Source: Fidelibacterota bacterium (GTDB lineage: Bacteria; Pseudomonadota; Alphaproteobacteria; Rhodospirillales; Rhodospirillaceae). From it: a stretch of DNA of 64,000 nucleotides. The DNA lies in assembly GCA_947475295.1 (NCBI GenBank), contig CANJLF010000009.1, positions 1 to 64,000 on the forward strand, read 5' to 3'. How positions within the stretch are numbered: position 1 is the stretch's first letter; each line of letters opens with the position of its first letter. Positions 1 through 64,000 of the stretch are shown piece after piece. A model generated the notes under the pieces. It was not told where the DNA came from and did no database searches. It worked only from the letters and a program-made list of their open reading frames with translations. Both the position numbers and the translations under genes were made by a program.

Positions 1-2517
<2,517 letters not shown>

Positions 2518-2547
2518 GAGCCGGCGGTCACAACTGGGGGAACCGAT

Positions 2548-3087
2548 ATGGCTAAGGCGCCGAAGGCTGAAGCTTCCAGGGGTGAGGCTGGCCGCTACCG
2601 CACCGGCATTTATCCCGGCACCTTTGATCCCGTCACCAACGGCCACCTGGATATCATCGGGCGCGCCATGCGGCTGGTGGACAAGCTGGTGGTGGCCGTC
2701 GCGGTCAATGCCGGGAAGGGGCCGTTGTTTACGCTCAAGGAGCGCGTCGCCATGTGCCGGCGCGAGGTCGACAACCTCAAGCTCAATGGCGCGATCGTCG
2801 AGGTCGTCCCTTTCGATACCCTGCTGATGGATTTTGTCACCGACTGCGGCGCCGACCTGATTATCCGCGGCCTGCGAGCCGTGTCGGATTTCGAATACGA
2901 GTTCCAGATGGCGGGCATGAATACGCGCATTAACCCGAAGGTTGAGACGATCTTCCTCATGGCGTCGGAGCGTAACCAATTCATTGCTTCGCGGCTGGTG
3001 AAGGAAGTCGCCCGGCTGGGCGGCGATATTTCCAGCTTCGTGCCGGCGGCGGTCAACCGCAGTGTCCGGGCCAAATATAAGGTCTAG
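2548..3087 (+). CDS. coaD: Phosphopantetheine adenylyltransferase
   Basis: Catalyses the penultimate step of coenzyme A synthesis, 4'-phosphopantetheine plus ATP to dephospho-CoA, in the cytoplasm. The nucleotidyltransferase signature GTFDPVTNGH lies near residues 25-34, with the TxGH-type ATP site. The C-terminal ISSFVPAAVN-type sequence is also typical. At 179 aa it is slightly longer than the usual 160 because of a 16-20 residue N-terminal extension rich in Lys and Ala. A purine-rich GGGGGAA lies just ahead of the ATG, which supports this start. It sits directly after gyrA, a common alphaproteobacterial order. Confidence 0.97.
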   Translation: MAKAPKAEASRGEAGRYRTGIYPGTFDPVTNGHLDIIGRAMRLVDKLVVAVAVNAGKGPLFTLKERVAMCRREVDNLKLNGAIVEVVPFDTLLMDFVTDCGADLIIRGLRAVSDFEYEFQMAGMNTRINPKVETIFLMASERNQFIASRLVKEVARLGGDISSFVPAAVNRSVRAKYKV

Positions 3088-3261
3088 CGGTCCGATTCTA
3101 ACATTCGCCTCCCGGTTCGCCGGGCAAGGTTTCGCCATTATCACCCTGCAATGTTGAGGTCTTAGCCCCCTGTAACGGGTTGTGTAACCCGAAGACGGAC
3201 GGTATGACATGGTCCAATTAACGGGGCGGGTTTTTGCTGGCCCGCGTCAGGAGCTTTCCCT

Positions 3262-4014
3262 TTGCGTACGATACGGTTCTGCTGGGTTTTGATCGCGGCC
3301 ATGGTTTTGATGCTGAGCGCGTCCGGCGCCGCCGTCGCGCAGCAGGTCCTGCCCGCGCGCCCCGCCCCGACCGCACAGCCCCCGGCGGCGGCGAAGCCGT
3401 CTTCAGCAAATCCATCAGTGTCACCGCAACCGCCACAACCCGTAGTGCCAAAGGCCCAGCCCATGCCGTCGAACGAACCCCTGGATTTGGAAAACACGCT
3501 TTACCTCGATCTCGAGTATGGCCGGGTTGTCATCAAGATGCATCCCGAACTGGCGCCGAAGCATGTCGCGCGCATCAAGGAACTGACACGCCAGGGATTC
3601 TACGACGGCATTGTGTTTCATCGCGTGATCGACGACTTCATGGCGCAGACCGGCGATCCTAAGGGAAATGGCACCGGCGGCTCAGGCACGAACCTTCCAG
3701 CCGAGTTCAACGACGGCCTCCATGTGCGCGGCGCGGTCTCCATGGCGCGCTCGACCAATATCAACAGCGCCGACAGCCAGTTTTTCATCGTTATCGGCGA
3801 TAGCTCCTTCCTTGACGGTCAATACACCTATTGGGGTGAAGTCGTCTCGGGCATGGAATTCGTCGACCGCATCCGTAAAGGTGATCCCAACGAAAACGGC
3901 TCGGTGCCTTATCCCGACCGGATCGTGCAGATGCAGGTCGCCGCCGATGTGAAGGGCAGCGCCTCCAAGCCCGTGGCAGTCGCGCCCGCCAAGCCGGCCT
4001 CCAACACCAACTGA
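3262..4014 (+). CDS. Periplasmic cyclophilin-type peptidylprolyl isomerase
   Basis: Cis-trans prolyl isomerase expected to assist folding of exported proteins. The TTG start at 3262, with AGGAG about 8 bases upstream, gives a full Sec signal peptide (basic start, hydrophobic core, AAVAQQ cleavage site). ATG 3301 would cut into it. A Pro/Ala/Gln-rich linker (about residues 28-75) precedes the cyclophilin fold, which shows YDGIVFHRVI, the MAQTGDP motif with catalytic-region Gln, the SADSQFFI segment and the YWGEV segment. A short Ala/Lys tail ends the protein. It lies downstream of coaD after a 174-bp gap that holds only a small CCCGG-TTCG-CCGGG hairpin without a T tract. The family is certain; the exact paralogue (PpiA-like) is not. 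Confidence 0.93.
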   Translation: MRTIRFCWVLIAAMVLMLSASGAAVAQQVLPARPAPTAQPPAAAKPSSANPSVSPQPPQPVVPKAQPMPSNEPLDLENTLYLDLEYGRVVIKMHPELAPKHVARIKELTRQGFYDGIVFHRVIDDFMAQTGDPKGNGTGGSGTNLPAEFNDGLHVRGAVSMARSTNINSADSQFFIVIGDSSFLDGQYTYWGEVVSGMEFVDRIRKGDPNENGSVPYPDRIVQMQVAADVKGSASKPVAVAPAKPASNTN

Positions 4015-4035
4015 TCGCGCCGGACGGCGGGGAAT

Positions 4036-4602
4036 ATGCTGAGCCCCGCGTCCGCGCTGGCGATTTCCACACCGCGCCTCAATCTTTTGGCGGCGACCGC
4101 CACGCTCGCGCGCGCCGACGCCAGCGACCGGCCGCGCTTTGCAGCACTTCTGCAATCGCAAATCCCGCCCAGCTGGCCGCCGGACGTCATGGCTGACGTG
4201 CAGGAATATTTCGCCGACCAGCTGGAGAAGGGCTTTGCCTTGCCGGGATGGTGGCACTGGTACGCGCTCGAGCGCGAGAGTCGGACGCTGATCGGCAGCG
4301 GCGGCCTCGCCGGTCAACCCGACAGCGAAGGCACCGTGACGCTGGGCTACAGCCTCGTGCCGGAGTTTGAGGGGCAGGGGTATGCCAGCGAAATGGTCTC
4401 GGGGCTTTTGCAATGGATGGCGAGTACAGGCCGCGTGCGCAGAGTCCATGCCACGACCTTCGAGCGCCACTTCCGCTCGGCGCGCGTGCTGCAGAAAAAC
4501 GGCTTTACCTGCCGCGGTGTCAGCAGTGAGGACGCCAGCGCATCGGACGCCGATCGCCAAGGCCGCGGCAAGTTGATGCTGTTCGTGCGCGAGATGGGTT
4601 GA
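4036..4602 (+). CDS. GNAT family N-acetyltransferase
   Basis: Predicted acetyl-CoA-dependent acetyltransferase of the RimJ/RimL-like group; substrate unknown. The 188-aa protein opens with a typical TPRLNLL-type strand (STPRLNLLAAT). It carries the acetyl-CoA pyrophosphate loop EGQGYASE (about residues 114-121) and a late strand with VLQKNGF, where family members have the cofactor-contacting Asn region. It begins 21 bp after the cyclophilin gene and may be cotranscribed. Its stop (4600-4602) is one base from the end of the convergent GT61 gene, and a small palindrome GAGCTAAGCTC spans the junction. Confidence 0.88.
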   Translation: MLSPASALAISTPRLNLLAATATLARADASDRPRFAALLQSQIPPSWPPDVMADVQEYFADQLEKGFALPGWWHWYALERESRTLIGSGGLAGQPDSEGTVTLGYSLVPEFEGQGYASEMVSGLLQWMASTGRVRRVHATTFERHFRSARVLQKNGFTCRGVSSEDASASDADRQGRGKLMLFVREMG

Positions 4603-4603
4603 G

Positions 4604-5521
4604 CTAAGCTCGTTCCAGAAGGCCTTCAAGATTTTGCATCGGCAACGTGAAGTCGGCATTTCGTTTTGGCGACGCGGCATCACCGAACACACGCTCGAAT
4701 TTCACATTGGAGTGCTTCGCCAGCGCCGAAAAGAACTTCTCGTCGCGGACAGCGGGACTGGAGATCATCACCATGTGAACGGCGTTGACGGCGAACAGGA
4801 TATTGGCGAAGGCCGCACCCTCGATGCCGGCGATATGGGTGGCGCGCGAAAACAGCAGAACCTGTTCGGCCATGGTGAGCGATCCGGGGTTCACCGAGGT
4901 ATAGCCGCGCGCGACAAACCACGCCTCGACCTCAGACTGATTGGACAAGTTGCGGCCGTTGATAGCCTGATCGCGGCGGACGAAGAGTTTTACAGATCCG
5001 AGCTCGCGCAGCGGATCGGTCACACCCGCTTGAGCCATGACAAAAGGTATGACGAGGGCGCGATTGAGCGCGACGACCACTGCTGTGGGCGGCTTTATGG
5101 GAACAACGACGTCGGCAAGGTCATAGGTGCCGTCGTCGATCCGGCGGACTTCAACCGGGCGGTTGTCGGCAATCGACGGCAGCAGTGCATCCATAAGGGT
5201 CGTTGCGGATTTCGGAAATCCCTGCGCCGTGACCAGCGTGACGCGGCCCTTCGCGGCCTGGGCCTTCAAGAAAATCAGCGTCGGAAGGTTAAAGGCGAGA
5301 AAGTGGTAGTAATTGGGTGATCCTTTTATAAAAAGCGCGCTGGCAATGGTGCCGGTTGACGCCGAAGGCGCGGCCAAAATATCGCCGTGCTTATCTTCAT
5401 TGAGATCGACGAAAAGTTTGGTGGAGGTTTTGCCGTCCACGACGGGCAGGGCCATCCCGTCTCTGACGATGAGAAGGCCCTTTTTTATCTTGAGGGCCCC
5501 AAGCCCATCGGTTGGGCTCAT
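4604..5521 (-). CDS. Glycosyltransferase family 61 (DUF563) protein
   Basis: Likely a cytoplasmic glycosyltransferase for surface polysaccharide. Recognised by the GSPNYYHFLAFNLPTLIF segment near the N-terminus and the C-terminal block FVRRDQA, followed by a HIAGIEGAAFANILF-type motif with the conserved GxxGAxxxN pattern. The reading frame stays open upstream through the tRNA-Lys gene, but that part is only translated tRNA. I chose ATG 5521 (305 aa); a TTG near 5588 is an alternative that would add about 20 residues between the tRNA and this ATG. Membrane glycosyl- and acyltransferase genes lie just beyond the tRNA on the other strand, which fits a surface-glycan neighbourhood. Confidence 0.83.
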   Translation of the reverse strand: MSPTDGLGALKIKKGLLIVRDGMALPVVDGKTSTKLFVDLNEDKHGDILAAPSASTGTIASALFIKGSPNYYHFLAFNLPTLIFLKAQAAKGRVTLVTAQGFPKSATTLMDALLPSIADNRPVEVRRIDDGTYDLADVVVPIKPPTAVVVALNRALVIPFVMAQAGVTDPLRELGSVKLFVRRDQAINGRNLSNQSEVEAWFVARGYTSVNPGSLTMAEQVLLFSRATHIAGIEGAAFANILFAVNAVHMVMISSPAVRDEKFFSALAKHSNVKFERVFGDAASPKRNADFTLPMQNLEGLLERA

Positions 5522-5616
5522 TTTGACGCTGATGAGTTCCGCGCCTGCCGCTGGAAGCAGTTCTTTGAGGCTGGCAACGTCCTGTATCAATCGGGCGTCC
5601 TCTGCGGCAAGAAAGT

Positions 5617-5691
5617 TGGTGAGCCGGGATGGGATCGAACCATCGACAACCGCATTAAAAGTGCGATGCTCTACCACTGAGCTACCGGCCC
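5617..5691 (-). tRNA. tRNA-Lys (anticodon TTT)
   Basis: Full cloverleaf on the minus strand. The acceptor GGGCCGG pairs with CCGGCTC (one G-U), the D arm is GCTC/GAGC, and the anticodon stem TCGCA/TGCGG holds loop CTTTTAA (anticodon TTT). The T arm is GATGG-TTCGATC-CCATC. The discriminator A is followed by an encoded CCA. It lies immediately upstream of the GT61 gene on the same strand. Confidence 0.97.
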
Positions 5692-5965
5692 GACCGTGGT
5701 ACCGAATGCAGCCTGCCGTGGCGGTGCGAGGCCCAGTACCCTTGCGGAGAGCGCGCACCATATTCGCCGCGTTCCCGGCGGTCAAGCAAACGGTTCTGAT
5801 GCGCGCAGGCGCCGAAAATCCCAAGGATTCCGCGCTTGTGAATGGGCTTTCCTTGCATCCGGCGGGGTTTTGGATACCCTTGGACAGGGGTGCCTCGGCA
5901 CGGTCGTTTGCGTCGCCGCGCCGAATCAGAAACTCAGCGGCCGTTCACGAGGGTTTTCGCAAGTA

Positions 5966-8134
5966 ATGACATCCAATTCCCGGATTCCTGCGTTCGTCTT
6001 GCTTGCATGGCTTGCCGTTGTGGCCCTGGCGTTGGCGTTCGGCGCCACGACCGATGCCGCGCCGCCGCTGGGGGATTCCCTGTCCTATGTCACCAAAGCC
6101 GCCGCCGTCTGGGAGATGATTCATTCCGGGACGTTCGTCAATCCCCTCGATTTGCCCTGGACATTCCGCCCGCCGGGTACGGTGCTGATGTCATATCCGT
6201 TCGGATTCACGTTCGACTTCCAGTGGTTCTTTTTTCGCTCGGTCTTCCTGCCGATCTCTTTACTCGCCGGGGCCGTCCACATCGCAAGCTTCCGATTGCC
6301 GTCGACCGGCGCAGACCGCTGGGTCGTCTTGGCGCTCGCACTGACGCTGGCGGGCATGCCGATCCTCTATCAGTTCCAGTTCAACGATGCGGTGCCGTCG
6401 CTGACGGCTTGGGGCCTGGTGGATAACTTTTTTGCCGGTGTTGCGGCGGTGTGTATGGCCTCGGTTCTTGTGGCTGTGCGCTTGCGCTCGCGCGGCTGGG
6501 CGCTGGCGGCGGCGGGACTCGGGGGCTTCTGCCTGTTCATCAAGCCCATGGGCGGCGTCGTCATGGTGGTCGTCGGCCTCGCATGGCTGGTCCTGGCCGG
6601 AAACGAAGTGCGATGGTCCGCCGGCGCGCTGCAGGCGGATCGGACCTTCCGGCGTTTTGCCGTATTTGGCCTGGCGACGGGGATCGTGATCTTTGCCGCG
6701 AGCTTTATCGTCGTCTTCCAGTCCCAATATCTTTCGCCGGAGAATATCGCTCTGGGCCGGCAAGCCATGAGCGCGCTGCAAGCCGGTGACATACGCGATG
6801 TGTTCGGACCGCTCAGCCAATATCCCCACCTGAGTTTCGGCTATCCGCTGCTGGCTGGCATCATCCTCGGATTATTTGCCGGCACGCAAGACCGAGGTTT
6901 TTATCCGCTGGGTGCGATTGCCTTGGTTTGCTTGGCCATCGGCACAGCCTTTCTGACCTTTCAGGCCGATATCACGCAAATCCGCTACGCCAGCCCGTTT
7001 GTTGCGATGGCATTCGTTACGCTGGTTCCAGGAACGATCAATTTCGCCCGACGTTTCACGCGCCCGGCGGTGTTTGGAGCCACCGCGGTTCTTGGCGGGC
7101 CGACGCTGATCATTGCGGCGCTGTTGGCCATGCCGGCTGCGCCGCCGAAGTTACAGGCATTTTTTGGGGTCAACTTGATCTCTAACGCCTATAGGGCGGA
7201 GGGCGATCAGGCGCGCGCGTTGCTCGCAAAAATGAAAGCTGAGGGCCAGACTTCTGCCGTGCTGTATCTTCTTGGCGTTGACTGGCCGGTGTGCGCCTTC
7301 TTCGGAGACCTGGATTTCCAAAACCACATCGATCCGTCGTCGCCGCGTATCAGCGCACGTATCGGCGTCGACTGGCAAAAATCCAGCGCGATCCGCGCCG
7401 ATGACATTCTCACCGCAGGCTTGGTCGCCTTTGTGCCGGTCGCGGAGGGAGACACCCGCGATAAAATTCTAGCGCAGCGCGACGTACCCGATTTCACCAC
7501 CGAATTGCGTCTAGCCCGGGCCTGGGCATCGACTTTGGGCGAAGCCGACGGCGTGACAATCGTTTCGGAAACACATGTCCGTCTTTTGAAGATTGTTGAT
7601 CCGGGGAAGCTTGAGGATGCCATGGAGCGGTTTGAGGCGGCTCACCGCTGGCCCGCGTCGCGGCCGAGCAATCTCAAGTCAAAGTGGTCGCAAGAGGCTG
7701 TGAACCTGATTCAGCGGCAGCTGCCGCCAACGTCGGTCAACATCAAATTTCGCGCCGACGGCGATGATCAGGGCCGCATCCTGTACACCATCCACGCGGC
7801 GACGGTGGTTTCGGATCTCCACGGATTGCAGACCAAATTCTGGGTGGAACCGGGCATGCCCGCACCGGAAAAACCCTGGTATCTCTTTACGCATCTTGTT
7901 AATAGCGCGGGCGATATTATCGAGAACAGTCAAGTGCTGCTCTCCAGGCTTTCCGACACCGAGCCGGACGGACGCATCCGCCTCTATTCTACTTTTTTTA
8001 AAAACCGCCCGGCCGCGGCGGCCGGAATTGGTTTCGGCGTCTATAGGCCGGTCGGCCAGTCCTCCGAACAGCTGTGGGCCGATCAGGGTAAAACCGACTG
8101 GAGCGGGCACCGCGTTTTGATTCCGCTGCCATGA
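5966..8134 (+). CDS. Polytopic membrane protein, GT-C (GT39-like) glycosyltransferase candidate
   Basis: A 722-aa inner-membrane protein. The first membrane segment begins at about residue 7 and is followed by an exoplasmic loop with an acidic motif (GDSLSY) and RPPGTVLM, where GT-C enzymes carry their catalytic Asp. About nine to ten further hydrophobic segments follow up to about residue 390, then a soluble C-terminal region of about 300 residues. ATG 5966 was chosen because it starts just before the first membrane segment; the longer open frame back to 5696 has no matching features. The next gene, an acyltransferase, follows after 22 bp, so both probably act on a surface glycan. The GT39 assignment is by overall pattern only. 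Confidence 0.72.
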   Translation: MTSNSRIPAFVLLAWLAVVALALAFGATTDAAPPLGDSLSYVTKAAAVWEMIHSGTFVNPLDLPWTFRPPGTVLMSYPFGFTFDFQWFFFRSVFLPISLLAGAVHIASFRLPSTGADRWVVLALALTLAGMPILYQFQFNDAVPSLTAWGLVDNFFAGVAAVCMASVLVAVRLRSRGWALAAAGLGGFCLFIKPMGGVVMVVVGLAWLVLAGNEVRWSAGALQADRTFRRFAVFGLATGIVIFAASFIVVFQSQYLSPENIALGRQAMSALQAGDIRDVFGPLSQYPHLSFGYPLLAGIILGLFAGTQDRGFYPLGAIALVCLAIGTAFLTFQADITQIRYASPFVAMAFVTLVPGTINFARRFTRPAVFGATAVLGGPTLIIAALLAMPAAPPKLQAFFGVNLISNAYRAEGDQARALLAKMKAEGQTSAVLYLLGVDWPVCAFFGDLDFQNHIDPSSPRISARIGVDWQKSSAIRADDILTAGLVAFVPVAEGDTRDKILAQRDVPDFTTELRLARAWASTLGEADGVTIVSETHVRLLKIVDPGKLEDAMERFEAAHRWPASRPSNLKSKWSQEAVNLIQRQLPPTSVNIKFRADGDDQGRILYTIHAATVVSDLHGLQTKFWVEPGMPAPEKPWYLFTHLVNSAGDIIENSQVLLSRLSDTEPDGRIRLYSTFFKNRPAAAAGIGFGVYRPVGQSSEQLWADQGKTDWSGHRVLIPLP

Positions 8135-8156
8135 GAGATATGACAAGGATGCTCCC

Positions 8157-9296
8157 ATGGGCGCGTTGAGAGTCCTTCTGGCGCTTTCGGTTGTGCTCAG
8201 CCATGTCGGGGGATTCTTCGGCAATTATCTGGCCGGAGGCTTTGCCTCGGTGGAGATGTTCTACATCATCTCCGGCTTCTACATGGCGACGATCCTGACG
8301 GAAAAATACGACCCACGGCGGGATATCGGCATCTTTTTTTCCAATCGTTTTTTGAGAATCTATTCGATCTATTTCCTGTGCTTGCTGATTTCTCTGGCGG
8401 CCTACGCCGTGATCTATCTCAGGGGTCACGGCGGATGGATCGCCTATGTCATCCAGATGGCGCCGACGATGACGTGGGCGGGCAAAGCCTGGTTGATCCT
8501 CACCAACCTGTTTATTTTTGGCCAGGAGACGACGCTGTTCATGAAATTCGACGGCGGGCGTCTGGTGTTCACGCCTGACGGACCCGGCGGTCCCACCCCG
8601 CTCTGGTTCATGATGCCGGTACCGCAGGCCTGGTCCATATCTCTGGAGCTGATGTTTTACTGCCTGGTGCCGTTTCTGATCCGCAACACGACACGCATAC
8701 TCGTGTTCATTATGGCGGTGACATTCCTCCTGCGCGCGGCGATTTATAGCGCCGGCTACGACATCGATCCTTGGGTGGGCCGGTTTTTCCCCTTGGAGCT
8801 GGGTTTATTCGTGATGGGAATGGTCGCGCGGCGGCTCTATGACGCCCACATCGGCGCGATCTCGCGCAACGTGCAGATTTCCGTGGTCGTGCTGTTCTTG
8901 GGAATCACCTGCATCCTTATGTCGATCTTCGAAACGCTAGAAGCGCGCTATGCTCTTCCAATGATCTATGCCGTCTGGGCTTACCATTTTATGGCCCTGT
9001 TCGCTCTGCCGTGTCTGTTCCAACTCACGCGTTACAGCAAACTCGATAGCGCCATCGGCAACTTTTCCTATCCGGTTTATATGATCCATTGGATCGTCCT
9101 GATGTTTTACGAAGCCTTCGCCGAGCGGTTTCAGTGGCCGGCAACGGGATCTTGGATCAAATCGGTCGCTTGCGTGGCCGTCACGTTCTTTTTGGCCTGG
9201 CTGATCGTCATTAGCGTTGAAGTGCCGCTTGACCGGTACCGTCAGCGCCGCCTCGCGCGCACCGCGGATATCGCTCGGAACATGGCTCGTGCCTGA
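8157..9296 (+). CDS. Acyltransferase 3 (OafA/YrhL type) membrane protein
   Basis: Multi-pass O-acyltransferase that typically acetylates lipopolysaccharide O-antigen, exopolysaccharide or similar glycans. The N-terminus (GALRVLLALSVVLSH) holds the conserved early Arg and His of the family, followed by VEMFYIISGFYM, matching the VxxFFVxSGFL motif. About ten hydrophobic segments span the 379 residues, and the NFSYPVYMIHW motif is near the end. There is no C-terminal SGNH domain. The ATG follows the GT-C-like gene by 22 bp with GACAAGGA upstream. The stop overlaps a possible GTG start of the next small gene. Confidence 0.9.
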   Translation: MGALRVLLALSVVLSHVGGFFGNYLAGGFASVEMFYIISGFYMATILTEKYDPRRDIGIFFSNRFLRIYSIYFLCLLISLAAYAVIYLRGHGGWIAYVIQMAPTMTWAGKAWLILTNLFIFGQETTLFMKFDGGRLVFTPDGPGGPTPLWFMMPVPQAWSISLELMFYCLVPFLIRNTTRILVFIMAVTFLLRAAIYSAGYDIDPWVGRFFPLELGLFVMGMVARRLYDAHIGAISRNVQISVVVLFLGITCILMSIFETLEARYALPMIYAVWAYHFMALFALPCLFQLTRYSKLDSAIGNFSYPVYMIHWIVLMFYEAFAERFQWPATGSWIKSVACVAVTFFLAWLIVISVEVPLDRYRQRRLARTADIARNMARA

Positions 9297-9516
9297 ACCT
9301 TTGCAAATGATTCTCGATGTCGCCCGAGATCGGCCCGATCCGCGCGCGGTCTCAACTTGGTTGACAGCCTACTTAGGGACACGGCCTCTAAAGGCCAAGC
9401 ATGCGGCGCTGAGCGCGCTGGAATCGCAACTGCAAACCCTGGCGCCGCAACCGGAGCCGCGCATTGCCGGATTGGTACGGCGTGTGATTCAAAAGACGCG
9501 CGAGTCTCTCAAATAG
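9289..9516 (+). CDS. Small hypothetical protein, coupled to the acyltransferase gene
   Basis: A 75-codon frame beginning with GTG in GTGCCTGA, where the last three bases are the stop of the acyltransferase gene. This suggests translational coupling. The predicted product is an all-helical, basic cytoplasmic protein (for example TRPLKAKHAALSALE) with no signal or membrane segment. I do not recognise a family. ATG 9307 is an alternative start. GC-rich third positions support coding, but it is short and unsupported by homology. Confidence 0.45.
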   Translation: MPEPLQMILDVARDRPDPRAVSTWLTAYLGTRPLKAKHAALSALESQLQTLAPQPEPRIAGLVRRVIQKTRESLK

Positions 9517-9520
9517 AGAA

Positions 9521-9979
9521 TTACTTCTCGATCCGATTGCCGAGCAATTGATTGGAGACGGTGGCCTCGACGGTTACCTCGCCAGCTTCCTTAAAAACCA
9601 GCGTGACCGGGAAGACGCTGCGAACGGCGACGGGTTCCGTGAACTCGCTCAAAGTGACTTCGATGGCGCCCGGGTGAAAGGACACGCGCTTGTTCGCTTT
9701 GATCCTGATCCCGTCGGAGTCCTTATTGAAGAAATTCAAACCGCGCCACCCGCCGCGCCGCAACGTCACTTTTTTGGCGGCCGGGCTCGTGGCCGACAGC
9801 AGCACGTCGGGCTTGTCGCCAACGTTGACGACCTCGAAGAAAACGCTGGCCGTATCGGGTTCCTTGGGGGCCAGCCTGGCCCAGACGCCTTCGACGCTGA
9901 TCAATCCGCTGGATGAAACTTGCCCCGGTTGTGCGCCGGCCGTGGGCGATAGGCCGCCCGCCAGGGCCATGACGATCAA
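9521..9979 (-). CDS. PCuAC-type copper chaperone homologue, ligands missing, start region disrupted
   Basis: Related to PCu(A)C periplasmic copper chaperones that load cytochrome oxidase. The cupredoxin-like core is recognisable from the VWARLAPKEPDTASVFFEVVN start, the LLSATSPAAKKV segment and an SFHPGAIEVTL segment. The copper-binding His and Met residues of the H(M)X10MX21HXM pattern are absent. The start is odd. On the minus strand, GGAGC is followed 6 bases later by ATG (10005) and a perfect signal-peptide start (MRLKSLRTR), which hits TGA at 9978-9976. The hydrophobic core LIVMALAGG then continues in the neighbouring frame from TTG 9979, overlapping that TGA. One missing base would rejoin them. 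It is therefore either frameshifted (real or an assembly error) or read by stop-start reinitiation. Confidence 0.68.
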   Translation of the reverse strand: MIVMALAGGLSPTAGAQPGQVSSSGLISVEGVWARLAPKEPDTASVFFEVVNVGDKPDVLLSATSPAAKKVTLRRGGWRGLNFFNKDSDGIRIKANKRVSFHPGAIEVTLSEFTEPVAVRSVFPVTLVFKEAGEVTVEATVSNQLLGNRIEK

Positions 9980-10132
9980 CGCGTTCGCAATGATTTTAGG
10001 CGCATGTAAAGCTCCAGCGCGGTCCGGCGCGGAATGTTGTGCTTCATATATGCGCGCCGCAGCGAGATTCAATGCGGGCTAACAGGCCGTTATTAAAGAA
10101 ATAATCGGGGGAACATTTTGCTAACCCCGATT

Positions 10133-10615
10133 CTACTGCAGCTTGTCCCACACTTCGACGTAGTCGTAGGTCTTGCCCTTGGCGTCCATGTACTTGCCTT
10201 CGGCGCGCATCTTGGTGTTGCCGGCGGAGAAGGTCACGACCTCGGAGGACGAGGCGCCGTCGTTGGCTTTTGTGTCAGCGCGGAAGCTATTGGCTGAAAC
10301 ATGCATGAAGGAACGGGTGGCATCCTGGCCGTAGGCGTAGGGTTTACCGTCGTAGGCGCCTTCATAGGTGATGCTCGGCTGGAGGCCCGTGGAGGTCATG
10401 ACATAGACCACGAACTTCAACGCCTTGCCGTCGTCGAGAGTCACGACGGTAGGCGTGTCAACCGGCACAAAGCCTCCGGCCGGGACCTTGGTTTCAGCTT
10501 TGTTCAAGATCCAGGAGCCCTTCTGCGAGACGTATTGCGTGTCGGCGGCAAAAGCTGTCGCCGCAAAAATTGCCAGAACGGAACAGACGGCAAGTTCCAA
10601 ACCTCGAAAACCCAT
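10133..10615 (-). CDS. Small secreted protein of unknown function
   Basis: A 160-aa protein with a clear Sec signal peptide (MGFRGLELAVCSVLAIFAATAFAA, cleavage after AFA). The mature part resembles a lipocalin-like or YceI-sized beta protein, with repeated short strands and motifs such as GSWILNKAETK and YEGAYDGKPYAYG, but I cannot assign a family. ATG 10615 was chosen because it is preceded by GGGAGAGGAA at good distance and starts the signal peptide; the frame is open further upstream but without signal features. It stands alone, downstream of the hydrolase gene on the same strand, separated by about 85 bp. Confidence 0.75.
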   Translation of the reverse strand: MGFRGLELAVCSVLAIFAATAFAADTQYVSQKGSWILNKAETKVPAGGFVPVDTPTVVTLDDGKALKFVVYVMTSTGLQPSITYEGAYDGKPYAYGQDATRSFMHVSANSFRADTKANDGASSSEVVTFSAGNTKMRAEGKYMDAKGKTYDYVEVWDKLQ

Positions 10616-10700
10616 CGCCAAATTCCTCTCCCTTGTGCGCTCCACGAACGAACGCGGTCGTGAAGATATGGGATATGGCGCGATGAAAGAAGCGGGAATT

Positions 10701-11507
10701 TCAGACGCGGCCCGCAAGATCATTCCGCCGCAGCCAGTCCAATATGAGAGCCGCAGCATTTTCCCGTGAATCGTCGAGCATGAAACAATGCCCGGCGTGA
10801 GCAAGCTTTTGCAACTCGGCGCCGAAGATGGCGGCCACGGCTTCGTCCTGGCCGGCCGGGTGCAAAGCCGTATCGTCGGCCGCGGCTGAAACACAAAGGG
10901 CCAGTCCTTGAATCCATGCCGGATCGACCGTGATTTTGCGGCGATAGAGGTCGTTGAGGAAGGCGGGGCTTTCCGGACAAAGCCGCGCGACATATTCGGC
11001 GATATCGGTACCGGTTGTGCCGCTGAGAAACCATTTGCGCACGCGCTCTTCGCCGGGCGGCGCTACGGCGTGGTTGTCGGGAAATGGCGCCAATAGACGA
11101 ACGCCGGTGACGTTGGCAGGCGGCGCCGGCGCAAGCAGGATTAGCCCGCAAGGTCTGATGTGCTGTGCGGCGGCCATGACGGCCAGTGCGCCGAGGCTAT
11201 GGCCGGCGAGAATCACCGGGCCGCCCAGGCGCGCGGCGGCTTCCGCGACATCGGCGGCCATGTCGGCCACCCCCAGCGTGGTGAAGTCGGCGGGCTGCGC
11301 GAGGCCGCCGTGGCCGCTGAGATCGAGGGCGGCCGCGGGAACGCCCTGGGCTTTGAAAAATGCGAGGAAGGGCGCCCAACACCAAGCGCCGTGAAACGCG
11401 CCGTGGACAAACAACAGGGCCGGCCCCTGACCGCGGGCGGTCGAATACAGCCGGCCCCGGCTGAGGGGCTTCATGTTCAGATTTTTCAGGCTGTCGAAAT
11501 CCCACAC
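10701..11507 (-). CDS. Alpha/beta hydrolase
   Basis: Predicted soluble serine hydrolase of unknown substrate. The fold is shown by FVHGAFHGAWCW (oxyanion-hole HG), the nucleophile elbow GHSLG (Ser at about residue 104) and the late AHAGHCFML with the catalytic His. GTG 11507 lies 7 bases after the stop of the upstream gene, and ATG at residue 12 is an alternative. The close spacing suggests an operon with the 11515-12345 gene, though their functions do not obviously connect. Confidence 0.88.
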   Translation of the reverse strand: MWDFDSLKNLNMKPLSRGRLYSTARGQGPALLFVHGAFHGAWCWAPFLAFFKAQGVPAAALDLSGHGGLAQPADFTTLGVADMAADVAEAAARLGGPVILAGHSLGALAVMAAAQHIRPCGLILLAPAPPANVTGVRLLAPFPDNHAVAPPGEERVRKWFLSGTTGTDIAEYVARLCPESPAFLNDLYRRKITVDPAWIQGLALCVSAAADDTALHPAGQDEAVAAIFGAELQKLAHAGHCFMLDDSRENAAALILDWLRRNDLAGRV

Positions 11508-11514
11508 CGCGGGC

Positions 11515-12345
11515 TTAGTCGCCGCCGATGAATGATGCCGCCTTGCGCCGGACCACCCGGCGTTTGAGACGCACCGGCGCCGCCGTAGCGGCAGCCAAAG
11601 TCTGCAAGGCTATATCGGTGGCCTCGTCGTCCATCTCTTCGGGCTCGGCCCAATAGATGCTGAACTTGGCTTGGAAGGCCCGCCACCATTGCGGCACGCC
11701 GGTCGCCAAAGGTTCGCCCAGCAAATGCCTAAAACCCTTATCGCGCATCAGACCGCGGGTCGCCTCGATCTTATTGATACCAATACGCTGCAGAATGGTT
11801 TTCACGACCTTGTCGTAAGGCGTCTTCATCAGATCTACGCCGGTGTTGAGTTCGATTCGTCCTAACATCAGGAACACGAGGTCCGAAACCACACGGTCCT
11901 GGCGGCCGGCGGCGGCGTCGACCTGGTCGCCGATCTCGCCGAGTAACTCAGCGGCTTCCGCCGGCGGGTAAAGGCCCCGGATGCGCGCGGTATCGAGCGC
12001 CACGACGCCGGCGAAATAGTAGTCGTCGATGGGGTGCACCTCGAGCAAAGCGCGCCGTTCATCGTAATTCAGCGCGTGGTCGGCCAAGCCGTCGTTGAGA
12101 ATGCGGCTCCACGCTGGATAGGTGCGAGCCGCAACTGATAGCATCTCACTGAGGAAATGGCTGACGGCCTCCCGGGCCTCGGCGGCATTCTCGGGCACAT
12201 CGCTGCCAAAAATACGGCGCAGCTTGACCACCGTGCGCCGCACAGCCGCAGCTACACCTTGGGGCTTTTTTGAGCCGAGCGGCGCGTTCTTAACGGGGCC
12301 GTTTTTACCATCAACCACGCAGTAACCCCCAATTTCCCCGGCCAA
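11515..12345 (-). CDS. Hypothetical cytoplasmic protein
   Basis: A 276-aa protein from a TTG start at 12345. Later starts are possible, since the first 30 residues are low in structure. The body is mainly helical and acidic, with patterns such as NYDERRALLEV, DDYYFAGVVALDTARIRG and WWRAFQAKFSIYWAE, and ends in a strongly basic segment (RLKRRVVRRKA). There is no signal peptide and no membrane segment. I do not recognise a family. It is transcribed away from the receiver/cyclic-nucleotide gene and towards the hydrolase, with which it may share an operon. Confidence 0.6.
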   Translation of the reverse strand: MAGEIGGYCVVDGKNGPVKNAPLGSKKPQGVAAAVRRTVVKLRRIFGSDVPENAAEAREAVSHFLSEMLSVAARTYPAWSRILNDGLADHALNYDERRALLEVHPIDDYYFAGVVALDTARIRGLYPPAEAAELLGEIGDQVDAAAGRQDRVVSDLVFLMLGRIELNTGVDLMKTPYDKVVKTILQRIGINKIEATRGLMRDKGFRHLLGEPLATGVPQWWRAFQAKFSIYWAEPEEMDDEATDIALQTLAAATAAPVRLKRRVVRRKAASFIGGD

Positions 12346-12654
12346 ATCGGCCTTTCCGAAGTACCCGCTCTTTATAGACTGGCGGGAGCTCTTGGAACCT
12401 GCAGGGGAGGGTGTTTCAGATGAAATTGATCCACCTGAAACAGCTCTTCCGCGAACTATTCATCTCACGATTCGGCCCATCCGTGAAGCGAGACTTCGGC
12501 ACAGGCCGTTGCGCCTCACAAATGTGATATTGATTTGCGCGCAAAATCGGGTTGAGTGGGACGCTTGATAAATTTGGGGGTGCGCGCCGGTTGAGAATCA
12601 TACCGGCGCCGGAGCGCAGCAGGGGATCGTTGTGGGGAACGTGAACGAAAAGCC
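12346..12654. other. Intergenic region between divergent genes
   Basis: About 310 bp separating the hypothetical gene (minus) from the receiver/cNMP-binding gene (plus). It should hold both promoters. I see no RNA gene, no strong hairpin and no coding frame with convincing composition. Confidence 0.5.
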
Positions 12655-14235
12655 ATGAGTGACTTTGACCTTCAATCCATGGAGAAGGTGGTCGCTTTCA
12701 TTGGCGAGCCAGACGACCAGGCGCGCCGTGAACTGCGCCAAATCCTCAATCACGCCGGCATTAAACAAGTCAGCGCCCACGGCAATCTTGCGAATCTGGT
12801 GACCCTGGTCGGCCAGGTGCCGCCGGATCTGATCATTATCGCCGATGATTTGGATCCCCAGACCTTCGAATTTATCCGCAATATTCGCCACAGCAAACTT
12901 GGCTCCAATCCCTTCGTCGTGATCATGACGATTGTCGCGCCCGATCACATCGAGGCCGTCAAACGCACCATGCAGGCGGGTACCGACGACATCATCATTA
13001 AGCCGCTCAAGGAGGAGCAGCTTCTGCAGCGGCTGAAGTGGGTGATGATGAACCGCTCGCCTTTTGTGGTGACCAGCGACTACTTGGGCCCGGATCGCCG
13101 CGCGCCGAACCGTGCCTCGCCTATCCGGCGCATTCATGTGCCCAATACCATGCTTGATAAGGCTAGCGGCAAGGATGCGGATCCCGAAACTGTCCGCGCG
13201 GCGGTTGATGAGGCCATGACTGAAGTGCTGCAAGCGCGCCTGGACAGCCACGGCCTGCGGCTGGGATTTGTCAGCAAGTTGGTGCTTGAAGCCTATAGCG
13301 CCAAAAAGGTGACGCCCGAACTTAAGGACCACGTTCTAACGCTGGCTGACGTCCTAAAGGATTCCGCCAAGACCGCCGAACGCCTGGAAGAGCGTGAACT
13401 GGCCCTGTTATGCGGCTCACTTTCCGGGGATGTCATCGCCATTGCCGGCCGCTATACCGCCCCGACCGCCAAGGACCTGGATCTTATACAAAAACTTTCT
13501 AAGGCCGTCGTTTCAGCAGTGAAACCCCGGGCGTCGCCTGATAAATTGGATGAAGAAGCCCGCCAAGCGGTGGCGACCTACCAGCAGCGCCAGCGGCCGG
13601 GTTTCAACGAGGCCCAGGAAATTCAACGTGCTCCCGGCGAGGCCCCAGTGGTAACGATGGACGAACCAGTTATTGAGATACTGCCCCTCGCCAAGGGTCA
13701 ATTTCTGTTCAAACAAGGCGACCCGGCCACCTCGGCCTATATTTTGAACAGTGGCGCCATCGGCATTTTCAAGGAAGTGGACGGCAAGCGGCAGCCCATC
13801 GCGCGCGTCAAGAAGGGCGAGTTTTTCGGCGAAATGGCGATCATCGACGGCCGCCCGCGGCGCAATTCCGCCATGGCGCTGGAAGATTGCACGCTCTCAC
13901 TGGTGTCCAAGGACATGATCGAGGAGAAGCTCTCCAATTCGGATTCCCTGATCCGAACCTTGCTTCATATGCTGAGTAATAGCTTGAGGATGGTCCACGA
14001 AGCCTATGCGCCTAAGGGCCGGAACATCGTCGATGCGGTGCGCGAGATGAAGGAGCAGGCGCGTTACATTCAGAGCCAGATCGACACTGGCTCGCCGGAG
14101 CGCAAAAAGGATGGCGCCGCCGCCGCCAAGAAGCTGGGTGATGTTACCGACGCCGTCGTCAAACTGATCGAAAGCGTGCCCGATCTGGACCGCCGCACGC
14201 CCGCCGTGCCCACGGAAAAGGATTTGGCGGATTAA
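12655..14235 (+). CDS. Receiver-like plus cyclic-nucleotide-binding domain protein
   Basis: A 526-aa cytoplasmic signalling protein. Residues about 10-130 form a CheY-like domain with a conserved IIKPLKEEQL (Lys-Pro), but the phospho-acceptor position after PDLIII is Ala63, and the N-terminal acidic pair is replaced by Ile-Gly. It is therefore probably a pseudo-receiver, unless Asp64 substitutes. A helical middle region (about 180-330) follows. Residues about 345-455 form a CAP_ED domain with the phosphate-binding cassette FGEMAIIDGRPRRNSA, suggesting cAMP or cGMP binding. There is no DNA-binding domain after it, only a coiled-coil-like tail. An adenylate cyclase gene occurs elsewhere in the window (61974-62735). 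Confidence 0.88.
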   Translation: MSDFDLQSMEKVVAFIGEPDDQARRELRQILNHAGIKQVSAHGNLANLVTLVGQVPPDLIIIADDLDPQTFEFIRNIRHSKLGSNPFVVIMTIVAPDHIEAVKRTMQAGTDDIIIKPLKEEQLLQRLKWVMMNRSPFVVTSDYLGPDRRAPNRASPIRRIHVPNTMLDKASGKDADPETVRAAVDEAMTEVLQARLDSHGLRLGFVSKLVLEAYSAKKVTPELKDHVLTLADVLKDSAKTAERLEERELALLCGSLSGDVIAIAGRYTAPTAKDLDLIQKLSKAVVSAVKPRASPDKLDEEARQAVATYQQRQRPGFNEAQEIQRAPGEAPVVTMDEPVIEILPLAKGQFLFKQGDPATSAYILNSGAIGIFKEVDGKRQPIARVKKGEFFGEMAIIDGRPRRNSAMALEDCTLSLVSKDMIEEKLSNSDSLIRTLLHMLSNSLRMVHEAYAPKGRNIVDAVREMKEQARYIQSQIDTGSPERKKDGAAAAKKLGDVTDAVVKLIESVPDLDRRTPAVPTEKDLAD

Positions 14236-14275
14236 TCGGCGGTTGGATCGCCTCCAGCTAATCCGACCTGATTCC

Positions 14276-14289
14276 TTACAATACTGTAA
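14276..14289. promoter_or_regulatory. Inverted repeat TTACA-ATAC-TGTAA upstream of the Gld-type ABC operon
   Basis: A perfect 5-bp inverted repeat with 4-bp spacer, flanked by ATTCC and ATTCC-like sequence, lies about 95 bp before the ATPase gene. It could be an operator or part of a promoter. No matching regulator is adjacent, so the role is a guess. Confidence 0.3.
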
Positions 14290-14382
14290 TTCCAGCCTTT
14301 TTCGGCTTTTCTGTAGGCTTGCACCGCCGCACGGGCCAGCCTACGTTCGCCCCGCTGCGGATATGGATAAGGGGAACACCGC

Positions 14383-15345
14383 ATGACGGTCATGGTGGAG
14401 ATCGACCATCTTTCGAAGTCCTTCGGCGATTTTCGAGCCGTCGAGGATATCAGCCTTACCGTGAGCAAGGGCGAAGTGCTTGGCTTTCTCGGCCCCAACG
14501 GCGCCGGCAAGACCACGACCATGCGCATGATCGCCGGCTTCCTGATGCCAACGGCGGGAACCGCCAGGATCTGCGGCCACGACGTCGTCACCGCGCCGCG
14601 GGATGTAAAAAACGTGATCGGCTATATGCCCGAGGGCTCGCCGTCCTATGAAGATATGTCGGTCGTAGCGTTCTTGAAATTCATCGCCGAAATCCGAGGA
14701 TTTTCCGGAGCCGACCGCGATGCGCGTATCGCCAAGGTCGCCCGGCGCCTCGATATCACTGACGTCATCGAGCGGCCCATCGGAGTGCTGTCGAAGGGTT
14801 ATCGCCGCCGCGTTGGCCTGGCGCAAAGCATTCTGCACGATCCGCCGGTGCTGCTGTTGGATGAACCTACCGACGGCCTCGATCCCAATCAGAAACACCA
14901 GGTGCGCGGCCTGATCGCCGAAATGTCGGCGGAGAAGGCCATCATCATCTCGACGCATATCCTGGAAGAAGTCGAAGCGGTCTGCACCCGCGCCGTGGTC
15001 ATCGGCCGCGGCAAGGTCCTGGCCGACGGCACCGCCAAGGATTTGCTGGCGCGTTTGCCCGATCACACGGCGGTCTGCCTAGTCCTGCCGGACGGCGCGG
15101 CACCTGCTGCGGCGGCCTACTTCCGCAATCACGCCTCGGTCGCCGCGGTGTTCGAGACGCCCGAAGACCAGGGGCGCGCCAAACTGCGCCTGACGCCGAA
15201 ACCAGGCGGCATCAAGCTGGACGAGATCGCAGCCGTGGCGCGCGCGCAGAATTTCCCGGTGGTGGAAATTTATCAGGACGGCGGAAATCTCGACGACGCA
15301 TTCCGGTTGATCACAACAGGGGGCGTTTCACACGCCGCGGCGTAA
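14383..15345 (+). CDS. ABC transporter ATP-binding protein (GldA/CcmA-like)
   Basis: ATPase subunit of an ABC-2 type exporter. Walker A GPNGAGKTTTM is at about residues 38-48. The Q-loop region is near GYMPEGSPSYEDM, with the usual Q replaced by a Pro-Glu segment as in GldA-like ATPases. The signature is LSKGYRRRVGLAQ, Walker B LLLDEPTDGLDP, and the H-loop STHILEE. A C-terminal domain of about 100 residues (from about 220) follows. The ATG has GGGGAA at short distance. It begins a run of four genes spaced 9-42 bp apart: ATPase, permease, GldG-like and DUF4340. Known GldAFG systems serve gliding in Bacteroidetes; here the role is unknown. Confidence 0.92.
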   Translation: MTVMVEIDHLSKSFGDFRAVEDISLTVSKGEVLGFLGPNGAGKTTTMRMIAGFLMPTAGTARICGHDVVTAPRDVKNVIGYMPEGSPSYEDMSVVAFLKFIAEIRGFSGADRDARIAKVARRLDITDVIERPIGVLSKGYRRRVGLAQSILHDPPVLLLDEPTDGLDPNQKHQVRGLIAEMSAEKAIIISTHILEEVEAVCTRAVVIGRGKVLADGTAKDLLARLPDHTAVCLVLPDGAAPAAAAYFRNHASVAAVFETPEDQGRAKLRLTPKPGGIKLDEIAAVARAQNFPVVEIYQDGGNLDDAFRLITTGGVSHAAA

Positions 15346-15387
15346 CGCCTCTCAACCTTCAGAACATAGACCTCCAAAGGCAGTTTC

Positions 15388-16122
15388 ATGCGTCACATCT
15401 GGATCATCACCAAGCGCGAGTTGGCGGCTTACTTCTCGACGCCCGTCGCCTTCGTCTTCATCGCCATCTTTGTGGCGTTGACCGGCGCGCTGACCTTTTA
15501 TATCGGACGCTTCTTTGATGCCGACCAAGCCAGCCTCGACAGCTTCTTCGCCTATCATCCGTGGCTCTACCTGCTGCTGGTTCCGGCGGTCTCCATGCGG
15601 CTGTGGTCCGAAGAGCGCAAATCGGGCACCATCGAGCAGTTGCTCACGCTGCCGGTGACGACCACGCAAGCGGTGCTCGGCAAATTCCTGGCGGCTTGGC
15701 TGTTCTGCGGCATCGCGCTCGCGCTCACCACGCCGATGTGGGTGACGGTCAATGTCCTGGGCCAGCCCGACAACGGCGCTATTGCGGTGGGCTATCTGGG
15801 AAGTTTTCTTTTGTCGGGCTCGTTCCTGGCCATCGGTATTTGCATGTCGGCGCTAACGCGCAATCAGATCATTGCCTTCATCACCGCCGCCATTGTCTGC
15901 TTTTTGTTCACCATGAGCGGCCTCGATATCGTGCTCAACGCATTTCGCGGCTGGGCGCCGACGTCGGTTGTCGAAACCGTTGCGTCCTTTAGTTTCCTGC
16001 TGCGCTTCCAGTCCTTGACGCGCGGCGTGATCGAATTGCGCGACGTCGTATTCCTGCTGTCGCTCACGACCTTCTGGCTGTACGCCACGGTCGTGTTCGT
16101 CGATGCCCGGAAAGCAGGGTAG
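15388..16122 (+). CDS. ABC-2 type permease (GldF-like)
   Basis: A 244-aa integral membrane protein with six hydrophobic segments. It starts MRHIWIITKRELAAYF and has the EERKSGTIEQLLTLPVT motif typical of ABC-2 permeases of the GldF/NosY type. It is expected to form the channel for the neighbouring ATPase. It lies 42 bp after the ATPase gene and 9 bp before the GldG-like gene. Substrate unknown. Confidence 0.92.
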   Translation: MRHIWIITKRELAAYFSTPVAFVFIAIFVALTGALTFYIGRFFDADQASLDSFFAYHPWLYLLLVPAVSMRLWSEERKSGTIEQLLTLPVTTTQAVLGKFLAAWLFCGIALALTTPMWVTVNVLGQPDNGAIAVGYLGSFLLSGSFLAIGICMSALTRNQIIAFITAAIVCFLFTMSGLDIVLNAFRGWAPTSVVETVASFSFLLRFQSLTRGVIELRDVVFLLSLTTFWLYATVVFVDARKAG

Positions 16123-16131
16123 GGGGTTCAC

Positions 16132-18033
16132 ATGTCCAATCGTATTGATAAGACCAAACTGTCGCTGATCGCCGTCGCGGTCGCGGCTGTGCTGTTTGTG
16201 TCGGTGAACATCATCGCCAACAATTGGTTCGCGCCTGTGCGCGCCGATTTTACTGAAGGGCGCTCCTACACCACCTCTACGCAGATCACCCCAGTCTTTA
16301 CGAACATCAGCGAGCCGATCATTGTTCGGCTCTATTTCTCGCAAGCGCTGGCTGAAATCAGCCCGCGTCACGGCGTGTTTTATCAGCGCGTGCGCGACCT
16401 GTTGCAGCAGTACGCCAAGCTGGCCAAGGGCAATATAAAGCTCGAGCTTTACAACCCGGCGCCGTTCTCGGATGTCGAAGACCGCGCCGTAGGATTCGGC
16501 CTGCAGGCCGTACCGCTCAGCCAGAGCGGCGACACTGGCTACTTCGGCCTGGCCGCAACCAACTCCACCGACGATCAGCAAGTGATTCCGTTTTTCTCGC
16601 TCGATCGCGAGAAGTTCCTGGAATACGACCTGACCAAGCTGATCTACAACCTCGCGCGGCCCGCGCAGCCGAAGATTGGTTTAATCACCGCGCTGGCCCT
16701 GGAGGGCAAGATGCCCTCGCCGCAGGAAATGCAGATGACCGGCGGCGCGCCAATTCCGCCCTGGGCCATTGCCGCGCAGATCAAGGAGTTCTTCCAGGTC
16801 CAAACGCTGGGCGCTGATATTCCTCTGATTCCCGCCGACATCGACATGCTGCTTCTGGTGCAGCCGGAAAATCTTTCGCTTCAGACCATGAAAACTATCG
16901 ATCAGTACGTGCTGGGCGGGGGCAAGGTTCTGCTTTTCCTCGATCCCAATCCAGAATCCGCCAGTCCGATTGCCAGCCTCGGCGGCATGGGCGTCACAGG
17001 GCGCTCCGACAAACATGCGCTTGACGGCATCAAGCGCTTGATAGCGGCCTGGGGCGTGAAGCTGGTCGAAGAAAAAGTCGTCGGTGACATCGACAATGCG
17101 GTACGCGTCAACATGTCGGCCAATGGCCGGCCGGTTCTCAGCGACTATGTCGCCTGGATGAGACTGCAGAGCTCTAACTTCGATTCCAATGACGCCGTCA
17201 CCGGCGATCTGAAGGAAATCAGGATCGGTACGCCGGGCGCGCTGGAAGTCGTTGCGGGTGCCGGCACTACGGTCACGCCGCTGATCACGACCGGCCCCCG
17301 GTCCATGCGGATCGACACCGACAAGTTCATCGGCATGCCGGACATCATCGCCATGTTCCGGGATTTCAAGCCGCAGAACAAACCCGAGATCATCGCCGCG
17401 CGCATCAGTGGCCCGGCGAAAACCGCCTTTGAGGACTTGCCCGCCAATGCTCTGAAGGAATCCAAGCAGCCCATCCAGGTGATCGTGGTGGCCGATACCG
17501 ACATGCTGGTGGATCGTTTCTGGGTCGAGATCAACAACCAGATGGGCCAGCAGATCATCATTCCGAACGCCGACAACGGCAGCTTCGTCAGCAACGCTTT
17601 GGAAAACCTTTCCGGCGCCCCGGCGTTGTCGGCCTTGCGCGGCCGCGGCGTGCAGAGTCGGCCGTTCACCATGATGGACGACATTCGCCGCGACGCCGAA
17701 ATGCAGTACCGCGCCAAAGAACAAAGTCTGACCAGTCACCTCGAAGAGCTGCAAAGCAAAGCGCAAGCCATGCAGGTCAAGCGTGACAGCACTGGTGCAG
17801 AGGTCTTAAGCGAAGCCGATAAAAAAACCGTCGAAAGCTACCGCGGTGAGATTCTCGCCACGCGCCGCGAACTGCGCGACGTTCAGCGGGCGCTGCGCGA
17901 GAATATCGAGCGGCTGCAAGGCCTGATTACGTTTGCCAACATCGGCGGCGTACCGATCATCTTCGGTTTGATTCTGATCGCGGTCGCGGTCGTGCGTCAC
18001 CGGCGTCGTCGTCGCCGCGCTGGCGACGTATAG
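16132..18033 (+). CDS. GldG-like ABC transporter auxiliary protein
   Basis: A 633-aa membrane-anchored protein. One N-terminal transmembrane segment (about residues 10-30) leads into a large periplasmic part, with FTEGRSYTTSTQ and a GldG-type (ABC_transp_aux) domain including VLGGGKVLLFLDPNPES near residues 260-276. A long coiled coil (about 515-605) and a second transmembrane segment with an Arg-rich cytoplasmic tail end the protein. This architecture is that of the auxiliary subunit of Gld-type ABC systems. It lies 9 bp after the permease gene and is clearly part of the operon. Confidence 0.9.
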   Translation: MSNRIDKTKLSLIAVAVAAVLFVSVNIIANNWFAPVRADFTEGRSYTTSTQITPVFTNISEPIIVRLYFSQALAEISPRHGVFYQRVRDLLQQYAKLAKGNIKLELYNPAPFSDVEDRAVGFGLQAVPLSQSGDTGYFGLAATNSTDDQQVIPFFSLDREKFLEYDLTKLIYNLARPAQPKIGLITALALEGKMPSPQEMQMTGGAPIPPWAIAAQIKEFFQVQTLGADIPLIPADIDMLLLVQPENLSLQTMKTIDQYVLGGGKVLLFLDPNPESASPIASLGGMGVTGRSDKHALDGIKRLIAAWGVKLVEEKVVGDIDNAVRVNMSANGRPVLSDYVAWMRLQSSNFDSNDAVTGDLKEIRIGTPGALEVVAGAGTTVTPLITTGPRSMRIDTDKFIGMPDIIAMFRDFKPQNKPEIIAARISGPAKTAFEDLPANALKESKQPIQVIVVADTDMLVDRFWVEINNQMGQQIIIPNADNGSFVSNALENLSGAPALSALRGRGVQSRPFTMMDDIRRDAEMQYRAKEQSLTSHLEELQSKAQAMQVKRDSTGAEVLSEADKKTVESYRGEILATRRELRDVQRALRENIERLQGLITFANIGGVPIIFGLILIAVAVVRHRRRRRRAGDV

Positions 18034-18053
18034 GCGAGGGGGAGATTTAGGAC

Positions 18054-19142
18054 ATGACCAAGAAGTCTTTTGCGGCCCTTTGCGCTGCCACCGCCGTCGC
18101 CCTGATCCTGGCCGTCACCGCCATTCTCAGCCAGCCTCAGTTTGAATCCTCCGACACGCAGGGGGCTTTGGTGTTCCCGAACCTGGGAAGGGATGCGGAC
18201 CGCTTAAAGACGGTGGTCATCCGCCACGGCGCGGAGGTCGTCTCGCTCGATTGGGACGGCAAAATATGGCATGAGCGGGAACGCTCCAATTATTTGGCTG
18301 ACAGAGAGAAGGTCAACGCGCTCATCAACACACTGGCGCGCATGGTCAAGATTGAAGGCAAGACCAAGCAGCCTGACCGCTATGCGCGCCTCGAAGTCGA
18401 AGACCCCACGGCTAAGAATGCCCGCGGCCGGCAAATCACACTGCTCGATGCCGATGGCAAGGAGATCGCTAACGTTGTCATCGGTAAGCGCCAGTTCAAC
18501 ATGGGCACGCAGGGCAGCAATACATATATCCGCCTGGCCGGCGATCCGCAGGTGTGGCTTGCCACCGGTGAGTTCACACCCGAGACCGCTGCCAGCTACT
18601 GGCTGCAGAACACCATCGCCGATATCAGTCAGGTGAACGTCAAGGGGGTAACGGTAACCCATCCTAACGGCGAAAAAGTCATCGTCGGCCGCCCGACTCC
18701 TGACGCGCCGGATTTGGTCGTTGAGAATTTGCCCACGGGCGCCACGCCACCCATCGCGAACGTCGTCGATGAATATGCGTCCGTGCTGTCGAGCATGACC
18801 CTGTCAGAGGTCGCACCGGCCGCCGACAAACCCTTTCCCAAGGATAAGACCATCACCGCCGTCATCGAAGGTCAGGTGGGCTTTCAAGTGACCGTGGAAA
18901 TCGCCGATCTCGACGGTCAGGACTGGATCAAGGTTAAGGGCACGCCGCCAGTCGCCGGCGCGGTCAAACCGGGCGAGTCGGGCATGATCGATCTCAGGAC
19001 CGATTGGAATAAGGTCATTAACGACCTGAACGCGCGGACCGACGGCTGGGTCTTCCAGGTGCCTGACTTCCAAATCTCGCCGCTAAAGAAGCGAATGGCC
19101 GATCTTCTTAAGAAGAACACCATGCCTGGGGTTCCCGGTTAA
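18054..19142 (+). CDS. DUF4340 domain-containing protein
   Basis: A 362-aa protein with an N-terminal signal anchor (about residues 5-27) and a periplasmic region matching the DUF4340 pattern, with repeated beta strands and LDADGKEIANVVIGKR followed by TYIRLAGDPQVWLA. DUF4340 proteins are regularly encoded next to GldG-like subunits, as here (20 bp spacing). The function is not established. It probably assembles with the ABC exporter on the periplasmic face. It is the last large gene of the operon. Confidence 0.88.
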   Translation: MTKKSFAALCAATAVALILAVTAILSQPQFESSDTQGALVFPNLGRDADRLKTVVIRHGAEVVSLDWDGKIWHERERSNYLADREKVNALINTLARMVKIEGKTKQPDRYARLEVEDPTAKNARGRQITLLDADGKEIANVVIGKRQFNMGTQGSNTYIRLAGDPQVWLATGEFTPETAASYWLQNTIADISQVNVKGVTVTHPNGEKVIVGRPTPDAPDLVVENLPTGATPPIANVVDEYASVLSSMTLSEVAPAADKPFPKDKTITAVIEGQVGFQVTVEIADLDGQDWIKVKGTPPVAGAVKPGESGMIDLRTDWNKVINDLNARTDGWVFQVPDFQISPLKKRMADLLKKNTMPGVPG

Positions 19143-19143
19143 C

Positions 19144-19179
19144 GGTTTTTTGCGCCGGAATATTACTGGTTTTTTGCGC
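19144..19179 (+). repeat. Direct repeat of GGTTTTTTGCGC
   Basis: Two identical 12-bp copies start at 19144 and 19168 (24-bp period) in the gap after the DUF4340 gene. The T6 tracts could help end transcription, but no stem precedes them. Their spacing puts both on nearly the same helix face, so protein binding is also possible. Confidence 0.5.
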
Positions 19180-19226
19180 GCCAAAAGTTCACCATTGCTC
19201 ATCTATGGGGTGACGGAGAATCGGTC

Positions 19227-19439
19227 ATGGGAAAGTTTGTCCTGCTGCAGGCCTTCTACTGCATTGTCGGAATCCTGTTTTTTGTGCGCGATCTTTACAC
19301 TCAGGTGCCGATGAGCAAAGGCATGATCAATGCTTTCATCTGGCCTTACGCGCAGTGGCCGGTGATGAAAGTTTACGCGCTGCAGATGCTCGATCCGATC
19401 ATGCCAATGCTTGATCCGGTCCTGAAAATATTCAACTAG
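19227..19439 (+). CDS. Small membrane protein
   Basis: A 70-codon frame. The product has an N-terminal hydrophobic segment (VLLQAFYCIVGILFFV) followed by a Met/Pro-rich amphipathic stretch (LDPIMPMLDPVLKIF). It starts 84 bp after the Gld-type operon with GGTGACGGAG upstream of the ATG and could be its last gene. I do not recognise a family. The 3' end overlaps by 8 bp a convergent small gene on the other strand. Confidence 0.6.
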   Translation: MGKFVLLQAFYCIVGILFFVRDLYTQVPMSKGMINAFIWPYAQWPVMKVYALQMLDPIMPMLDPVLKIFN

Positions 19440-19575
19440 GCCGCGTCGCCCGCCAGCGTTCATAAGCCGCGCGCAAGCGTTCGCGGCGCAGGCGGCAGGC
19501 CGGGCAGGGCAGCAGCAGCGCCAGCCCGACAATCACAACAATGCCGATACCAGAAGCTGTCAGCAGCGCGCTCAC
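19432..19575 (-). CDS. Very small membrane protein with CPAC motif
   Basis: A 47-residue frame. Its GTG start overlaps the TGA stop of the upstream ferredoxin gene (GTGA), suggesting translational coupling. The product has one membrane segment (SGIGIVVIVGLALLL) followed at once by PCPACR and a strongly basic tail (RLRRERLRAAYERWRA). A CxxC directly at the membrane surface next to a [2Fe-2S] ferredoxin gene hints at a metal or redox role; this is inference. No family recognised. Confidence 0.5.
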   Translation of the reverse strand: MSALLTASGIGIVVIVGLALLLPCPACRLRRERLRAAYERWRATRPS

Positions 19576-19937
19576 GGCTCAACCGCGCCGTCGTCATTCA
19601 CGGGCGCGGTGCGAAGGTTCCGGCGGCGCACCGCTTCGGCCCGGATCGCGATCATGATTTCCTCAATCCGCGCATCGGATAGATCCCCTTCGAGATTGAA
19701 GTAGTCCGCACCTTGGACTTTCAAGTTCGGACCATGCAGGCAGTTGTTCATGCAAGGTCCGCGCGTGATGCTGGCGGGAATCCGCTCGGCCAGAATCAGA
19801 CGCTCAAGCGCATCGGCCAAGCCGCGGCTGCCGCGTCCGCCGCAGGACGGCAGGCGGTCGGTATTGAGGCGCTTGTTGATGCAGACGCGCACCATAAACA
19901 GCGGCTTCTCGGTGGGAATCCAGTCGCCCTCGATCAT
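19572..19937 (-). CDS. Thioredoxin-like [2Fe-2S] ferredoxin
   Basis: A 121-aa protein carrying the CX12CX29CX3C spacing (first Cys in VRVCINKR, last pair in CMNNC), which is the cluster pattern of thioredoxin-fold [2Fe-2S] ferredoxins. It is probably a cytoplasmic electron carrier or cluster-holding protein. The start at ATG 19937 (MIEGDW) was chosen because the open frame upstream runs into the Nudix gene and has no family match. It lies 53 bp after the Nudix gene, and its stop overlaps the start of a 47-residue membrane protein. Confidence 0.85.
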   Translation of the reverse strand: MIEGDWIPTEKPLFMVRVCINKRLNTDRLPSCGGRGSRGLADALERLILAERIPASITRGPCMNNCLHGPNLKVQGADYFNLEGDLSDARIEEIMIAIRAEAVRRRNLRTAPVNDDGAVEP

Positions 19938-19990
19938 GCCGCGAATGTAAGGTGCCGGGGCGGACGCCGCAATGCGCCTCAAACACCCCG

Positions 19991-20440
19991 TCAAACACCC
20001 ATAGCCGCGCCGGCTTTTATAACCCGGATGGTTTCGTCCCACAGCTCAAAAGGGCTCAAGTCTGCGACCGGCACCCAGCGGGCGTCCGTGGCGTCGTCCC
20101 CGGCGCGGGGTTCGCCGCTGACCCAGACCGCACGGTAATCCACCAGGGTCAAATGGTTGGCGATGACGCCGCCGGCATCGCGGAACAGGCCGTCGACCAC
20201 ATCGATAAGTTTTAAGCCCGTGATGGTGACGCCGGTTTCTTCCAGGACTTCGCGGTGGGCGGCCTCATGCAGGGTCTCGCCCCATTCTTGGCGGCCGCCC
20301 GGCATGCTCCATTCGCCCGCGCGCGGCGGCCGGCCTCGTTTGATGAGCAGGACCTCGAGTCCGGCCTGCCCGGCGCGCAAAACCACGACGCCGACGCCGA
20401 CGGTTGGCTTGCAGGACTTATCTGACGAATCGCGGTTCAT
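19991..20440 (-). CDS. Nudix hydrolase
   Basis: Cytoplasmic pyrophosphohydrolase acting on a nucleoside diphosphate linked to another moiety. The complete Nudix box GX5EX7REUXEEXGU is present (GGRQEWGE, then HREVLEETGV) at about residues 48-71. The protein (149 aa) has no further domain. Substrate cannot be told from sequence; ADP-ribose or (d)NTP types are possible. It begins 37 bp from the divergent DUF502 gene, so the two promoters overlap. Confidence 0.93.
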   Translation of the reverse strand: MNRDSSDKSCKPTVGVGVVVLRAGQAGLEVLLIKRGRPPRAGEWSMPGGRQEWGETLHEAAHREVLEETGVTITGLKLIDVVDGLFRDAGGVIANHLTLVDYRAVWVSGEPRAGDDATDARWVPVADLSPFELWDETIRVIKAGAAMGV

Positions 20441-20477
20441 AGTGGCGGCGGCCTCGCTGAATTGTCATGATGATGCC

Positions 20478-21158
20478 ATGACTGACCCCGCACCACCACC
20501 TGTTCAACCGATTACGATTCCCTGGCGGCGTTCGCTCATGACGCGGCTTAGGAACTATTTCCTGGCGGGCCTGCTGCTGACCGCACCTATCGGCATCACA
20601 CTTTATGTGGCCTGGAAGGTGGTGGACTACATCGACAGCGCCGTCACCAGCCTGATCCCGGAGCGCTACAATCCCAATACCTATCTGCCCTTCGCGGTGC
20701 CGGGCCTCGGCATCGTCATCCTGGTCGTGGTCCTGACGCTCCTCGGTTTCCTCACCGCCAACTTCCTCGGCCGCATGATGGTGGGCTTGGGCGAGCGTAT
20801 CGTCGCGCGGCTGCCCGTTATTCGCAGCTTCTATTCCGCCGTCAAACAAATCTTCGAGACCGTGTTCTCGAAACAGACGCAATCTTTTCGCGAGGTCGTA
20901 CTGGTGGAATATCCGCGTAAGGAGATGTGGGCGCTGGGTCTTGTCATCGCCAGATCAGCGCCTGAGATTCAAGACAAGGCGCCCGAGGAACTCTTCAGTG
21001 TGTTCATTCCCACCATGTCGTTCACCTCGGGCTATCTCGTATTCCTGCCGCGCCGAGAGATGCGTACACTCGATATGACCGTCGAGGAGTGCCTGAAAAT
21101 GGTGGTCTCGGGCGGCATCGTGGTGCCGCCGGTGAAGATAATATTACCCGGACCGTAG
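20478..21158 (+). CDS. DUF502 family membrane protein
   Basis: A 226-aa inner-membrane protein with two transmembrane segments (about residues 27-50 and 70-93). It carries the family blocks ERIVARLPVIRSFYSAVKQ and PTMSFTSGYLVFLPR in the soluble part. The function is not established. ATG 20478 gives the normal family length; the longer open frame upstream lies antisense to the Nudix gene. The last 15 bp overlap the 3' end of recG on the other strand. Confidence 0.92.
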   Translation: MTDPAPPPVQPITIPWRRSLMTRLRNYFLAGLLLTAPIGITLYVAWKVVDYIDSAVTSLIPERYNPNTYLPFAVPGLGIVILVVVLTLLGFLTANFLGRMMVGLGERIVARLPVIRSFYSAVKQIFETVFSKQTQSFREVVLVEYPRKEMWALGLVIARSAPEIQDKAPEELFSVFIPTMSFTSGYLVFLPRREMRTLDMTVEECLKMVVSGGIVVPPVKIILPGP

Positions 21159-23240
21159 CGTCCTCACCGCATCATCCTGTTCGAACAAATAGAGCAGCGT
21201 CCTGAGTGCTTGCCCGCGTGGGGTTTCCAGATTGGCGTCGCGGGCGATGATGAGTTTGGCGTCGTCCCGGGCCGCCGCCAGCAGATCGCCGTGGGCCATG
21301 AGGTTTGCGAGCTTGAACTCGGGCAGGCCGCTTTGGCGTGTGCCTAGAACTTCGCCGCCGCCGCGCAAGCGCAAATCTTCTTCGGCTATGACAAAGCCGT
21401 CCTCGGTATCGCGCAGGATTTCCAGGCGAGCTTTGGCGGTTTGGGTGAGGGGTGCGGCATAGAGCAGCAGGCACGTTCCGGACTTGCCGCCCCGGCCGAT
21501 GCGGCCGCGCAGTTGGTGAAGCTGGGCAAGGCCGAAGCGCTCGGCATGCTCGATCACCATGATCGTGGCGTCAGGCACATCGACCCCGACTTCGATGACC
21601 GTGGTCGCCACTAAGACTTGCGCGCCCCCCTGAGAGGTGAAGGACTCCATGGCCGCGTCTTTTTCGGCGGGCTTCATCTTGCCGTGGATCAGCGCGACCT
21701 TGGCCCCCATAACGGCTTTGAGGTGGGTGTAGCGCTCCTCGGCAGCAGCCAGGTCGATGACTTCGGACTCTTCCACCAGCGGGCAGACCCAATAAGCTTT
21801 GCCGCCCTTGGCCACGGCGCGCTGGATGCCCGAGACAATTTCATCGAGCCGTTCGAGATTAATGAGGCGCGTGTCCACCGGCATGCGGCCCGGCGGTTTT
21901 TCGTCGAGGCGCGAGACATCCATATCGCCATAGGCCGTGAGGGTGAGGGTGCGGGGGATGGGCGTGGCGGTCATCACCAGCACGTCGGTGCCGTCGCCCT
22001 TGTCGGCCAACTCCAGGCGCTGATGGACGCCAAAGCGGTGTTGTTCGTCGATGACGGCGAAAGCCAGGTCGTGGAAATCGACTTCCTTTTGGAAGAGCGC
22101 ATGGGTGCCGATGAGGATGTTCACGGCGCCAGCGGCGATGTCTTCCAAGATAGCGTTGCGCGCGGCCCCTTTGACGCGGCCTGTTAGCACCTCGACCCTG
22201 ACGCCGATGGCCGTGCACAGTGGATGCAGGGTTTCGAAATGCTGCTGGGCGAGGATTTCCGTCGGCGCCATGAGCGCGGCCTGGGAGCCGGCTTCCACCG
22301 CCGCCAGCATGGCCATCAGCGCGACGATGGTCTTGCCGCTGCCGACATCGCCCTGCAGAAGCCGCAGCATGCGCGTCTCGCTGGCCATGTCGGCGAAGAT
22401 TTCCTCCAACGCGCGGCTTTGCGCGCCGGTGAGCGCATAGGGCAGGGCGGCTTTTACTTTGCCGCGCAGGATACCGTTGCCGACCAGGCTGCGGCCCCGG
22501 CGTACACGGGCCTTGAGGCGCACCAGCCCCAAGGCCAACTGGTTGGACAGCAGTTCGTCGAAGGCCAGCCGCGCGCGGGCCGGATGCATAGCAAGCAAAG
22601 CATCCTCGTCGCCGGGGGCGTGGACCGCGCGCAAAGCCTCGCGCCACGACGGCCACTTTTGGCGCGCGAGGTATGCCGGGTCCAGCCACTCGGCCAGTTC
22701 GGGCACTTTGGCTAGTGCGGCGCGGATGGCCTTGTCGAGCACCTTGGGTGAGAGCCCTTCGGTCAGGGGATAAACCGGCTCGACGCGCTTCACGTCGTCG
22801 ATCTGGGCGAGGGGGACCATATGATCGGGATGGGTCATCTGGCGGCGCCCGTCGAAGAGTTCGACCTTGCCGCTGATCACGCGGCTCTCGCCCACGGGCA
22901 GCATGCGCTCCAGGTAGTCGCCATCGCCGCGAAAGAACACCAGGGTGATCTTGCCGGTGTCGTCGCCACATGTGACGCGGTAGGGCACCTTACTGCGCGG
23001 CGGCGGCGGCGCGTGGGCCAGGACTTCCACGACCAGCGTGGCGATCTTTCCCGGCGGCGCGTCGCCGACCTTGGGCGAGAAGCGGCGGTCCAAGACGCCC
23101 GCCGGTATATGCCACAGCAGGTTCACCACGTTCTCGCCGGCGACCCGCTCGACCAGCTTCACCAGGCGCGGCCCAATGCCCGGCAAGGTCGTGACCTTGG
23201 CGAACAGCGGAAACAGTACGGGCGGGCGCAGTGTGGTCAT
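21144..23240 (-). CDS. recG: ATP-dependent DNA helicase RecG
   Basis: Remodels stalled replication forks and Holliday junctions. At 698 aa it has the normal length. It shows the N-terminal wedge region, Walker A GDVGSGKTI, the DEQH box (IDEQHRFGV), motif III TATPIPRT and the C-terminal helicase block HQLRGRIGRGG. ATG 23240 (MTTLRPPVL) matches the family start; the open frame continues 47 codons upstream without conserved sequence. It is divergent from sdhE and mfd, an arrangement common in alphaproteobacteria, and convergent with the DUF502 gene with a 15-bp overlap. Confidence 0.97.
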   Translation of the reverse strand: MTTLRPPVLFPLFAKVTTLPGIGPRLVKLVERVAGENVVNLLWHIPAGVLDRRFSPKVGDAPPGKIATLVVEVLAHAPPPPRSKVPYRVTCGDDTGKITLVFFRGDGDYLERMLPVGESRVISGKVELFDGRRQMTHPDHMVPLAQIDDVKRVEPVYPLTEGLSPKVLDKAIRAALAKVPELAEWLDPAYLARQKWPSWREALRAVHAPGDEDALLAMHPARARLAFDELLSNQLALGLVRLKARVRRGRSLVGNGILRGKVKAALPYALTGAQSRALEEIFADMASETRMLRLLQGDVGSGKTIVALMAMLAAVEAGSQAALMAPTEILAQQHFETLHPLCTAIGVRVEVLTGRVKGAARNAILEDIAAGAVNILIGTHALFQKEVDFHDLAFAVIDEQHRFGVHQRLELADKGDGTDVLVMTATPIPRTLTLTAYGDMDVSRLDEKPPGRMPVDTRLINLERLDEIVSGIQRAVAKGGKAYWVCPLVEESEVIDLAAAEERYTHLKAVMGAKVALIHGKMKPAEKDAAMESFTSQGGAQVLVATTVIEVGVDVPDATIMVIEHAERFGLAQLHQLRGRIGRGGKSGTCLLLYAAPLTQTAKARLEILRDTEDGFVIAEEDLRLRGGGEVLGTRQSGLPEFKLANLMAHGDLLAAARDDAKLIIARDANLETPRGQALRTLLYLFEQDDAVRTLRSG

Positions 23241-23395
23241 TGACTTGCGGCCATAAGACTCTGGGAAACCTACGGATTCGAGGGAGCTGACAGGCGGACG
23301 TAATAGCATTATATCCAAGCCGAACCCACGGGAGACCAAGCAATTGGTCCGTCCCGGGGGATAGCTTTGTTTACGCCCCAATATTCCGGATAATC

Positions 23396-23677
23396 ATGGC
23401 CCCGATCCAGCCAACCGACCCGCGCCGTAAACGCATCCTCTATCGCGCCACCCATCGCGGCACGAAGGAGTCGGACGCCATCATTGGCGGCTTCTTCACC
23501 GAAGTCGTGACCGGTCTGCCCGACGACAAGCTGGACGAAGCCGACGCGCTTTTGGACGAGGCCGATCTGGACCTCATGGACTGGGTCATGGGCCGTCAGC
23601 CGGCGCCGGAGCGCTTGCGGAACACGTTGTTCGACGGCGTGTTGGCTTATTACCAGCGATTGGCGCAGCCCCGCTGA
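23396..23677 (+). CDS. sdhE: Succinate dehydrogenase flavinylation factor SdhE
   Basis: Small cytoplasmic protein (93 aa) that promotes covalent FAD attachment to SdhA. The family motif is visible as RRKRILYRATHRGTKESD (RGxxE), followed by the acidic helical core and DLMDWVMGR. Its TGA stop overlaps the ATG of mfd (TGATG), implying coupling. The recG/sdhE/mfd grouping is typical for alphaproteobacteria. Confidence 0.95.
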   Translation: MAPIQPTDPRRKRILYRATHRGTKESDAIIGGFFTEVVTGLPDDKLDEADALLDEADLDLMDWVMGRQPAPERLRNTLFDGVLAYYQRLAQPR

Positions 23678-26600
23678 TGGAACCCTTTCTCGCCAAGATC
23701 AAAGCTCGCGTTCTTCATGGCGTACCTGAAGGCTATGACGCCCTGGTATTGGCCGACCGTGCGCGGGCGGCCTTGCGCGATTCGACGCTGCATGTGGCGC
23801 GGGATGAGCTGCGCCTTACGGCGCTTGCGGAAGCCGTGGCGTTCTTCGCGCCAGAGATTGAAATCATCACCATCCCGGCCTGGGACTGTTTGCCGTACGA
23901 CCGGGTTTCGCCCAACGCCGATGTGATGGCCCGCAGGGTCGATGCTTTCACCCGCCTGACTGAGCCACCGGAGTCGGGTCGGTGCCGCCTTGTCATCACC
24001 ACAGTGAATGCGATGTTGCAGCGGGTGCCCAAGGTCGACTCCTTACGCAATGTGTCCCTCATTCTCAAAGTCAAAGGCCGTCTCGACCGCAAGGCCTTTG
24101 ACGCCTTCCTGGCCGCCAACGGCTATGCCCGCGCCGAACAGGTCATGGAGCCCGGTGAATTCGCGCTGCGCGGCGGCCTGATCGATCTGTTTCCGCCGGG
24201 CGCGCCGGAGCCGGTGCGCCTTGATCTGTTCGGCGACGACATTGAGACCATCCGCACGTTTGACGCCGTCAGCCAGCGTACCACCGGCACGCGGGACAGC
24301 ATCGCGCTGAAGCCCATGAGCGAGACGGTGCTGGCGCCCGAAACCATCGCGCGCTTTCGCACCAAGTACCGCGAGCTGTTTGGCGCCGTATCCAGCAGCG
24401 ACACGCTCTATGAATCGGTGTCGCAGGGCCGCAAGTTCATCGGCCAGGAACATTGGCTGCCGCTGTTCCACGACGGCCTGGGCACCATCCTCGATTACGT
24501 GCCGGAAGCCAGCATCAGCCTCGATCACGACATCGAAGAAGCCGTCGCAGTGCGGCTCGAGACCATCCGCGACTACTACGAAGCGCGACGCATGGTCGAT
24601 ACGGCCAGCGGCGGCAAGGCGCTGTCCTTGGAAGAAAGCGGCATCATCTACCATCCCGTGCCGCCGGCGCTGATGTACCTGGACGAGGGCAACTGGGAGA
24701 AGTTGTTGAGCGCCCGCGCCGTTACGGCGTTTCGCTCCTACGCCGCGCCCGATGTGGGTGGCGGCGAGGATGCGGGCGGACGCCCTGGGCGCGATTTCGC
24801 CGATATCCGCGCCCATCCCAACGAGAATGTCTTCGAAGCCTTCATCGCACACATCAAGGCTGAGCAGGCCGCCGGGCGGCGAGTGGTGCTGGCGGGTACG
24901 AGCGCGGGGTCCAAGGCGCGGCTCGCTGGGGTATTGCGCGATCACGGGTTCACCGCCGTGGCCGATGTAACCATCTGGGAGGAAGTGCTGACGGCCGATA
25001 CCAGCTTACTGGCAACAATTCCGCTGCCGCTGGAACGCGGTTTTGTCACCGATAAGCTGGCGCTGATTTCCGAGCAGGATCTTCTCGGCGACCGGCTGGT
25101 GCGGGCCGCCAAAAAGCGCCGCCGCGCCGATGCCTTCATCGCCGACGCCTCGCAGATCGCCGAGGGCGACCTCATTGTCCACGCTGAGCACGGCATTGGG
25201 CGTTACGAGGGTCTGGACACGCTCACCGTCGGCGGTGCGCCGCACGATTGTTTGCGGATCAGCTATGCCGGCGGCGACCGGCTCTATGTACCAGTTGAGA
25301 ACATCGATGTGCTCTCGCGCTTCGGCTCGGAGCAAGCGGGCGTCAGTCTCGACAAGCTGGGCGGCGCGGCTTGGCAAGCGCGCAAGGCAAAGCTCAAACA
25401 GCGCATCCGCGACATGGCCGAGCAGCTGATCAATATCGCCGCCGCTCGGCAGATCAAGGACGCGCCGGCTCTACCGCCGCCCGAGGGCCTCTACGAGGAA
25501 TTCTGTGCGCGGTTCCCGTACGCCGAGACCGACGACCAGTTCAAAGCCATCGCCGATACGCTGGACGACCTTATCAAAGGCCGTCCCATGGACCGTCTGG
25601 TGTGCGGCGATGTGGGCTTCGGCAAGACCGAAGTGGCCTTGCGCGCCGCCTTTGTCGCCGCCATGACCGGCATGCAGGTGGCCGTGGTGGTGCCGACGAC
25701 CTTGCTCGCCCGCCAGCACTTCCGCAATTTCTGTGCGCGCTTCGCCGGCTTCCCGTTGCGCATCGGCCAGCTTTCCCGCCTCGTGGCCGCCAAGGATGCC
25801 GAGGCAGTTAAAGCCGGGCTCACGGATGGAACCATCGATGTGGTGATCGGCACCCATGCGCTGTTGGCCAAGGGCATCGCATTCAAAGACCTGGGCCTGC
25901 TGATTGTCGACGAGGAGCAGCACTTTGGCGTTGTCCATAAGGAACGCCTGAAACAACTCAAAGCCGAAGTGCATGTGCTGACGCTGACGGCCACGCCGAT
26001 CCCGCGCACCTTGCAGATGGCGCTGACCGGCGTGCGCGAGATGAGCCTGATCGCCACACCGCCGGTGGATCGCCTGGCGGTGCGCACCTTCGTCCTGCCG
26101 TTTGATCCGGTGGTGATCCGCGAGGCCATCCTGCGCGAGCGCTTCCGGGGCGGGCAAACCTTCTACGTCTGCCCGCGCGTGGCCGACATCGAGGCTGTAG
26201 CCGAGCGGCTGCACAAGCTGGTGCCCGAGGTCAAATACGCCATAGCCCACGGCCAAATGCGTCCGACCGTTCTGGAAGACGTCATGACGTCCTTCGCCGA
26301 CGGCAAGTTCGACGTGCTGCTGTCGACCAATATCATCGAGTCCGGACTCGATATGCCCCAAGTCAACACCATCATCATCCACCGCGCCGACATGTTCGGC
26401 CTGTCGCAGCTTTATCAGCTGCGCGGGCGCGTCGGGCGCGGCAAGTCGCGCGGTTATGCCTATCTGACGCTGCCGCCGGACCGCAAACCCACGCCTACCG
26501 CCGAGCGGCGCCTGGATGTGATGCAAACCCTCGACAGTCTTGGCGCGGGATTCACGCTGGCCAGCCACGACCTCGACATTCGCGGGGCGGGAAACCTGCT

Positions 26601-27180
26601 CGGCGACGAGCAGTCGGGCCATATCAAAGAGGTTGGCGTCGAGCTGTATCAGCGTTTGTTGGAAGAGGCCGTGGCGGCAGCGCGGGCCGGCGAGACTGCC
26701 GACGCCAAACCCGCCGCCGACGAATGGTCGCCGCAGATCAATACCGGCGCGCCCGTGCTGATCCCCGATACCTACGTCAAAGATCTGGGTATCCGGCTAT
26801 CGCTTTACCGCCGCCTGGGCACGCTCACGGACCGGGCCGAGATCGACGCCTTTGCGGCGGAACTCATCGACCGCTTCGGGCCGGTGCCGCCGGAAGTCGA
26901 GAACCTGTTGGATGTAGTGGGCATCAAAGCGCTATGCCGCATCGCCAATGTCGAGAAGGTCGACGCCGGCCCCAAGGGCGCGGTGGTGTCCTTGCGCAAC
27001 AACACGTTCCCCAATCCCGTGGGGCTCATGGACTACATCGTCAAACAGACCGGCACGCTGAAGCTCAGGCCCGATCAAAAGCTGGTGTTTGTGCGCCCCT
27101 GGGAGACGCCCAGCGCTCGCGTCAAAGGGCTGCAGGCTGTGTTGCGGCAAATGGCGACGCTGGCGGAAACAAAAAGCTAG
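23677..27180 (+). CDS. mfd: Transcription-repair coupling factor Mfd
   Basis: Displaces RNA polymerase stalled at lesions and recruits UvrA. The 1167 aa protein shows the UvrB-homology region at the N-terminus (for example ITIPAWDCLPYDRVSPN), then the polymerase-interacting domain (about 495-560, HGIGRYEGLDT). The translocase motifs GDVGFGKTE, VDEEQHFG, TATPIPRT and QLYQLRGRVGRGK are present, followed by the C-terminal TRCF domain. All motifs are intact. Its ATG overlaps the sdhE stop. Its 3' end overlaps by 4 bp the end of the broken aldo/keto reductase gene on the other strand. Confidence 0.98.
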   Translation: MEPFLAKIKARVLHGVPEGYDALVLADRARAALRDSTLHVARDELRLTALAEAVAFFAPEIEIITIPAWDCLPYDRVSPNADVMARRVDAFTRLTEPPESGRCRLVITTVNAMLQRVPKVDSLRNVSLILKVKGRLDRKAFDAFLAANGYARAEQVMEPGEFALRGGLIDLFPPGAPEPVRLDLFGDDIETIRTFDAVSQRTTGTRDSIALKPMSETVLAPETIARFRTKYRELFGAVSSSDTLYESVSQGRKFIGQEHWLPLFHDGLGTILDYVPEASISLDHDIEEAVAVRLETIRDYYEARRMVDTASGGKALSLEESGIIYHPVPPALMYLDEGNWEKLLSARAVTAFRSYAAPDVGGGEDAGGRPGRDFADIRAHPNENVFEAFIAHIKAEQAAGRRVVLAGTSAGSKARLAGVLRDHGFTAVADVTIWEEVLTADTSLLATIPLPLERGFVTDKLALISEQDLLGDRLVRAAKKRRRADAFIADASQIAEGDLIVHAEHGIGRYEGLDTLTVGGAPHDCLRISYAGGDRLYVPVENIDVLSRFGSEQAGVSLDKLGGAAWQARKAKLKQRIRDMAEQLINIAAARQIKDAPALPPPEGLYEEFCARFPYAETDDQFKAIADTLDDLIKGRPMDRLVCGDVGFGKTEVALRAAFVAAMTGMQVAVVVPTTLLARQHFRNFCARFAGFPLRIGQLSRLVAAKDAEAVKAGLTDGTIDVVIGTHALLAKGIAFKDLGLLIVDEEQHFGVVHKERLKQLKAEVHVLTLTATPIPRTLQMALTGVREMSLIATPPVDRLAVRTFVLPFDPVVIREAILRERFRGGQTFYVCPRVADIEAVAERLHKLVPEVKYAIAHGQMRPTVLEDVMTSFADGKFDVLLSTNIIESGLDMPQVNTIIIHRADMFGLSQLYQLRGRVGRGKSRGYAYLTLPPDRKPTPTAERRLDVMQTLDSLGAGFTLASHDLDIRGAGNLLGDEQSGHIKEVGVELYQRLLEEAVAAARAGETADAKPAADEWSPQINTGAPVLIPDTYVKDLGIRLSLYRRLGTLTDRAEIDAFAAELIDRFGPVPPEVENLLDVVGIKALCRIANVEKVDAGPKGAVVSLRNNTFPNPVGLMDYIVKQTGTLKLRPDQKLVFVRPWETPSARVKGLQAVLRQMATLAETKS

Positions 27181-27979
27181 CGAATGAAAAGCGCTGCGGC
27201 GTTTTCCTTGACGTGGTCCGCCGTCAAGGCTTCAGGGATAGCAAGGACGTTTCCGCTGCGCATGACCCAGGCCAGCGCAACCACCGCATTCGCGAGGCCA
27301 TTCTTAGTGCCGATCTCCGCCAGCCTGGGATCACGCACCACGAGATTTTTTCGCCGCCGAGCGGAGAATAGGCCATCACCGGCATCTTACGCGCGGTGCA
27401 CCAGGGCAGCATGTCACGCTCAATATAAGGGGCCCGGAGGTTATAGAGGACCTGGTTGGTGGCGCACTTGTTACCATCCGGCACACCAAACAGCGCCTCC
27501 ATTTGAGCGACGACGTCGGGGAAACGGTTGGCGGCGACCGGCCCATGCAGCAAATAGAGATCGATATAGTCGCTGCCGAGACGTTTAAGGCTTCCATCAC
27601 ATGCCCGCGCCATAGCACTGCCCGACACGTTGTGGGGCTCGACCTTGGTGACGACAAATACGCGCTCGCGCCGCCCGGCAATGACGCGGCCAATGACTTC
27701 TTCAGAACGGCCATCACCGTAGTTTTCGGAGGTATCGATCACCGTCATGCCGAGATCGATGCCGGTGCGTAAGGCATCTTCCTCAAGACGCACTTGATGC
27801 CGTCCCTGACCGAGGTGCCAGCTTCCTTGACCCAGGGCCGGGACAACGGTGCCATCGGGAAAGGTTACGGTGCGCGGGGCGGGCGCTTCGGCGGCCATGG
27901 CATTTGATGCGGAAAGCGAAAGGCCGAAGGCGGCGCAGCTCGCGTTAAACTGACGTCGGTTAAGCAATTGATTGCCCAT
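27177..27979 (-). pseudogene. Tat-signal aldo/keto reductase, internally deleted and frameshifted
   Basis: N-terminal residues carry a twin-arginine signal (NRRQFN plus hydrophobic core, AMA cleavage). The body is an aldo/keto reductase with DTSENYGDGRSE (catalytic Asp and Tyr), VVTKVEPHN and YIDLYLLHG. Two lesions are visible. First, from FPDVVAQ the frame jumps to MEALFGVPDGNKC, skipping about 23 residues including the expected GVSNF strand. Second, after YSPLGGEK, at an A6 run (T6 at 27346-27351 on the plus strand), the frame shifts. The true C-terminus (LVVRDPRLAEIG to AAALFIR, stop at 27177-27179) continues in the other frame. The intact-frame product would end in nonsense sequence near 27224. 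The homopolymer shift could be an assembly error; the deletion is harder to explain that way. Confidence 0.85.
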
Positions 27980-28074
27980 AACGTCTCCTTCCGGTCAGGC
28001 GATTGTAGTCGGCTGACGGCGGATACGTCAAAGGGCGGCAGGCCAGCCGCGGCAGATGGCGGAAAAGCTAGAGC

Positions 28075-28356
28075 TTAAGCGCTGGCGAGGCGTCCCGCAG
28101 CGGCGGGGGCGCGCGGCGTCGCGGTGCCGGCGGCAGCCAGTTCCTTTTCCACAAAGCGCATGGCGATGCGCGAGCGGTCACGGTCTTCGGGTGTACTGAA
28201 GCCGACGGTGAAAAGCCGCACCGCGGGGATGACCTTGGGGTCATGGGCGGTGAGTTCGATCTCGAAAGGCGTACGGCAGGCCTTGGTCACGAGAGCTTCA
28301 AACTTCGTAATGCTGAGTGTGGTCTTGAAGATGTGGTCGCAAACAAACTCGTTCAT
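28075..28356 (-). CDS. Hypothetical small protein
   Basis: A 93-aa protein starting MNEFVCDHIFKT with AGGAG 10 bases ahead of the ATG. Mixed alpha/beta composition; the tail is rich in Ala, Pro and Thr. It has no signal peptide or membrane segment, and I do not recognise a family. Its strong ribosome-binding site and codon pattern support it as a real gene. It stands alone between the broken aldo/keto reductase and the DsbA-family gene. Confidence 0.65.
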   Translation of the reverse strand: MNEFVCDHIFKTTLSITKFEALVTKACRTPFEIELTAHDPKVIPAVRLFTVGFSTPEDRDRSRIAMRFVEKELAAAGTATPRAPAAAGRLASA

Positions 28357-28558
28357 CGCCGTGAAACTCCTGTAGCGGGCCGTAGCTTTAACGTCAGAAA
28401 GGATGCCCCTGACAGGTAACTAAACGGTTAAAGAATGGATATTGTGCCGCCCGCGGCGGTCAATTTGTTTGTTTTATAATCAATGCATTAGAAAGCGCGC
28501 CTCACCTGATGCGCGGCGGGCGATGGTTCTTTCAACCGTGGCTTTAATTTTCGCGGAT

Positions 28559-29218
28559 TTAGCCCAAACTTTGCATGGCCGGACGGTCGGCTTCCTGGGC
28601 CAGGGCCATGTCGAGCATCCTCACCAAGATTTCGGGCTCCTGGGCGCCGGCGATGGCGCGGCCTTCGTTGAAGATGTAGCAGGGCACGCCGGTGATGCCT
28701 AAACGGTGCATGCGCGCGTTCTCGGTGTAGACCGCGTTGAGGTCATTGTCGCTGGACAGATGGGCGTGGGCCATGTGGCGCTCGATGCCGAGTTCTTCCG
28801 CCAGGCGGATCAAGACCTCGACATTACCGAGATCAAGGCCCCGTTCAAAGAAGGCCGTGAACAGCAGCTCGACGGCCTCGTGCTGGCGGCCCAGGGTATG
28901 GGCGAGGCGCACCAGCCGGTGGGAATTGGCCGAATTGGGCGTGCGCTTGATCTTGTCGAGCGCGAAATTGATGCCTTCGCCTTTGCCGGTGAAAATCAAA
29001 GCCTCGGCGATGCGGTCGTATTGATGGCTGCCGCCGAACTTGCGCTCCAGGTATTCGCGCCGGTCCACGCCCTGGGGAGGAAGATCGGGGTTAAGCAGGA
29101 ACGAGCGGTAGCGCACCTCGGGCTTCAGGTTCGGGCGCAGCTTGAGGGCCCGGTCGAAGCGGCGCTTGCCGACAAAACACCAGGGACAAACCGTGTCGAA
29201 AACAATATCAATACGCAT
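28559..29218 (-). CDS. DsbA-family oxidoreductase (FrnE/HCCA-isomerase-like)
   Basis: A 219-aa cytoplasmic thioredoxin-fold protein. The active-site motif CPWC is at residues 11-14 (DTVCPWCFVGKRRFD), followed by the helical insertion of the DsbA family and a C-terminal TGVPCYIFNEGRAIAGAQ with the cis-Pro. This is the FrnE-like subgroup, disulfide oxidoreductases often linked to oxidative stress. No signal peptide, so it acts in the cytoplasm. Divergent from chrA. Confidence 0.9.
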   Translation of the reverse strand: MRIDIVFDTVCPWCFVGKRRFDRALKLRPNLKPEVRYRSFLLNPDLPPQGVDRREYLERKFGGSHQYDRIAEALIFTGKGEGINFALDKIKRTPNSANSHRLVRLAHTLGRQHEAVELLFTAFFERGLDLGNVEVLIRLAEELGIERHMAHAHLSSDNDLNAVYTENARMHRLGITGVPCYIFNEGRAIAGAQEPEILVRMLDMALAQEADRPAMQSLG

Positions 29219-29304
29219 AAAATCTTCTCCGAACGCTCCGATGTAGCACGGGATGTTATTTTAGGCTTTGTTACGCGCAGAAAAAGCTCAATCTGAACCC
29301 ACCC

Positions 29305-30567
29305 ATGAGACCTTTGCCCACATTTCCCGACGCGCTGCGGTTTTGGACCAAGCTGGGCCTCATCAGCTTTGGCGGTCCGGCGGGGCAAATCGCCGTCATG
29401 CAGCATGAGTTGGTGGATCGGCGGGGCTGGATCGGCCAGGACGCCTTTCTGCAGGCCTTGAACTTTTGCATGCTTTTGCCGGGCCCCGAGGCCCAGCAAT
29501 TGGCGACCTATATCGGCTGGAAATTGCATGGGGTGAGGGGCGGGCTTGCCGCCGGAATCCTGTTTGTCCTGCCCGGGGCGTTGATCCTCTATGCCCTGGC
29601 CTGGATCGCGGCGGCCCATGGCGATGCGGCTTTGGTCAGCGCGGTTTTCGCCGGTTTGAAGCCTGTGGTCGTGGCCCTGGTGCTTCATGCGATTTGCCGC
29701 ATCGGCAGGAAGGCGCTGAAGGGGCCATTGGCCATCGGTTTAGCGATCGCGGCCTTTGCGGCTATCGAGTTTGTCCATGTGCCGTTTCCGGCGGTGGTGC
29801 TGGTCGCCGGCGTGACGGGCTGGCTGGCGGCACGCCAAAAGCCGGAAACGAACGGCAATGTCGCACCCTTTGCCAGCGCACCGGCAACGGGACGCCGCGC
29901 GCTGAGCATGATGATTCTATACGTCGTGTTGCTGGTTGTTCCGTTGGGCGTTGTGGTGGCGCTCGCGGGTCCCGATCCCTTTCTAGCTTTGGGACGGTTT
30001 TTCACCCAGGCGGCTTTTGTGACTTTCGGCGGCGCCTATGCCGTGCTGCCGTATGTGGCCGATGCCGCCGTCAATAAATTCCACTGGCTGAGTTCCGGCG
30101 AGATGATCAACGGCCTTGCTTTGGCCGAGACCACGCCGGGTCCTTTGATACTGGTGCTGCAGTATGTGGGATTCTTCGCCGGCTGGAATGCGCCCGGCGC
30201 GATGAGTCCTTTGGCCGCAGCCACTCTTGGTGCGGCGGTGACAACCTACGCGACCTTTTTGCCGTCGATTTTTCTGATCCTTATCGGCGCGCCTTATGTG
30301 GAGCGCATCGCGAGGATTAAGGCCGCGCGCGGCGCTTTGGCGGCGATTACAGCGGCGGTGGTGGGTGTCATCGCAACGCTGGCGTGGTTCTTTGCTCGGC
30401 AGGTGGTATTCACGCAAAGTGATAGCATTGGGGGTGGCGTGGACTTTATCGCGCTCGCGACCATCGTCGTGGCCTTTGGCGTTCTGCTGCGATTCAAGAT
30501 CAGCCTGCACTGGGTTGTGCTGGCGGGCGCGCTGCTTGGCCTCGCGCGCGCCGAATGGGCCTTCTAA
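29305..30567 (+). CDS. chrA: Chromate transporter ChrA (two-domain form)
   Basis: A 420-aa inner-membrane protein made of two homologous halves. Each starts with a conserved loop: KLGLISFGGPAGQIAVMQ in the first half and FVTFGGAYAVLPYV in the second. Family motifs LLPGPEAQQLATYIGW and AETTPGPLILVLQYVGFFAG are present. ChrA exports chromate and confers resistance; some family members have other anions as substrate. About ten to twelve hydrophobic segments. There is no chrB-type regulator beside it. Confidence 0.94.
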   Translation: MRPLPTFPDALRFWTKLGLISFGGPAGQIAVMQHELVDRRGWIGQDAFLQALNFCMLLPGPEAQQLATYIGWKLHGVRGGLAAGILFVLPGALILYALAWIAAAHGDAALVSAVFAGLKPVVVALVLHAICRIGRKALKGPLAIGLAIAAFAAIEFVHVPFPAVVLVAGVTGWLAARQKPETNGNVAPFASAPATGRRALSMMILYVVLLVVPLGVVVALAGPDPFLALGRFFTQAAFVTFGGAYAVLPYVADAAVNKFHWLSSGEMINGLALAETTPGPLILVLQYVGFFAGWNAPGAMSPLAAATLGAAVTTYATFLPSIFLILIGAPYVERIARIKAARGALAAITAAVVGVIATLAWFFARQVVFTQSDSIGGGVDFIALATIVVAFGVLLRFKISLHWVVLAGALLGLARAEWAF

Positions 30568-30572
30568 CCATT

Positions 30573-31379
30573 TTAAGCGTGGGATTCCGGACGTTCGCCG
30601 ATCCACAGGTGATAGCTGTCGGCATGGCCTTGGGCGACGCCGGTGAGCCGGTCGATCAAGGTCTGTTTCAGGACAGCGCCCGCGCTGAGCAGAAGGTGGC
30701 CGTCCTTGTCACGCAGATCCCGCGCCAAAACCTGGCCCGGGCGCACTTCGGCGAGATTGCACATGTGGACGTTTTTGAGTTCGTCATTGCGCTTCGGCGC
30801 GGTGCCTTGCATGCTCGGTACACGCTGCGGCGCATGATGCCCCGTCTCGGCCGGCCGGCCATGATCCCTCGGTATGGGCTTTGTTTCTGGCGTCGGCTGC
30901 GCCGTATCTACTCCTGGCACGGCGGCATAGTGGCCGGGCTGCTGCAGGATCCACGGGCGGCTTAAGGCCTGCGTGACGGTTTTGACGAGTTTCTCGAAGG
31001 ACAACGGCGCGACGGCAAAGCCGTTCACATCCATGGCCATGGACGCCTTGACCGCGGCCGCGTCGGCCTTGGCCGTCAAGATCACGACGGCCGTGCGCGG
31101 CGAGGTCTTGGGCAGGGCGCGTGAGCGGATCATGCGCAAGAGTTCGATGCCGCCGATGGGCGACATATCCCAATCGCAAATCACGCAGTTGATTTCTTGG
31201 CCATAGCGCGTCAGCGTTTCCACGGCCTTCTCGACACTGGTGGCATGTTTGACGCCTTTGGCGCCGGCGCCCATCAGCGCGGTCTTCACCATGTCGTGGA
31301 AAAGGGCTTTGGTGTCCGCCACCAGGAAGGTGGTCTTGGACCAGTCGAGTTCGCTTTGAAGGTGGACCGGCAAGGTCAT
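30573..31379 (-). CDS. Response regulator with CheY-like receiver and C-terminal HD-GYP-leader-like segment
   Basis: A 268-aa cytoplasmic protein. Residues about 18-135 form a receiver: FLVADTKALFHDM, the phospho-Asp in INCVICDWDMSPIGG, and VILTAKAD. The usual Lys after the last strand is not obvious (AVAPLSFEKL has Ala-Pro in place of Lys-Pro). A Pro/His-rich linker follows. The last about 70 residues (LAEVRPGQVLARDL, then LLLSAGAVLKQTLIDRL) look like the short domain that precedes HD-GYP phosphodiesterases, but no HD-GYP domain follows. ATG 31379 was chosen over a TTG 9 bases upstream. Convergent with chrA. Confidence 0.82.
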   Translation of the reverse strand: MTLPVHLQSELDWSKTTFLVADTKALFHDMVKTALMGAGAKGVKHATSVEKAVETLTRYGQEINCVICDWDMSPIGGIELLRMIRSRALPKTSPRTAVVILTAKADAAAVKASMAMDVNGFAVAPLSFEKLVKTVTQALSRPWILQQPGHYAAVPGVDTAQPTPETKPIPRDHGRPAETGHHAPQRVPSMQGTAPKRNDELKNVHMCNLAEVRPGQVLARDLRDKDGHLLLSAGAVLKQTLIDRLTGVAQGHADSYHLWIGERPESHA

Positions 31380-31775
31380 ATCTTCCAACCTTTCTCGAAC
31401 AACCTGAGATTAATATACCATATGCAGAACAAAACTCTAAGTGACTAACCTATAGGTTGATGGTTCCATCCAGATATTAACGCCGACCATTACTAACAGT
31501 TGCGTAAGTGACAAAAAATTTTCAACAACATGTACCGATCGCTCTAAGAGTCCTTCAAATAAATAGATATAACTCATTATAAATAATAATAAATTCAAAT
31601 CAGTTTTTGACTTAAAAGATATCTAGAAAGGCTTCCTAAAACATAGGACTAGATCCATTTTCATAATCTCATGAGTTGGGCTTTTACGGAATTTGAAAGC
31701 AAGCACCGGAGTGCTCAGGCGCCGGGCGGGAGGTACATCCAAGGCGCCCAGTGTATTTTCCACGAAGGACCTCAT
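31380..31775. other. AT-rich intergenic region between divergent genes
   Basis: About 400 bp with a strikingly AT-rich core (roughly 31480-31670) in an otherwise GC-rich window. It should contain the promoters of the response regulator (minus) and ada (plus). No RNA gene, repeat or coding frame was found in it. Confidence 0.6.
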
Positions 31776-32867
31776 ATGAATGCCGGCATGAATTTCACCC
31801 CAAATTTCAGCCCAAATTTCACTGTGGCGCAGGACCCGCGCTGGGCCGCCGTCGTGGCCCGCGACCCCAAGGCCGACGGGGCGTTTTTCTACGCTGTTGC
31901 CACCACGGGCGTGTATTGCCGTCCGTCCTGCGCTGCGCGTCGGGCTAAGCCCGAGAACGTAAAATTCTATGAAACCGCCGCCGCGGCTGAGAACGCCGGC
32001 TTCCGGCCGTGCAAGCGCTGTAAGCCGGAGCAGGGATCGAGGACCGCGCAACGTGCCGCCACGGTGACACGCGCGTGCCGGATCATTGAAGACTCGGAAG
32101 ACGTGCCAAGCCTTGCAGCCCTAGCGGAGCGAGTGGGCTTGAGCGCCTCGCACTTTCATCGCTTGTTCAAGGATGTGACCGGTCTCACGCCCAAGGACTA
32201 CGCCGCGGCGCGGCGGGAGGACAGGCTGCGCCGGGGCTTGCGCCCAGGCGCTAGCGTAACGACGGCGATTTTTGACGCCGGCTACAACGCCGGGAGCCGT
32301 TTCTACGAAAAGTCCAACGCCGTGCTCGGCATGACCCCGCGGGCCTATCGAGCGGGCGGGATCAATACGACGATACAATTTGCTTTAGGCAAAGCATCCT
32401 TGGGCACGGTCCTGGTCGCGCAAAGCGGCAAAGGGATTTGTGCGATCCTGATCGGAGACAACGCCCAAGATCTCACGCGCGATCTGAAGAAGCGCTTTGC
32501 CAGAGCCGACCTGGTGGCCGGCGACAGCGCCTTTGCCCGGATCGTCGCGCGGGTCGTGGCCTTTGTCGATGCGCCGCGAAAGGGCTTGGATCTGCCCTTA
32601 GACGTGCGCGGCACGGCGTTTCAGAAACGAGTCTGGAAAGCGCTCCGTAAAATTCCGGCCGGTAAAACGGCGAGCTATACAGACGTGGCCAAACGCATCG
32701 GCGCCCCCGGCGCGGTGCGCGCCGTCGCCAGCGCCTGCGCTGCCAATAGCTTGGCGGTGGCGATTCCTTGCCACCGCGTCTTGCGCAATGACGGCGGCTT
32801 GGCGGGCTACCGCTGGGGTGTGGCCCGCAAGCGCGCGCTGCTGAAGAAGGAAACGCCTAAAGGCTAG
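31776..32867 (+). CDS. ada: Bifunctional methyl-DNA repair protein and regulator Ada
   Basis: Repairs O6-methylguanine and methyl-phosphotriesters by transferring the methyl group to its own Cys, then activates the adaptive response. At 363 aa it has all three parts: the zinc-binding N-domain with GVYCRPSCAAR (methyl-acceptor Cys) and FRPCKRCKPE; an AraC-type helix-turn-helix (LAERVGLSASHFHRLFKD); and the MGMT domain with the active-site IPCHRVL. ATG 31776 lies after GAAGGA; the open frame starting at 31671 would add 35 residues without family match. A short repeat NFTPNFSPNFT opens the protein. No alkA or alkB is adjacent. Confidence 0.95.
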   Translation: MNAGMNFTPNFSPNFTVAQDPRWAAVVARDPKADGAFFYAVATTGVYCRPSCAARRAKPENVKFYETAAAAENAGFRPCKRCKPEQGSRTAQRAATVTRACRIIEDSEDVPSLAALAERVGLSASHFHRLFKDVTGLTPKDYAAARREDRLRRGLRPGASVTTAIFDAGYNAGSRFYEKSNAVLGMTPRAYRAGGINTTIQFALGKASLGTVLVAQSGKGICAILIGDNAQDLTRDLKKRFARADLVAGDSAFARIVARVVAFVDAPRKGLDLPLDVRGTAFQKRVWKALRKIPAGKTASYTDVAKRIGAPGAVRAVASACAANSLAVAIPCHRVLRNDGGLAGYRWGVARKRALLKKETPKG

Positions 32868-32879
32868 GCGCGCGGCGTT

Positions 32880-34520
32880 TCACTCTTTGTCTTCGGCCTT
32901 TTCCGTCCGCTTATACAGCTTGAAGCGATCATCGGACTCCGGCATCAGCGCAAACCGGTTGTCGGACGCCAGCGCTTCGGCGATCGGTTTAGAAATTGTA
33001 TTGGCGAAATTCAGGTCTTGCCGCTCGGGTGCAATGGTGACGACAAATCGGGCATTTACGGTATCAAGCCATGCCAGCGCGCTGGGGACATCGTTTTGAG
33101 AAAAGTAGCTGTATTCGCAGCCCACGCCGGTTTTTAAGCGCTGTTTCTCGGCATAGAAGTTGGCGGAATTGCCGTTTGTCCACGGATAGGAGACGCCGAT
33201 AACGCTCGGCTGTGCTTCGTCCACGCATGTGGCTGCGACGACACGGGTCAACGCATTTTTCTCATCGGTGGTTCCATCGACGGGCCAAAGCCATCCGGTG
33301 TAGCTGAGCGAAGGCACCAGCCCGAAGGTGGTCATGTTTGCGGTCACGCCCGTTGCCGTTGCCATCGTCAGCACCAAAATCGCGAAGATCGGCCGACGCA
33401 GGACCACAAGCGCCCAGCCCACCAGAACGGCGGCCATCGGTATGATTGGCGCGAGGAAGCGGGGATCGCGGTTAATCTGCAGCGCGTATACAAAAATTGT
33501 CGCGGCAATCGTGCCTGCGAGATAATAGCCGAAAAGGGTGCTGTCGTTGACGGCCTTGCGCAAAATCAGGAAGCCCTTTTGGTCGCGCAGTTCGCGGGCC
33601 GCGACGACAAGCCCCGCGCAACAGGCCAGCGCAAATAAAGCCGAGATTGCCGGCGTGGCGGCGAGAGCTTCGGCGAAGGCCGCGATCCAATAGCGCAGTT
33701 CGGTCAAGAAAGGTGCAGGTTCCCAATAGCTCTTAATCTCAGCACCGATGGTGGCCTGGACGACGTGAAGCATCACGGCCTGCTTGTTGGTCGTGTACCA
33801 GCCAATGGCCGCAAAGGCAGCGGCAATCCCCGCGCCGAGCCATAGGACGTCGGCGCGCTTTATGCGCGGACGCTTGTCGTCGCTCCACGTCGCAAGCAGC
33901 GCCACCCCCATATATGTCAACGCAGGCAGGACGAAGACGACGCTGCTGGCTTTGGCGAGAAGTCCCAGACTCGTCAGGATGACCGCAAAAGCAAAATTGC
34001 GCAGGCCCGACCTATGCTGCGCGCCATACACCATGACCATGGCCAGAGCTGAGGTCAGGGTTTGCAGCGGTTCGGTGAAATAGTGGTGCGTGAGGCCAAT
34101 AAAAAGGCTCGCGCTGCCGCAAACCGACGCCGCCGCGAGGCCGCAGAGCATGTCTCCATCGCGTTCAAAATCGCGCGCTATCTTGTAGACGAGGGTCAGT
34201 GTGCCGGCTGCGGCGCAAATGTTTAACAGGAGCAGGGCGGATTCCACGTCTCCGGTCAGATGGCGCAAGGGCGCAAAGAACTGCCCGACCCAAACCAGAA
34301 GCGGCGGCATAATTCCCAGCGCGTGAATTGTCGCGCTGTACCAGGGCTGAAATTGCCCCTCGGTCAAGAGCCGGAGCAGGCGCAAGGTCCAATATCCGTA
34401 ATAGCCTGGATCCCAAGGCCAAACACGGTGATCGGCGAAAATCCAAACCAGGCTCGGCAGCAGCAATACCGCGATCCACATCGCCGGTACTGTGCGTACG
34501 AGCCGCGCCGGAAATTGCAT
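32880..34520 (-). CDS. GT-C (GT39/PMT-like) membrane glycosyltransferase
   Basis: A 546-aa inner-membrane protein with about ten to eleven hydrophobic segments. The first periplasmic loop carries HRVWPWDPGYYGYW, with an Asp where GT-C enzymes have their catalytic acid. A soluble C-terminal region of about 130 residues follows. It probably moves a sugar from a polyprenyl-phosphate donor to a lipid or glycan; the substrate is unknown. It is convergent with ada, 12 bp away, and an 8-bp GAAACGCC/GGCGTTTC stem spans the junction (32850-32881). Confidence 0.8.
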   Translation of the reverse strand: MQFPARLVRTVPAMWIAVLLLPSLVWIFADHRVWPWDPGYYGYWTLRLLRLLTEGQFQPWYSATIHALGIMPPLLVWVGQFFAPLRHLTGDVESALLLLNICAAAGTLTLVYKIARDFERDGDMLCGLAAASVCGSASLFIGLTHHYFTEPLQTLTSALAMVMVYGAQHRSGLRNFAFAVILTSLGLLAKASSVVFVLPALTYMGVALLATWSDDKRPRIKRADVLWLGAGIAAAFAAIGWYTTNKQAVMLHVVQATIGAEIKSYWEPAPFLTELRYWIAAFAEALAATPAISALFALACCAGLVVAARELRDQKGFLILRKAVNDSTLFGYYLAGTIAATIFVYALQINRDPRFLAPIIPMAAVLVGWALVVLRRPIFAILVLTMATATGVTANMTTFGLVPSLSYTGWLWPVDGTTDEKNALTRVVAATCVDEAQPSVIGVSYPWTNGNSANFYAEKQRLKTGVGCEYSYFSQNDVPSALAWLDTVNARFVVTIAPERQDLNFANTISKPIAEALASDNRFALMPESDDRFKLYKRTEKAEDKE

Positions 34521-34704
34521 TGAAAGCCGCCCCTAAGTCTTTGGGTCGGCAGGATATGGGTTTAGGTCTGCAAGTAAAGTGCGAAATGGCTGATACGACA
34601 GCCGACTTATTCTGATATTTCAGTGAGGTTGCGCCGCGGTCGTCGGAACATTTTGGCCTGCAAATGCTTATGACTTATGCAGGGTAAGTCCAATCGGAAC
34701 GCAA

Positions 34705-34995
34705 ATGTGCAAAGCCGTTCATATCTATCATCCCATGATCGCCCGCGCGATTACCGTCTATCGCAACAGCGAGAACTATAGCGATGGTATCGCACGGCAG
34801 CTGGCGACGATCATTGGCGCTTTGCCGTCGACCACGGCCCGGGAAATCGAGCTCCGCAATATCTACGTTGCCGTTCAATTCACCGCCCTGCCTAAGAAGT
34901 TCATGCCCGCGTTGCAGGAACTGGCCGTGCAGATTGTGCGCCTTTTGGGCGGTATAACCCAATTGCGCGCCATCTCCTCCATCAGAATTAGTTAG
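34705..34995 (+). CDS. Hypothetical small protein
   Basis: A 96-codon frame with GC-rich third positions typical of the surrounding genes. The product contains a strand-rich centre (REIELRNIYVAVQFTALP) and amphipathic helices, with no signal peptide or clear membrane segment. I do not recognise a family. An overlapping minus-strand frame of similar length exists but has poorer codon statistics. A GNRA-looped hairpin follows 24 bp after the stop. Confidence 0.5.
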   Translation: MCKAVHIYHPMIARAITVYRNSENYSDGIARQLATIIGALPSTTAREIELRNIYVAVQFTALPKKFMPALQELAVQIVRLLGGITQLRAISSIRIS

Positions 34996-35018
34996 TCCAA
35001 TCGTCCGGAACTAGAACA

Positions 35019-35042
35019 CGGGCCGGATGAAAATCCGGCCCG
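35019..35042. terminator. Hairpin with GAAA loop between convergent genes
   Basis: A perfect 10-bp stem (CGGGCCGGAT / ATCCGGCCCG) closed by GAAA lies between the stop of the small plus-strand gene and the end of the convergent SH3 gene. T tracts on either side are weak, so it may act as a two-way terminator or a transcript-end stabiliser. Confidence 0.5.
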
Positions 35043-35053
35043 CGTAGCTACGT

Positions 35054-35575
35054 CTAGTTTCTACGTGGATTGTTGGGAGCATCGTCGCGGCGATTAGGAA
35101 CGCCGTCATTGTCACGATCGCGGTCGATGCGATTGGGGATGCCGTCATGATCCTGATCGACGCGGTTCGACCAGCCGCGCCAGCGTTCCCGCCAGGAATC
35201 ACGGTCACGGTAGAAGCCAGCGCGGCGGTAATACGTGTCCCAATAGTTGTCGAAGCTGAAGGTCAGCATCGGCAAGCGCAGACGCGGGCCATATTCGATG
35301 ATGCCAACGCGGCGGCCTTGATAGGGGATCACGAGTGAATCGCCGTCTACCCAGCCCCGCTGGCGTCCGCGCTGGACGTCGCACCAGTCGAAGCGGTCGA
35401 GACAGCCGAAGACGGTTACACGGGTATCGCGCCGCAAGACCTCGATGGTCGGATAGTCGCGGCCCGGCCCGGCCCGTAAATTCAGCCGGCCCGTTGTGTA
35501 GCCGGTCGCGGCGTCGGCCGCGACGGAAACCAGCAAAGCAGCTGCAAGTGTAGGAATGATAAGGCGAAGTTTCAT
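35054..35575 (-). CDS. Secreted SH3-domain protein with Asp-rich thrombospondin type 3-like tail
   Basis: A 173-aa exported protein. A Sec signal peptide (MKLRLIIPTLAAALLVSVAADA) precedes a bacterial SH3 domain (about 24-85: GRLNLRAGPGRDYP, then FDWCDVQRGRQRGWVDG). This fold often binds peptidoglycan. Two Cys (about residues 58 and 66) could form a disulfide. The C-terminus holds Asp/Asn-rich units (DQDHDGIPN, DRDNDGVPN) resembling calcium-binding thrombospondin type 3 repeats. The combination suggests a cell-wall-associated, Ca-dependent surface protein; that role is inference. Confidence 0.85.
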   Translation of the reverse strand: MKLRLIIPTLAAALLVSVAADAATGYTTGRLNLRAGPGRDYPTIEVLRRDTRVTVFGCLDRFDWCDVQRGRQRGWVDGDSLVIPYQGRRVGIIEYGPRLRLPMLTFSFDNYWDTYYRRAGFYRDRDSWRERWRGWSNRVDQDHDGIPNRIDRDRDNDGVPNRRDDAPNNPRRN

Positions 35576-35766
35576 ATGGTTTTCCTCCGATGCATATAGG
35601 TACGCCGGTCCCTCATCGGCGAGGCGTCGGCTCCTATAAAAAACAACGCCGGAAATGGAGTGATGTTTCCTCCCAGATCCGAAGAAATGTGAACTGCTGC
35701 GAAACTTTAGTTCAAAGCGGGGCGTTGAACTCCGATCTGACCAAGCACGTATCGAAAGGGCCTTTC

Positions 35767-36390
35767 ATGGCGGCAAAAGCGTCCAAGCCGGCAGGCCCGC
35801 CCAATGGCTATGCATCAAATGGCCATGTACCCACGGGCCATGCCTTCGTGGTTCAAAAGCACGCCGCCGGTCATCTCCACTACGATTTCAGTCTGGAAAT
35901 GGGTGGTGTTTTGAAGAGCTGGGAGGTTGCGCAAGGTCCGAGTGTCGATCCTGCCGTCAAGCGCCTCGCGGTCGAGGTGGAAGACCACCCTCTGTCCTAC
36001 GGCCGTTTCGAAGGCATCATAGGCAAAGGGCAGTATTGCGGCGGCCTTGTCATGATTTGGGATCGCGGGACCTGGCATGCCGTGGGCGATGCGCAAAAGC
36101 ATTTCAAGGCCGGCCGATTGAAGTTCCGCCTGAACGGCAACAAGATGAAAGGCCAGTGGGTTCTGCTGCGTATGAAGCCCCGTCCCAAGGAACGCCACAC
36201 GTGTTGGCTTTTGATTAAGGACAAGGATACGGAAGCAGCACCGGGAGACCCCAACCGACTCCTGAAACAGGATAGAAGCGTTATGACCGGCCGCGAGATG
36301 GATGCTATCGCCGCCGCCGTCAAAACCAGTTCCCCGCCGCATTCGCAAAAACGGGGACCGCAGGGCAGTCCCCGTTATAAGCGCATCTGA
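35767..36390 (+). CDS. Stand-alone LigD-type 3'-phosphoesterase domain protein
   Basis: A 207-aa protein matching the phosphoesterase module of the end-joining ligase LigD: FVVQKHAAGHLHYDF, LKSWEVAQGPSVDP, RLAVEVEDHPLSYGRFEG and VMIWDRGTW. No polymerase, ligase or Ku gene is near. The two His, the Asp of HYD and the later His/Tyr (EDHPLSY) are kept, but the Arg that usually follows (HYDFRLE) is Ser. The N-terminal Arg-Asp pair of active enzymes is not evident. ATG 35767 was chosen; the frame opens 59 codons earlier without family match. The last codons lie inside a 9-bp hairpin (36350-36376). Confidence 0.85.
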   Translation: MAAKASKPAGPPNGYASNGHVPTGHAFVVQKHAAGHLHYDFSLEMGGVLKSWEVAQGPSVDPAVKRLAVEVEDHPLSYGRFEGIIGKGQYCGGLVMIWDRGTWHAVGDAQKHFKAGRLKFRLNGNKMKGQWVLLRMKPRPKERHTCWLLIKDKDTEAAPGDPNRLLKQDRSVMTGREMDAIAAAVKTSSPPHSQKRGPQGSPRYKRI

Positions 36391-36411
36391 ATTCGACCGG
36401 AGAGAAAAGCC

Positions 36412-36552
36412 CTAATCGAGCATGGCATCATTTCTCGCAAGATTGCGCTGTTTGCGATTGCGCAGCTCGCGATAGGCGGCCCATACGATGAGCGCCAGGG
36501 CAACCACAAGGCCGGTATCGATAAGAGGTGAATAATCGAGATAGTGGCTCAT
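36412..36552 (-). CDS. Very small single-pass membrane protein
   Basis: A 46-residue frame with a strong ribosome-binding site (AGGAGAAAGAAC then ATG). The product begins MSHYLDYSPLID, has one membrane helix (TGLVVALALIVWAAY) and a basic tail (RELRNRKQRNLAR). No family recognised. It lies in a stretch that would otherwise look empty between the LigD-phosphoesterase gene (convergent, 21 bp away) and the SRAP gene. Confidence 0.62.
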   Translation of the reverse strand: MSHYLDYSPLIDTGLVVALALIVWAAYRELRNRKQRNLARNDAMLD

Positions 36553-36721
36553 GTTCTTTCTCCTAAATTCGCCGTCAAGCGATTCGGCTTATTATGGCAA
36601 CGCTGTGGCGGGAGGTGTGGTTGCGCCAACCTTGCGGTTTTCTTTAAAGAACAAACCTAAGTGCGCGTGGTGGTTGCATTCCGGCTTGACCTGCGCCCAA
36701 CCGATCGTGTGAATGGGTTGG

Positions 36722-37414
36722 ATGTGCGGCCGTTATAAACTCATCACGCCTACGGGTAATATCGTCGAGGAGTTCAATATCCGCGCCGGGCGTCCCAATC
36801 TGGAAGCGCGCTACAACATCGCGCCGACACAAACCGCGCCGGTGGTTCGGCAGACTCCGAACGGGCGGCAGTTGGCCCTACTGCGCTGGGGTCTGATCCC
36901 GTCGTGGGCGAAGGATTCCAAATTCGCCGCCAGCACTATCAATGCCCGCGCCGAAACCGTCGCAGAGAAGCCGGCCTTTCGCGAGGCTTTGAAAAGCCGC
37001 CGCTGTCTTGTGATCGCTGACGGCTTTTACGAATGGAAAACCGAGGCCGGTGAAAAGCAGCCTTATCAGTTCGCCCGCAAGGACGGCCGGCTCCTGGCCT
37101 TCGCGGGACTATGGGAACGGTGGGAGAAGGGGCCGGAACCTATTGAATCCTTCACCATCATCGTCACATCGAGCAACGATCTGGTGCGGACCGTTCACGA
37201 CCGCATGCCGGTCATTTTAGACCCGGCCGACTTCGACACCTGGCTCGACGCCGAGCGCCATGGGCCCGCGCAGGTTCTAGACCTTTTGAAACCTTACGCG
37301 GCCGACGATATGAAGGCTGAACCCGTCAGCCGGAAGCTTAACAATGTCCGGAACGAAGGCGCTGAAATCTTAACGGATCAGGATGCCGGCGCGGCGCCTT
37401 GGCGCCTGCTTTAA
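36722..37414 (+). CDS. SRAP domain protein (YedK/HMCES family)
   Basis: Protects abasic sites in single-stranded DNA by forming a thiazolidine crosslink through Cys2. The start was set at ATG 36722 so that Cys is residue 2 (MCGRYKL); the ATG three codons earlier would bury it. Other family residues are present: Asn in INARAET, Glu in GFYEWK and His in VHDRMPV. Length (230 aa) is normal. It may share a transcript with the FkbM methyltransferase gene 34 bp downstream, though the functions are unrelated. Confidence 0.93.
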   Translation: MCGRYKLITPTGNIVEEFNIRAGRPNLEARYNIAPTQTAPVVRQTPNGRQLALLRWGLIPSWAKDSKFAASTINARAETVAEKPAFREALKSRRCLVIADGFYEWKTEAGEKQPYQFARKDGRLLAFAGLWERWEKGPEPIESFTIIVTSSNDLVRTVHDRMPVILDPADFDTWLDAERHGPAQVLDLLKPYAADDMKAEPVSRKLNNVRNEGAEILTDQDAGAAPWRLL

Positions 37415-37448
37415 GGGCGGTTTAAGGCTTTGCATTGATAGTCGCGGG

Positions 37449-38384
37449 ATGAACCCTCCCGAGCCACGCCAGCTTCCCGCTGCGCCTTTCAAAACGCTGA
37501 TCAATTCAAACCTCCGTTTGAAAATCGTCGACATCGGGGCCAATCCCTTGGATGACGGCCCACCGCCCTATGCTGGACTCTTGGGAGCGGGGGATGTGGA
37601 CCTTGTCGGGTTCGAGCCCCATGCGCCGAGCTTGGATGAGCTCAACCGCCGCAAGGGCCCTTTCGAGACCTACCTGCCGCAGGCGGTTGGCGATGGCCGA
37701 CGCCATACCCTGCGCATTTGCCATGCGCCGGGCCTTTCATCGGTGCTGGCGCCCAATCCGCCGGTGATGAGGTTGTTTCATCTTTTCCCGATCTGGAGCC
37801 GGGTGTTTTCGACGCTCGACGTCGACACCGTGCGCCTGGACGACGTTCCCGAAACCGCCGGCGCCGACTTCATCAAGATGGATATCCAAGGCGGCGAGCT
37901 GATGGCCTTCGGCGGCGCCATCAATCGTCTGCGCGAGGTCGCGGTGATTCAGACGGAAGTCTCTTTCGTCCCATTATATGTGGGCCAGCCGCTGTTCTCG
38001 GAAATCGAGATATTCCTCCGGCAGCAGGGTTTCATGTTTCACCGCTTCTTCCCGATCGCGAGCCGGCTCATCAGTCCCTTTTTGCTCGATAACGGTTTAT
38101 ACGCCGGCTTCAGCCAGGAGATGCAGGCCGACGCGGTGTTTGTGCGGGACTTCACGCGCCAGGAGCTGCTCACGGATCGCCAGCTCATGGCGACCGCCAT
38201 CATTATGCACGACTGCTATCGCTCCTTCGATGCCGCGCTGTTTCAACTGCTGGAGCTGGACCGACGCAACAATACCAAGCTTGGCAGCCAGTACATGGAA
38301 GCCTTGCAGCCCTACTTCCCAGACCAGGTGGTTTGGATGTGGAAGGGGCCGGTCAAAGGTCCGCCCGCAGCGGCTAAGCCATAG
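37449..38384 (+). CDS. FkbM-family methyltransferase
   Basis: A 311-aa SAM-dependent methyltransferase, probably acting on a surface glycan or other polymer. Motif I is KIVDIGANPLDDG, the acidic end of strand 2 is LVGFEPHAPSLDEL, and the FkbM hallmark is DFIKMDIQGGELMAF. ATG 37449 was chosen over an earlier frame start that overlaps the SRAP gene. A second FkbM gene is at 58647-59438. Confidence 0.87.
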   Translation: MNPPEPRQLPAAPFKTLINSNLRLKIVDIGANPLDDGPPPYAGLLGAGDVDLVGFEPHAPSLDELNRRKGPFETYLPQAVGDGRRHTLRICHAPGLSSVLAPNPPVMRLFHLFPIWSRVFSTLDVDTVRLDDVPETAGADFIKMDIQGGELMAFGGAINRLREVAVIQTEVSFVPLYVGQPLFSEIEIFLRQQGFMFHRFFPIASRLISPFLLDNGLYAGFSQEMQADAVFVRDFTRQELLTDRQLMATAIIMHDCYRSFDAALFQLLELDRRNNTKLGSQYMEALQPYFPDQVVWMWKGPVKGPPAAAKP

Positions 38385-38434
38385 GGACCTGCCTCAAAGC
38401 GTGGTAGTCTTCATCCTTGGGTTCGCTCAGGCGC

Positions 38435-39229
38435 ATGGTAGACGTTTTGGTGGCTGGGTTTCCGAGGCTGTTGAGCGGCGACGATCCTACGGTGTGGAGC
38501 ATCCTTCGGGAAGACGGCCAGTCGCCTTTTATTTTGGCCTGCGATCATGCCGGAAACCGGCTTCCCAAAAGTCTGGGTGACCTCGGACTGCCGGCCGGCG
38601 AACGGCAGCGGCATATCGCCTGGGATATCGGCGTCGCGGGCTTGGCACGGATCATGGCCGACGCGCTCGATGCCTTCACCATCCTGCAGACCTATTCCCG
38701 CTTGGTGATCGACTGCAACCGGCCTCCGGAAGCAAAAGATTCCATCGCGATCTTGAGTGAGCTCACGGCAATCCCCGGCAATCAAGCGCTGTCGCCGGCG
38801 GCGCGGCAGATGCGCCTGGACGAAATTTTCACGCCCTATCACACGGCGCTGCGGCGCGAACTCGACCGGCGCCAGAAGAACAAAGTCCCCGCCGTGCTGA
38901 TTGCCCTGCACAGCTTCACGCCGGTGTTTAAGGGCAACAGCCGCCCGTGGCACGCCGGGCTTTTGTATAATCGCGACAACCGCATGGCCAAAGCCATGAT
39001 CGAACAGCTGGAGCGGGAAGGCGGGTTGGTCATCGGCGACAACCAGCCTTATGCCCTTGGCGATGACAGCGACTACACCGTTCCGGTCCACGGCGAGCGG
39101 CGAGGGATTCCACACGTCGAGGTCGAAGTGCGCCAGGACCTGATCGCCGACGAAGCGGGGCAACGCCTGTGGGCTGAGCGCTTGGGGCGAATACTCACGT
39201 CATCTTGGAAAGCTATCGTGGAGGGATAA
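38435..39229 (+). CDS. N-formylglutamate amidohydrolase family protein
   Basis: Zinc-dependent hydrolase that in histidine breakdown releases glutamate from N-formylglutamate; homologues can serve other N-formyl amino acids. The family start FILACDHAGNRLPKSLG supplies the metal-binding Asp-His, LVIDCNRPP follows, and IALHSFTPVF is typical. ATG 38435 was chosen over a TTG 18 bases earlier, giving 264 aa. No hut genes are near, so its pathway is unclear. Confidence 0.9.
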   Translation: MVDVLVAGFPRLLSGDDPTVWSILREDGQSPFILACDHAGNRLPKSLGDLGLPAGERQRHIAWDIGVAGLARIMADALDAFTILQTYSRLVIDCNRPPEAKDSIAILSELTAIPGNQALSPAARQMRLDEIFTPYHTALRRELDRRQKNKVPAVLIALHSFTPVFKGNSRPWHAGLLYNRDNRMAKAMIEQLEREGGLVIGDNQPYALGDDSDYTVPVHGERRGIPHVEVEVRQDLIADEAGQRLWAERLGRILTSSWKAIVEG

Positions 39230-39291
39230 ACCGGAACTTTTGACGCCGTCGGGGGTTCACATGGGGCGGCATAACGCTAAAGGATTTGATG

Positions 39292-40128
39292 ATGGAAATT
39301 CGTGTCGGCTATGAGCTGGTCTACGACTGCCCGCAACCGACCCCCATGATGCTGATGCTCAACATTCATCATTCCCGGGCCGGCGACATCGTTGTCCCCG
39401 ACCATATGAAAACGACGCCCGACGTTCCGATCACGACCTACCGCGACACTTTCGGGAACTGGTGCAGCCGGATTGTAGCCCCCCAAGGGCGGATTCAAAT
39501 TACCAGCACCGCGGTCGTTCGAGACACGGGCGAGCCCGATAATGTCGTTCGGTCGGCGCCCCAGCACCCGGTGCAGGATCTTCCCGAAGAGACCTTGGTT
39601 TTTCTGCTGGGCAGCCGCTATTGCGAAACCGACCGTTTGTCGAACATAGCGTGGAACCTATTTGGCTATTCGCAGCCCGGCTGGACCCTGGTCCAGAACA
39701 TCTGCGATTTTGTTCACAACCACATAACCTTCGACTATCAGCAGGCGCGCCCCACGCGCACGGCTTGGGAAGCCTATAACGAGCGGACCGGGGTGTGCCG
39801 CGACTACGCTCACCTGGCCGTCGCCCTTTGCCGCTGCATGAATATTCCCGCGCGCTATTGTACCGGCTATCTGGGTGATATCGGCATGCCGCCGCCCTAT
39901 GGACCTATGGACTTCGCCGGGTGGTTTGAGGCTTATCTCGGCGGCGCTTGGCATACCTTCGATGCGCGCAATAACATGCCGCGCATCGGACGGGTTTTGC
40001 TCGCCAGGGGCCGCGACGCCACGGACGTCGCTATCAGCAATACCTTTGGCCTCAATACCCTGGTCAGCTTCAGGGTCTGGACCGACGAGATTCCCGCCGC
40101 GGTTCCAGAACAGCCTCGCGACCCCTGA
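39292..40128 (+). CDS. Transglutaminase-like protease-fold protein
   Basis: A 278-aa cytoplasmic protein with the transglutaminase core: catalytic Cys in RTGVCRDYAHLA (about residue 169), His in AWHTFDAR and the following Asp. It has the N-terminal beta region of the bacterial family (YDCPQPTPMMLMLN). These proteins are usually thought to be peptidases or to form or break isopeptide bonds. Three in-frame starts lie together (TTG, ATG, ATG); the last has the best spacing from AAAGGA. Confidence 0.9.
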   Translation: MEIRVGYELVYDCPQPTPMMLMLNIHHSRAGDIVVPDHMKTTPDVPITTYRDTFGNWCSRIVAPQGRIQITSTAVVRDTGEPDNVVRSAPQHPVQDLPEETLVFLLGSRYCETDRLSNIAWNLFGYSQPGWTLVQNICDFVHNHITFDYQQARPTRTAWEAYNERTGVCRDYAHLAVALCRCMNIPARYCTGYLGDIGMPPPYGPMDFAGWFEAYLGGAWHTFDARNNMPRIGRVLLARGRDATDVAISNTFGLNTLVSFRVWTDEIPAAVPEQPRDP

Positions 40129-40256
40129 GCGAACCGCTTGGCCCTGGCTTCGGGCCTAAGACCGGTGCTCTATAACGCCGGATCATGCTAACCTTAGCTT
40201 TCGGTCAGGCAGGGGGGAGCCGCCTGATGCCGAACAGCAGGCTCCGGGGATAGAAA

Positions 40257-40991
40257 ATGCAGCGTAACGTCTTGATATGCGCCGGATTTATGGCCGCCGT
40301 GGGTGCTGCCCCGGCGGCTGAGATTCACGTCATTACGCCGGGAAGTGCTGGCGGTGGCTTGCGCGCCCTGGCGGAAAGCTGGGCCCTCGCGACCGGCAAC
40401 AAGGCCAACATTGAAGGCGGCGGCAGCGGCCAGATCCGCACCGACGTTGGCAACGGCAAGGTCTGCGATCTTGTCGTCCTGCCGCCCAGCGAGTTTCCGG
40501 CCATCACGGCTGCCATCAAGCCGGGTACGCTGACCTTCGTCGGCACTATTCCCATGGCCGCGGTCGTCAAGAGCGGCGCGCCGCACCCCGATATATCGAC
40601 GCTGCCTAAATTCATCGCCGCCGTCAAAGCACAAGGTGTCGGTTATGCCGATCCGGTGCGCGGCAGCACCAGCGGCGCGCAAGTCGCGAAAATGTTGACG
40701 CGCCCCGAATTCGCCGGCGCCAAGGGAATCATCACGACCGGTGCGCCCGCCAATGCCGTTGCCAAGGGCGAGGTGCCCTTCGGCATCGGCACCTTGAGTG
40801 AAGACTCCATTCCCGGCGTCGATGTGATCGGCAACGTGCCGCCGGAGTTGGGCATGAAGCTGGACATCTCCGCCGCCGTTTGCGCGAAAGCGGCTGATTC
40901 TGCGACCGCCGCGGTTTTTCTGAAATACATCACGCGGCCGGAAGCGGCCACGGATTGGAAGAAGGGCCACTTGAACCTCGCGCATAAATAA
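40257..40991 (+). CDS. ModA-like periplasmic substrate-binding protein
   Basis: A 244-aa exported protein. The signal peptide (MQRNVLICAGFMAAVGAAPAA) is followed by a type II binding fold similar to molybdate-binding ModA: EIHVITPGSAGGGLRALAE, FEGGGSGQ-like IEGGGSGQIRTDV, and PVRGSTSGAQVAKML. No ModB/ModC permease or ATPase lies beside it, so its transporter is elsewhere or it has a sensing role. The upstream 120 bp hold a short TCAGGC/GCCTGA stem (about 40204-40226), not recognised as a known riboswitch. Ligand unknown. Confidence 0.82.
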   Translation: MQRNVLICAGFMAAVGAAPAAEIHVITPGSAGGGLRALAESWALATGNKANIEGGGSGQIRTDVGNGKVCDLVVLPPSEFPAITAAIKPGTLTFVGTIPMAAVVKSGAPHPDISTLPKFIAAVKAQGVGYADPVRGSTSGAQVAKMLTRPEFAGAKGIITTGAPANAVAKGEVPFGIGTLSEDSIPGVDVIGNVPPELGMKLDISAAVCAKAADSATAAVFLKYITRPEAATDWKKGHLNLAHK

Positions 40992-41037
40992 TCGTGACGC
41001 GAGTTTGACCTTTTTCTAGACATTCACGAGGTTTGGT

Positions 41038-44000
41038 ATGGTGCTTTCTGATTTTTCGATCAAACGACCGGTCGTCGCCATTGTGGCGAGCCTGCTGCTG
41101 TTGGTCTTTGGGCTCTACGCCTTCTTTCAGCTGCCGGTGCGCGAGACACCGAATATCGAGCGCCCGGTGGTGAACATCGGTGTCAGCTATCAAGGCGCGT
41201 CCGCCGAGGTGGTCGAGTCCAAAGTCGTCAAGGTGATCGAAGACCAAGTCAGCGGCATTCAGGGCCTTGTGGCCATTAATTCGCAGTCCCGCGATGGCTT
41301 TGGCCGCATCAATCTCGAATTCCGCGAAGACGTCAACATCGATACGGCGGCGAACGATATCCGCGACCAAGTGAGCCGCGTGGCGTCGCGCCTGCCGCTC
41401 GATGCCGACCCGCCGGTCATCCAGAAAGCGGACTCAGACTCTGATCCGATCATGACCGTCAACATCAACGGCCCACGGACGCCGATGGAATTGTCGGACA
41501 TAGCAAAGCTCGTGCTCATGCCGCGCCTGTCCTCGGTCGAAGGGGTCGCAACCGTCAATATCAACGGTGGGCGTGAGAAAGCCATGCGGATATGGCTGGA
41601 CCGCCGCGCCATGGCCGCGCGCGGTCTCACGGTGGCCGATATTCAAACCGCGCTTCGCCGCGAAAACATCGAGCTGGGCGCGGGGCAATTGGAGTCAGAA
41701 AGCCGTAACTTCACCCTGCGCACCATTCGCGCCTTCCAGACGCCCGATGATTTCCGCAAGCTGGTGGTAGCCCGCGGTCCCAACAACTATCTCATCCGCT
41801 TGGGCGAGATGGCGACGGTTGAAATCGCGCCCGTCGACATCCACTCGATCTATAAAAGCAACGGTGTACCGCGGACGGCGCTTTCCATCGTCAAGCAACC
41901 GGGTGCTTCGACATTGGATGTCGCCAAAGCCCTCAAAGCCGAGATCGAACTCATCAAGCTGACCCTGCCGCCCGACTTGAACTTGCCGGCGGCACAAGAT
42001 TCGTCGCAGTTTATTGCCGCGGCAATCCATGAAGTCGCGGTCGCGGCGGGCGTATCTGCGGTCCTCGTGATGATTGTGATTTATCTCTTTCTCGGTACCG
42101 TGCGCGCCGCGTTCATTCCCGTGGTCACTGTCCCGATCTCGCTGATCGCCACGTCTATAGTTCTGTGGCCCATGGGTTTCTCGATCAACATCTTGACCCT
42201 GCTCGCCATGGTGCTGGCCATCGGCCTCGTGGTCGACGATGCGATCATCATGCTGGAGAACATCCATCGTCGCATGAAATTGGGCGAGCCGGCGTTGCTC
42301 GCGGCCATGCGCGGCTCGCGTCAGGTCGGTTTGGCGGTGGTTTCCACGACCATGGTGCTGGTCGCGGCCTTTGTACCGGTGGCGCTGATGAAGGGCTCGG
42401 TAGGCGCCTTATTCAAGGAATTTGCGCTGACTATGGCTGTGTCCGTGGTGTTCTCGATGTTCATCTCGCTCACACTGACGCCGGTGATGTGCAGCAAGAT
42501 CCTCACGCGTAAGCTTGACGCCAGCCGCCTCGCGCATATGTCGGAGGAGATCTTCGGAAAACTGCGGACCTTCTATGTCCGGATACTCAACCGCGCCCTG
42601 GACGCGCCCAAAGTCGTGTTGACGGGTTTCGCCGGACTCCTGGCGCTTTCGGCTTTGTTGTTCACATTCCTGCCGCAGGAATTCACGCCGCGCGAAGACC
42701 GTGGACAGGTCTCACTCCAGGCCCGTGCGCCGGAAGGTTCCAACGCCGACTACACCGGGCGCCAGCTGTCCGCCGCCGTCGCCATCATCAAACCCTATGT
42801 CGACAGCGGCGAAGTTGTCCAAGTCTCCGAGAATATCGGCGGCAACAACAACCAGGGCAACTCGAACGTCTGGATGGCGCCGTGGGGCGAGCGGCATCGC
42901 ACCAGCGCCGAATTCGTGGCCGAGATCACGCCGAAGCTGCAAGCCATACCCGGCGCGCAAGTTGTCGCCAGTCTCCCGTCGGGGCTTGGCCGTGGCGGCG
43001 GCGGCGGCGGCGGATTGCAGCTTTCCATCAGCGGTCCCACCTACGATGATCTGCGTGTCTGGCGCGATGCCATGATGGAAGGCATGCGCGACAATCCGAT
43101 GTTCGTCTCGGTGCGCAACAGCTTTGTTGAAAGCAAGCCGCAGGTACGCATCCACGTCGACCGCGTGCGCGCCGGCGATCTCGGCGTTTCCATTGGCGAT
43201 ATCGGCGATGCCCTGGCCGCCATGCTGGGCTCGCGCAAGGTGACGACCTTCGTCGATAAGGGTGAGGAATACGACGTCATTTTGCAGGGCAGGGATTCCG
43301 ACCGCGAAACCCCGGGCGATATCTCGAACATCTACGTGCGCTCGAGCACGACCCGCATGCTTATCCCGCTGTCCAGCCTAGTGACCCTGGAAGAGGGGTC
43401 CTATGCGGATAGTTTCTCGCGCCTCGACCGGCGCCGTTCCATCTCCTTGAATTTCAACCCGCGCACCGACGTCATTCTTGGCGACGCCATCAAGGAAGTC
43501 GAGCGTGTCGCCCAGGAAAGACTGCCTTCAACCGCTCTACTGACCTGGCGCGGCGAGGCCGGCGACTTCAAGGATAACAGTGCGTCGATCTATTTCAGCT
43601 TCGCGCTGGCCCTGGTGGTGGTGTTTTTGGTGCTGTCCGCGCAGTTTGAAAGCTTCATTCATCCCATGGTCATCATGATGACCGTGCCGCTGGCGGTCTT
43701 CGGAGCGCTGATGGGGCTTCTGATATTCGGCCAGAGCATCAATCTATTCTCGCAGATCGGCATTATTGTGCTGGTCGGCCTTGCCGCCAAGAACGGCATT
43801 TTGATCGTCGAGTTCACCAACCAGCTGCGCGATGCTGGCCGCGGTTTTCGTGACGCACTTGTTGAGGCGTCCGCTATTCGCCTGCGCCCGATCATCATGA
43901 CCGCGCTGGCGACGATTATGGGCGCGCTGCCGCTGGTGATCGCCACCGGCGCCGGCTCCGAAAGCCGCCGTCCCATCGGCGTGGTGATTTTCGCCGGCGT

Positions 44001-44175
44001 CGCCTTCGCCGTTGTGATCACGTTGGTGGTCGTGCCGACCTTCTACATGCTGCTGGCCAAACGCACGGGCTCGCCGGGCCGGGTCGCCAGCGAGCTCAGG
44101 GAATACGAAAAAGCGTTCCCGACCAGCGCCAGCGGTCACACCCATCAGCCGCAAGACGGCCAACCTGCGGAGTAA
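41038..44175 (+). CDS. RND efflux pump inner-membrane permease
   Basis: A 1045-aa proton-driven exporter of the AcrB/MexB superfamily (HAE-1). It has the N-terminal FSIKRPVVAIVAS helix, a large periplasmic loop, the DD proton-relay pair in IGLVVDDAIIMLENI, and a second half with VGLAAKNGILIVEF. A Gly run (about residues 652-658) sits in the second periplasmic domain. There is no membrane-fusion or outer-membrane partner gene on either side, so it probably pairs with subunits encoded elsewhere. It follows the ModA-like gene by 46 bp. Confidence 0.95.
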   Translation: MVLSDFSIKRPVVAIVASLLLLVFGLYAFFQLPVRETPNIERPVVNIGVSYQGASAEVVESKVVKVIEDQVSGIQGLVAINSQSRDGFGRINLEFREDVNIDTAANDIRDQVSRVASRLPLDADPPVIQKADSDSDPIMTVNINGPRTPMELSDIAKLVLMPRLSSVEGVATVNINGGREKAMRIWLDRRAMAARGLTVADIQTALRRENIELGAGQLESESRNFTLRTIRAFQTPDDFRKLVVARGPNNYLIRLGEMATVEIAPVDIHSIYKSNGVPRTALSIVKQPGASTLDVAKALKAEIELIKLTLPPDLNLPAAQDSSQFIAAAIHEVAVAAGVSAVLVMIVIYLFLGTVRAAFIPVVTVPISLIATSIVLWPMGFSINILTLLAMVLAIGLVVDDAIIMLENIHRRMKLGEPALLAAMRGSRQVGLAVVSTTMVLVAAFVPVALMKGSVGALFKEFALTMAVSVVFSMFISLTLTPVMCSKILTRKLDASRLAHMSEEIFGKLRTFYVRILNRALDAPKVVLTGFAGLLALSALLFTFLPQEFTPREDRGQVSLQARAPEGSNADYTGRQLSAAVAIIKPYVDSGEVVQVSENIGGNNNQGNSNVWMAPWGERHRTSAEFVAEITPKLQAIPGAQVVASLPSGLGRGGGGGGGLQLSISGPTYDDLRVWRDAMMEGMRDNPMFVSVRNSFVESKPQVRIHVDRVRAGDLGVSIGDIGDALAAMLGSRKVTTFVDKGEEYDVILQGRDSDRETPGDISNIYVRSSTTRMLIPLSSLVTLEEGSYADSFSRLDRRRSISLNFNPRTDVILGDAIKEVERVAQERLPSTALLTWRGEAGDFKDNSASIYFSFALALVVVFLVLSAQFESFIHPMVIMMTVPLAVFGALMGLLIFGQSINLFSQIGIIVLVGLAAKNGILIVEFTNQLRDAGRGFRDALVEASAIRLRPIIMTALATIMGALPLVIATGAGSESRRPIGVVIFAGVAFAVVITLVVVPTFYMLLAKRTGSPGRVASELREYEKAFPTSASGHTHQPQDGQPAE

Positions 44176-44586
44176 GCGGGCCGCCACGATGCTTTCGTGG
44201 CCGGCGCGATGCCCCCAATCCTGGATGGTCTCCGGGCGGTCGAAGGTGAACTCAAGAACGCCGCCTTGATGGCCGGTGTCGGTGGACACGGCCACGGAAC
44301 CTCCGTGCACGACGTCGCGCAGTGCCTTTGGATGTCGCCGATAACAGCGTGCCGAGTTGTGTCGCCGCGAAGGTACAGCGCAAAGCCTCAATATTATTTT
44401 TATGTCCGGACAATATTTTTCTGGTCGAAGGAATTGTGGATGTATACATTATGACCAGTTTAGGCGGGAGGAGAGACTGCGCACCGTATTTGGGCTCAGT
44501 CATTTTTATTTTGGGGGGAACCAATGTCTCTACACTGTATGTATATGTGCGCAACAGCGCATCTTGTCGGCCGGCAGCAAAAATTT
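44176..44586. other. Upstream region of the TonB receptor gene
   Basis: About 410 bp without a convincing gene. The part after 44385 is AT-rich and holds a perfect palindrome TGTCCGGACA (44403-44412), two flanking CAATATT copies and a second palindrome TGTATACA (44441-44448). These are likely promoter and operator elements of the receptor gene. Confidence 0.5.
44403..44412. promoter_or_regulatory. Palindrome TGTCCGGACA upstream of the TonB receptor gene
   Basis: A perfect 10-bp palindrome of form TGT-N4-ACA, flanked on both sides by CAATATT. A related one (TGTACGTACA) lies before the secreted-repeat gene at 50059-50068. Together they suggest a shared regulator, which is not identified. Confidence 0.35.
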
Positions 44587-47451
44587 ATGAAATCGTCGAC
44601 TGCGCTGTCGACCGCTCTTCTTCTCGCAGCGGGTTTACCCGCACCGGTTCTGGCGCAAACGGCAGCGAAACCACAGCCAGCCGCACAAGAGGCCGTTGAA
44701 GAAGTTGTCGTCACCGGCACGCGCATCGTCCGCGAAGGCTATGAAGCCCCGACGCCCCTTTCCGTCATTGATTCTTCCGCGTTGGAAAATAGATCCGACA
44801 CAAATCTTGCGGTCCTCGTTACGCAAATGCCTGCGTTTTCGGGCGCTGGCGGCATAGCCAGCAATACGAGCTCATTTTCGAGTGCTACGCCCGGTCTGAA
44901 CCTATTGAACCTCAGAAACCTGGGCGCCAACCGAACGCTGGTGTTGCTCGATGGTAACCGCGCTGTGGCAGCGTCGAACACGGGGCAGGGCGTGGATATC
45001 GCTTCCTTTCCGTCGCAGCTTGTATCGCGTGTCGATATCGTCACGGGCGGCGCATCGGCTGTGTACGGTTCGGATGCCGTCGCCGGCGTTGTGAACTTCG
45101 TTCTTGATAAGACCTTTACCGGCGTTAAAGCCGATGTCAGCGCCGGCATGACCAATCACAGCGACAAGAGAAGTTGGGCGGCCCAGTTGTCTGCCGGTTT
45201 CGGTTTTGCCAACGACCGCGGTCACGTTCTCTTGTCGGGTGAAGCAACATACGACGGCGGCACCGATGGTGACGGCGGCCGCCAATGGAACCGCGTCGGT
45301 TACCAGGGCATATCGAACCCACTTTACGGTACAGCGGCCGGCCTTTCCACCAGCGTGCCACAGACACTCATGAGGACCCACGTGGGTCGAAATGACGAAA
45401 CACCGGGCGGCATCATTGTTTCCGGTCCCTTAAAGGGCATCGCCTTCGGCCTCGGCGGCGTTCCCTTTGTGTTAAATCAAGGCACCCTGCAGTCTGGGAC
45501 GCAGTTCATCGGCGGCGATTGGGCGTACACGGACGTGCGCGATCGCTATACCCTGGGCCCAAAGCAGGAACGGCAGAGCGTATTTGCGCGCATCGCTTAC
45601 GATGTTACCGACAACTTCAATGTTTACCTTCAATCGTTCTGGACGGATGCGCGCGAGGCGGCCTACAGCGGCCCCCCGTATACAAGCACCGCAGCGACTC
45701 AAGCCGTCATTAAGCTCGATAACGCGTTCCTGCCGGCGTCGGTCAAGGCGTCCATGGTTGCCAAAGGACTCACCCAGATCCAGGTCGGCAGTTGGAACAC
45801 GGACATGGGTTTTGACTATAACCGAGCCAACCGCATCACGACCCAGAGTATCGTGGGGGCGAGCGGCGATTTTGACGCTTTCGGCTCGAACTGGACGTGG
45901 GATGCGAGCGGTTCCTACGGCGCCTCCGTTATGAGCTTCCACTATTACAACCTCATACAGCTTTCGCACTACCGGCTTGCGACGGATGCCGTCCTCGATC
46001 CGGTGAGCAACACCATCGTTTGCCGCATCAAATTGACCGACCCGACCAATCCGTGTCAGCCCTGGAATGCCATGGGAGAACAGGTCAACAACCAAGTGGC
46101 GCACGATTACAATGCCGGCATCCTGGGTTTCGGCCACGCCAAAATCGAGCAGGCCTCTTTCTCGAGCTCTCTGACTGGCGAGCCATTCTCTGTTCCGGCC
46201 GGACCTGTTTCATTAGCGTTAAGCGTGGAGCACCGTATCGATACCGTGCACAACACGACCGACGAAGCGGGGGCTGCTGTTGATCACAACGTAGGAAACC
46301 TTGCGAAGCTCGATGGCAAGATGACCGTCACCGAAGGCGCCGTGGAAACCGTCATTCCGCTGTTCAATGGCATGTCGTGGGCGGAAAGTTGGGATCTCAA
46401 CGCGGCGGCCCGTTTCACGAGCTACAGCGACGCGGGTTACGTGACGACGTGGAAAGTGGGAACCACCTATACGCCGATCGACGACATCAAATTCCGCTTC
46501 ACGCGGTCTCGCGATATTCGCGCTCCCAACATTTTTGAAAGTTTCTTGCCGGTAAGTTCACCAGGGCAGTCGCCGGCGACGGATCCATTTACGGGCACGC
46601 GGCCAAGCATACGCAGTTTCAATAGAGGCAACGTCAACTTGGTTCCGGAAAAAGCGGACGAGACCGGTATCGGCGTGGTGTTGGCGCCGCGTTTCCTTCC
46701 GGGCTTCACGGCGTCCGTCGACTATTGGGATGTGAAGGTCAAAGACAATATCATCAATCTCACTACTCAAAACATCATCGACGCCTGCTACAATGGGACT
46801 GAACCAGCTTTGTGCGCGGACATCACTCGCGTCAACGGCGTCATTACCACGATAAATACTGGATTCCGAAACATCGCGGTCCAAGATGCCAGGGGTCTCG
46901 ACGTCGAGGCGAGCTACCGCTTCAACGCATCCCAATTGCTTTCAAGCTGGGACGGCGACGTCACGCTGCATAGCAATGCGACCTTCTATCTGAGAAATTA
47001 TGAGGATCGCGGCTTCATTCCTCCCACCAATCACGTCGGTGAAAACAGTGGCAGCTCCGGTCCGCCGTCGTGGAGAATGACAACCACGGCGACGTATCGG
47101 TTGAATCCGATAACGGTTTCGTTGTCCGGCCGTGCGGTCAGCGCGGGTGTAATCAATAGTGAATTTGTTGAATGTACGTCAGGCTGCCCAGTGTCGACGA
47201 CCGCTCACCAGACGATCGACAACAACCATATTGCGGGTGCGGTCTATTTCGATACGAACATCCAATATGATTTTGACGTTTCGGGTGCGCAAGCGACGGC
47301 GTATTTCTCGGCGAAAAATATCTTTAACAGGAGTCCCGTGCTAAACGTGGCTCCGAATGCCTTGCCCTATTTAAACTTGGGGATCAATGGGACGGGGCTT
47401 TATGACAGCTACGGAATTGTGTACCGCGCGGGGCTGCGCTTTAAGTTCTAA
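44587..47451 (+). CDS. TonB-dependent receptor
   Basis: A 954-aa outer-membrane active transporter. A signal peptide (ALSTALLLAAGLPAPVLAQ) is followed by a TonB-box-like EEVVVTGTRIVREG and the plug domain (for example LNLRNLGANRTLVLLDGNR and GGASAVYGSDAVAGVVNF). The beta barrel ends in GLRFKF with terminal Phe, as required for barrel assembly. ATG 44587 was chosen because it begins the signal peptide; a start at 44524 adds 21 unrelated residues. It heads an accessory block of exported proteins, and a decayed copy of its 3' end lies at 56020-56127. Substrate unknown; the large size fits oligosaccharide, peptide or metal-chelate uptake. Confidence 0.95.
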   Translation: MKSSTALSTALLLAAGLPAPVLAQTAAKPQPAAQEAVEEVVVTGTRIVREGYEAPTPLSVIDSSALENRSDTNLAVLVTQMPAFSGAGGIASNTSSFSSATPGLNLLNLRNLGANRTLVLLDGNRAVAASNTGQGVDIASFPSQLVSRVDIVTGGASAVYGSDAVAGVVNFVLDKTFTGVKADVSAGMTNHSDKRSWAAQLSAGFGFANDRGHVLLSGEATYDGGTDGDGGRQWNRVGYQGISNPLYGTAAGLSTSVPQTLMRTHVGRNDETPGGIIVSGPLKGIAFGLGGVPFVLNQGTLQSGTQFIGGDWAYTDVRDRYTLGPKQERQSVFARIAYDVTDNFNVYLQSFWTDAREAAYSGPPYTSTAATQAVIKLDNAFLPASVKASMVAKGLTQIQVGSWNTDMGFDYNRANRITTQSIVGASGDFDAFGSNWTWDASGSYGASVMSFHYYNLIQLSHYRLATDAVLDPVSNTIVCRIKLTDPTNPCQPWNAMGEQVNNQVAHDYNAGILGFGHAKIEQASFSSSLTGEPFSVPAGPVSLALSVEHRIDTVHNTTDEAGAAVDHNVGNLAKLDGKMTVTEGAVETVIPLFNGMSWAESWDLNAAARFTSYSDAGYVTTWKVGTTYTPIDDIKFRFTRSRDIRAPNIFESFLPVSSPGQSPATDPFTGTRPSIRSFNRGNVNLVPEKADETGIGVVLAPRFLPGFTASVDYWDVKVKDNIINLTTQNIIDACYNGTEPALCADITRVNGVITTINTGFRNIAVQDARGLDVEASYRFNASQLLSSWDGDVTLHSNATFYLRNYEDRGFIPPTNHVGENSGSSGPPSWRMTTTATYRLNPITVSLSGRAVSAGVINSEFVECTSGCPVSTTAHQTIDNNHIAGAVYFDTNIQYDFDVSGAQATAYFSAKNIFNRSPVLNVAPNALPYLNLGINGTGLYDSYGIVYRAGLRFKF

Positions 47452-47487
47452 ATCATAGAATTTATTGCGCGTGGTGGCGTCCGGATC

Positions 47488-47524
47488 TGCGGTTTCGGTC
47501 ATGAGTTCCATGACCGAAACCGCA
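47488..47524 (+). terminator. Perfect 16-bp hairpin after the TonB receptor gene
   Basis: TGCGGTTTCGGTCATG pairs fully with CATGACCGAAACCGCA around a 5-base loop, 37 bp after the receptor stop. An outer CTGCGG/CCGCAG pair may extend it. The T7 tract comes only 22 bases later, so it is not a standard intrinsic terminator. It could protect the receptor mRNA 3' end or act in attenuation between the receptor and the next gene. Confidence 0.5.
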
Positions 47525-47579
47525 CCTGGGTGCGCCGCAGATTAATTTTTTTATTGATAGTTATTAGGAGAGAAAGCGT

Positions 47580-48179
47580 ATGAAAAAAAATACATTTTTG
47601 GGAATGCTTATCGTTGGAACCGCGCTTGCGGGGACAGCTTTGGCGCAAAGTGCACCGCCGTTGGCGATCACCCTGCCCGCAACCCAAACCTCCGGAACGT
47701 TGACGGTTAGTTCGTCAACCTACAAATCCGGCGCAGCCATTCCGCTTGATAATTCGTCGTACGGCAAATCCAATTCCCCCCAAGTGACTTGGACAGCCGG
47801 TCCAGGCACCACCAAATCCTATGTCGTCCTCATGGAAGACCCGGACGCGCAGATTGAAGGCAAACCCATCATTCACTGGGTTGCTTATGATATTCCCGGT
47901 TCCGTTACATCGCTGCCTGAAAATCTGCCCAAGGAAGCCGCCGTGGCTAATCCCAAGGGTATGATGCAGGGCATGCACGTCGCGAAGGGCCCCGGCTACT
48001 TCGGACCGAAGCCGCCGCTCGGCGCCGCTACGCACCACTACCACCTCGAAGTTTTTGCGGTCGACAAGGTGTTGGGACTTGCGGCGGGCGCCACCAGAGA
48101 AGACGTGCTTGCCGGTATCAACGGCCATGTACTCGCCAAAGGCGAACTCGTGGGACTCTATACGCCGGCAGCGAAGTAA
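47580..48179 (+). CDS. Secreted YbhB/YbcL-type (Raf kinase inhibitor-like, PEBP) protein
   Basis: A 199-aa protein with a signal peptide (MKKNTFLG-type start, cleavage after TALAQ) and the phosphatidylethanolamine-binding-protein fold: MEDPDAQIEGKPIIHWVAYD with the ligand-pocket Asp and His, and a GYFGPKPPLGAATHHYHLEV segment. Bacterial members bind small phosphorylated ligands or have unclear roles. AGGAGAGAAAG precedes the ATG. It follows the TonB receptor by 128 bp and is closed by a strong terminator, so the two may form one transcription unit with partial read-through. Confidence 0.92.
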   Translation: MKKNTFLGMLIVGTALAGTALAQSAPPLAITLPATQTSGTLTVSSSTYKSGAAIPLDNSSYGKSNSPQVTWTAGPGTTKSYVVLMEDPDAQIEGKPIIHWVAYDIPGSVTSLPENLPKEAAVANPKGMMQGMHVAKGPGYFGPKPPLGAATHHYHLEVFAVDKVLGLAAGATREDVLAGINGHVLAKGELVGLYTPAAK

Positions 48180-48241
48180 ATCTCGGGAGAGATACGCCGA
48201 CGTTTATTTGCTTAACTGGCAAACAAACATCGTAGTTTGAA

Positions 48242-48274
48242 GCGGCCATCCATTTACAGGATGGCCGCTTTTTT
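48242..48274 (+). terminator. Rho-independent terminator
   Basis: Perfect 10-bp stem GCGGCCATCC / GGATGGCCGC with a 7-base loop, followed directly by T6. It ends the transcript of the YbhB-like gene. Confidence 0.93.
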
Positions 48275-48708
48275 GTGGAAATATGTGCTGGCGTTGACAC
48301 GCTTACGGCGGACTAAAGCGTGGTCTCTGCGGCGAGGAAAGTGTTGCCGAGGTTAGTCGCAGACTCGATGTTGGGCGGTTTCAATTTCAAAGCCGCGCGC
48401 AAATGGGGCGCTGCGGTCAATAAATCACGGCATTGACAATTAGAGAACGCTGAGGCTGCCGTGAGGCTCGCCCCAGTCGGAAGCGCGGGTAATGGCTTTC
48501 TGCACCCGGTTTGACGGCGATGGCCTAAACCAGAGTTAGCTCGCGCTAAAGATCTCGTCCTAGCATTATTAGAGGACTTGCCCAAGGCACCCTGGACGCG
48601 ATCAAGTATCCAAAGCGTACGTCCAACACCGGCTTCTAGTCTGCGATGCAACAGGTCGGAGACAACACATTTGATCGCTTGGTCGCAACCACTTAAGACC
48701 AATCCTTG
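48275..48708. other. Gene-poor stretch, possible remnant
   Basis: About 430 bp between the terminator and the end of the AbrB-type permease gene. A stop-free minus-strand frame (48313-48702, 129 codons) exists but its product is rich in Arg, Ser and Thr with no recognisable fold. The plus strand shows several interrupted frames, one with a weak transposase-like helix-turn-helix look (about 48320-48380). The stretch may hold a decayed gene; nothing firmer can be said. Confidence 0.4.
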
Positions 48709-49812
48709 CTAAGCGATCCCGCGTCGCTCCGCCCAGCGCGCACCGGCACGGGCAATGGTAGGCCCTACCAACATCACCAGCAAAAAGCGTGACGTCTGCA
48801 TCGCCATCACGAAGGGCAGATCGACCTTGGAACCGGCGGCGATGATCGCTACGGAATCAGCCCCTCCGGGGCTTGTCGCAAGATAGGCCGTCAGCGCGTC
48901 GGTTCCGAGGGCAAAATGCAGAAGGGCCGCTAGGCCGCCGCACAGGACGATCAAGATAATTGTCGAAGCAGCAATGCGCGGGAACATACGCGCCGCGTGA
49001 TGCACGATGTCGCGCGTAAACCGCATTCCGATGGTCCAGCCCAGGAGGGCATACGGGACCGCCATAAGCCACGGCGGCAGCGACAGCTCAACCTGTCCGC
49101 TGACAGACAAAGCGAGGCCGAGGACGAGAGGCACGAGCAAGGCGCCGGCCGGGATTTTCAATCTGGAGCCCACAATGGCGCCACCGGCCGCCACGGCGAT
49201 GGTAGCGGCTAAAGCATTCCACTCGAATGGAGGAAACCAATTAGAGGCCATCGCGGCCGCTTCGTGAGAGCCGGTCCATAATCGCGCGACGACGCTCGCG
49301 ATTATGGCCACAAAGATCACCCGCAGGAACTGCATAAAGGCCACAAGGCGGACGTCGCCACCATAGGCATCGGCCATCAACACCATTACCGTCGCCGCAC
49401 CGGGCGCTGATCCCCATACCGCCGTAGTTCCCGGCAGCATGCGAAGCCGCGCAAGAAGAACACCCAGCACGCTACTGAACAGAATGACGGCGGACGCAGA
49501 GGCCAAGAAGATCGGCCATTGTGTGGCAATCCTGTGCGAGGCGCCGGGGCCGATACCGATACCGTGGACGATCAGGCAGCCGATCAACCCTTGCGAAATA
49601 AGATACGGCCACTTTGGTACGATAACTTGACCGCCGAAGAACGCGGCCAGCAGGATCGCGGAGAGCATGGGGCCGAGAAAAAGCGCTGCCGGAAGGTGGA
49701 TAAGCTCGAGTACGACGACGAAAGTGAGCGATACTACGACCAACACGCTCCATTGCCAGGCCGCGGGCTTGTCCCGGAATGTCCAGGCATCCGGTCCTTT
49801 CATATCTTCCAT
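48709..49812 (-). CDS. AbrB-family membrane protein (AmoA/AbrB permease type)
   Basis: A polytopic inner-membrane protein, about 367 aa from ATG 49812, with about ten hydrophobic segments in two similar halves (AbrB duplication). Typical blocks are LFLGPMLSAILLA, RMLPGTTAVWGSAPGAATVM and, in the second half, TAYLATSPGGADSVAIIAAGS. Annotation pipelines often call this family a regulator or ammonia monooxygenase; it is a membrane protein of uncertain transport function. ATG 49803 and an open frame back to 49908 are alternatives. It is the only minus-strand gene inside the 44-56 kb block. Confidence 0.85.
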   Translation of the reverse strand: MEDMKGPDAWTFRDKPAAWQWSVLVVVSLTFVVVLELIHLPAALFLGPMLSAILLAAFFGGQVIVPKWPYLISQGLIGCLIVHGIGIGPGASHRIATQWPIFLASASAVILFSSVLGVLLARLRMLPGTTAVWGSAPGAATVMVLMADAYGGDVRLVAFMQFLRVIFVAIIASVVARLWTGSHEAAAMASNWFPPFEWNALAATIAVAAGGAIVGSRLKIPAGALLVPLVLGLALSVSGQVELSLPPWLMAVPYALLGWTIGMRFTRDIVHHAARMFPRIAASTIILIVLCGGLAALLHFALGTDALTAYLATSPGGADSVAIIAAGSKVDLPFVMAMQTSRFLLVMLVGPTIARAGARWAERRGIA

Positions 49813-50145
49813 GGCGGGCTCACAGAGGCGCATTCGGAACACGAGACTGGCGGCGGGCTTTGAAACCGGTAGGGCAGGGGCCGAAAGCACGGCCTGGAGT
49901 TCCTTCAAAATCCCAATGATCTGTTCTCCGCTGCGGCCTGACCGATTTTCTGTACCAGTCGTGATGAAACTCTACTGCATCACTAAGCGCCCAAAATTGC
50001 TCGCGCTCGTCCAATGCTGCAGTGCGGGATAAAAATCGTGCACTGAATAGTTACAAAATGTACGTACACCTTGGACTTGAAATGACCTACAACATATATG
50101 ATACTATAAGCACTCAACTCACCATCAATCCTAATGTGGTCGATT
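49813..50145. other. Divergent promoter region
   Basis: About 330 bp between the AbrB-type gene (minus) and the secreted-repeat gene (plus). The right part (50040-50145) is AT-rich and contains the palindrome TGTACGTACA (50059-50068). No gene seen. Confidence 0.5.
50059..50068. promoter_or_regulatory. Palindrome TGTACGTACA upstream of the secreted-repeat gene
   Basis: Perfect 10-bp palindrome of form TGT-N4-ACA about 80 bp before the start codon, in an AT-rich promoter-like stretch. It is similar to the one upstream of the TonB receptor gene at 44403-44412. Confidence 0.35.
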
Positions 50146-51534
50146 ATGAAACTCATGCAAAAAGCGCTCTCTATTTCGATCGTCGCATTCGCAGCTCTGG
50201 CGGGTGTGCCTACATACGCGGCGGCTCCGAAAGAAGACTACGTTCAAGCGCCGATGCCTCCGGGTTTTCAGGTCATCGTCTCCGAAGTCGAAGGGCCCGT
50301 TTTTACGAACGCAGAAGGGCGCACGCTATATATGTGGCCCAAGCGCGCACGGCGATCCGGTCTTCAAGTTGGCGATGAGGTCGGTGTGTCGTCTTGCGGC
50401 AATGAGGTTGTTCGCGAGACCAGCGGGGGAGCGAGCCCGTATGCAGCTGGGTTCGAACTGCCGGGGAACGATACACGACCTGCGTGTACGCAAGTTTGGC
50501 CGCCCGTTTATGCCGCAGCCGACGCGAAGCCAGTTGGCAGATGGTCAGTGATCAAGCGTACCGACGGACGTATGCAGTGGGCTTATGATCGCCGTGCGTT
50601 GTACACATCCGTTTTGGACAAGCAGCCCGGTGACGTATTCGGGGGGACTAATCTTCCCAGTCAAGGCGAGGGCGGCGGCGAACGGAAACCGGTCGGGCCG
50701 AAATCAAATGTGCCCGCGCAGTTCGCCGTCCACACAACGATGACGGGTCGGTTTGTCACTGTGCGCAGTGGCCATTCTGTCTATACTTACGATGGCGACG
50801 GTCGTAACAAATCTAATTGCAAAGACGCATGTTTGGATGAGTGGTCGCCGGTGTTGGCGGCAGCTTCTTCAGAATCTGTTGGTGAATGGACAAATTTCGA
50901 ACGCGTGCCCGGCATACATCAGTGGGCATTCCGTGGACGCCCCGTTTATCTACGCCAGACGGATCTGGAGGAGGGAGAAAGGGTGAATGCCGATGTGCCC
51001 GGCTGGCACAATGTCTTTACCCAAATGGTGCCTGCGCCCCCCAAAGATTTTGCTATGAAAGCCACGCTCGTTGGAACGGGGCTTGGGGATTCCAAGGGCA
51101 TGACCGTCTACCGCTATATTTGCGTTGAGGATGGAATCGATAACCTCGGTTGCGATACCCCGAACGATCAGCAAATTTACCGCTTCGCGATGTGCGGCGG
51201 CGGTGATCCAGATTTATGCGTAAAGACGTTCCCCTATGTAATCGCCCCGGTAGGTGCGAAAACCGGCAATCGCGTCTGGGGTACGATGTATATCGATCCT
51301 AAAACCGGAAAGCGGACCGAGGACAAAGCTTCAGGCGCGCTCAATGTTTGGACTTTCCGCGACCGCCCAGTTTACACGTTTGCGGGTTATCGTGGCTATG
51401 GTGACAGTAATCCGAGCGAGCTCAAGGCCCATGGATGGGGCGAGGGGAACGCCGGATACAATGGATATATGGCGATGATTTATCGCGACGGAACCGGCGA
51501 CAAGCGAGATGGCTCCATCGGCGGCTATCGCTAA
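50146..51534 (+). CDS. Secreted protein with three degenerate repeats (PF03640/COG4315-like)
   Basis: A 462-aa exported protein with a Sec signal peptide (LSISIVAFAALAGVPTYAAA). The mature part holds three units of about 120-150 residues. Each has a GxTLY-like strand (GRTLYMWP, HSVYTYDGDG, MTVYRYI), a Trp/Phe-Pro block (WPPVYA, WSPVLA, FPYVIA) and a closing W-x-aromatic-x-x-R motif (WAYDRRALYT, WAFRGRPVYL, WTFRDRPVYT). This matches the secreted repeat of unknown function family; each unit also carries one or more Cys. ATG 50146 was chosen, with ATG 50134 as alternative. It starts a row of four plus-strand genes for exported proteins. Confidence 0.8.
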   Translation: MKLMQKALSISIVAFAALAGVPTYAAAPKEDYVQAPMPPGFQVIVSEVEGPVFTNAEGRTLYMWPKRARRSGLQVGDEVGVSSCGNEVVRETSGGASPYAAGFELPGNDTRPACTQVWPPVYAAADAKPVGRWSVIKRTDGRMQWAYDRRALYTSVLDKQPGDVFGGTNLPSQGEGGGERKPVGPKSNVPAQFAVHTTMTGRFVTVRSGHSVYTYDGDGRNKSNCKDACLDEWSPVLAAASSESVGEWTNFERVPGIHQWAFRGRPVYLRQTDLEEGERVNADVPGWHNVFTQMVPAPPKDFAMKATLVGTGLGDSKGMTVYRYICVEDGIDNLGCDTPNDQQIYRFAMCGGGDPDLCVKTFPYVIAPVGAKTGNRVWGTMYIDPKTGKRTEDKASGALNVWTFRDRPVYTFAGYRGYGDSNPSELKAHGWGEGNAGYNGYMAMIYRDGTGDKRDGSIGGYR

Positions 51535-51575
51535 AGATGAATTATTTGATACGTGAACAAAAAAGGGAGAGTGGC

Positions 51576-52724
51576 ATGAAAACTCAACAATCGGCATCGC
51601 GAAAGATTTGGCTCGGCAAGACGGCCATCGCAGGATTGGCCGCCGCGGCATTTAGCGCCGCCACCGTTGGCGCGAGTGCCGCCCCGCCGCCTGGTCGCAC
51701 GATTGCCTACGCCGTGACCGACCGCGTAGAATCTACTTATGAAACGAAAGACGCCAAAGAGGAATGTCCCGACGGGCTCTATGCGATGGGCGCGCGCGAG
51801 CAGTTCGCGGACTCGTTTCCGAATACCGAAGGTAAGAAGGCGGACGGTACGAGATGGACCGTCGCGGAGACTTCTCTCGCGCGCGAAACCGAGGTTTGGT
51901 TTCCGAACTTAGGGCCGGGCAAATATCCGACTAAGGAAGTGAAGGGTAAAATTAGCTTTGGCCTGAACCTTGACGGCAAGGTCAAGGACTCCGATTTCAC
52001 GGCACCCGACGGTACGCCTGGCATAGACAATCAGTTCTACCGCGCGACGGGGTGCATCGAGAGTTATCGCGACGGATCGTCGCAACGCCTTTTCTATACT
52101 GAATTTTTAGAATCTCGGAACTTCAATCGCACTGTCATTGAATTGACGGATGTCGACAGCCTGGAAAACGACGATGACGTAGTGGTCACAACGTACCGCG
52201 GTCTCGATACTATGGCCAAAGATGCCAAGGGAGAATTCGCGGTGGATGCGACCCAGCGCGTCGACGGGGAATTTGGTCAGTACTTCGTTCGTAATTTCAA
52301 AGCTAAAATCGTGGATGGCACACTGATCTCATCGCAACCCGGGGAATTCGTTTGGCCGAATGAAAACCATACGGACGCAGCAACTGAAATTATGCGCGAC
52401 GCGCGTTTTCAGATGAAGTTGACCCCGGAAAAGATGGACGGCATTGTCGCCGGCTATCTCGATGTGGAAACCACCTATCGGGCGTCGATGAAACGTTACG
52501 GCACGCATCAAGCCAGCTACGGCAAACTGGCGGGTGGATCGATATATAAAACCTTGCGCAAGTTAGCCGATGCTTATCCAGACCCGAAGACGGGCGAGAA
52601 CACGGCGATTTCGGGCGCTTTGAGTATTAAAGGCGTTCGGGTGCAACTCGTCCATCCGGACAAGAAGGTCGCGGATGTGAACACGGCGCCACAGCTAAAA
52701 CGCTTGGCCTCGGCCGGGGAATAG
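51576..52724 (+). CDS. Secreted hypothetical protein of the DUF1592/DUF1552 block
   Basis: A 382-aa protein starting at ATG 51576 after AGGGAGA. A signal peptide (KIWLGKTAIAGLAAAAFSAATVGASA) leads into a soluble acidic domain with two Cys (EECPDGLY, TGCIESYRDG), possibly a disulfide, and several beta-rich stretches (for example LENDDDVVVTTYRGLD). I do not recognise a family. It lies 41 bp after the repeat-protein gene and 87 bp before the DUF1592 gene, so it probably works with them at the cell surface or in the periplasm. A 12-bp hairpin follows it. Confidence 0.75.
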   Translation: MKTQQSASRKIWLGKTAIAGLAAAAFSAATVGASAAPPPGRTIAYAVTDRVESTYETKDAKEECPDGLYAMGAREQFADSFPNTEGKKADGTRWTVAETSLARETEVWFPNLGPGKYPTKEVKGKISFGLNLDGKVKDSDFTAPDGTPGIDNQFYRATGCIESYRDGSSQRLFYTEFLESRNFNRTVIELTDVDSLENDDDVVVTTYRGLDTMAKDAKGEFAVDATQRVDGEFGQYFVRNFKAKIVDGTLISSQPGEFVWPNENHTDAATEIMRDARFQMKLTPEKMDGIVAGYLDVETTYRASMKRYGTHQASYGKLAGGSIYKTLRKLADAYPDPKTGENTAISGALSIKGVRVQLVHPDKKVADVNTAPQLKRLASAGE

Positions 52725-52752
52725 TCAACGGACGCGAAAGCGATAGCTTTAG

Positions 52753-52782
52753 GTTGCTGCCCGCGTCGCGGGCAGCAACTTT
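52753..52782 (+). terminator. 12-bp hairpin with short T tract
   Basis: GTTGCTGCCCGC / GCGGGCAGCAAC closed by a 3-base loop and followed by TTTA, between the hypothetical and DUF1592 genes. The short T tract suggests partial termination or mRNA stabilisation within the operon. Confidence 0.6.
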
Positions 52783-52811
52783 ACGAAGTGGCTTAAAAAA
52801 GGGCGAAGAAA

Positions 52812-54545
52812 GTGGTTTTGTATAAAAAAATCTTACATCTTGGATCGACAACATCGAGAAAGGTTTCGTCGGCTTTTGCGGCGATACTGGTCGCGACGAC
52901 GATGTTGGCGGGTGGGCCCTTCGGTATTGCCGCGAATTCTGGCTTGGCGGCAAATGTAGCGAAAGATGCGGGCACGGCGGATATTGGCACGCCTAAGCAT
53001 ATGCGATTGCTGACCTTGCAGCAGTACATCAATACAATTCAGTATTTTTTCGGCCCCGACATTAAAATCGATGTGAAGTTCGCGCCGCTTCCGCGCGATG
53101 GAGGCCTGCTTATGGCCGGAGCTTCGGTGGGTGGCGTCAGCGACTCACAAATTGAGACTTATCAAAAAATCGCCAATCTGGTGTCCTTGCAGGTTGTCGA
53201 TGCCGACCACAGGGGTGCACTGTTTCAGTGCAAACCGGCAGATGAGAGAGCCGCCGATGATGCCTGCGCAAGCAAGTTCCTGACGCGCGTCATCGATTAT
53301 CTATACTTCATACCGCCGCCCAAAGAGCACGTCGCGAAAATGGTTGATCAAGCCGGCGTGGTGGCAAACCGCCTCAATAGTTTTTACTCTGGAATCCAAG
53401 TCGTTCTCGAGAGCGTGCTCTTGAATCCCAACGTGCTTTTGGTCGTGGAAAATGAAGAGCCTGATCCCAAGAACCCTGGCCACATGCGCTTGGATGCGGC
53501 GTCGCAGGCGTCCCGCTTGAGCCTGTTTTTATGGAATGCTGCGCCGGATCGGACTCTACGCACAGCGGCCAGTCGCGGCGATTTGTTTGATAACAAAAAA
53601 CGCGCCCGTGTTGTTGACGCAATGTTGGCCAGCCCGCGGCTAGAGATGGGAACACGCGCCTTCTTCGACGACATGTTCGGCTTGGAAGGCATGGAAACCG
53701 TCACCAAAGATGCTAACACCTATCCGTATTTTCTTGGCAATCTCGTATCCGATGCGCGCGAACAGACATTGCGCACGGTCGTCAACCTATTGCTGACTAA
53801 AAACGGCGACTACAGAGATATCTTTACGTCGCGCGAGACCTTCATTTCGCCGGGGTTGGGAGTTCTCTATGGCGTAAAGGGGTTGCCAGGCTGGAGAGCG
53901 TACGAGTTTCCACCCGAAGCTCATCGCGCCGGCATTCTGACGCAAGCAAGTTTCCTTGCAATGAACTCCCATTCGACGCGCAGTTCTCCCACGTTGCGGG
54001 GCAAGGCACTGCGTGAGCTAATTCTTTGCCAGAAGGTTCCGCCGCCGCCGGCCAACGTCGATTTTTCGGCGGTCGAAAATCCCGATCCGAGCCTCAAGAC
54101 CGCGCGGCAACGGCTCGATCTTCATCAAAAAAATCCTGCGTGCGCAGGCTGTCACAAGATTACGGACCCCATCGGTCTTGCACTGGAGAATTTCGACGGT
54201 GCCGGCCGCTATCGTGATAACGAAAAGGGTGAGAAGATTGATCTCAGAGGCGTCGTCGATGGCAAAGCTTTCACAGATATTGAAGGCATGAGCCAGGCGA
54301 TACACGGTAGTCCGGCAGTGCCAAAATGCCTGGTACAGCGCGCTTTTACCTATGCGACCGCGGGCGTCTTGCCTCAATCGACCGCCCCTGTTCTGGAGGA
54401 TCTAAATAAGACGTTCGCCTCGAACGGCTATCGTCTGAAGCCGTTGTTGCGCGCGATTACGCTGAGCCCCGCGTTCTCTAAAGTCGACGAGGCCAGCGCG
54501 GCGCCGGCTGAGAAAAAAAGCGCGAGCGCTTCGCCAACGAATTAA
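52812..54545 (+). CDS. DUF1592/DUF1588/DUF1585 family exported protein with CXXCH motif
   Basis: A 577-aa exported protein from GTG 52812, with a signal-like N-terminus (AFAAILVATTMLAGGPFGIAA). Domains in order: a DUF1587-like start (RLLTLQQYINTIQYFFG); DUF1592 (SRLSLFLWNAAPDRTL and following); DUF1588 with the haem-type CAGCH and DPIGLALENFDGAGRYR; and a DUF1585-like end (LVQRAFTYATAGVLP). This family was first noted in planctomycetes, usually paired with DUF1552, and its function is not established. The single CXXCH implies a c-type cytochrome-like domain. It is shorter than planctomycete forms, lacking their N-terminal extra domains. It precedes the DUF1552 gene by 37 bp. Confidence 0.88.
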   Translation: MVLYKKILHLGSTTSRKVSSAFAAILVATTMLAGGPFGIAANSGLAANVAKDAGTADIGTPKHMRLLTLQQYINTIQYFFGPDIKIDVKFAPLPRDGGLLMAGASVGGVSDSQIETYQKIANLVSLQVVDADHRGALFQCKPADERAADDACASKFLTRVIDYLYFIPPPKEHVAKMVDQAGVVANRLNSFYSGIQVVLESVLLNPNVLLVVENEEPDPKNPGHMRLDAASQASRLSLFLWNAAPDRTLRTAASRGDLFDNKKRARVVDAMLASPRLEMGTRAFFDDMFGLEGMETVTKDANTYPYFLGNLVSDAREQTLRTVVNLLLTKNGDYRDIFTSRETFISPGLGVLYGVKGLPGWRAYEFPPEAHRAGILTQASFLAMNSHSTRSSPTLRGKALRELILCQKVPPPPANVDFSAVENPDPSLKTARQRLDLHQKNPACAGCHKITDPIGLALENFDGAGRYRDNEKGEKIDLRGVVDGKAFTDIEGMSQAIHGSPAVPKCLVQRAFTYATAGVLPQSTAPVLEDLNKTFASNGYRLKPLLRAITLSPAFSKVDEASAAPAEKKSASASPTN

Positions 54546-54582
54546 ATTGCTGCAAATTCATGACTAAGTAGGAGCGAAAAAT

Positions 54583-55920
54583 ATGCTGAAAAATTTTTCT
54601 CGTCGTCGCGTGCTTCGCGGCATGTTGAATGGTGGCGCCATTACGGTCGGGTTGCCGCTCCTCGATTGCTTCCTGAATAGCAACGGGAATGCCTTTGCTG
54701 ATGGCAAGCCAATGCCGGTGCGCTTCGGTACCTGGAGCTGGGGCCTTGGCATGACGCACGACCTTTTCGTGCCGAAGAAAACCGGCAAGGATTTCGAGTT
54801 CCCAGAAGAAATCGAAGCGCTCAAACCCTATCGGGACAATATGAACGTCCTTACGAACTTCGTGGGATTTCGCGACGGTGCCGCGCTGGTAGGCCACTCA
54901 ACAGCCTGGATCATTTCGCGCACTGGAAATCCACCCACCCCCGCCCAAGGGCTTTCCGATGGAACGTGGGATATTAAGGTCGCCAATCATATCGGCAGCC
55001 GAAATCGCTTTAAGACCTTGACGGTCACGGCCGCGGGGCATGCGCGTGCTTCGTATTCGTATGAAAACCCGAATACGGTCAATGCGTCCGAATATTCGCC
55101 GCTTCAATTCTATGCACGTTTGTTTGGGCCCGAATTTACGGATCCGAACGGCAAGGACTTTAAGCCCAGCCCGCTCGTGATGTCGCGCAAAAGTGTGCTG
55201 TCGGTGGTCATGGAAGATATGAGTTGGCTCAATCAGCGTGTCGGCGCAGCGGACAAGGAGCGTCTTGATAAATATTTCACAGGGCTGCGTCACCTTGAGA
55301 ATCAATTAGATCAGCAGCTAACGAAGCCAGAGGCCATCGAGGCCTGCCGTCCCGTGGAGCCAGGGAAAGATAATGTGCATATGGGCCTCGAATCTCCGTC
55401 CATCGTTGTGCGAAATAAAATGATGTCGGATCTGCTTGCGATGGCTGTCGCGTGCGACCAAACGCGCGTGCTCAACATGGCCTACGCCGACATGTCTTCG
55501 AATACGGTCAAACCGGGATATGACAAGCCTCACCACACGACCACGCACGAAGAGCCGGTCGACGAGAAGGGCCACCAGCCGAACTGCTCGTGGTTTACGC
55601 GTCGTTGCATGGAAGGGTTTGCTACTTTCCTGCATTCTTTTTCGGACATCAAGGAAGGCGATGGTACGCTGCTCGATAATATGCTGATCGTGGCCGACAC
55701 CGATTGCGGCAGCGCTCGCACGCACTCCTTGGACGACATACCGATGTTCACCGCGGGCCGTGCCGGCGGAAAGTTCAAGACCGGCTTGCATATCGATATG
55801 AAGGGTGCGCCGATGTCGCGGATGGCTCTCACCGCAATGCGTACGCTGGGAATGGACCTTCAGAAGTTTGGTGGGGGAACCAATCTGACGTCTGACTCCA
55901 TTAGTGAGATTGTGGTTTAG
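54583..55920 (+). CDS. DUF1552 family protein with Tat signal
   Basis: A 445-aa protein. The N-terminus SRRRVLRGMLNGGAITVGLPL is a twin-arginine signal, so it is exported folded, probably with a cofactor or metal. The body matches DUF1552: RFGTWSWGLGMTHDLFVP, SLKNLT-like GHSTAWIISR, and the late LDNMLIVADTDCGSARTHS. The fold is related to sulfatase/DUF1501-like proteins. Partner of the DUF1592 protein encoded 37 bp upstream; such pairs recur in several phyla, but their reaction is unknown. AGGAG precedes the ATG. A strong terminator follows within 4 bp. Confidence 0.9.
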   Translation: MLKNFSRRRVLRGMLNGGAITVGLPLLDCFLNSNGNAFADGKPMPVRFGTWSWGLGMTHDLFVPKKTGKDFEFPEEIEALKPYRDNMNVLTNFVGFRDGAALVGHSTAWIISRTGNPPTPAQGLSDGTWDIKVANHIGSRNRFKTLTVTAAGHARASYSYENPNTVNASEYSPLQFYARLFGPEFTDPNGKDFKPSPLVMSRKSVLSVVMEDMSWLNQRVGAADKERLDKYFTGLRHLENQLDQQLTKPEAIEACRPVEPGKDNVHMGLESPSIVVRNKMMSDLLAMAVACDQTRVLNMAYADMSSNTVKPGYDKPHHTTTHEEPVDEKGHQPNCSWFTRRCMEGFATFLHSFSDIKEGDGTLLDNMLIVADTDCGSARTHSLDDIPMFTAGRAGGKFKTGLHIDMKGAPMSRMALTAMRTLGMDLQKFGGGTNLTSDSISEIVV

Positions 55921-55923
55921 TGA

Positions 55924-55958
55924 GAATCGCGCGCGGTTCGCCGCGCGCGATTCTTTTT
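55924..55958 (+). terminator. Strong rho-independent terminator with UUCG loop
   Basis: Perfect 13-bp stem GAATCGCGCGCGG / CCGCGCGCGATTC closed by TTCG, then T5. Placed 3 bp after the DUF1552 stop, it ends the operon. Confidence 0.95.
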
Positions 55959-56019
55959 CACTCCGAATAGAAGCCAACCGATAGACGGTGCGCATCCGAG
56001 CGGTCAGCTCGGGTCGAAT

Positions 56020-56127
56020 CAACGCGGCTCCTAATTCCCCATGCTAAATAAACTTGGCGACGACTGGGGCGGGGATCTATGACATTTCCTGAATTGTGTA
56101 CCGTGCGGGGCTGCGCTTTAAATTCTA
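56020..56127 (+). pseudogene. Remnant of the 3' end of a TonB-dependent receptor gene
   Basis: Read in one frame, this stretch gives AAPNSP, stop, INLATTGAGIYDIS, stop, IVYRAGLRFKF and a final stop. The intact receptor at 44587-47451 ends VAPNALPYLNLGINGTGLYD, then SYGIVYRAGLRFKF. The match covers about 35 codons with two nonsense changes, and the DNA similarity appears to continue about 40 bp past the stop. It is a decayed copy, not expressed as a receptor. Confidence 0.85.
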
Positions 56128-56350
56128 AAAGGCAGAGAAAATTCGCGCGTGCGTAGCGTCGCCCAGATCCGTCGACCCATGATTTCCCCCTCTTGTTCCG
56201 GCTCAGCGACGCCAAGCACGCCCTGCACAATCCTAAACCTAAAGCCATGCCGGTCCATCTCCTTCCGCAAGGATAACGGCATCCGATGGCCGTCGCCTCG
56301 GGTGCTCCCTAACACATTGAATTTATTTAAAGAAAATGAATTTGTGGGCG
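56128..56350. other. Gap between TonB remnant and tRNA-Ser
   Basis: The first about 45 bp resemble the sequence after the intact receptor gene. The rest has a minus-strand open frame (to about 56330, with SLRKEMDRHGFRFRIVQG) that I cannot assign; its 5' part runs into the tRNA region. It may be a fragment of another gene. Confidence 0.4.
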
Positions 56351-56440
56351 TGGCGGAAGGGGTGAGATTCGAACTCACGGAGAGCTTACACCCTCGCCGG
56401 TTTTCAAGACCGGTGCCTTAAACCACTCGGCCACCCTTCC
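56351..56440 (-). tRNA. tRNA-Ser (anticodon TGA)
   Basis: Class II tRNA on the minus strand. The acceptor GGAAGGG pairs with CCCTTCC, the anticodon stem CCGGT/ACCGG encloses CTTGAAA (anticodon TGA), and a long variable arm follows. The T arm is GTGAG-TTCGAAT-CTCAC, the discriminator G, and an encoded CCA ends the gene at 56351. It borders the accessory block; no integrase or att duplication was seen. Confidence 0.97.
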
Positions 56441-56566
56441 GGAACGCGTGCAGCTTATAGCAAACTTCCGGGGCACATTTGAAAGAGTGTTTTTGATCAC
56501 GCCGAACGTGTAGAAAAAAGCCCTAAGGCCCGGAAGATGGGCGCGGGGACTTGGAGACTTATTGTT

Positions 56567-57460
56567 ATGGCTGCGCATTCCGGCACACCTCCTGTCATCG
56601 GCGTGATTGGCGGATCGGGCATTTACGATCTCGACGGGCTCACCAACAAAACCTGGCGGAAAGTCACGACCCCCTTCGGCGATCCGTCCGACGATCTGCT
56701 CCACGGTGAGCTCAGCGGCCAGAAGATGGTCTTTCTGCCGCGTCATGGGCGCGGCCACAAGCGCTCGCCCTCGGACCTCAATTACCGGGCCAATATCTGC
56801 GCGCTCAAGATGTCCGGCGTGACGGAAATTCTGTCCTTAAGCGCCTGCGGGTCCTTGAAAGAGGAACTGGCGCCGGGAACCTTTGTCATCGCCGACCAAT
56901 TCATCGACCGCACCTTCGCGCGGGAAAAATCCTTCTTTGAGCCGGGCCTGGTCGCCCACGTCTCCATGGCCCATCCGGTGTGCGGACGATTGGGCGAGGG
57001 GATCGCCGCTGCGGCCGCCGCGCTCAAAATTCCACATGTGCGGGGCGGCACGTACCTGACCATGGAAGGCCCGCAGTTTTCCACGCTGGCGGAATCCGAG
57101 CTCTATCGCAGCTGGGGCTGTGACGTCATTGGCATGACCAACATGCCCGAAGCCAAACTCGCCCGCGAAGCCGAGATGTGTTACGCCACCATCGCCATGG
57201 TCACCGACTATGACTGCTGGCACGAAGACCACGGCGCAGTGACGGTGGACCAGATCGTGCGTGTTCTTTTGGCCAATGCCGACAAAGCACGAGAATTGGT
57301 AAAAGCGATCACGCCGACGCTACAGCACCGTGTGTATCCCTGTGACCGCGGCTGTCACCACGCCCTGGATTCTGCCATCATCACGTCACCCGACGCGCGC
57401 GACCAGGCCGTCGTCAAGAAGCTGGCGCCGATTATCGGGCGCGTTCTGCCGGCGGCTTAA
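56567..57460 (+). CDS. mtnP: S-methyl-5'-thioadenosine phosphorylase
   Basis: Splits methylthioadenosine with phosphate into adenine and methylthioribose-1-phosphate in methionine salvage. The 297-aa protein shows IGVIGGSGIYDLDGL with the phosphate-site region, FLPRHGRGHKRSPSDLNYRAN, the TYLTMEGPQFSTLAES block and IGMTNMPEAKLAREAEMCYA. ATG 56567 after TTGGAGACTT was chosen; a start at 56537 adds 10 residues without match. mtnA follows in the same direction, so the first two salvage enzymes are encoded together. Confidence 0.96.
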   Translation: MAAHSGTPPVIGVIGGSGIYDLDGLTNKTWRKVTTPFGDPSDDLLHGELSGQKMVFLPRHGRGHKRSPSDLNYRANICALKMSGVTEILSLSACGSLKEELAPGTFVIADQFIDRTFAREKSFFEPGLVAHVSMAHPVCGRLGEGIAAAAAALKIPHVRGGTYLTMEGPQFSTLAESELYRSWGCDVIGMTNMPEAKLAREAEMCYATIAMVTDYDCWHEDHGAVTVDQIVRVLLANADKARELVKAITPTLQHRVYPCDRGCHHALDSAIITSPDARDQAVVKKLAPIIGRVLPAA

Positions 57461-57476
57461 GGAGGCGGGAAAATTA

Positions 57477-57539
57477 ATGATTGCATCAGATCCAATTGTT
57501 AATACGCCTTCCGCAGAACGTGAGGCAACGCGCCTATGA
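57477..57539 (+). CDS. Possible 20-residue leader peptide upstream of mtnA
   Basis: A 20-codon frame starts at ATG 57477, about 11 bases after AGGAGG (57460-57465), and its TGA overlaps the mtnA ATG (ATGA). The peptide (MIASDPIVNTPS, then AEREATRL) is soluble and unremarkable. mtnA itself has no clear ribosome-binding site just ahead, so translation may be handed over from this frame. Confidence 0.4.
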   Translation: MIASDPIVNTPSAEREATRL

Positions 57540-58639
57540 AGATTGACGGACGCCCCTATCGGACTATTTGGCTGGCCGACGACGGCCGGCGCGTTCAGGT
57601 CATCGACCAGAGGCGATTGCCCTTCGAATTCGCGGTCGTAACGCTCGCCACCGTGGCCGAGGCCGCCGAGGCCATCCGCAACATGACCGTCCGAGGCGCG
57701 CCGCTGATCGGTGCGACCGCGGCCTATGGCATGGCGCTGGCCATGAAAGCCGATCCGTCGGATATGCATCTAAACCAGTCCTTGGCGCTCTTGCGCGCTG
57801 CCCGCCCAACGGCCGTGAATTTGGCCTGGGCGCTTGAAGAAATGCGCAGCTGTTTAATGCCGTTGGAACCTAAAAGCCGCGCGGATGCGGCGTATAAACG
57901 GGCGGCGGTTATTTGCGACGAAGATGTCGCCCAATGCCGGGCCATTGGCGAGCACGGACATAAGATCATCGCCCGGTTATGGGAAGGCCTGAATCGGAAT
58001 AGCGCCATTGATATTTTGACACATTGCAATGCGGGATGGCTGGCCTGCGTCGATTGGGGAACCGCGCTGGCCCCGATCTATGCGGCTCACGACGCCGGCA
58101 TCCCCGTACATGTTTGGGTGGATGAAACGCGTCCGCGCAACCAAGGCGCATCGCTTACCGCATATGAGTTGAAATCGCACGGCGTGCCGCACACGGTGAT
58201 TGCAGACAACACGGGCGGTCACCTTATGCAGCACGACCGGGTGCAAATGGTCATCGTTGGCAGCGATCGCACCACAGCTCACGGCGATGTCTGCAATAAG
58301 GTCGGCACATATCTGAAGGCGCTCGCGGCACATGATAACGGCGTGCCGTTTTATGTGGCGCTGCCCTCAACAACCATCGACTGGTCGCTTCAGAATGGCG
58401 CGGATATTCCCATTGAGGAGCGGGATGCACGCGAGTTGACGCATATCACCGGGCGCAATGCCGCCGGCGTCTGCGAAACCGTACAGATCGTGCCAGATGG
58501 AAGTCCGGGACTGAACATCGCTTTTGATGTCACGCCGTCGCGCTACGTCACCGGACTGATCACGGAACGTGGTGTCTGCAAAGCCAGCCGCGAAGGATTG
58601 CTCGGTTTGTACCCCGAGCGGCGATCCGCGGCGGAATAG
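57536..58639 (+). CDS. mtnA: S-methyl-5-thioribose-1-phosphate isomerase
   Basis: Second step of methionine salvage: converts methylthioribose-1-phosphate to the ribulose form. The 367-aa protein has MTVRGAPLIGATAAYGMA, the catalytic Cys in NAGWLACVDWGTALAP and the catalytic Asp in IVGSDRTTAHGDVCNKVGTY. It ends at normal family length and is convergent with the FkbM gene, 7 bp away. Later salvage genes are not in the window. Confidence 0.96.
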   Translation: MKIDGRPYRTIWLADDGRRVQVIDQRRLPFEFAVVTLATVAEAAEAIRNMTVRGAPLIGATAAYGMALAMKADPSDMHLNQSLALLRAARPTAVNLAWALEEMRSCLMPLEPKSRADAAYKRAAVICDEDVAQCRAIGEHGHKIIARLWEGLNRNSAIDILTHCNAGWLACVDWGTALAPIYAAHDAGIPVHVWVDETRPRNQGASLTAYELKSHGVPHTVIADNTGGHLMQHDRVQMVIVGSDRTTAHGDVCNKVGTYLKALAAHDNGVPFYVALPSTTIDWSLQNGADIPIEERDARELTHITGRNAAGVCETVQIVPDGSPGLNIAFDVTPSRYVTGLITERGVCKASREGLLGLYPERRSAAE

Positions 58640-58646
58640 AAATCAC

Positions 58647-59438
58647 TCATCGCCCCATTGCGCGTTTTAGTTTGATCGATGCTATTAATTGCATGTTCTC
58701 CGCGCGGAGCTGACTGCGCCGGTCGGAGACGGCTTCCAGGACCTCCGCCTGCTGCTGCTTGGAGCGGAGCGGACTCTTGCCTCTGAAATCGAAACGGTTG
58801 GCGATAAAAACCGCATAGAACTGATACAGCGTCGCGTCGCTGCCACGGTGAGACATACGCACGATATCAAAGAGCGAAAAATCCCGTTCCGCGAGGAATT
58901 TGTAAATCTCCAGAAACTGGGGGCCGGGGGCATTGCGTACGGGGCTCTCGATCAACAAACCGCAAGTCTCGCGCAGGGTTTCTTTGCCGCCGCGCAGGAC
59001 GCCCATTTCCGCGCCCTCGACGTCGAGCTTGATGAAAGACGGTCCCTTCACACCAGCCTCCGTGCATAAACTATCGAGCGTGCGGCATGGCAGCTCCAGG
59101 GTGCCTTCGCCGGCGTTCATGTGCGCGGCGGTCGAAAGCCAATACTCATGCTTGGGCGCGCTGACCCGGATGGTGCCGTTGCGTTCGCCGACCGCCGTGA
59201 TGCGATAGGGCTCGCCCAACATGGCGTCGATGCGCGCGAGGCTGGGAGCGTAGGTTTCCTGGGCGTCGATATTAAAAAGCCGTAAGCCCGGATTGACGGC
59301 ATCCAGCACCGTTAAGGCAAAGGTGCCGTCGGCGGCGCCGACATCGATGAAGGTGGTCACCGGCACGCCGTTATTGACCATGATGATCAGCGGCGTGATG
59401 AGCGTATCGCGGCCGAATTGGTTGGCGGGTTCGCTCAT
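58647..59438 (-). CDS. FkbM-family methyltransferase
   Basis: A 263-aa SAM-dependent methyltransferase with TTFIDVGAADGTFALTVLD (motif I), LRLFNIDAQE and the FkbM hallmark SFIKLDVEGAEMGVLRGG. A Lys/Arg/Gln-rich helical tail ends the protein. It starts 10 bp after the ABC permease gene and is the last gene of a tight five-gene minus-strand run that begins with an adenylate cyclase. The link between these functions is not obvious. Confidence 0.88.
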   Translation of the reverse strand: MSEPANQFGRDTLITPLIIMVNNGVPVTTFIDVGAADGTFALTVLDAVNPGLRLFNIDAQETYAPSLARIDAMLGEPYRITAVGERNGTIRVSAPKHEYWLSTAAHMNAGEGTLELPCRTLDSLCTEAGVKGPSFIKLDVEGAEMGVLRGGKETLRETCGLLIESPVRNAPGPQFLEIYKFLAERDFSLFDIVRMSHRGSDATLYQFYAVFIANRFDFRGKSPLRSKQQQAEVLEAVSDRRSQLRAENMQLIASIKLKRAMGR

Positions 59439-59448
59439 GAGGATTCCA

Positions 59449-60234
59449 TTATATGGATTCTACTGGGCGGGCGCTCTCGTGCCAATGCCGCAGAAGACGC
59501 CGCGACAAGACATCGAGTGCGATGTAGAGGATGAAGCCGGCGGCGCTGAGCAAGGCGAAACATGCCAGCGCCCGCGCCAATTCGAGACGGTAGCTGGCCT
59601 CCAGAAGACGTGAGGCGAGGCCCGAGCGCGCGCCGGAAGTGCCCGCGACCATTTCCGCGACTACCGTGCCGATCAAGGCAAGGCCGCCACTGATGCGCAG
59701 GCCGCCGAGGAAATAGGGCAGGGCGCTGGGTGCCAGAAGCCGCAACACGGTTTGTCCGCGGCTCGCGCCATACAAGCGAAACAAATCCTTTAAATTCGGG
59801 TCGGCGCTTTTCAGACCCAGCAATGTATTGGAGATGATCGGAAACACCGCCGCCATCCAGGCCAGGATCAGAAGCACAATAAAAACGTTGTTCACCCAGA
59901 TGATCACAAAGGGCGCCACCGTAACGATGGGCGTGACTTGCAGGAACACCGCGTAAGGAAACAGCGTCTGCTCGGCGAGCTTCGACTGCGCCAGCAGAAG
60001 GGCGATGCCCGCCCCGGTGACGGCCGCCAATATCAGCGCGGCGATGGTGACTTCCAGCGTAACGCTCAAGGCCTGCAGCAGTTCGGGTCCGCTCTCCCAC
60101 AGCGCGGCCATGATGGTCAAGGGGCCCGGCAAAATGTAGGGCGGAATCTCATTGAGGCGTACGGCGAGTTCCCACAGCGTCAGCACAAGCGCGCCGAACG
60201 CGGCGGGCAGCAGTGCCTGGGCAATGCGCGTCAT
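59449..60234 (-). CDS. ABC importer permease (SsuC/TauC/ThiX-like)
   Basis: A 261-aa inner-membrane protein with about six hydrophobic segments and the EAA-type loop (DLFRLYGASRGQTVLRLLAPSALP split around Gly). It is the permease of an importer of the nitrate/sulfonate/thiamine-precursor type. ATG 60234 overlaps the TGA of the ATPase gene (ATGA), so they are coupled; an open frame 18 codons longer has no match. Confidence 0.9.
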   Translation of the reverse strand: MTRIAQALLPAAFGALVLTLWELAVRLNEIPPYILPGPLTIMAALWESGPELLQALSVTLEVTIAALILAAVTGAGIALLLAQSKLAEQTLFPYAVFLQVTPIVTVAPFVIIWVNNVFIVLLILAWMAAVFPIISNTLLGLKSADPNLKDLFRLYGASRGQTVLRLLAPSALPYFLGGLRISGGLALIGTVVAEMVAGTSGARSGLASRLLEASYRLELARALACFALLSAAGFILYIALDVLSRRLLRHWHESARPVESI

Positions 60235-60995
60235 GACGCAGCCTGTGTGAGGAAAGCATCGCCGAGTGCGCTCGTCACGCGGGCGCATTGATCGGCAAAA
60301 GCATGGCCGAGCCGCAGGGCGGCATCACGCTGCGGCGGCAGATCGACGGCCAGATCGGCGACGATGCGTCCCGGGCGCGGTGACATGACGACCACCCGCT
60401 CCGACAGAAACACGGCTTCACGGATGGAATGGGTGACGAACAGGATGGTCCAGCGGTTCCGCTGCCAAAGTTCAAGCAGATCGTCATTGAGCTTGAAGCG
60501 CGTGAACTCGTCGAGGGCGGCGAAGGGCTCGTCCATCAGCAGAAGTCGGGGACCGTTGACAATGGCGCGGGCGATGGACACGCGCATCTTCATGCCGCCG
60601 GAGAGTTCGCGGGGATAAGCGGCCGCGAAACCACCAAGGCCCACGCGCGCGACGGCATCGCTGACTCGTGCTGCCACTTCGGCATCGGCAACGCTGGCCA
60701 GGCGCAAGGGCAGGGCGATGTTCTCCGCCGTCGTCGCCCAGGGCATGAGCGTGGCCTCCTGAAAAACAAAGCCCGTGGCCAGCGGTGTCGCAGTCGCCGC
60801 GCGCGCGATCCGACCCGACGTCGGCGGTGTCAAACCGGCGATTAGGCGCAGCAAGGTTGATTTACCGCAGCCCGAAGGTCCGACAACACTGGTGAAGCTG
60901 CCTTCGGCGATAGATAAATCCGTCGCAGCCAGGGCGGCCGTTCCGGTGGAGAATATCTTGCTGACTCCGGCGAGAACAACGGCCGGATCGTTCAA
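60231..60995 (-). CDS. ABC importer ATPase (SsuB/TauB/ThiZ-like)
   Basis: A 254-aa ATP-binding subunit: Walker A GPSGCGKSTLL (about 37-47), Q-loop FVFQEATLMPW, signature LSGGMKMR, Walker B LLLMDEPFAALDEFTR and H-loop FVTHSIREA. The TTG start overlaps the TGA stop of the binding-protein gene (TTGA), showing coupled translation. It energises the neighbouring permease. Confidence 0.93.
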   Translation of the reverse strand: MNDPAVVLAGVSKIFSTGTAALAATDLSIAEGSFTSVVGPSGCGKSTLLRLIAGLTPPTSGRIARAATATPLATGFVFQEATLMPWATTAENIALPLRLASVADAEVAARVSDAVARVGLGGFAAAYPRELSGGMKMRVSIARAIVNGPRLLLMDEPFAALDEFTRFKLNDDLLELWQRNRWTILFVTHSIREAVFLSERVVVMSPRPGRIVADLAVDLPPQRDAALRLGHAFADQCARVTSALGDAFLTQAAS

Positions 60996-61972
60996 CGCTT
61001 GGCTCCCGCACCAACACCTTTGCCGACGAAGGCCAGGGTGTAAGCTTGGCGGTAATCCATGCCGACGGGGTACAAACCGTCGGCCGCCATGAGATCAAAA
61101 AAGGCCTTCCAGCGCGCGTCGTTCATGGCGCCGATGCCACCGGTTGCCGCATCGCCTGACTCAACGATCCCGTAGGCTTTGAGCTTGTCACGGCCATAGG
61201 CCAGCAGTTCGTCGGTCATGTCGGGATTGTCGCGTTTGATCAGGGCATGGGCCGGCGCTGGATCGCCGTTCAGGTAGCTTGCCCAGCCCGCGATGCTGGC
61301 ATCGACAAAGCGCTGCACCACATCAGGCTGCGTACCAACCATCTTGCGTGATGTCACAATCAATGAGGCGTAACTGGTGTAACCCGCATCGGACAGCAGC
61401 ATGACCACCGGCTTTTTGCCGCTGCGCTCAATCTGAAAGGGCTCGCTGGTGACATAGCCTTGCTGGATCGCCTTGGGATCGGCCAGAAACGGCGCGAGAT
61501 TGAACGTGTAAGGCGCGATCTGATCGTCGGCGAAACCATACTTTGATTTCAGAAAGCGCCAGAAGCCGATGCGCGTGTCGGGCGAGATCATGATCTTCTG
61601 GCCCTTGAGGGCGGCAATCGTATCGTGGCCCTGACCGGCGTGGGCGATCAGCACGGCGGGGTCTTTCTGGAACATGCTGGCGACCGCGACCACCGGCACT
61701 TTCTGGTCGACGAAGTTGAGCGGGATAAATGAATTGGGCGCGACGCTGATGTCGAGCTTACCAGCCGCCAGAAGCTGGGAGTGATTGACCTGCGGACCAC
61801 CTTGACGGATCGTCACCTCAAGCCCGGCCTTGGCGTAAAGGCCGGTGGCGAGCGCTTGATAGTAACCGCCGTGTTCGGCTTCAGCACGCCAGTCGGTGCC
61901 GAGGGTAAGCTTCTCGGCGGCGAGGGCGTTGCTCGCGATCAGAAACAGAAGCGAGAAGAGGACCGAGCGCAC
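60992..61972 (-). CDS. ABC importer substrate-binding protein (NMT1/THI5-like)
   Basis: A 326-aa periplasmic binding protein. GTG 61972 lies one base after the stop of the cyclase gene and begins a signal peptide (VRSVLFSLLFLIASNALAAE). The mature part shows LTLGTDWRAEAEHGGYYQAL and GLYAKAGLEVTIRQGGP, the pattern of NMT1/THI5-like proteins such as ThiY or RibY. These bind pyrimidine thiamine precursors or flavins, so a vitamin-type ligand is likely but unproven. No thi or rib genes or riboswitch are adjacent. Confidence 0.88.
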   Translation of the reverse strand: MRSVLFSLLFLIASNALAAEKLTLGTDWRAEAEHGGYYQALATGLYAKAGLEVTIRQGGPQVNHSQLLAAGKLDISVAPNSFIPLNFVDQKVPVVAVASMFQKDPAVLIAHAGQGHDTIAALKGQKIMISPDTRIGFWRFLKSKYGFADDQIAPYTFNLAPFLADPKAIQQGYVTSEPFQIERSGKKPVVMLLSDAGYTSYASLIVTSRKMVGTQPDVVQRFVDASIAGWASYLNGDPAPAHALIKRDNPDMTDELLAYGRDKLKAYGIVESGDAATGGIGAMNDARWKAFFDLMAADGLYPVGMDYRQAYTLAFVGKGVGAGAKR

Positions 61973-61973
61973 C

Positions 61974-62735
61974 TCAGATCTTGAATACGCCGCCCGGAGC
62001 GCCGGCAGCGGGCGCCGCAGCTGCCGCACCTTTGCCGCCCGCGGCGGCTTTGCCTGCAGCAGCGGGCGCCGCAGCGCCGGGTTTGGCGACCTTTTGCGAA
62101 GCGGCTTCTTCCAGCGGGAACACTTTGAACAACTCCGGCGGGTTGGCGATGTTCTTCATGGGCAAGCGGCCCATGGAGGCAAAGTGCGCCGGAACCTTGT
62201 TGCGCACCGCATTGACGATGGCGTCCGATACCGCGATGCCGTCCGGATCGGCTTTGGGCTCGATACGCGCGGCGATGTTCACGCCTTCGCCGAACACGTC
62301 GGTGCCGGTGTGAATGACTTCGCCCATGTGCAAGCCAATGCGGATGTGGAACTGATCGTCGGCCGGTTTGCCCTTGTTGTATTCGCCTATGCCCTTTTGG
62401 CAATCCATGGCGCACTGAACGCCATTCTCGGCCGAGCGAAAGCGCACCATGAAGGCGTCGCCGATGGTCTTGATGACGGTGCCGCGGTTGCGCACGATCT
62501 GGTTGCGCATGATTTCGTTGTGGATGCCGAGCTTCTTCACCATGGCGGCTTCGTTGGCGCCCATCTGCTTCGAGTAGCCGACGATATCGGTGAACATGAT
62601 GGCGGTCAGCTGACGTTTAGGATTTTTGGAGGAGCCTTCCTCCATCCCTTCCAACTCGGCGTCGCTCTCCTGGACCTTATTCAGATCCACCGTCGCCTGG
62701 CTCGCATAGCTGTTAAAAGTGCCTTCTTCCGCCAT
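61974..62735 (-). CDS. Class III adenylate/guanylate cyclase
   Basis: A 253-aa soluble protein with one cyclase domain (about residues 45-200): IMFTDIVGYSKQM with the first metal Asp, IKTIGDAFMVRF with the second, HIRIGLHMGEVIHTG and VFGEGVNIAARIEP with the transition-state Asn/Arg. An Ala/Gly/Pro-rich tail (about 210-250) is low-complexity. No membrane, GAF or PAS domain. ATG 62735 was chosen over a start 26 codons earlier. It is the first gene of the ABC importer operon. A cyclic-nucleotide-binding protein is encoded at 12655-14235. Confidence 0.9.
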   Translation of the reverse strand: MAEEGTFNSYASQATVDLNKVQESDAELEGMEEGSSKNPKRQLTAIMFTDIVGYSKQMGANEAAMVKKLGIHNEIMRNQIVRNRGTVIKTIGDAFMVRFRSAENGVQCAMDCQKGIGEYNKGKPADDQFHIRIGLHMGEVIHTGTDVFGEGVNIAARIEPKADPDGIAVSDAIVNAVRNKVPAHFASMGRLPMKNIANPPELFKVFPLEEAASQKVAKPGAAAPAAAGKAAAGGKGAAAAAPAAGAPGGVFKI

Positions 62736-62882
62736 ACCCACCAACCCCCGTTGATCCCAGCGGGAGTTCCTTAAGAAAGGCCCCGCCGCCGAAACTTTAG
62801 CCGAAAGACCCAATCAATGCCACAGCTTGCCTTGGTAACGCCGCCGCTGGAAATGCCGCCGCACAGCGATTAAAAGGGTGCC

Positions 62883-64000
62883 ATGGGCGTGAATTTTAGC
62901 TTACGGCGCGGGCTTTGGCTGATGGGGGCCCCCTTGGCGCTGTCCGGCCTTTTGGCCGCCTGTCAGGGTAAAGCCGAACCCGTACCCGTGGCATCGGCGC
63001 GGGCCCAACCAGCCGCCGTGGCGCGGACTGAAACATCACCGCCGGCGTTATCGGACGCAGGGTTCGCCGTCTGGCTTGATGCGGCGCGCGAGGACGCCGC
63101 CAAACGCGGCATCGCGCCGGCCACCATTTCCCAGGCCTTGGGCGGTCTGACGTTAAACCAGCGCATCATTGAAGCCGACGGCCGCCAGCCCGAATTCAGC
63201 AACACCTTCACGCGCTATCTCAACAGCCTCGTCTCCGAGCGGCGGGTGGCCAACGGCCGCGCCATGATGCAGCAGCACGCCCCGCTTCTGGCCAGGCTCG
63301 AGCGCGAATACGGCGTGCCGGCCCGATTCCTGGTGGCCTTCTGGGGCATGGAAAGCGACTACGGCAGGGATGCCGGCGCTTATCCGGTCGTCCAATCGCT
63401 GGCGACGCTGGCCTTTGAAGGCCGGCGCGGCGACATGTTCCGCAACGAACTCTTCAACGCCCTGACCATTCTGGATCGCGGCCACATCACGCTCGACAAA
63501 ATGACGGGCTCTTACGCCGGGGCCATGGGCCAGACCCAGTTCATGCCGTCGACCTTCCTGCGTTACGCCGTCGATGAAGACAAAAACGGACATATCGATA
63601 TCTGGAGCAGCGTTCCCGACGCCCTGGGATCCAGCGCTAACTACGTCGTAAAGGCTTTGGGCTGGAACACTGAGCGTACCTGGGGCAGGGAAGTGCGCCT
63701 GCCGAAAGATTTCGACCTCAAGCTCGTTAGCCTGGACGTTGACGCCAAAGAGACGATGAAATCCCTGGCCGAGTGGTCGGCCTTGGGCGTGAGGCGCGTC
63801 GATGGCAAACTACTGCCGGCGCAGGACATCCAGGCTTCAGTCGTGCTGCCGGCGGGGCGAAACGGGCCGGCGCTTTTGCTCTACGATAACTATCGGGTCA
63901 TCCTGAAATACAACCGCTCGGCCTTTTATGCGATCTCCATCGGCCATCTGGCTGACAGGTTGATCGGCGCCGGTGGTTTGAATAATCCAGGAGCCGAAGG
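62883..64000 (+). CDS. Lytic murein transglycosylase, MltB type (3' truncated by window edge)
   Basis: Cleaves peptidoglycan glycan strands with formation of 1,6-anhydro ends. The frame from ATG 62883 stays open to the window end (about 372 codons). A lipoprotein signal peptide ends in LSGLLAAC, so the protein is lipid-anchored. The catalytic Glu lies in VAFWGMESDYGR, followed by GAMGQTQFMPSTFLRYAVDEDKNGHIDIW, here as two parts of the SLT_2 domain. A C-terminal peptidoglycan-binding domain may lie beyond the window. Divergent from the cyclase gene. Confidence 0.93.
   Translation, partial: MGVNFSLRRGLWLMGAPLALSGLLAACQGKAEPVPVASARAQPAAVARTETSPPALSDAGFAVWLDAAREDAAKRGIAPATISQALGGLTLNQRIIEADGRQPEFSNTFTRYLNSLVSERRVANGRAMMQQHAPLLARLEREYGVPARFLVAFWGMESDYGRDAGAYPVVQSLATLAFEGRRGDMFRNELFNALTILDRGHITLDKMTGSYAGAMGQTQFMPSTFLRYAVDEDKNGHIDIWSSVPDALGSSANYVVKALGWNTERTWGREVRLPKDFDLKLVSLDVDAKETMKSLAEWSALGVRRVDGKLLPAQDIQASVVLPAGRNGPALLLYDNYRVILKYNRSAFYAISIGHLADRLIGAGGLNNPGAE

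Follow-up and report, generated by a model that had tools for sequence, protein, structure and literature searches.

The locus analyzed here raises the question of whether a run of genes for exported proteins forms a single system and, if so, what that system does. The window, i.e., the whole 64,000-nucleotide stretch of DNA that was analyzed, carries this block at positions 44176–56200, where the initial annotation had read six plus-strand genes as one system. All six genes were found (6/6), with Pfam matches to a TonB plug and barrel, PBP (PEBP), Lipoprotein_15, DUF1587/1592/1588/1585, and HXXSHH (DUF1552) (Table 1). The single system was not borne out, because an opposite-strand AbrB-type gene, which the annotation had missed and which was present at no other locus among 75, splits the TonB-dependent receptor (TBDR) and the PEBP from the other four genes, termed LP15, U, PSD, and HX. 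Moreover, a TBDR was found in none of the other three cassette stretches of this genome (the C4 stretch stops at a contig end), and beyond the window a PEBP homologue was present at a single place, 4.1 kb upstream of the C6 cassette of the same genome, with none at the remaining 73 of the 75 loci; the PEBP was rejected as a cassette member on this ground. The C6 homologue is cut by the edge of its stretch, and other genes lie between it and the cassette. Because a strong terminator-like hairpin lies directly 3' of HX, the natural unit spans approximately 50134–55955. None of the block's genes was detected by tblastn at mtnP of four relatives (fetched stretches of 8.7–19.5 kb), indicating that the block is variable at this position.

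Table 1. Features of the block and its surroundings in the window.
Feature	Position	Strand	Evidence
TonB-dependent receptor (TBDR), 975 aa	44524..47451	+	PF07715 E 5e-16, PF00593 E 6e-23
PEBP/YbhB-like exported protein	47580..48179	+	PF01161 E 1e-31, TIGR00481 over cut-off
AbrB-duplication integral membrane protein	48709..49908	-	PF05145 E 9e-88, TIGR03082 over cut-off
LP15, exported Lipoprotein_15 repeat protein	50134..51534	+	PF03640 E 4e-25
U, exported protein, 382 aa	51576..52724	+	family absent from Pfam and NCBIfam
Strong RNA hairpin without T run, between U and PSD	52746..52789	+	-28.5 kcal/mol, z -5.9
PSD, exported DUF1587-DUF1592-DUF1588-DUF1585 protein, one CXXCH	52812..54545	+	PF07626, PF07631, PF07627, PF07624 over cut-offs
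HX, DUF1552 protein, Tat-type signal	54583..55920	+	PF07586 E 1.9e-45
Intrinsic-terminator-like hairpin, 15 pairs and T run, directly 3' of HX	55922..55955	+	-28.8 kcal/mol, z -5.8
TonB receptor gene 3'-end remnant	56021..56160	+	blastn, 77% identity to 47344-47481

Four LP15/U/PSD/HX cassettes were present in the genome, and a comparison of 75 loci demonstrated that the four genes are a true cassette, grouped far beyond chance. All four occurred in 61 of 90 gene runs, the adjacent core gene pairs were co-directional in 248 cases and opposed in 0, and the intergenic gaps were 50 bp or less in 190 of 216. That DUF1592/DUF1552 are linked to LP15 and U was accordingly upheld, the four genes forming a conserved set. 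The four proteins co-evolved (r 0.83–0.93 over 40 cassettes), as did the paralogues within genomes (r 0.64–0.93, 31 pairs, p ≤ 0.002 in label shuffles). The parts are nevertheless separable, as LP15 was absent from four Sphingobium stretches (L120, L121, L124, and L125), the PSD-HX pair found in L125 lacked U as well, and some LP15-U pairs occurred without PSD-HX. Within the main texts of the open-access literature searched, no paper was found on the DUF1592/DUF1552/Lipoprotein_15 set, and none in which DUF1552 and DUF1592 appear together.

PSD scored over the Pfam cut-offs for PSD3, PSD4, PSCyt3, and PSD2, a planctomycete-type cytochrome domain series, while PSD5 (DUF1595) reached 19.8 bits, under its cut-off of 34.2; Pfam assigned neither a carbohydrate-binding module (CBM) nor a second cytochrome domain to the window protein. 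The CXXCH motif noted earlier was verified as CAGCH at residues 444–448, kept in 34/34 aligned proteins, and CcmF is encoded in the genome. Of the four PSD copies in this genome, two had lipoprotein-type leaders, as judged by eye. HX matched PF07586 with 156 bits (cut-off, 30), and the RR pair at residues 7–8 of its Tat-type leader was invariant in 36/36 proteins, with TatC encoded in the genome. The AF2 model of HX (pLDDT 84.6) matched ENPP, PafA, and sulfatases at VIA Z scores of 16–17 (for ENPP7, 5tcd_A, Z 17.3, rmsd 3.5, 248 aligned), and the best Foldseek match had an E value of 1.4e-4 and a TM score of 0.38, so that HX is predicted to adopt an alkaline phosphatase (AP) superfamily fold. 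Residues H105, H318, H322, E323, H381, and H403 were invariant (36/36), and T/S107 was conserved. The family name HXXSHH implies an H-x-x-S-H-H motif; the motif in 36/36 sequences was H318-x-x-T/S-H322-E323, with Glu in place of the last His. In AP-superfamily enzymes, the first strand ends in an Asp that serves as a metal ligand. Judging from the sequence alignment, this Asp seems absent from HX, in which positions 50–53 are mostly T, W, variable, and W.

LP15 scored 87.6 bits against PF03640 (cut-off, 24.4) in two stretches; two of the three repeats originally described were scored by Pfam, and the third is read from a conserved cysteine/tyrosine pattern in the alignments. Eight cysteines (C88, C118, C229, C233, C330, C340, C354, and C362) were each conserved in 41–45 of 45 aligned proteins. 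The signal peptide of LP15 probably begins at 50146, as judged by eye. The description of the U protein (start codon at 51576) as unrecognized held, with 0 Pfam matches and none near the cut-off in NCBIfam; its 46 aligned members gave only isolated matches with E > 0.01 in these two databases, and C64 and C160 were invariant (46/46). A Foldseek search with the AF2 model of U (pLDDT 85.9) gave no match at E ≤ 0.001, and the best VIA Z score, 5.3, was to small beta-barrels, a common background level according to the tool's own note. The modeled U therein had no convincing match to any solved fold, which does not in itself prove a new fold. Sequence profile searches for solved relatives gave no match for LP15 and best E values of 0.35 or worse for U, PSD, and HX. 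The other cassette proteins did not resemble further cytochromes, CXXCH being found in 0/45 LP15, 0/46 U, and 0/36 HX sequences, and no lipobox was seen by eye in the window LP15 or U.

The surroundings of complete cassettes contained a TBDR within 4 kb on 11/36 tested upstream sides and 5/40 downstream sides. TBDR genes were the commonest operon-like neighbor (12 genes in 11 loci), and related receptors adjoined other cassettes; a TBDR is a frequent, optional neighbor. The receptor link drawn in the initial annotation survived in part, in that receptors lie near a minority of sides across the loci, whereas the window TBDR is cut off by the opposite-strand gene. Genes for cytochrome c', cytochrome b561, HiPIP, or cytochrome c were located within 4 kb of 13/79 cassette loci, a post hoc count made with queries from those same loci and having no background rate; several of the 13 loci came from related sphingomonads, and one carrier gene was on the opposite strand. 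In Sphingobium, a TBDR was followed by a contiguous U-PSD-HX-cytochrome c'-b561 run, and the cytochrome c' and b561 of L120 were identified by Pfam. Other cassettes adjoined creatininase, amidase, HpaI-like, or keto-acid dehydrogenase genes.

An extracytoplasmic redox step on a receptor-imported substrate, as originally suggested, is the best-supported reading because of the conserved set, the invariant CXXCH, the cytochrome neighbors, and the TonB receptors nearby, but not with six genes as one system. We consider the chances about even that the cassette is an extracytoplasmic redox unit with PSD as the haem carrier, HX as the substrate site, and LP15 and U as partners, the substrate arriving via the outer membrane. 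The data show the conserved grouping, the co-evolution, the haem motif, the leaders of export type, and the predicted fold of HX; we infer that haem is attached, that a redox reaction takes place and in which direction, what LP15 and U do, what the substrate is, and, for the window, the tie to the receptor. The four proteins would act as one functional unit outside the cytoplasm, in which PSD would carry covalent c-type haem and transfer electrons. HX would be exported by Tat in a folded state, and its unusual His-rich putative metal site may bind or activate the substrate, while LP15 and U may serve as dedicated exported partners for binding, docking, or electron exit. The electron path would most likely link up with either a cytochrome of the periplasm or the quinone pool, and in several sphingomonad relatives the cytochrome c' and cytochrome b561 beside the cassette may provide the route. 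The substrate would enter via the outer membrane, often through an adjacent TonB receptor. Single genomes hold several divergent cassettes, with differing catabolic genes next to them, which suggests that the module was copied and then re-aimed at different compounds. The fusion of GSDH (PQQ-type dehydrogenase) and cytochrome c domains to 2/5 PSDs fetched from other genomes was also counted in favor of redox. A broader proposal, which we put forward tentatively, is that an AP-fold protein, a c-type haem protein, and two dedicated partners (one of them from a novel family whose fold may also be new) constitute a hitherto undescribed oxidoreductase system outside the cytoplasm, which alphaproteobacteria and gammaproteobacteria multiplied into substrate-specific paralogues and use as a general means of starting the breakdown of imported plant- or steroid-type compounds.

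Points against the redox unit are the minority share of loci with electron-carrier neighbors, the fact that of the four cassettes of this genome the window cassette alone has a TBDR nearby, and the separability of the parts. The hydrolase fold predicted for HX argues for hydrolysis over redox, and the AP fold is not known from a redox enzyme. HX might instead act as a genuine phosphatase-, sulfatase-, or phosphodiesterase-like hydrolase in a cassette that cleaves a sulfated or phosphorylated import, the PSD haem serving redox upkeep or sensing. The structural matches of the HX model are consistent with this, as are an annotated sulfatase gene, mdsA, approximately 6.5 kb from a lone U in TomTYG65 and, according to excerpts of PMC5615132, the sulfatase gene neighbors of Verrucomicrobia PSCyt genes. 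The apparent lack of the first-strand Asp and the invariant haem motif of the partner PSD point the other way, and the annotated recurrent neighbor families, which cover a minority of the neighbors, included no sulfate or phosphate gene; we regard a hydrolase as unlikely. Less probable still is a receptor-associated surface complex of the four proteins for SusD-like capture, with redox secondary. The rank of the TBDR among neighbors and the lipoprotein-type PSD leaders favor such a complex, but the TBDR lies on a minority of tested sides, the window LP15 and U have no lipobox, and the haem motif of PSD does not vary. SusD models were absent from the Pfam and NCBIfam matches of the six block proteins, and a SusCD-type uptake locus was rejected, as a regular TBDR pairing was not found.

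A role in steroid or saponin breakdown was suggested by the Sphingobium plasmids, on which KshA (L120 and L124), HsaC-like and HsaA-like (L120), and IpdE2-like (L124) genes are found within approximately 4–11 kb of the cassette and its accompanying TBDR, cytochrome c', and b561 genes. The TomTYG/TomMM strains are among isolates from alpha-tomatine-treated soil (PMC10653915, in excerpt), a Novosphingobium TBDR aids estrogen use (PMC7793797, in excerpt), and a cassette genome of the same family (G188) had four KshA_C matches just over the cut-off. However, no KshA domain was detected in the window's own genome (97% complete; KshA_C as the single marker) or in three genus mates with cassettes, and cassettes elsewhere adjoin the creatininase and other genes listed above. 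Steroids were rejected as the window substrate on the basis of this one marker, and such a role for the cassette is very unlikely. We give the lowest probability to a Cbp2D-like electron donor for lytic polysaccharide monooxygenases (LPMOs). DUF1587/1592-type modules are present in Cbp2D-like proteins, and excerpts state that the Cbp2D CjX183 domain can reduce LPMOs (PMC8981238) and that growth on insoluble cellulose needs cbp2D (PMC12542752). In contrast, Teredinibacter X183 domains failed to drive its LPMO (PMC10916295, in excerpt), the window PSD lacks the additional modules, and PF03067 (LPMO_10), the one family searched, was found in 0/6 cassette genomes, which largely refutes electron donation to LPMOs for these genomes.

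Returning to the redox unit, its closest known counterparts include the PSCyt3/PSD proteins of Verrucomicrobia, which, in the excerpts of PMC5615132, share a cytochrome c motif, many copies in some genomes, and an adjacent second family, PSCyt3 genes usually adjoining an unknown gene family. Those excerpts do not name DUF1552 or mention LP15 and U, and some of the proteins bear CBMs. Cbp2D of Cellvibrio japonicus and TERTU_3803/TERTU_2913 (CAZy X132/X183) are likewise exported with a proposed redox role, and X132, their C-terminal CxxCH module, seems to equal the PSD module, judging from its position and a small N-terminal DUF domain. They differ in being multi-domain, with CBM, YceI-like, X122, or dehydrogenase-like domains, in a context of cellulose and LPMOs, and the excerpts of PMC8981238, PMC10916295, and PMC12542752 describe no LP15/U cassette. 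PSD and HX were also adjacent in 5/5 loci fetched from five other genomes (L115–L119); our own profiles detected both genes in four, and the second gene of L116 was a PF07586 match. In contrast to the cassettes, these stretches lacked U and LP15, and their PSDs were 853–2369 aa long, 4/5 being fused to CBM26, GSDH, cytochrome, PKD, or Ig-like domains. The four-gene cassette adds two dedicated partners to the PSD/HX families. Thanks to the plasmid copies of Sphingobium, U-PSD-HX is available in isolates, with catabolic genes and a ready-made path for electrons next to it, which makes the role of these families testable by gene deletion. DUF1800-DUF1501 pairs (PMC5122149, in excerpt) similarly consist of two neighboring DUF genes, of which one encodes a twin-arginine motif, but belong to other families and lie beside chitin synthase genes, LP15/U going unmentioned in the excerpt. 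The window PSD itself gave a sub-threshold Pfam match to DUF1800 (E 0.035).

All six plus-strand genes that the initial annotation placed at 44176-56200 were present in the gene calls, with the families first read confirmed by Pfam and NCBIfam: a TonB-dependent receptor (TBDR), a YbhB-like exported protein (PEBP), the PF03640 repeat protein LP15, the 382-aa protein U, the CXXCH-bearing DUF1587/1592/1588/1585 protein PSD, and the DUF1552 protein HX. Their grouping as a single block held only in part, as LP15, U, PSD, and HX form a conserved group, whereas an overlooked minus-strand gene encoding an AbrB-type membrane protein cuts off the TBDR and PEBP genes. A 15-pair hairpin followed by a T run lies directly 3' of HX, closing the four-gene group, and the 87-bp gap between U and PSD holds a second strong hairpin. 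The genome measures 2.70 Mb in 43 contigs, the window being contig 9. A tRNA-Ser gene was also found near mtnP in three relatives, while none of the block's genes occurred beside mtnP in stretches fetched from four relatives, indicating that the site is variable. The 3' end of a TonB receptor gene survives as a remnant just past the cassette terminator. Possibly the cassette once had another receptor gene downstream of it, as is seen in some relatives. FkbM-like methyltransferase genes, recognized by eye from translations, flank the region.

Coordinates of features in the window and in other loci
Feature	Sequence	Coordinates	Strand	Remark
FkbM-like methyltransferase gene	window	37383-38384	+	flanks region
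RND-type transporter gene	window	41038-44175		complete; directly upstream of TonB receptor; ACR_tran E 1.4e-283
AbrB-type membrane gene	window	48709-49908	-	splits TBDR/PEBP from LP15/U/PSD/HX
TonB receptor gene remnant	window	56021-56160		77% identical to 47344-47481
tRNA gene	window	56354-56440	-	beside block
mtnP	window	56537-57460		neighbourhood of tRNA gene and block
FkbM-like methyltransferase gene	window	58647-59438	-	flanks region
PEBP-like gene, second	L011	3-404	+	edge-truncated; 4.1 kb upstream of C6 cassette
Tandem DUF1552 gene pair	L014	7113-9854	-	contig C14
U gene outside cassettes	L114	2172-3302	-	contig C16
U gene in two frames	L120	12004-13349		Sphingobium herbicidovorans pMSHV
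Cassette row	L122	9766-16805		Novosphingobium RL4 plasmid

Five aligned U proteins served for a non-exhaustive scan, by two peptide patterns, of a collection of 84,980 species, which yielded at least 50 loci, in taxa including Steroidobacter agaridevorans, Peristeroidobacter soli, Kordiimonas aquimaris, Sphingomonas cavernae, and Phenylobacterium. The "Candidatus Marinimicrobia" labels carried by many loci look doubtful against their similarity to alphaproteobacterial MAGs. These loci were combined with stretches from the window's genome and from relatives into a 75-locus set. The suggested tie of DUF1592/DUF1552 pairs to the repeat protein and the 382-aa protein was borne out, with all four genes in 61 of 90 core runs (rows of cassette genes), whereas the tie to a TonB receptor was seen on a minority of sides. 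Three simple orders, mutual circular permutations, accounted for 47 of the 61 complete runs (25, 15, and 7). Across the set, adjacent core pairs were co-directional in 248 cases and opposed in none, with intergenic gaps of 50 bp or less in 190 of 216 (median 13.5). Of 87 runs containing U, 5 had no other core gene. In a separate tally of 20 U runs lacking a member, 13 terminated within 1 kb of a stretch end, but LP15-U pairs without PSD-HX were found at L018 and L044. In multi-genome searches, which scored at most 5-9 candidates per genome, 5 of the 199 genomes searched from the order carried U (at least 6-9 matches each), as did 2 of 398 from the phylum.

The window's genome contains three further cassettes, arranged LP15-U-PSD-HX (C6), PSD-HX-LP15-U (C13), and U-LP15-U-PSD-HX-LP15 (C4). 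All four PSCyt3 genes found in this genome and all five of its large LP15 genes lie inside cassettes; two short LP15 genes lie on C14. Two of six HX genes are outside cassettes, in tandem on C14, with no DUF1592 partner anywhere on that contig; their upstream neighbours on that strand include a histidine kinase gene (by eye) and a TonB receptor gene. Of the six U genes, one lies outside cassettes, with no other cassette gene within the 12 kb read. The window's HX matched a gammaproteobacterial copy (L017) at 59%, compared with 47-52% for the HX proteins of its own genome's other cassettes.

For 40 of the 61 cassettes, in which every gene was present once and nearly full-length, the distance matrices of the four proteins correlated with r of 0.83-0.93, against 0.33 for the best of 999 label shuffles. 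Because shared ancestry of the species might account for some of this correlation, the comparison was limited to cassettes of the same genome, where 31 pairs still gave r of 0.64-0.93 (p ≤ 0.002). These values were near the best shuffle, with U-PSD slightly under it (0.705 vs 0.709), because there are only 3-5 such cassettes per genome.

No Pfam family matched U, nothing in NCBIfam came close to a cut-off, and 46 members gave only isolated matches with E above 0.01. U has two invariant cysteines, and its confidently predicted model (pLDDT 85.9) had no convincing PDB match. The HX model (pLDDT 84.6) predicted an alkaline phosphatase superfamily fold over residues 34-445, and H105, D130, H318, H322, E323, H381, and H403 are invariant. 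PSD retains CXXCH plus C140, C152, C406, and C506 invariantly; LP15 has eight cysteines, each in at least 41 of 45 aligned proteins, among which a motif search found no CXXCH. Both CcmF and TatC are encoded in the window's genome.

HX was detected in 8 of the 398 genomes, two of which (G000 and G273) carry U; the G273 locus (L113) has U, PSD, and HX without LP15. Five of the six others were fetched, leaving out G571, a marginal match. PSD adjoined HX in all five (L115-L119), and U and LP15 were absent from the 12-18 kb read at each. By Pfam, the PSD proteins of L116 and L118 carry CBM26, GSDH, and cytochrome domains, those of L117 and L119 Ig-like or PKD domains, and that of L115 the PSD series alone. 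The L116 and L118 proteins resemble Cbp2D and TERTU_3803. The CxxCH module at the C-terminus of these two, X132, is described in PMC10916295 and PMC8981238 as being without a characterised homologue; we infer that X132 is the PSD module. According to PMC12542752, cells cannot grow on insoluble cellulose without cbp2D.

The commonest operon-like neighbour of the cassettes was a TBDR (12 genes at 11 loci). TBDR genes were located within 4 kb upstream of complete cassettes on 11 of 36 tested sides (10 on the same strand) and downstream on 5 of 40, the side counts comprising 14 genes, as a single TBDR between two cassettes was counted twice at L033 and L096. The profile was derived from relatives of the window receptor and missed other TBDRs. 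The window's genome has 16 TBDR genes, and our own arithmetic for it gave a chance rate of about 2.4% of 4-kb sides, which would be higher in TBDR-rich genomes. Of 79 loci, 13 had genes for cytochrome c', b561, HiPIP, or cytochrome c no more than 4 kb away (one of them on the opposite strand only), a count from post hoc queries with no background rate and with Pfam confirmation limited to L028, L062, and L120. Creatininase-like, amidase, HpaI-like, and MFS genes also recurred, as did, by eye, keto-acid dehydrogenase genes. At L012, L019, L025, L030, and L095, the gene beside the cassette and on its strand encodes a creatininase-family protein whose leader looks, by eye, to be of export type; the family was Pfam-checked at L012 only.

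Taken together, LP15-U-PSD-HX is a conserved exported module of a haem-motif subunit, a predicted AP-fold subunit, and two dedicated partners. A redox role is the most likely, given the electron-carrier genes nearby and the fusion of some homologues to dehydrogenase and cytochrome domains. The neighbouring receptor and catabolic genes point to an action on imported compounds that vary from one paralogue to another. Electron donation to LPMO, tested by a search for PF03067, and, for the window's genome, steroids as the substrate, tested by a search for KshA, found no support.

A tblastn search of 72,556 plasmids found U in 13 and HX in 15, mainly from Sphingobium TomTYG/TomMM strains, which a passage of PMC10653915 describes as part of an isolate set from alpha-tomatine-treated soil. 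The gene order shared by L124 and L120 starts with a TBDR and a divergent gene, which in L120 encodes an AraC-type regulator; U, PSD, HX, cytochrome c', and cytochrome b561 follow, and LP15 is missing. The L120 record splits U over two frames, by a real break or a sequencing error. The best NCBIfam models of nearby genes were HsaC and HsaA (L120) and IpdE2 (L124), all below the equivalog cut-off, and KshA_C exceeded the Pfam cut-off near the cassette in both. L125 has PSD-HX and b561 without an adjacent U, which lies elsewhere on the same plasmid. Downstream of L121, the second TomTYG74 cassette, a VOC-like gene (by eye) takes the place of the cytochrome genes. A single co-directional row at L122, where the record has no gene annotation, comprises genes for cytochrome c', an LP15-like protein, U, PSD, HX, a VOC-like protein, HiPIP, and b561.
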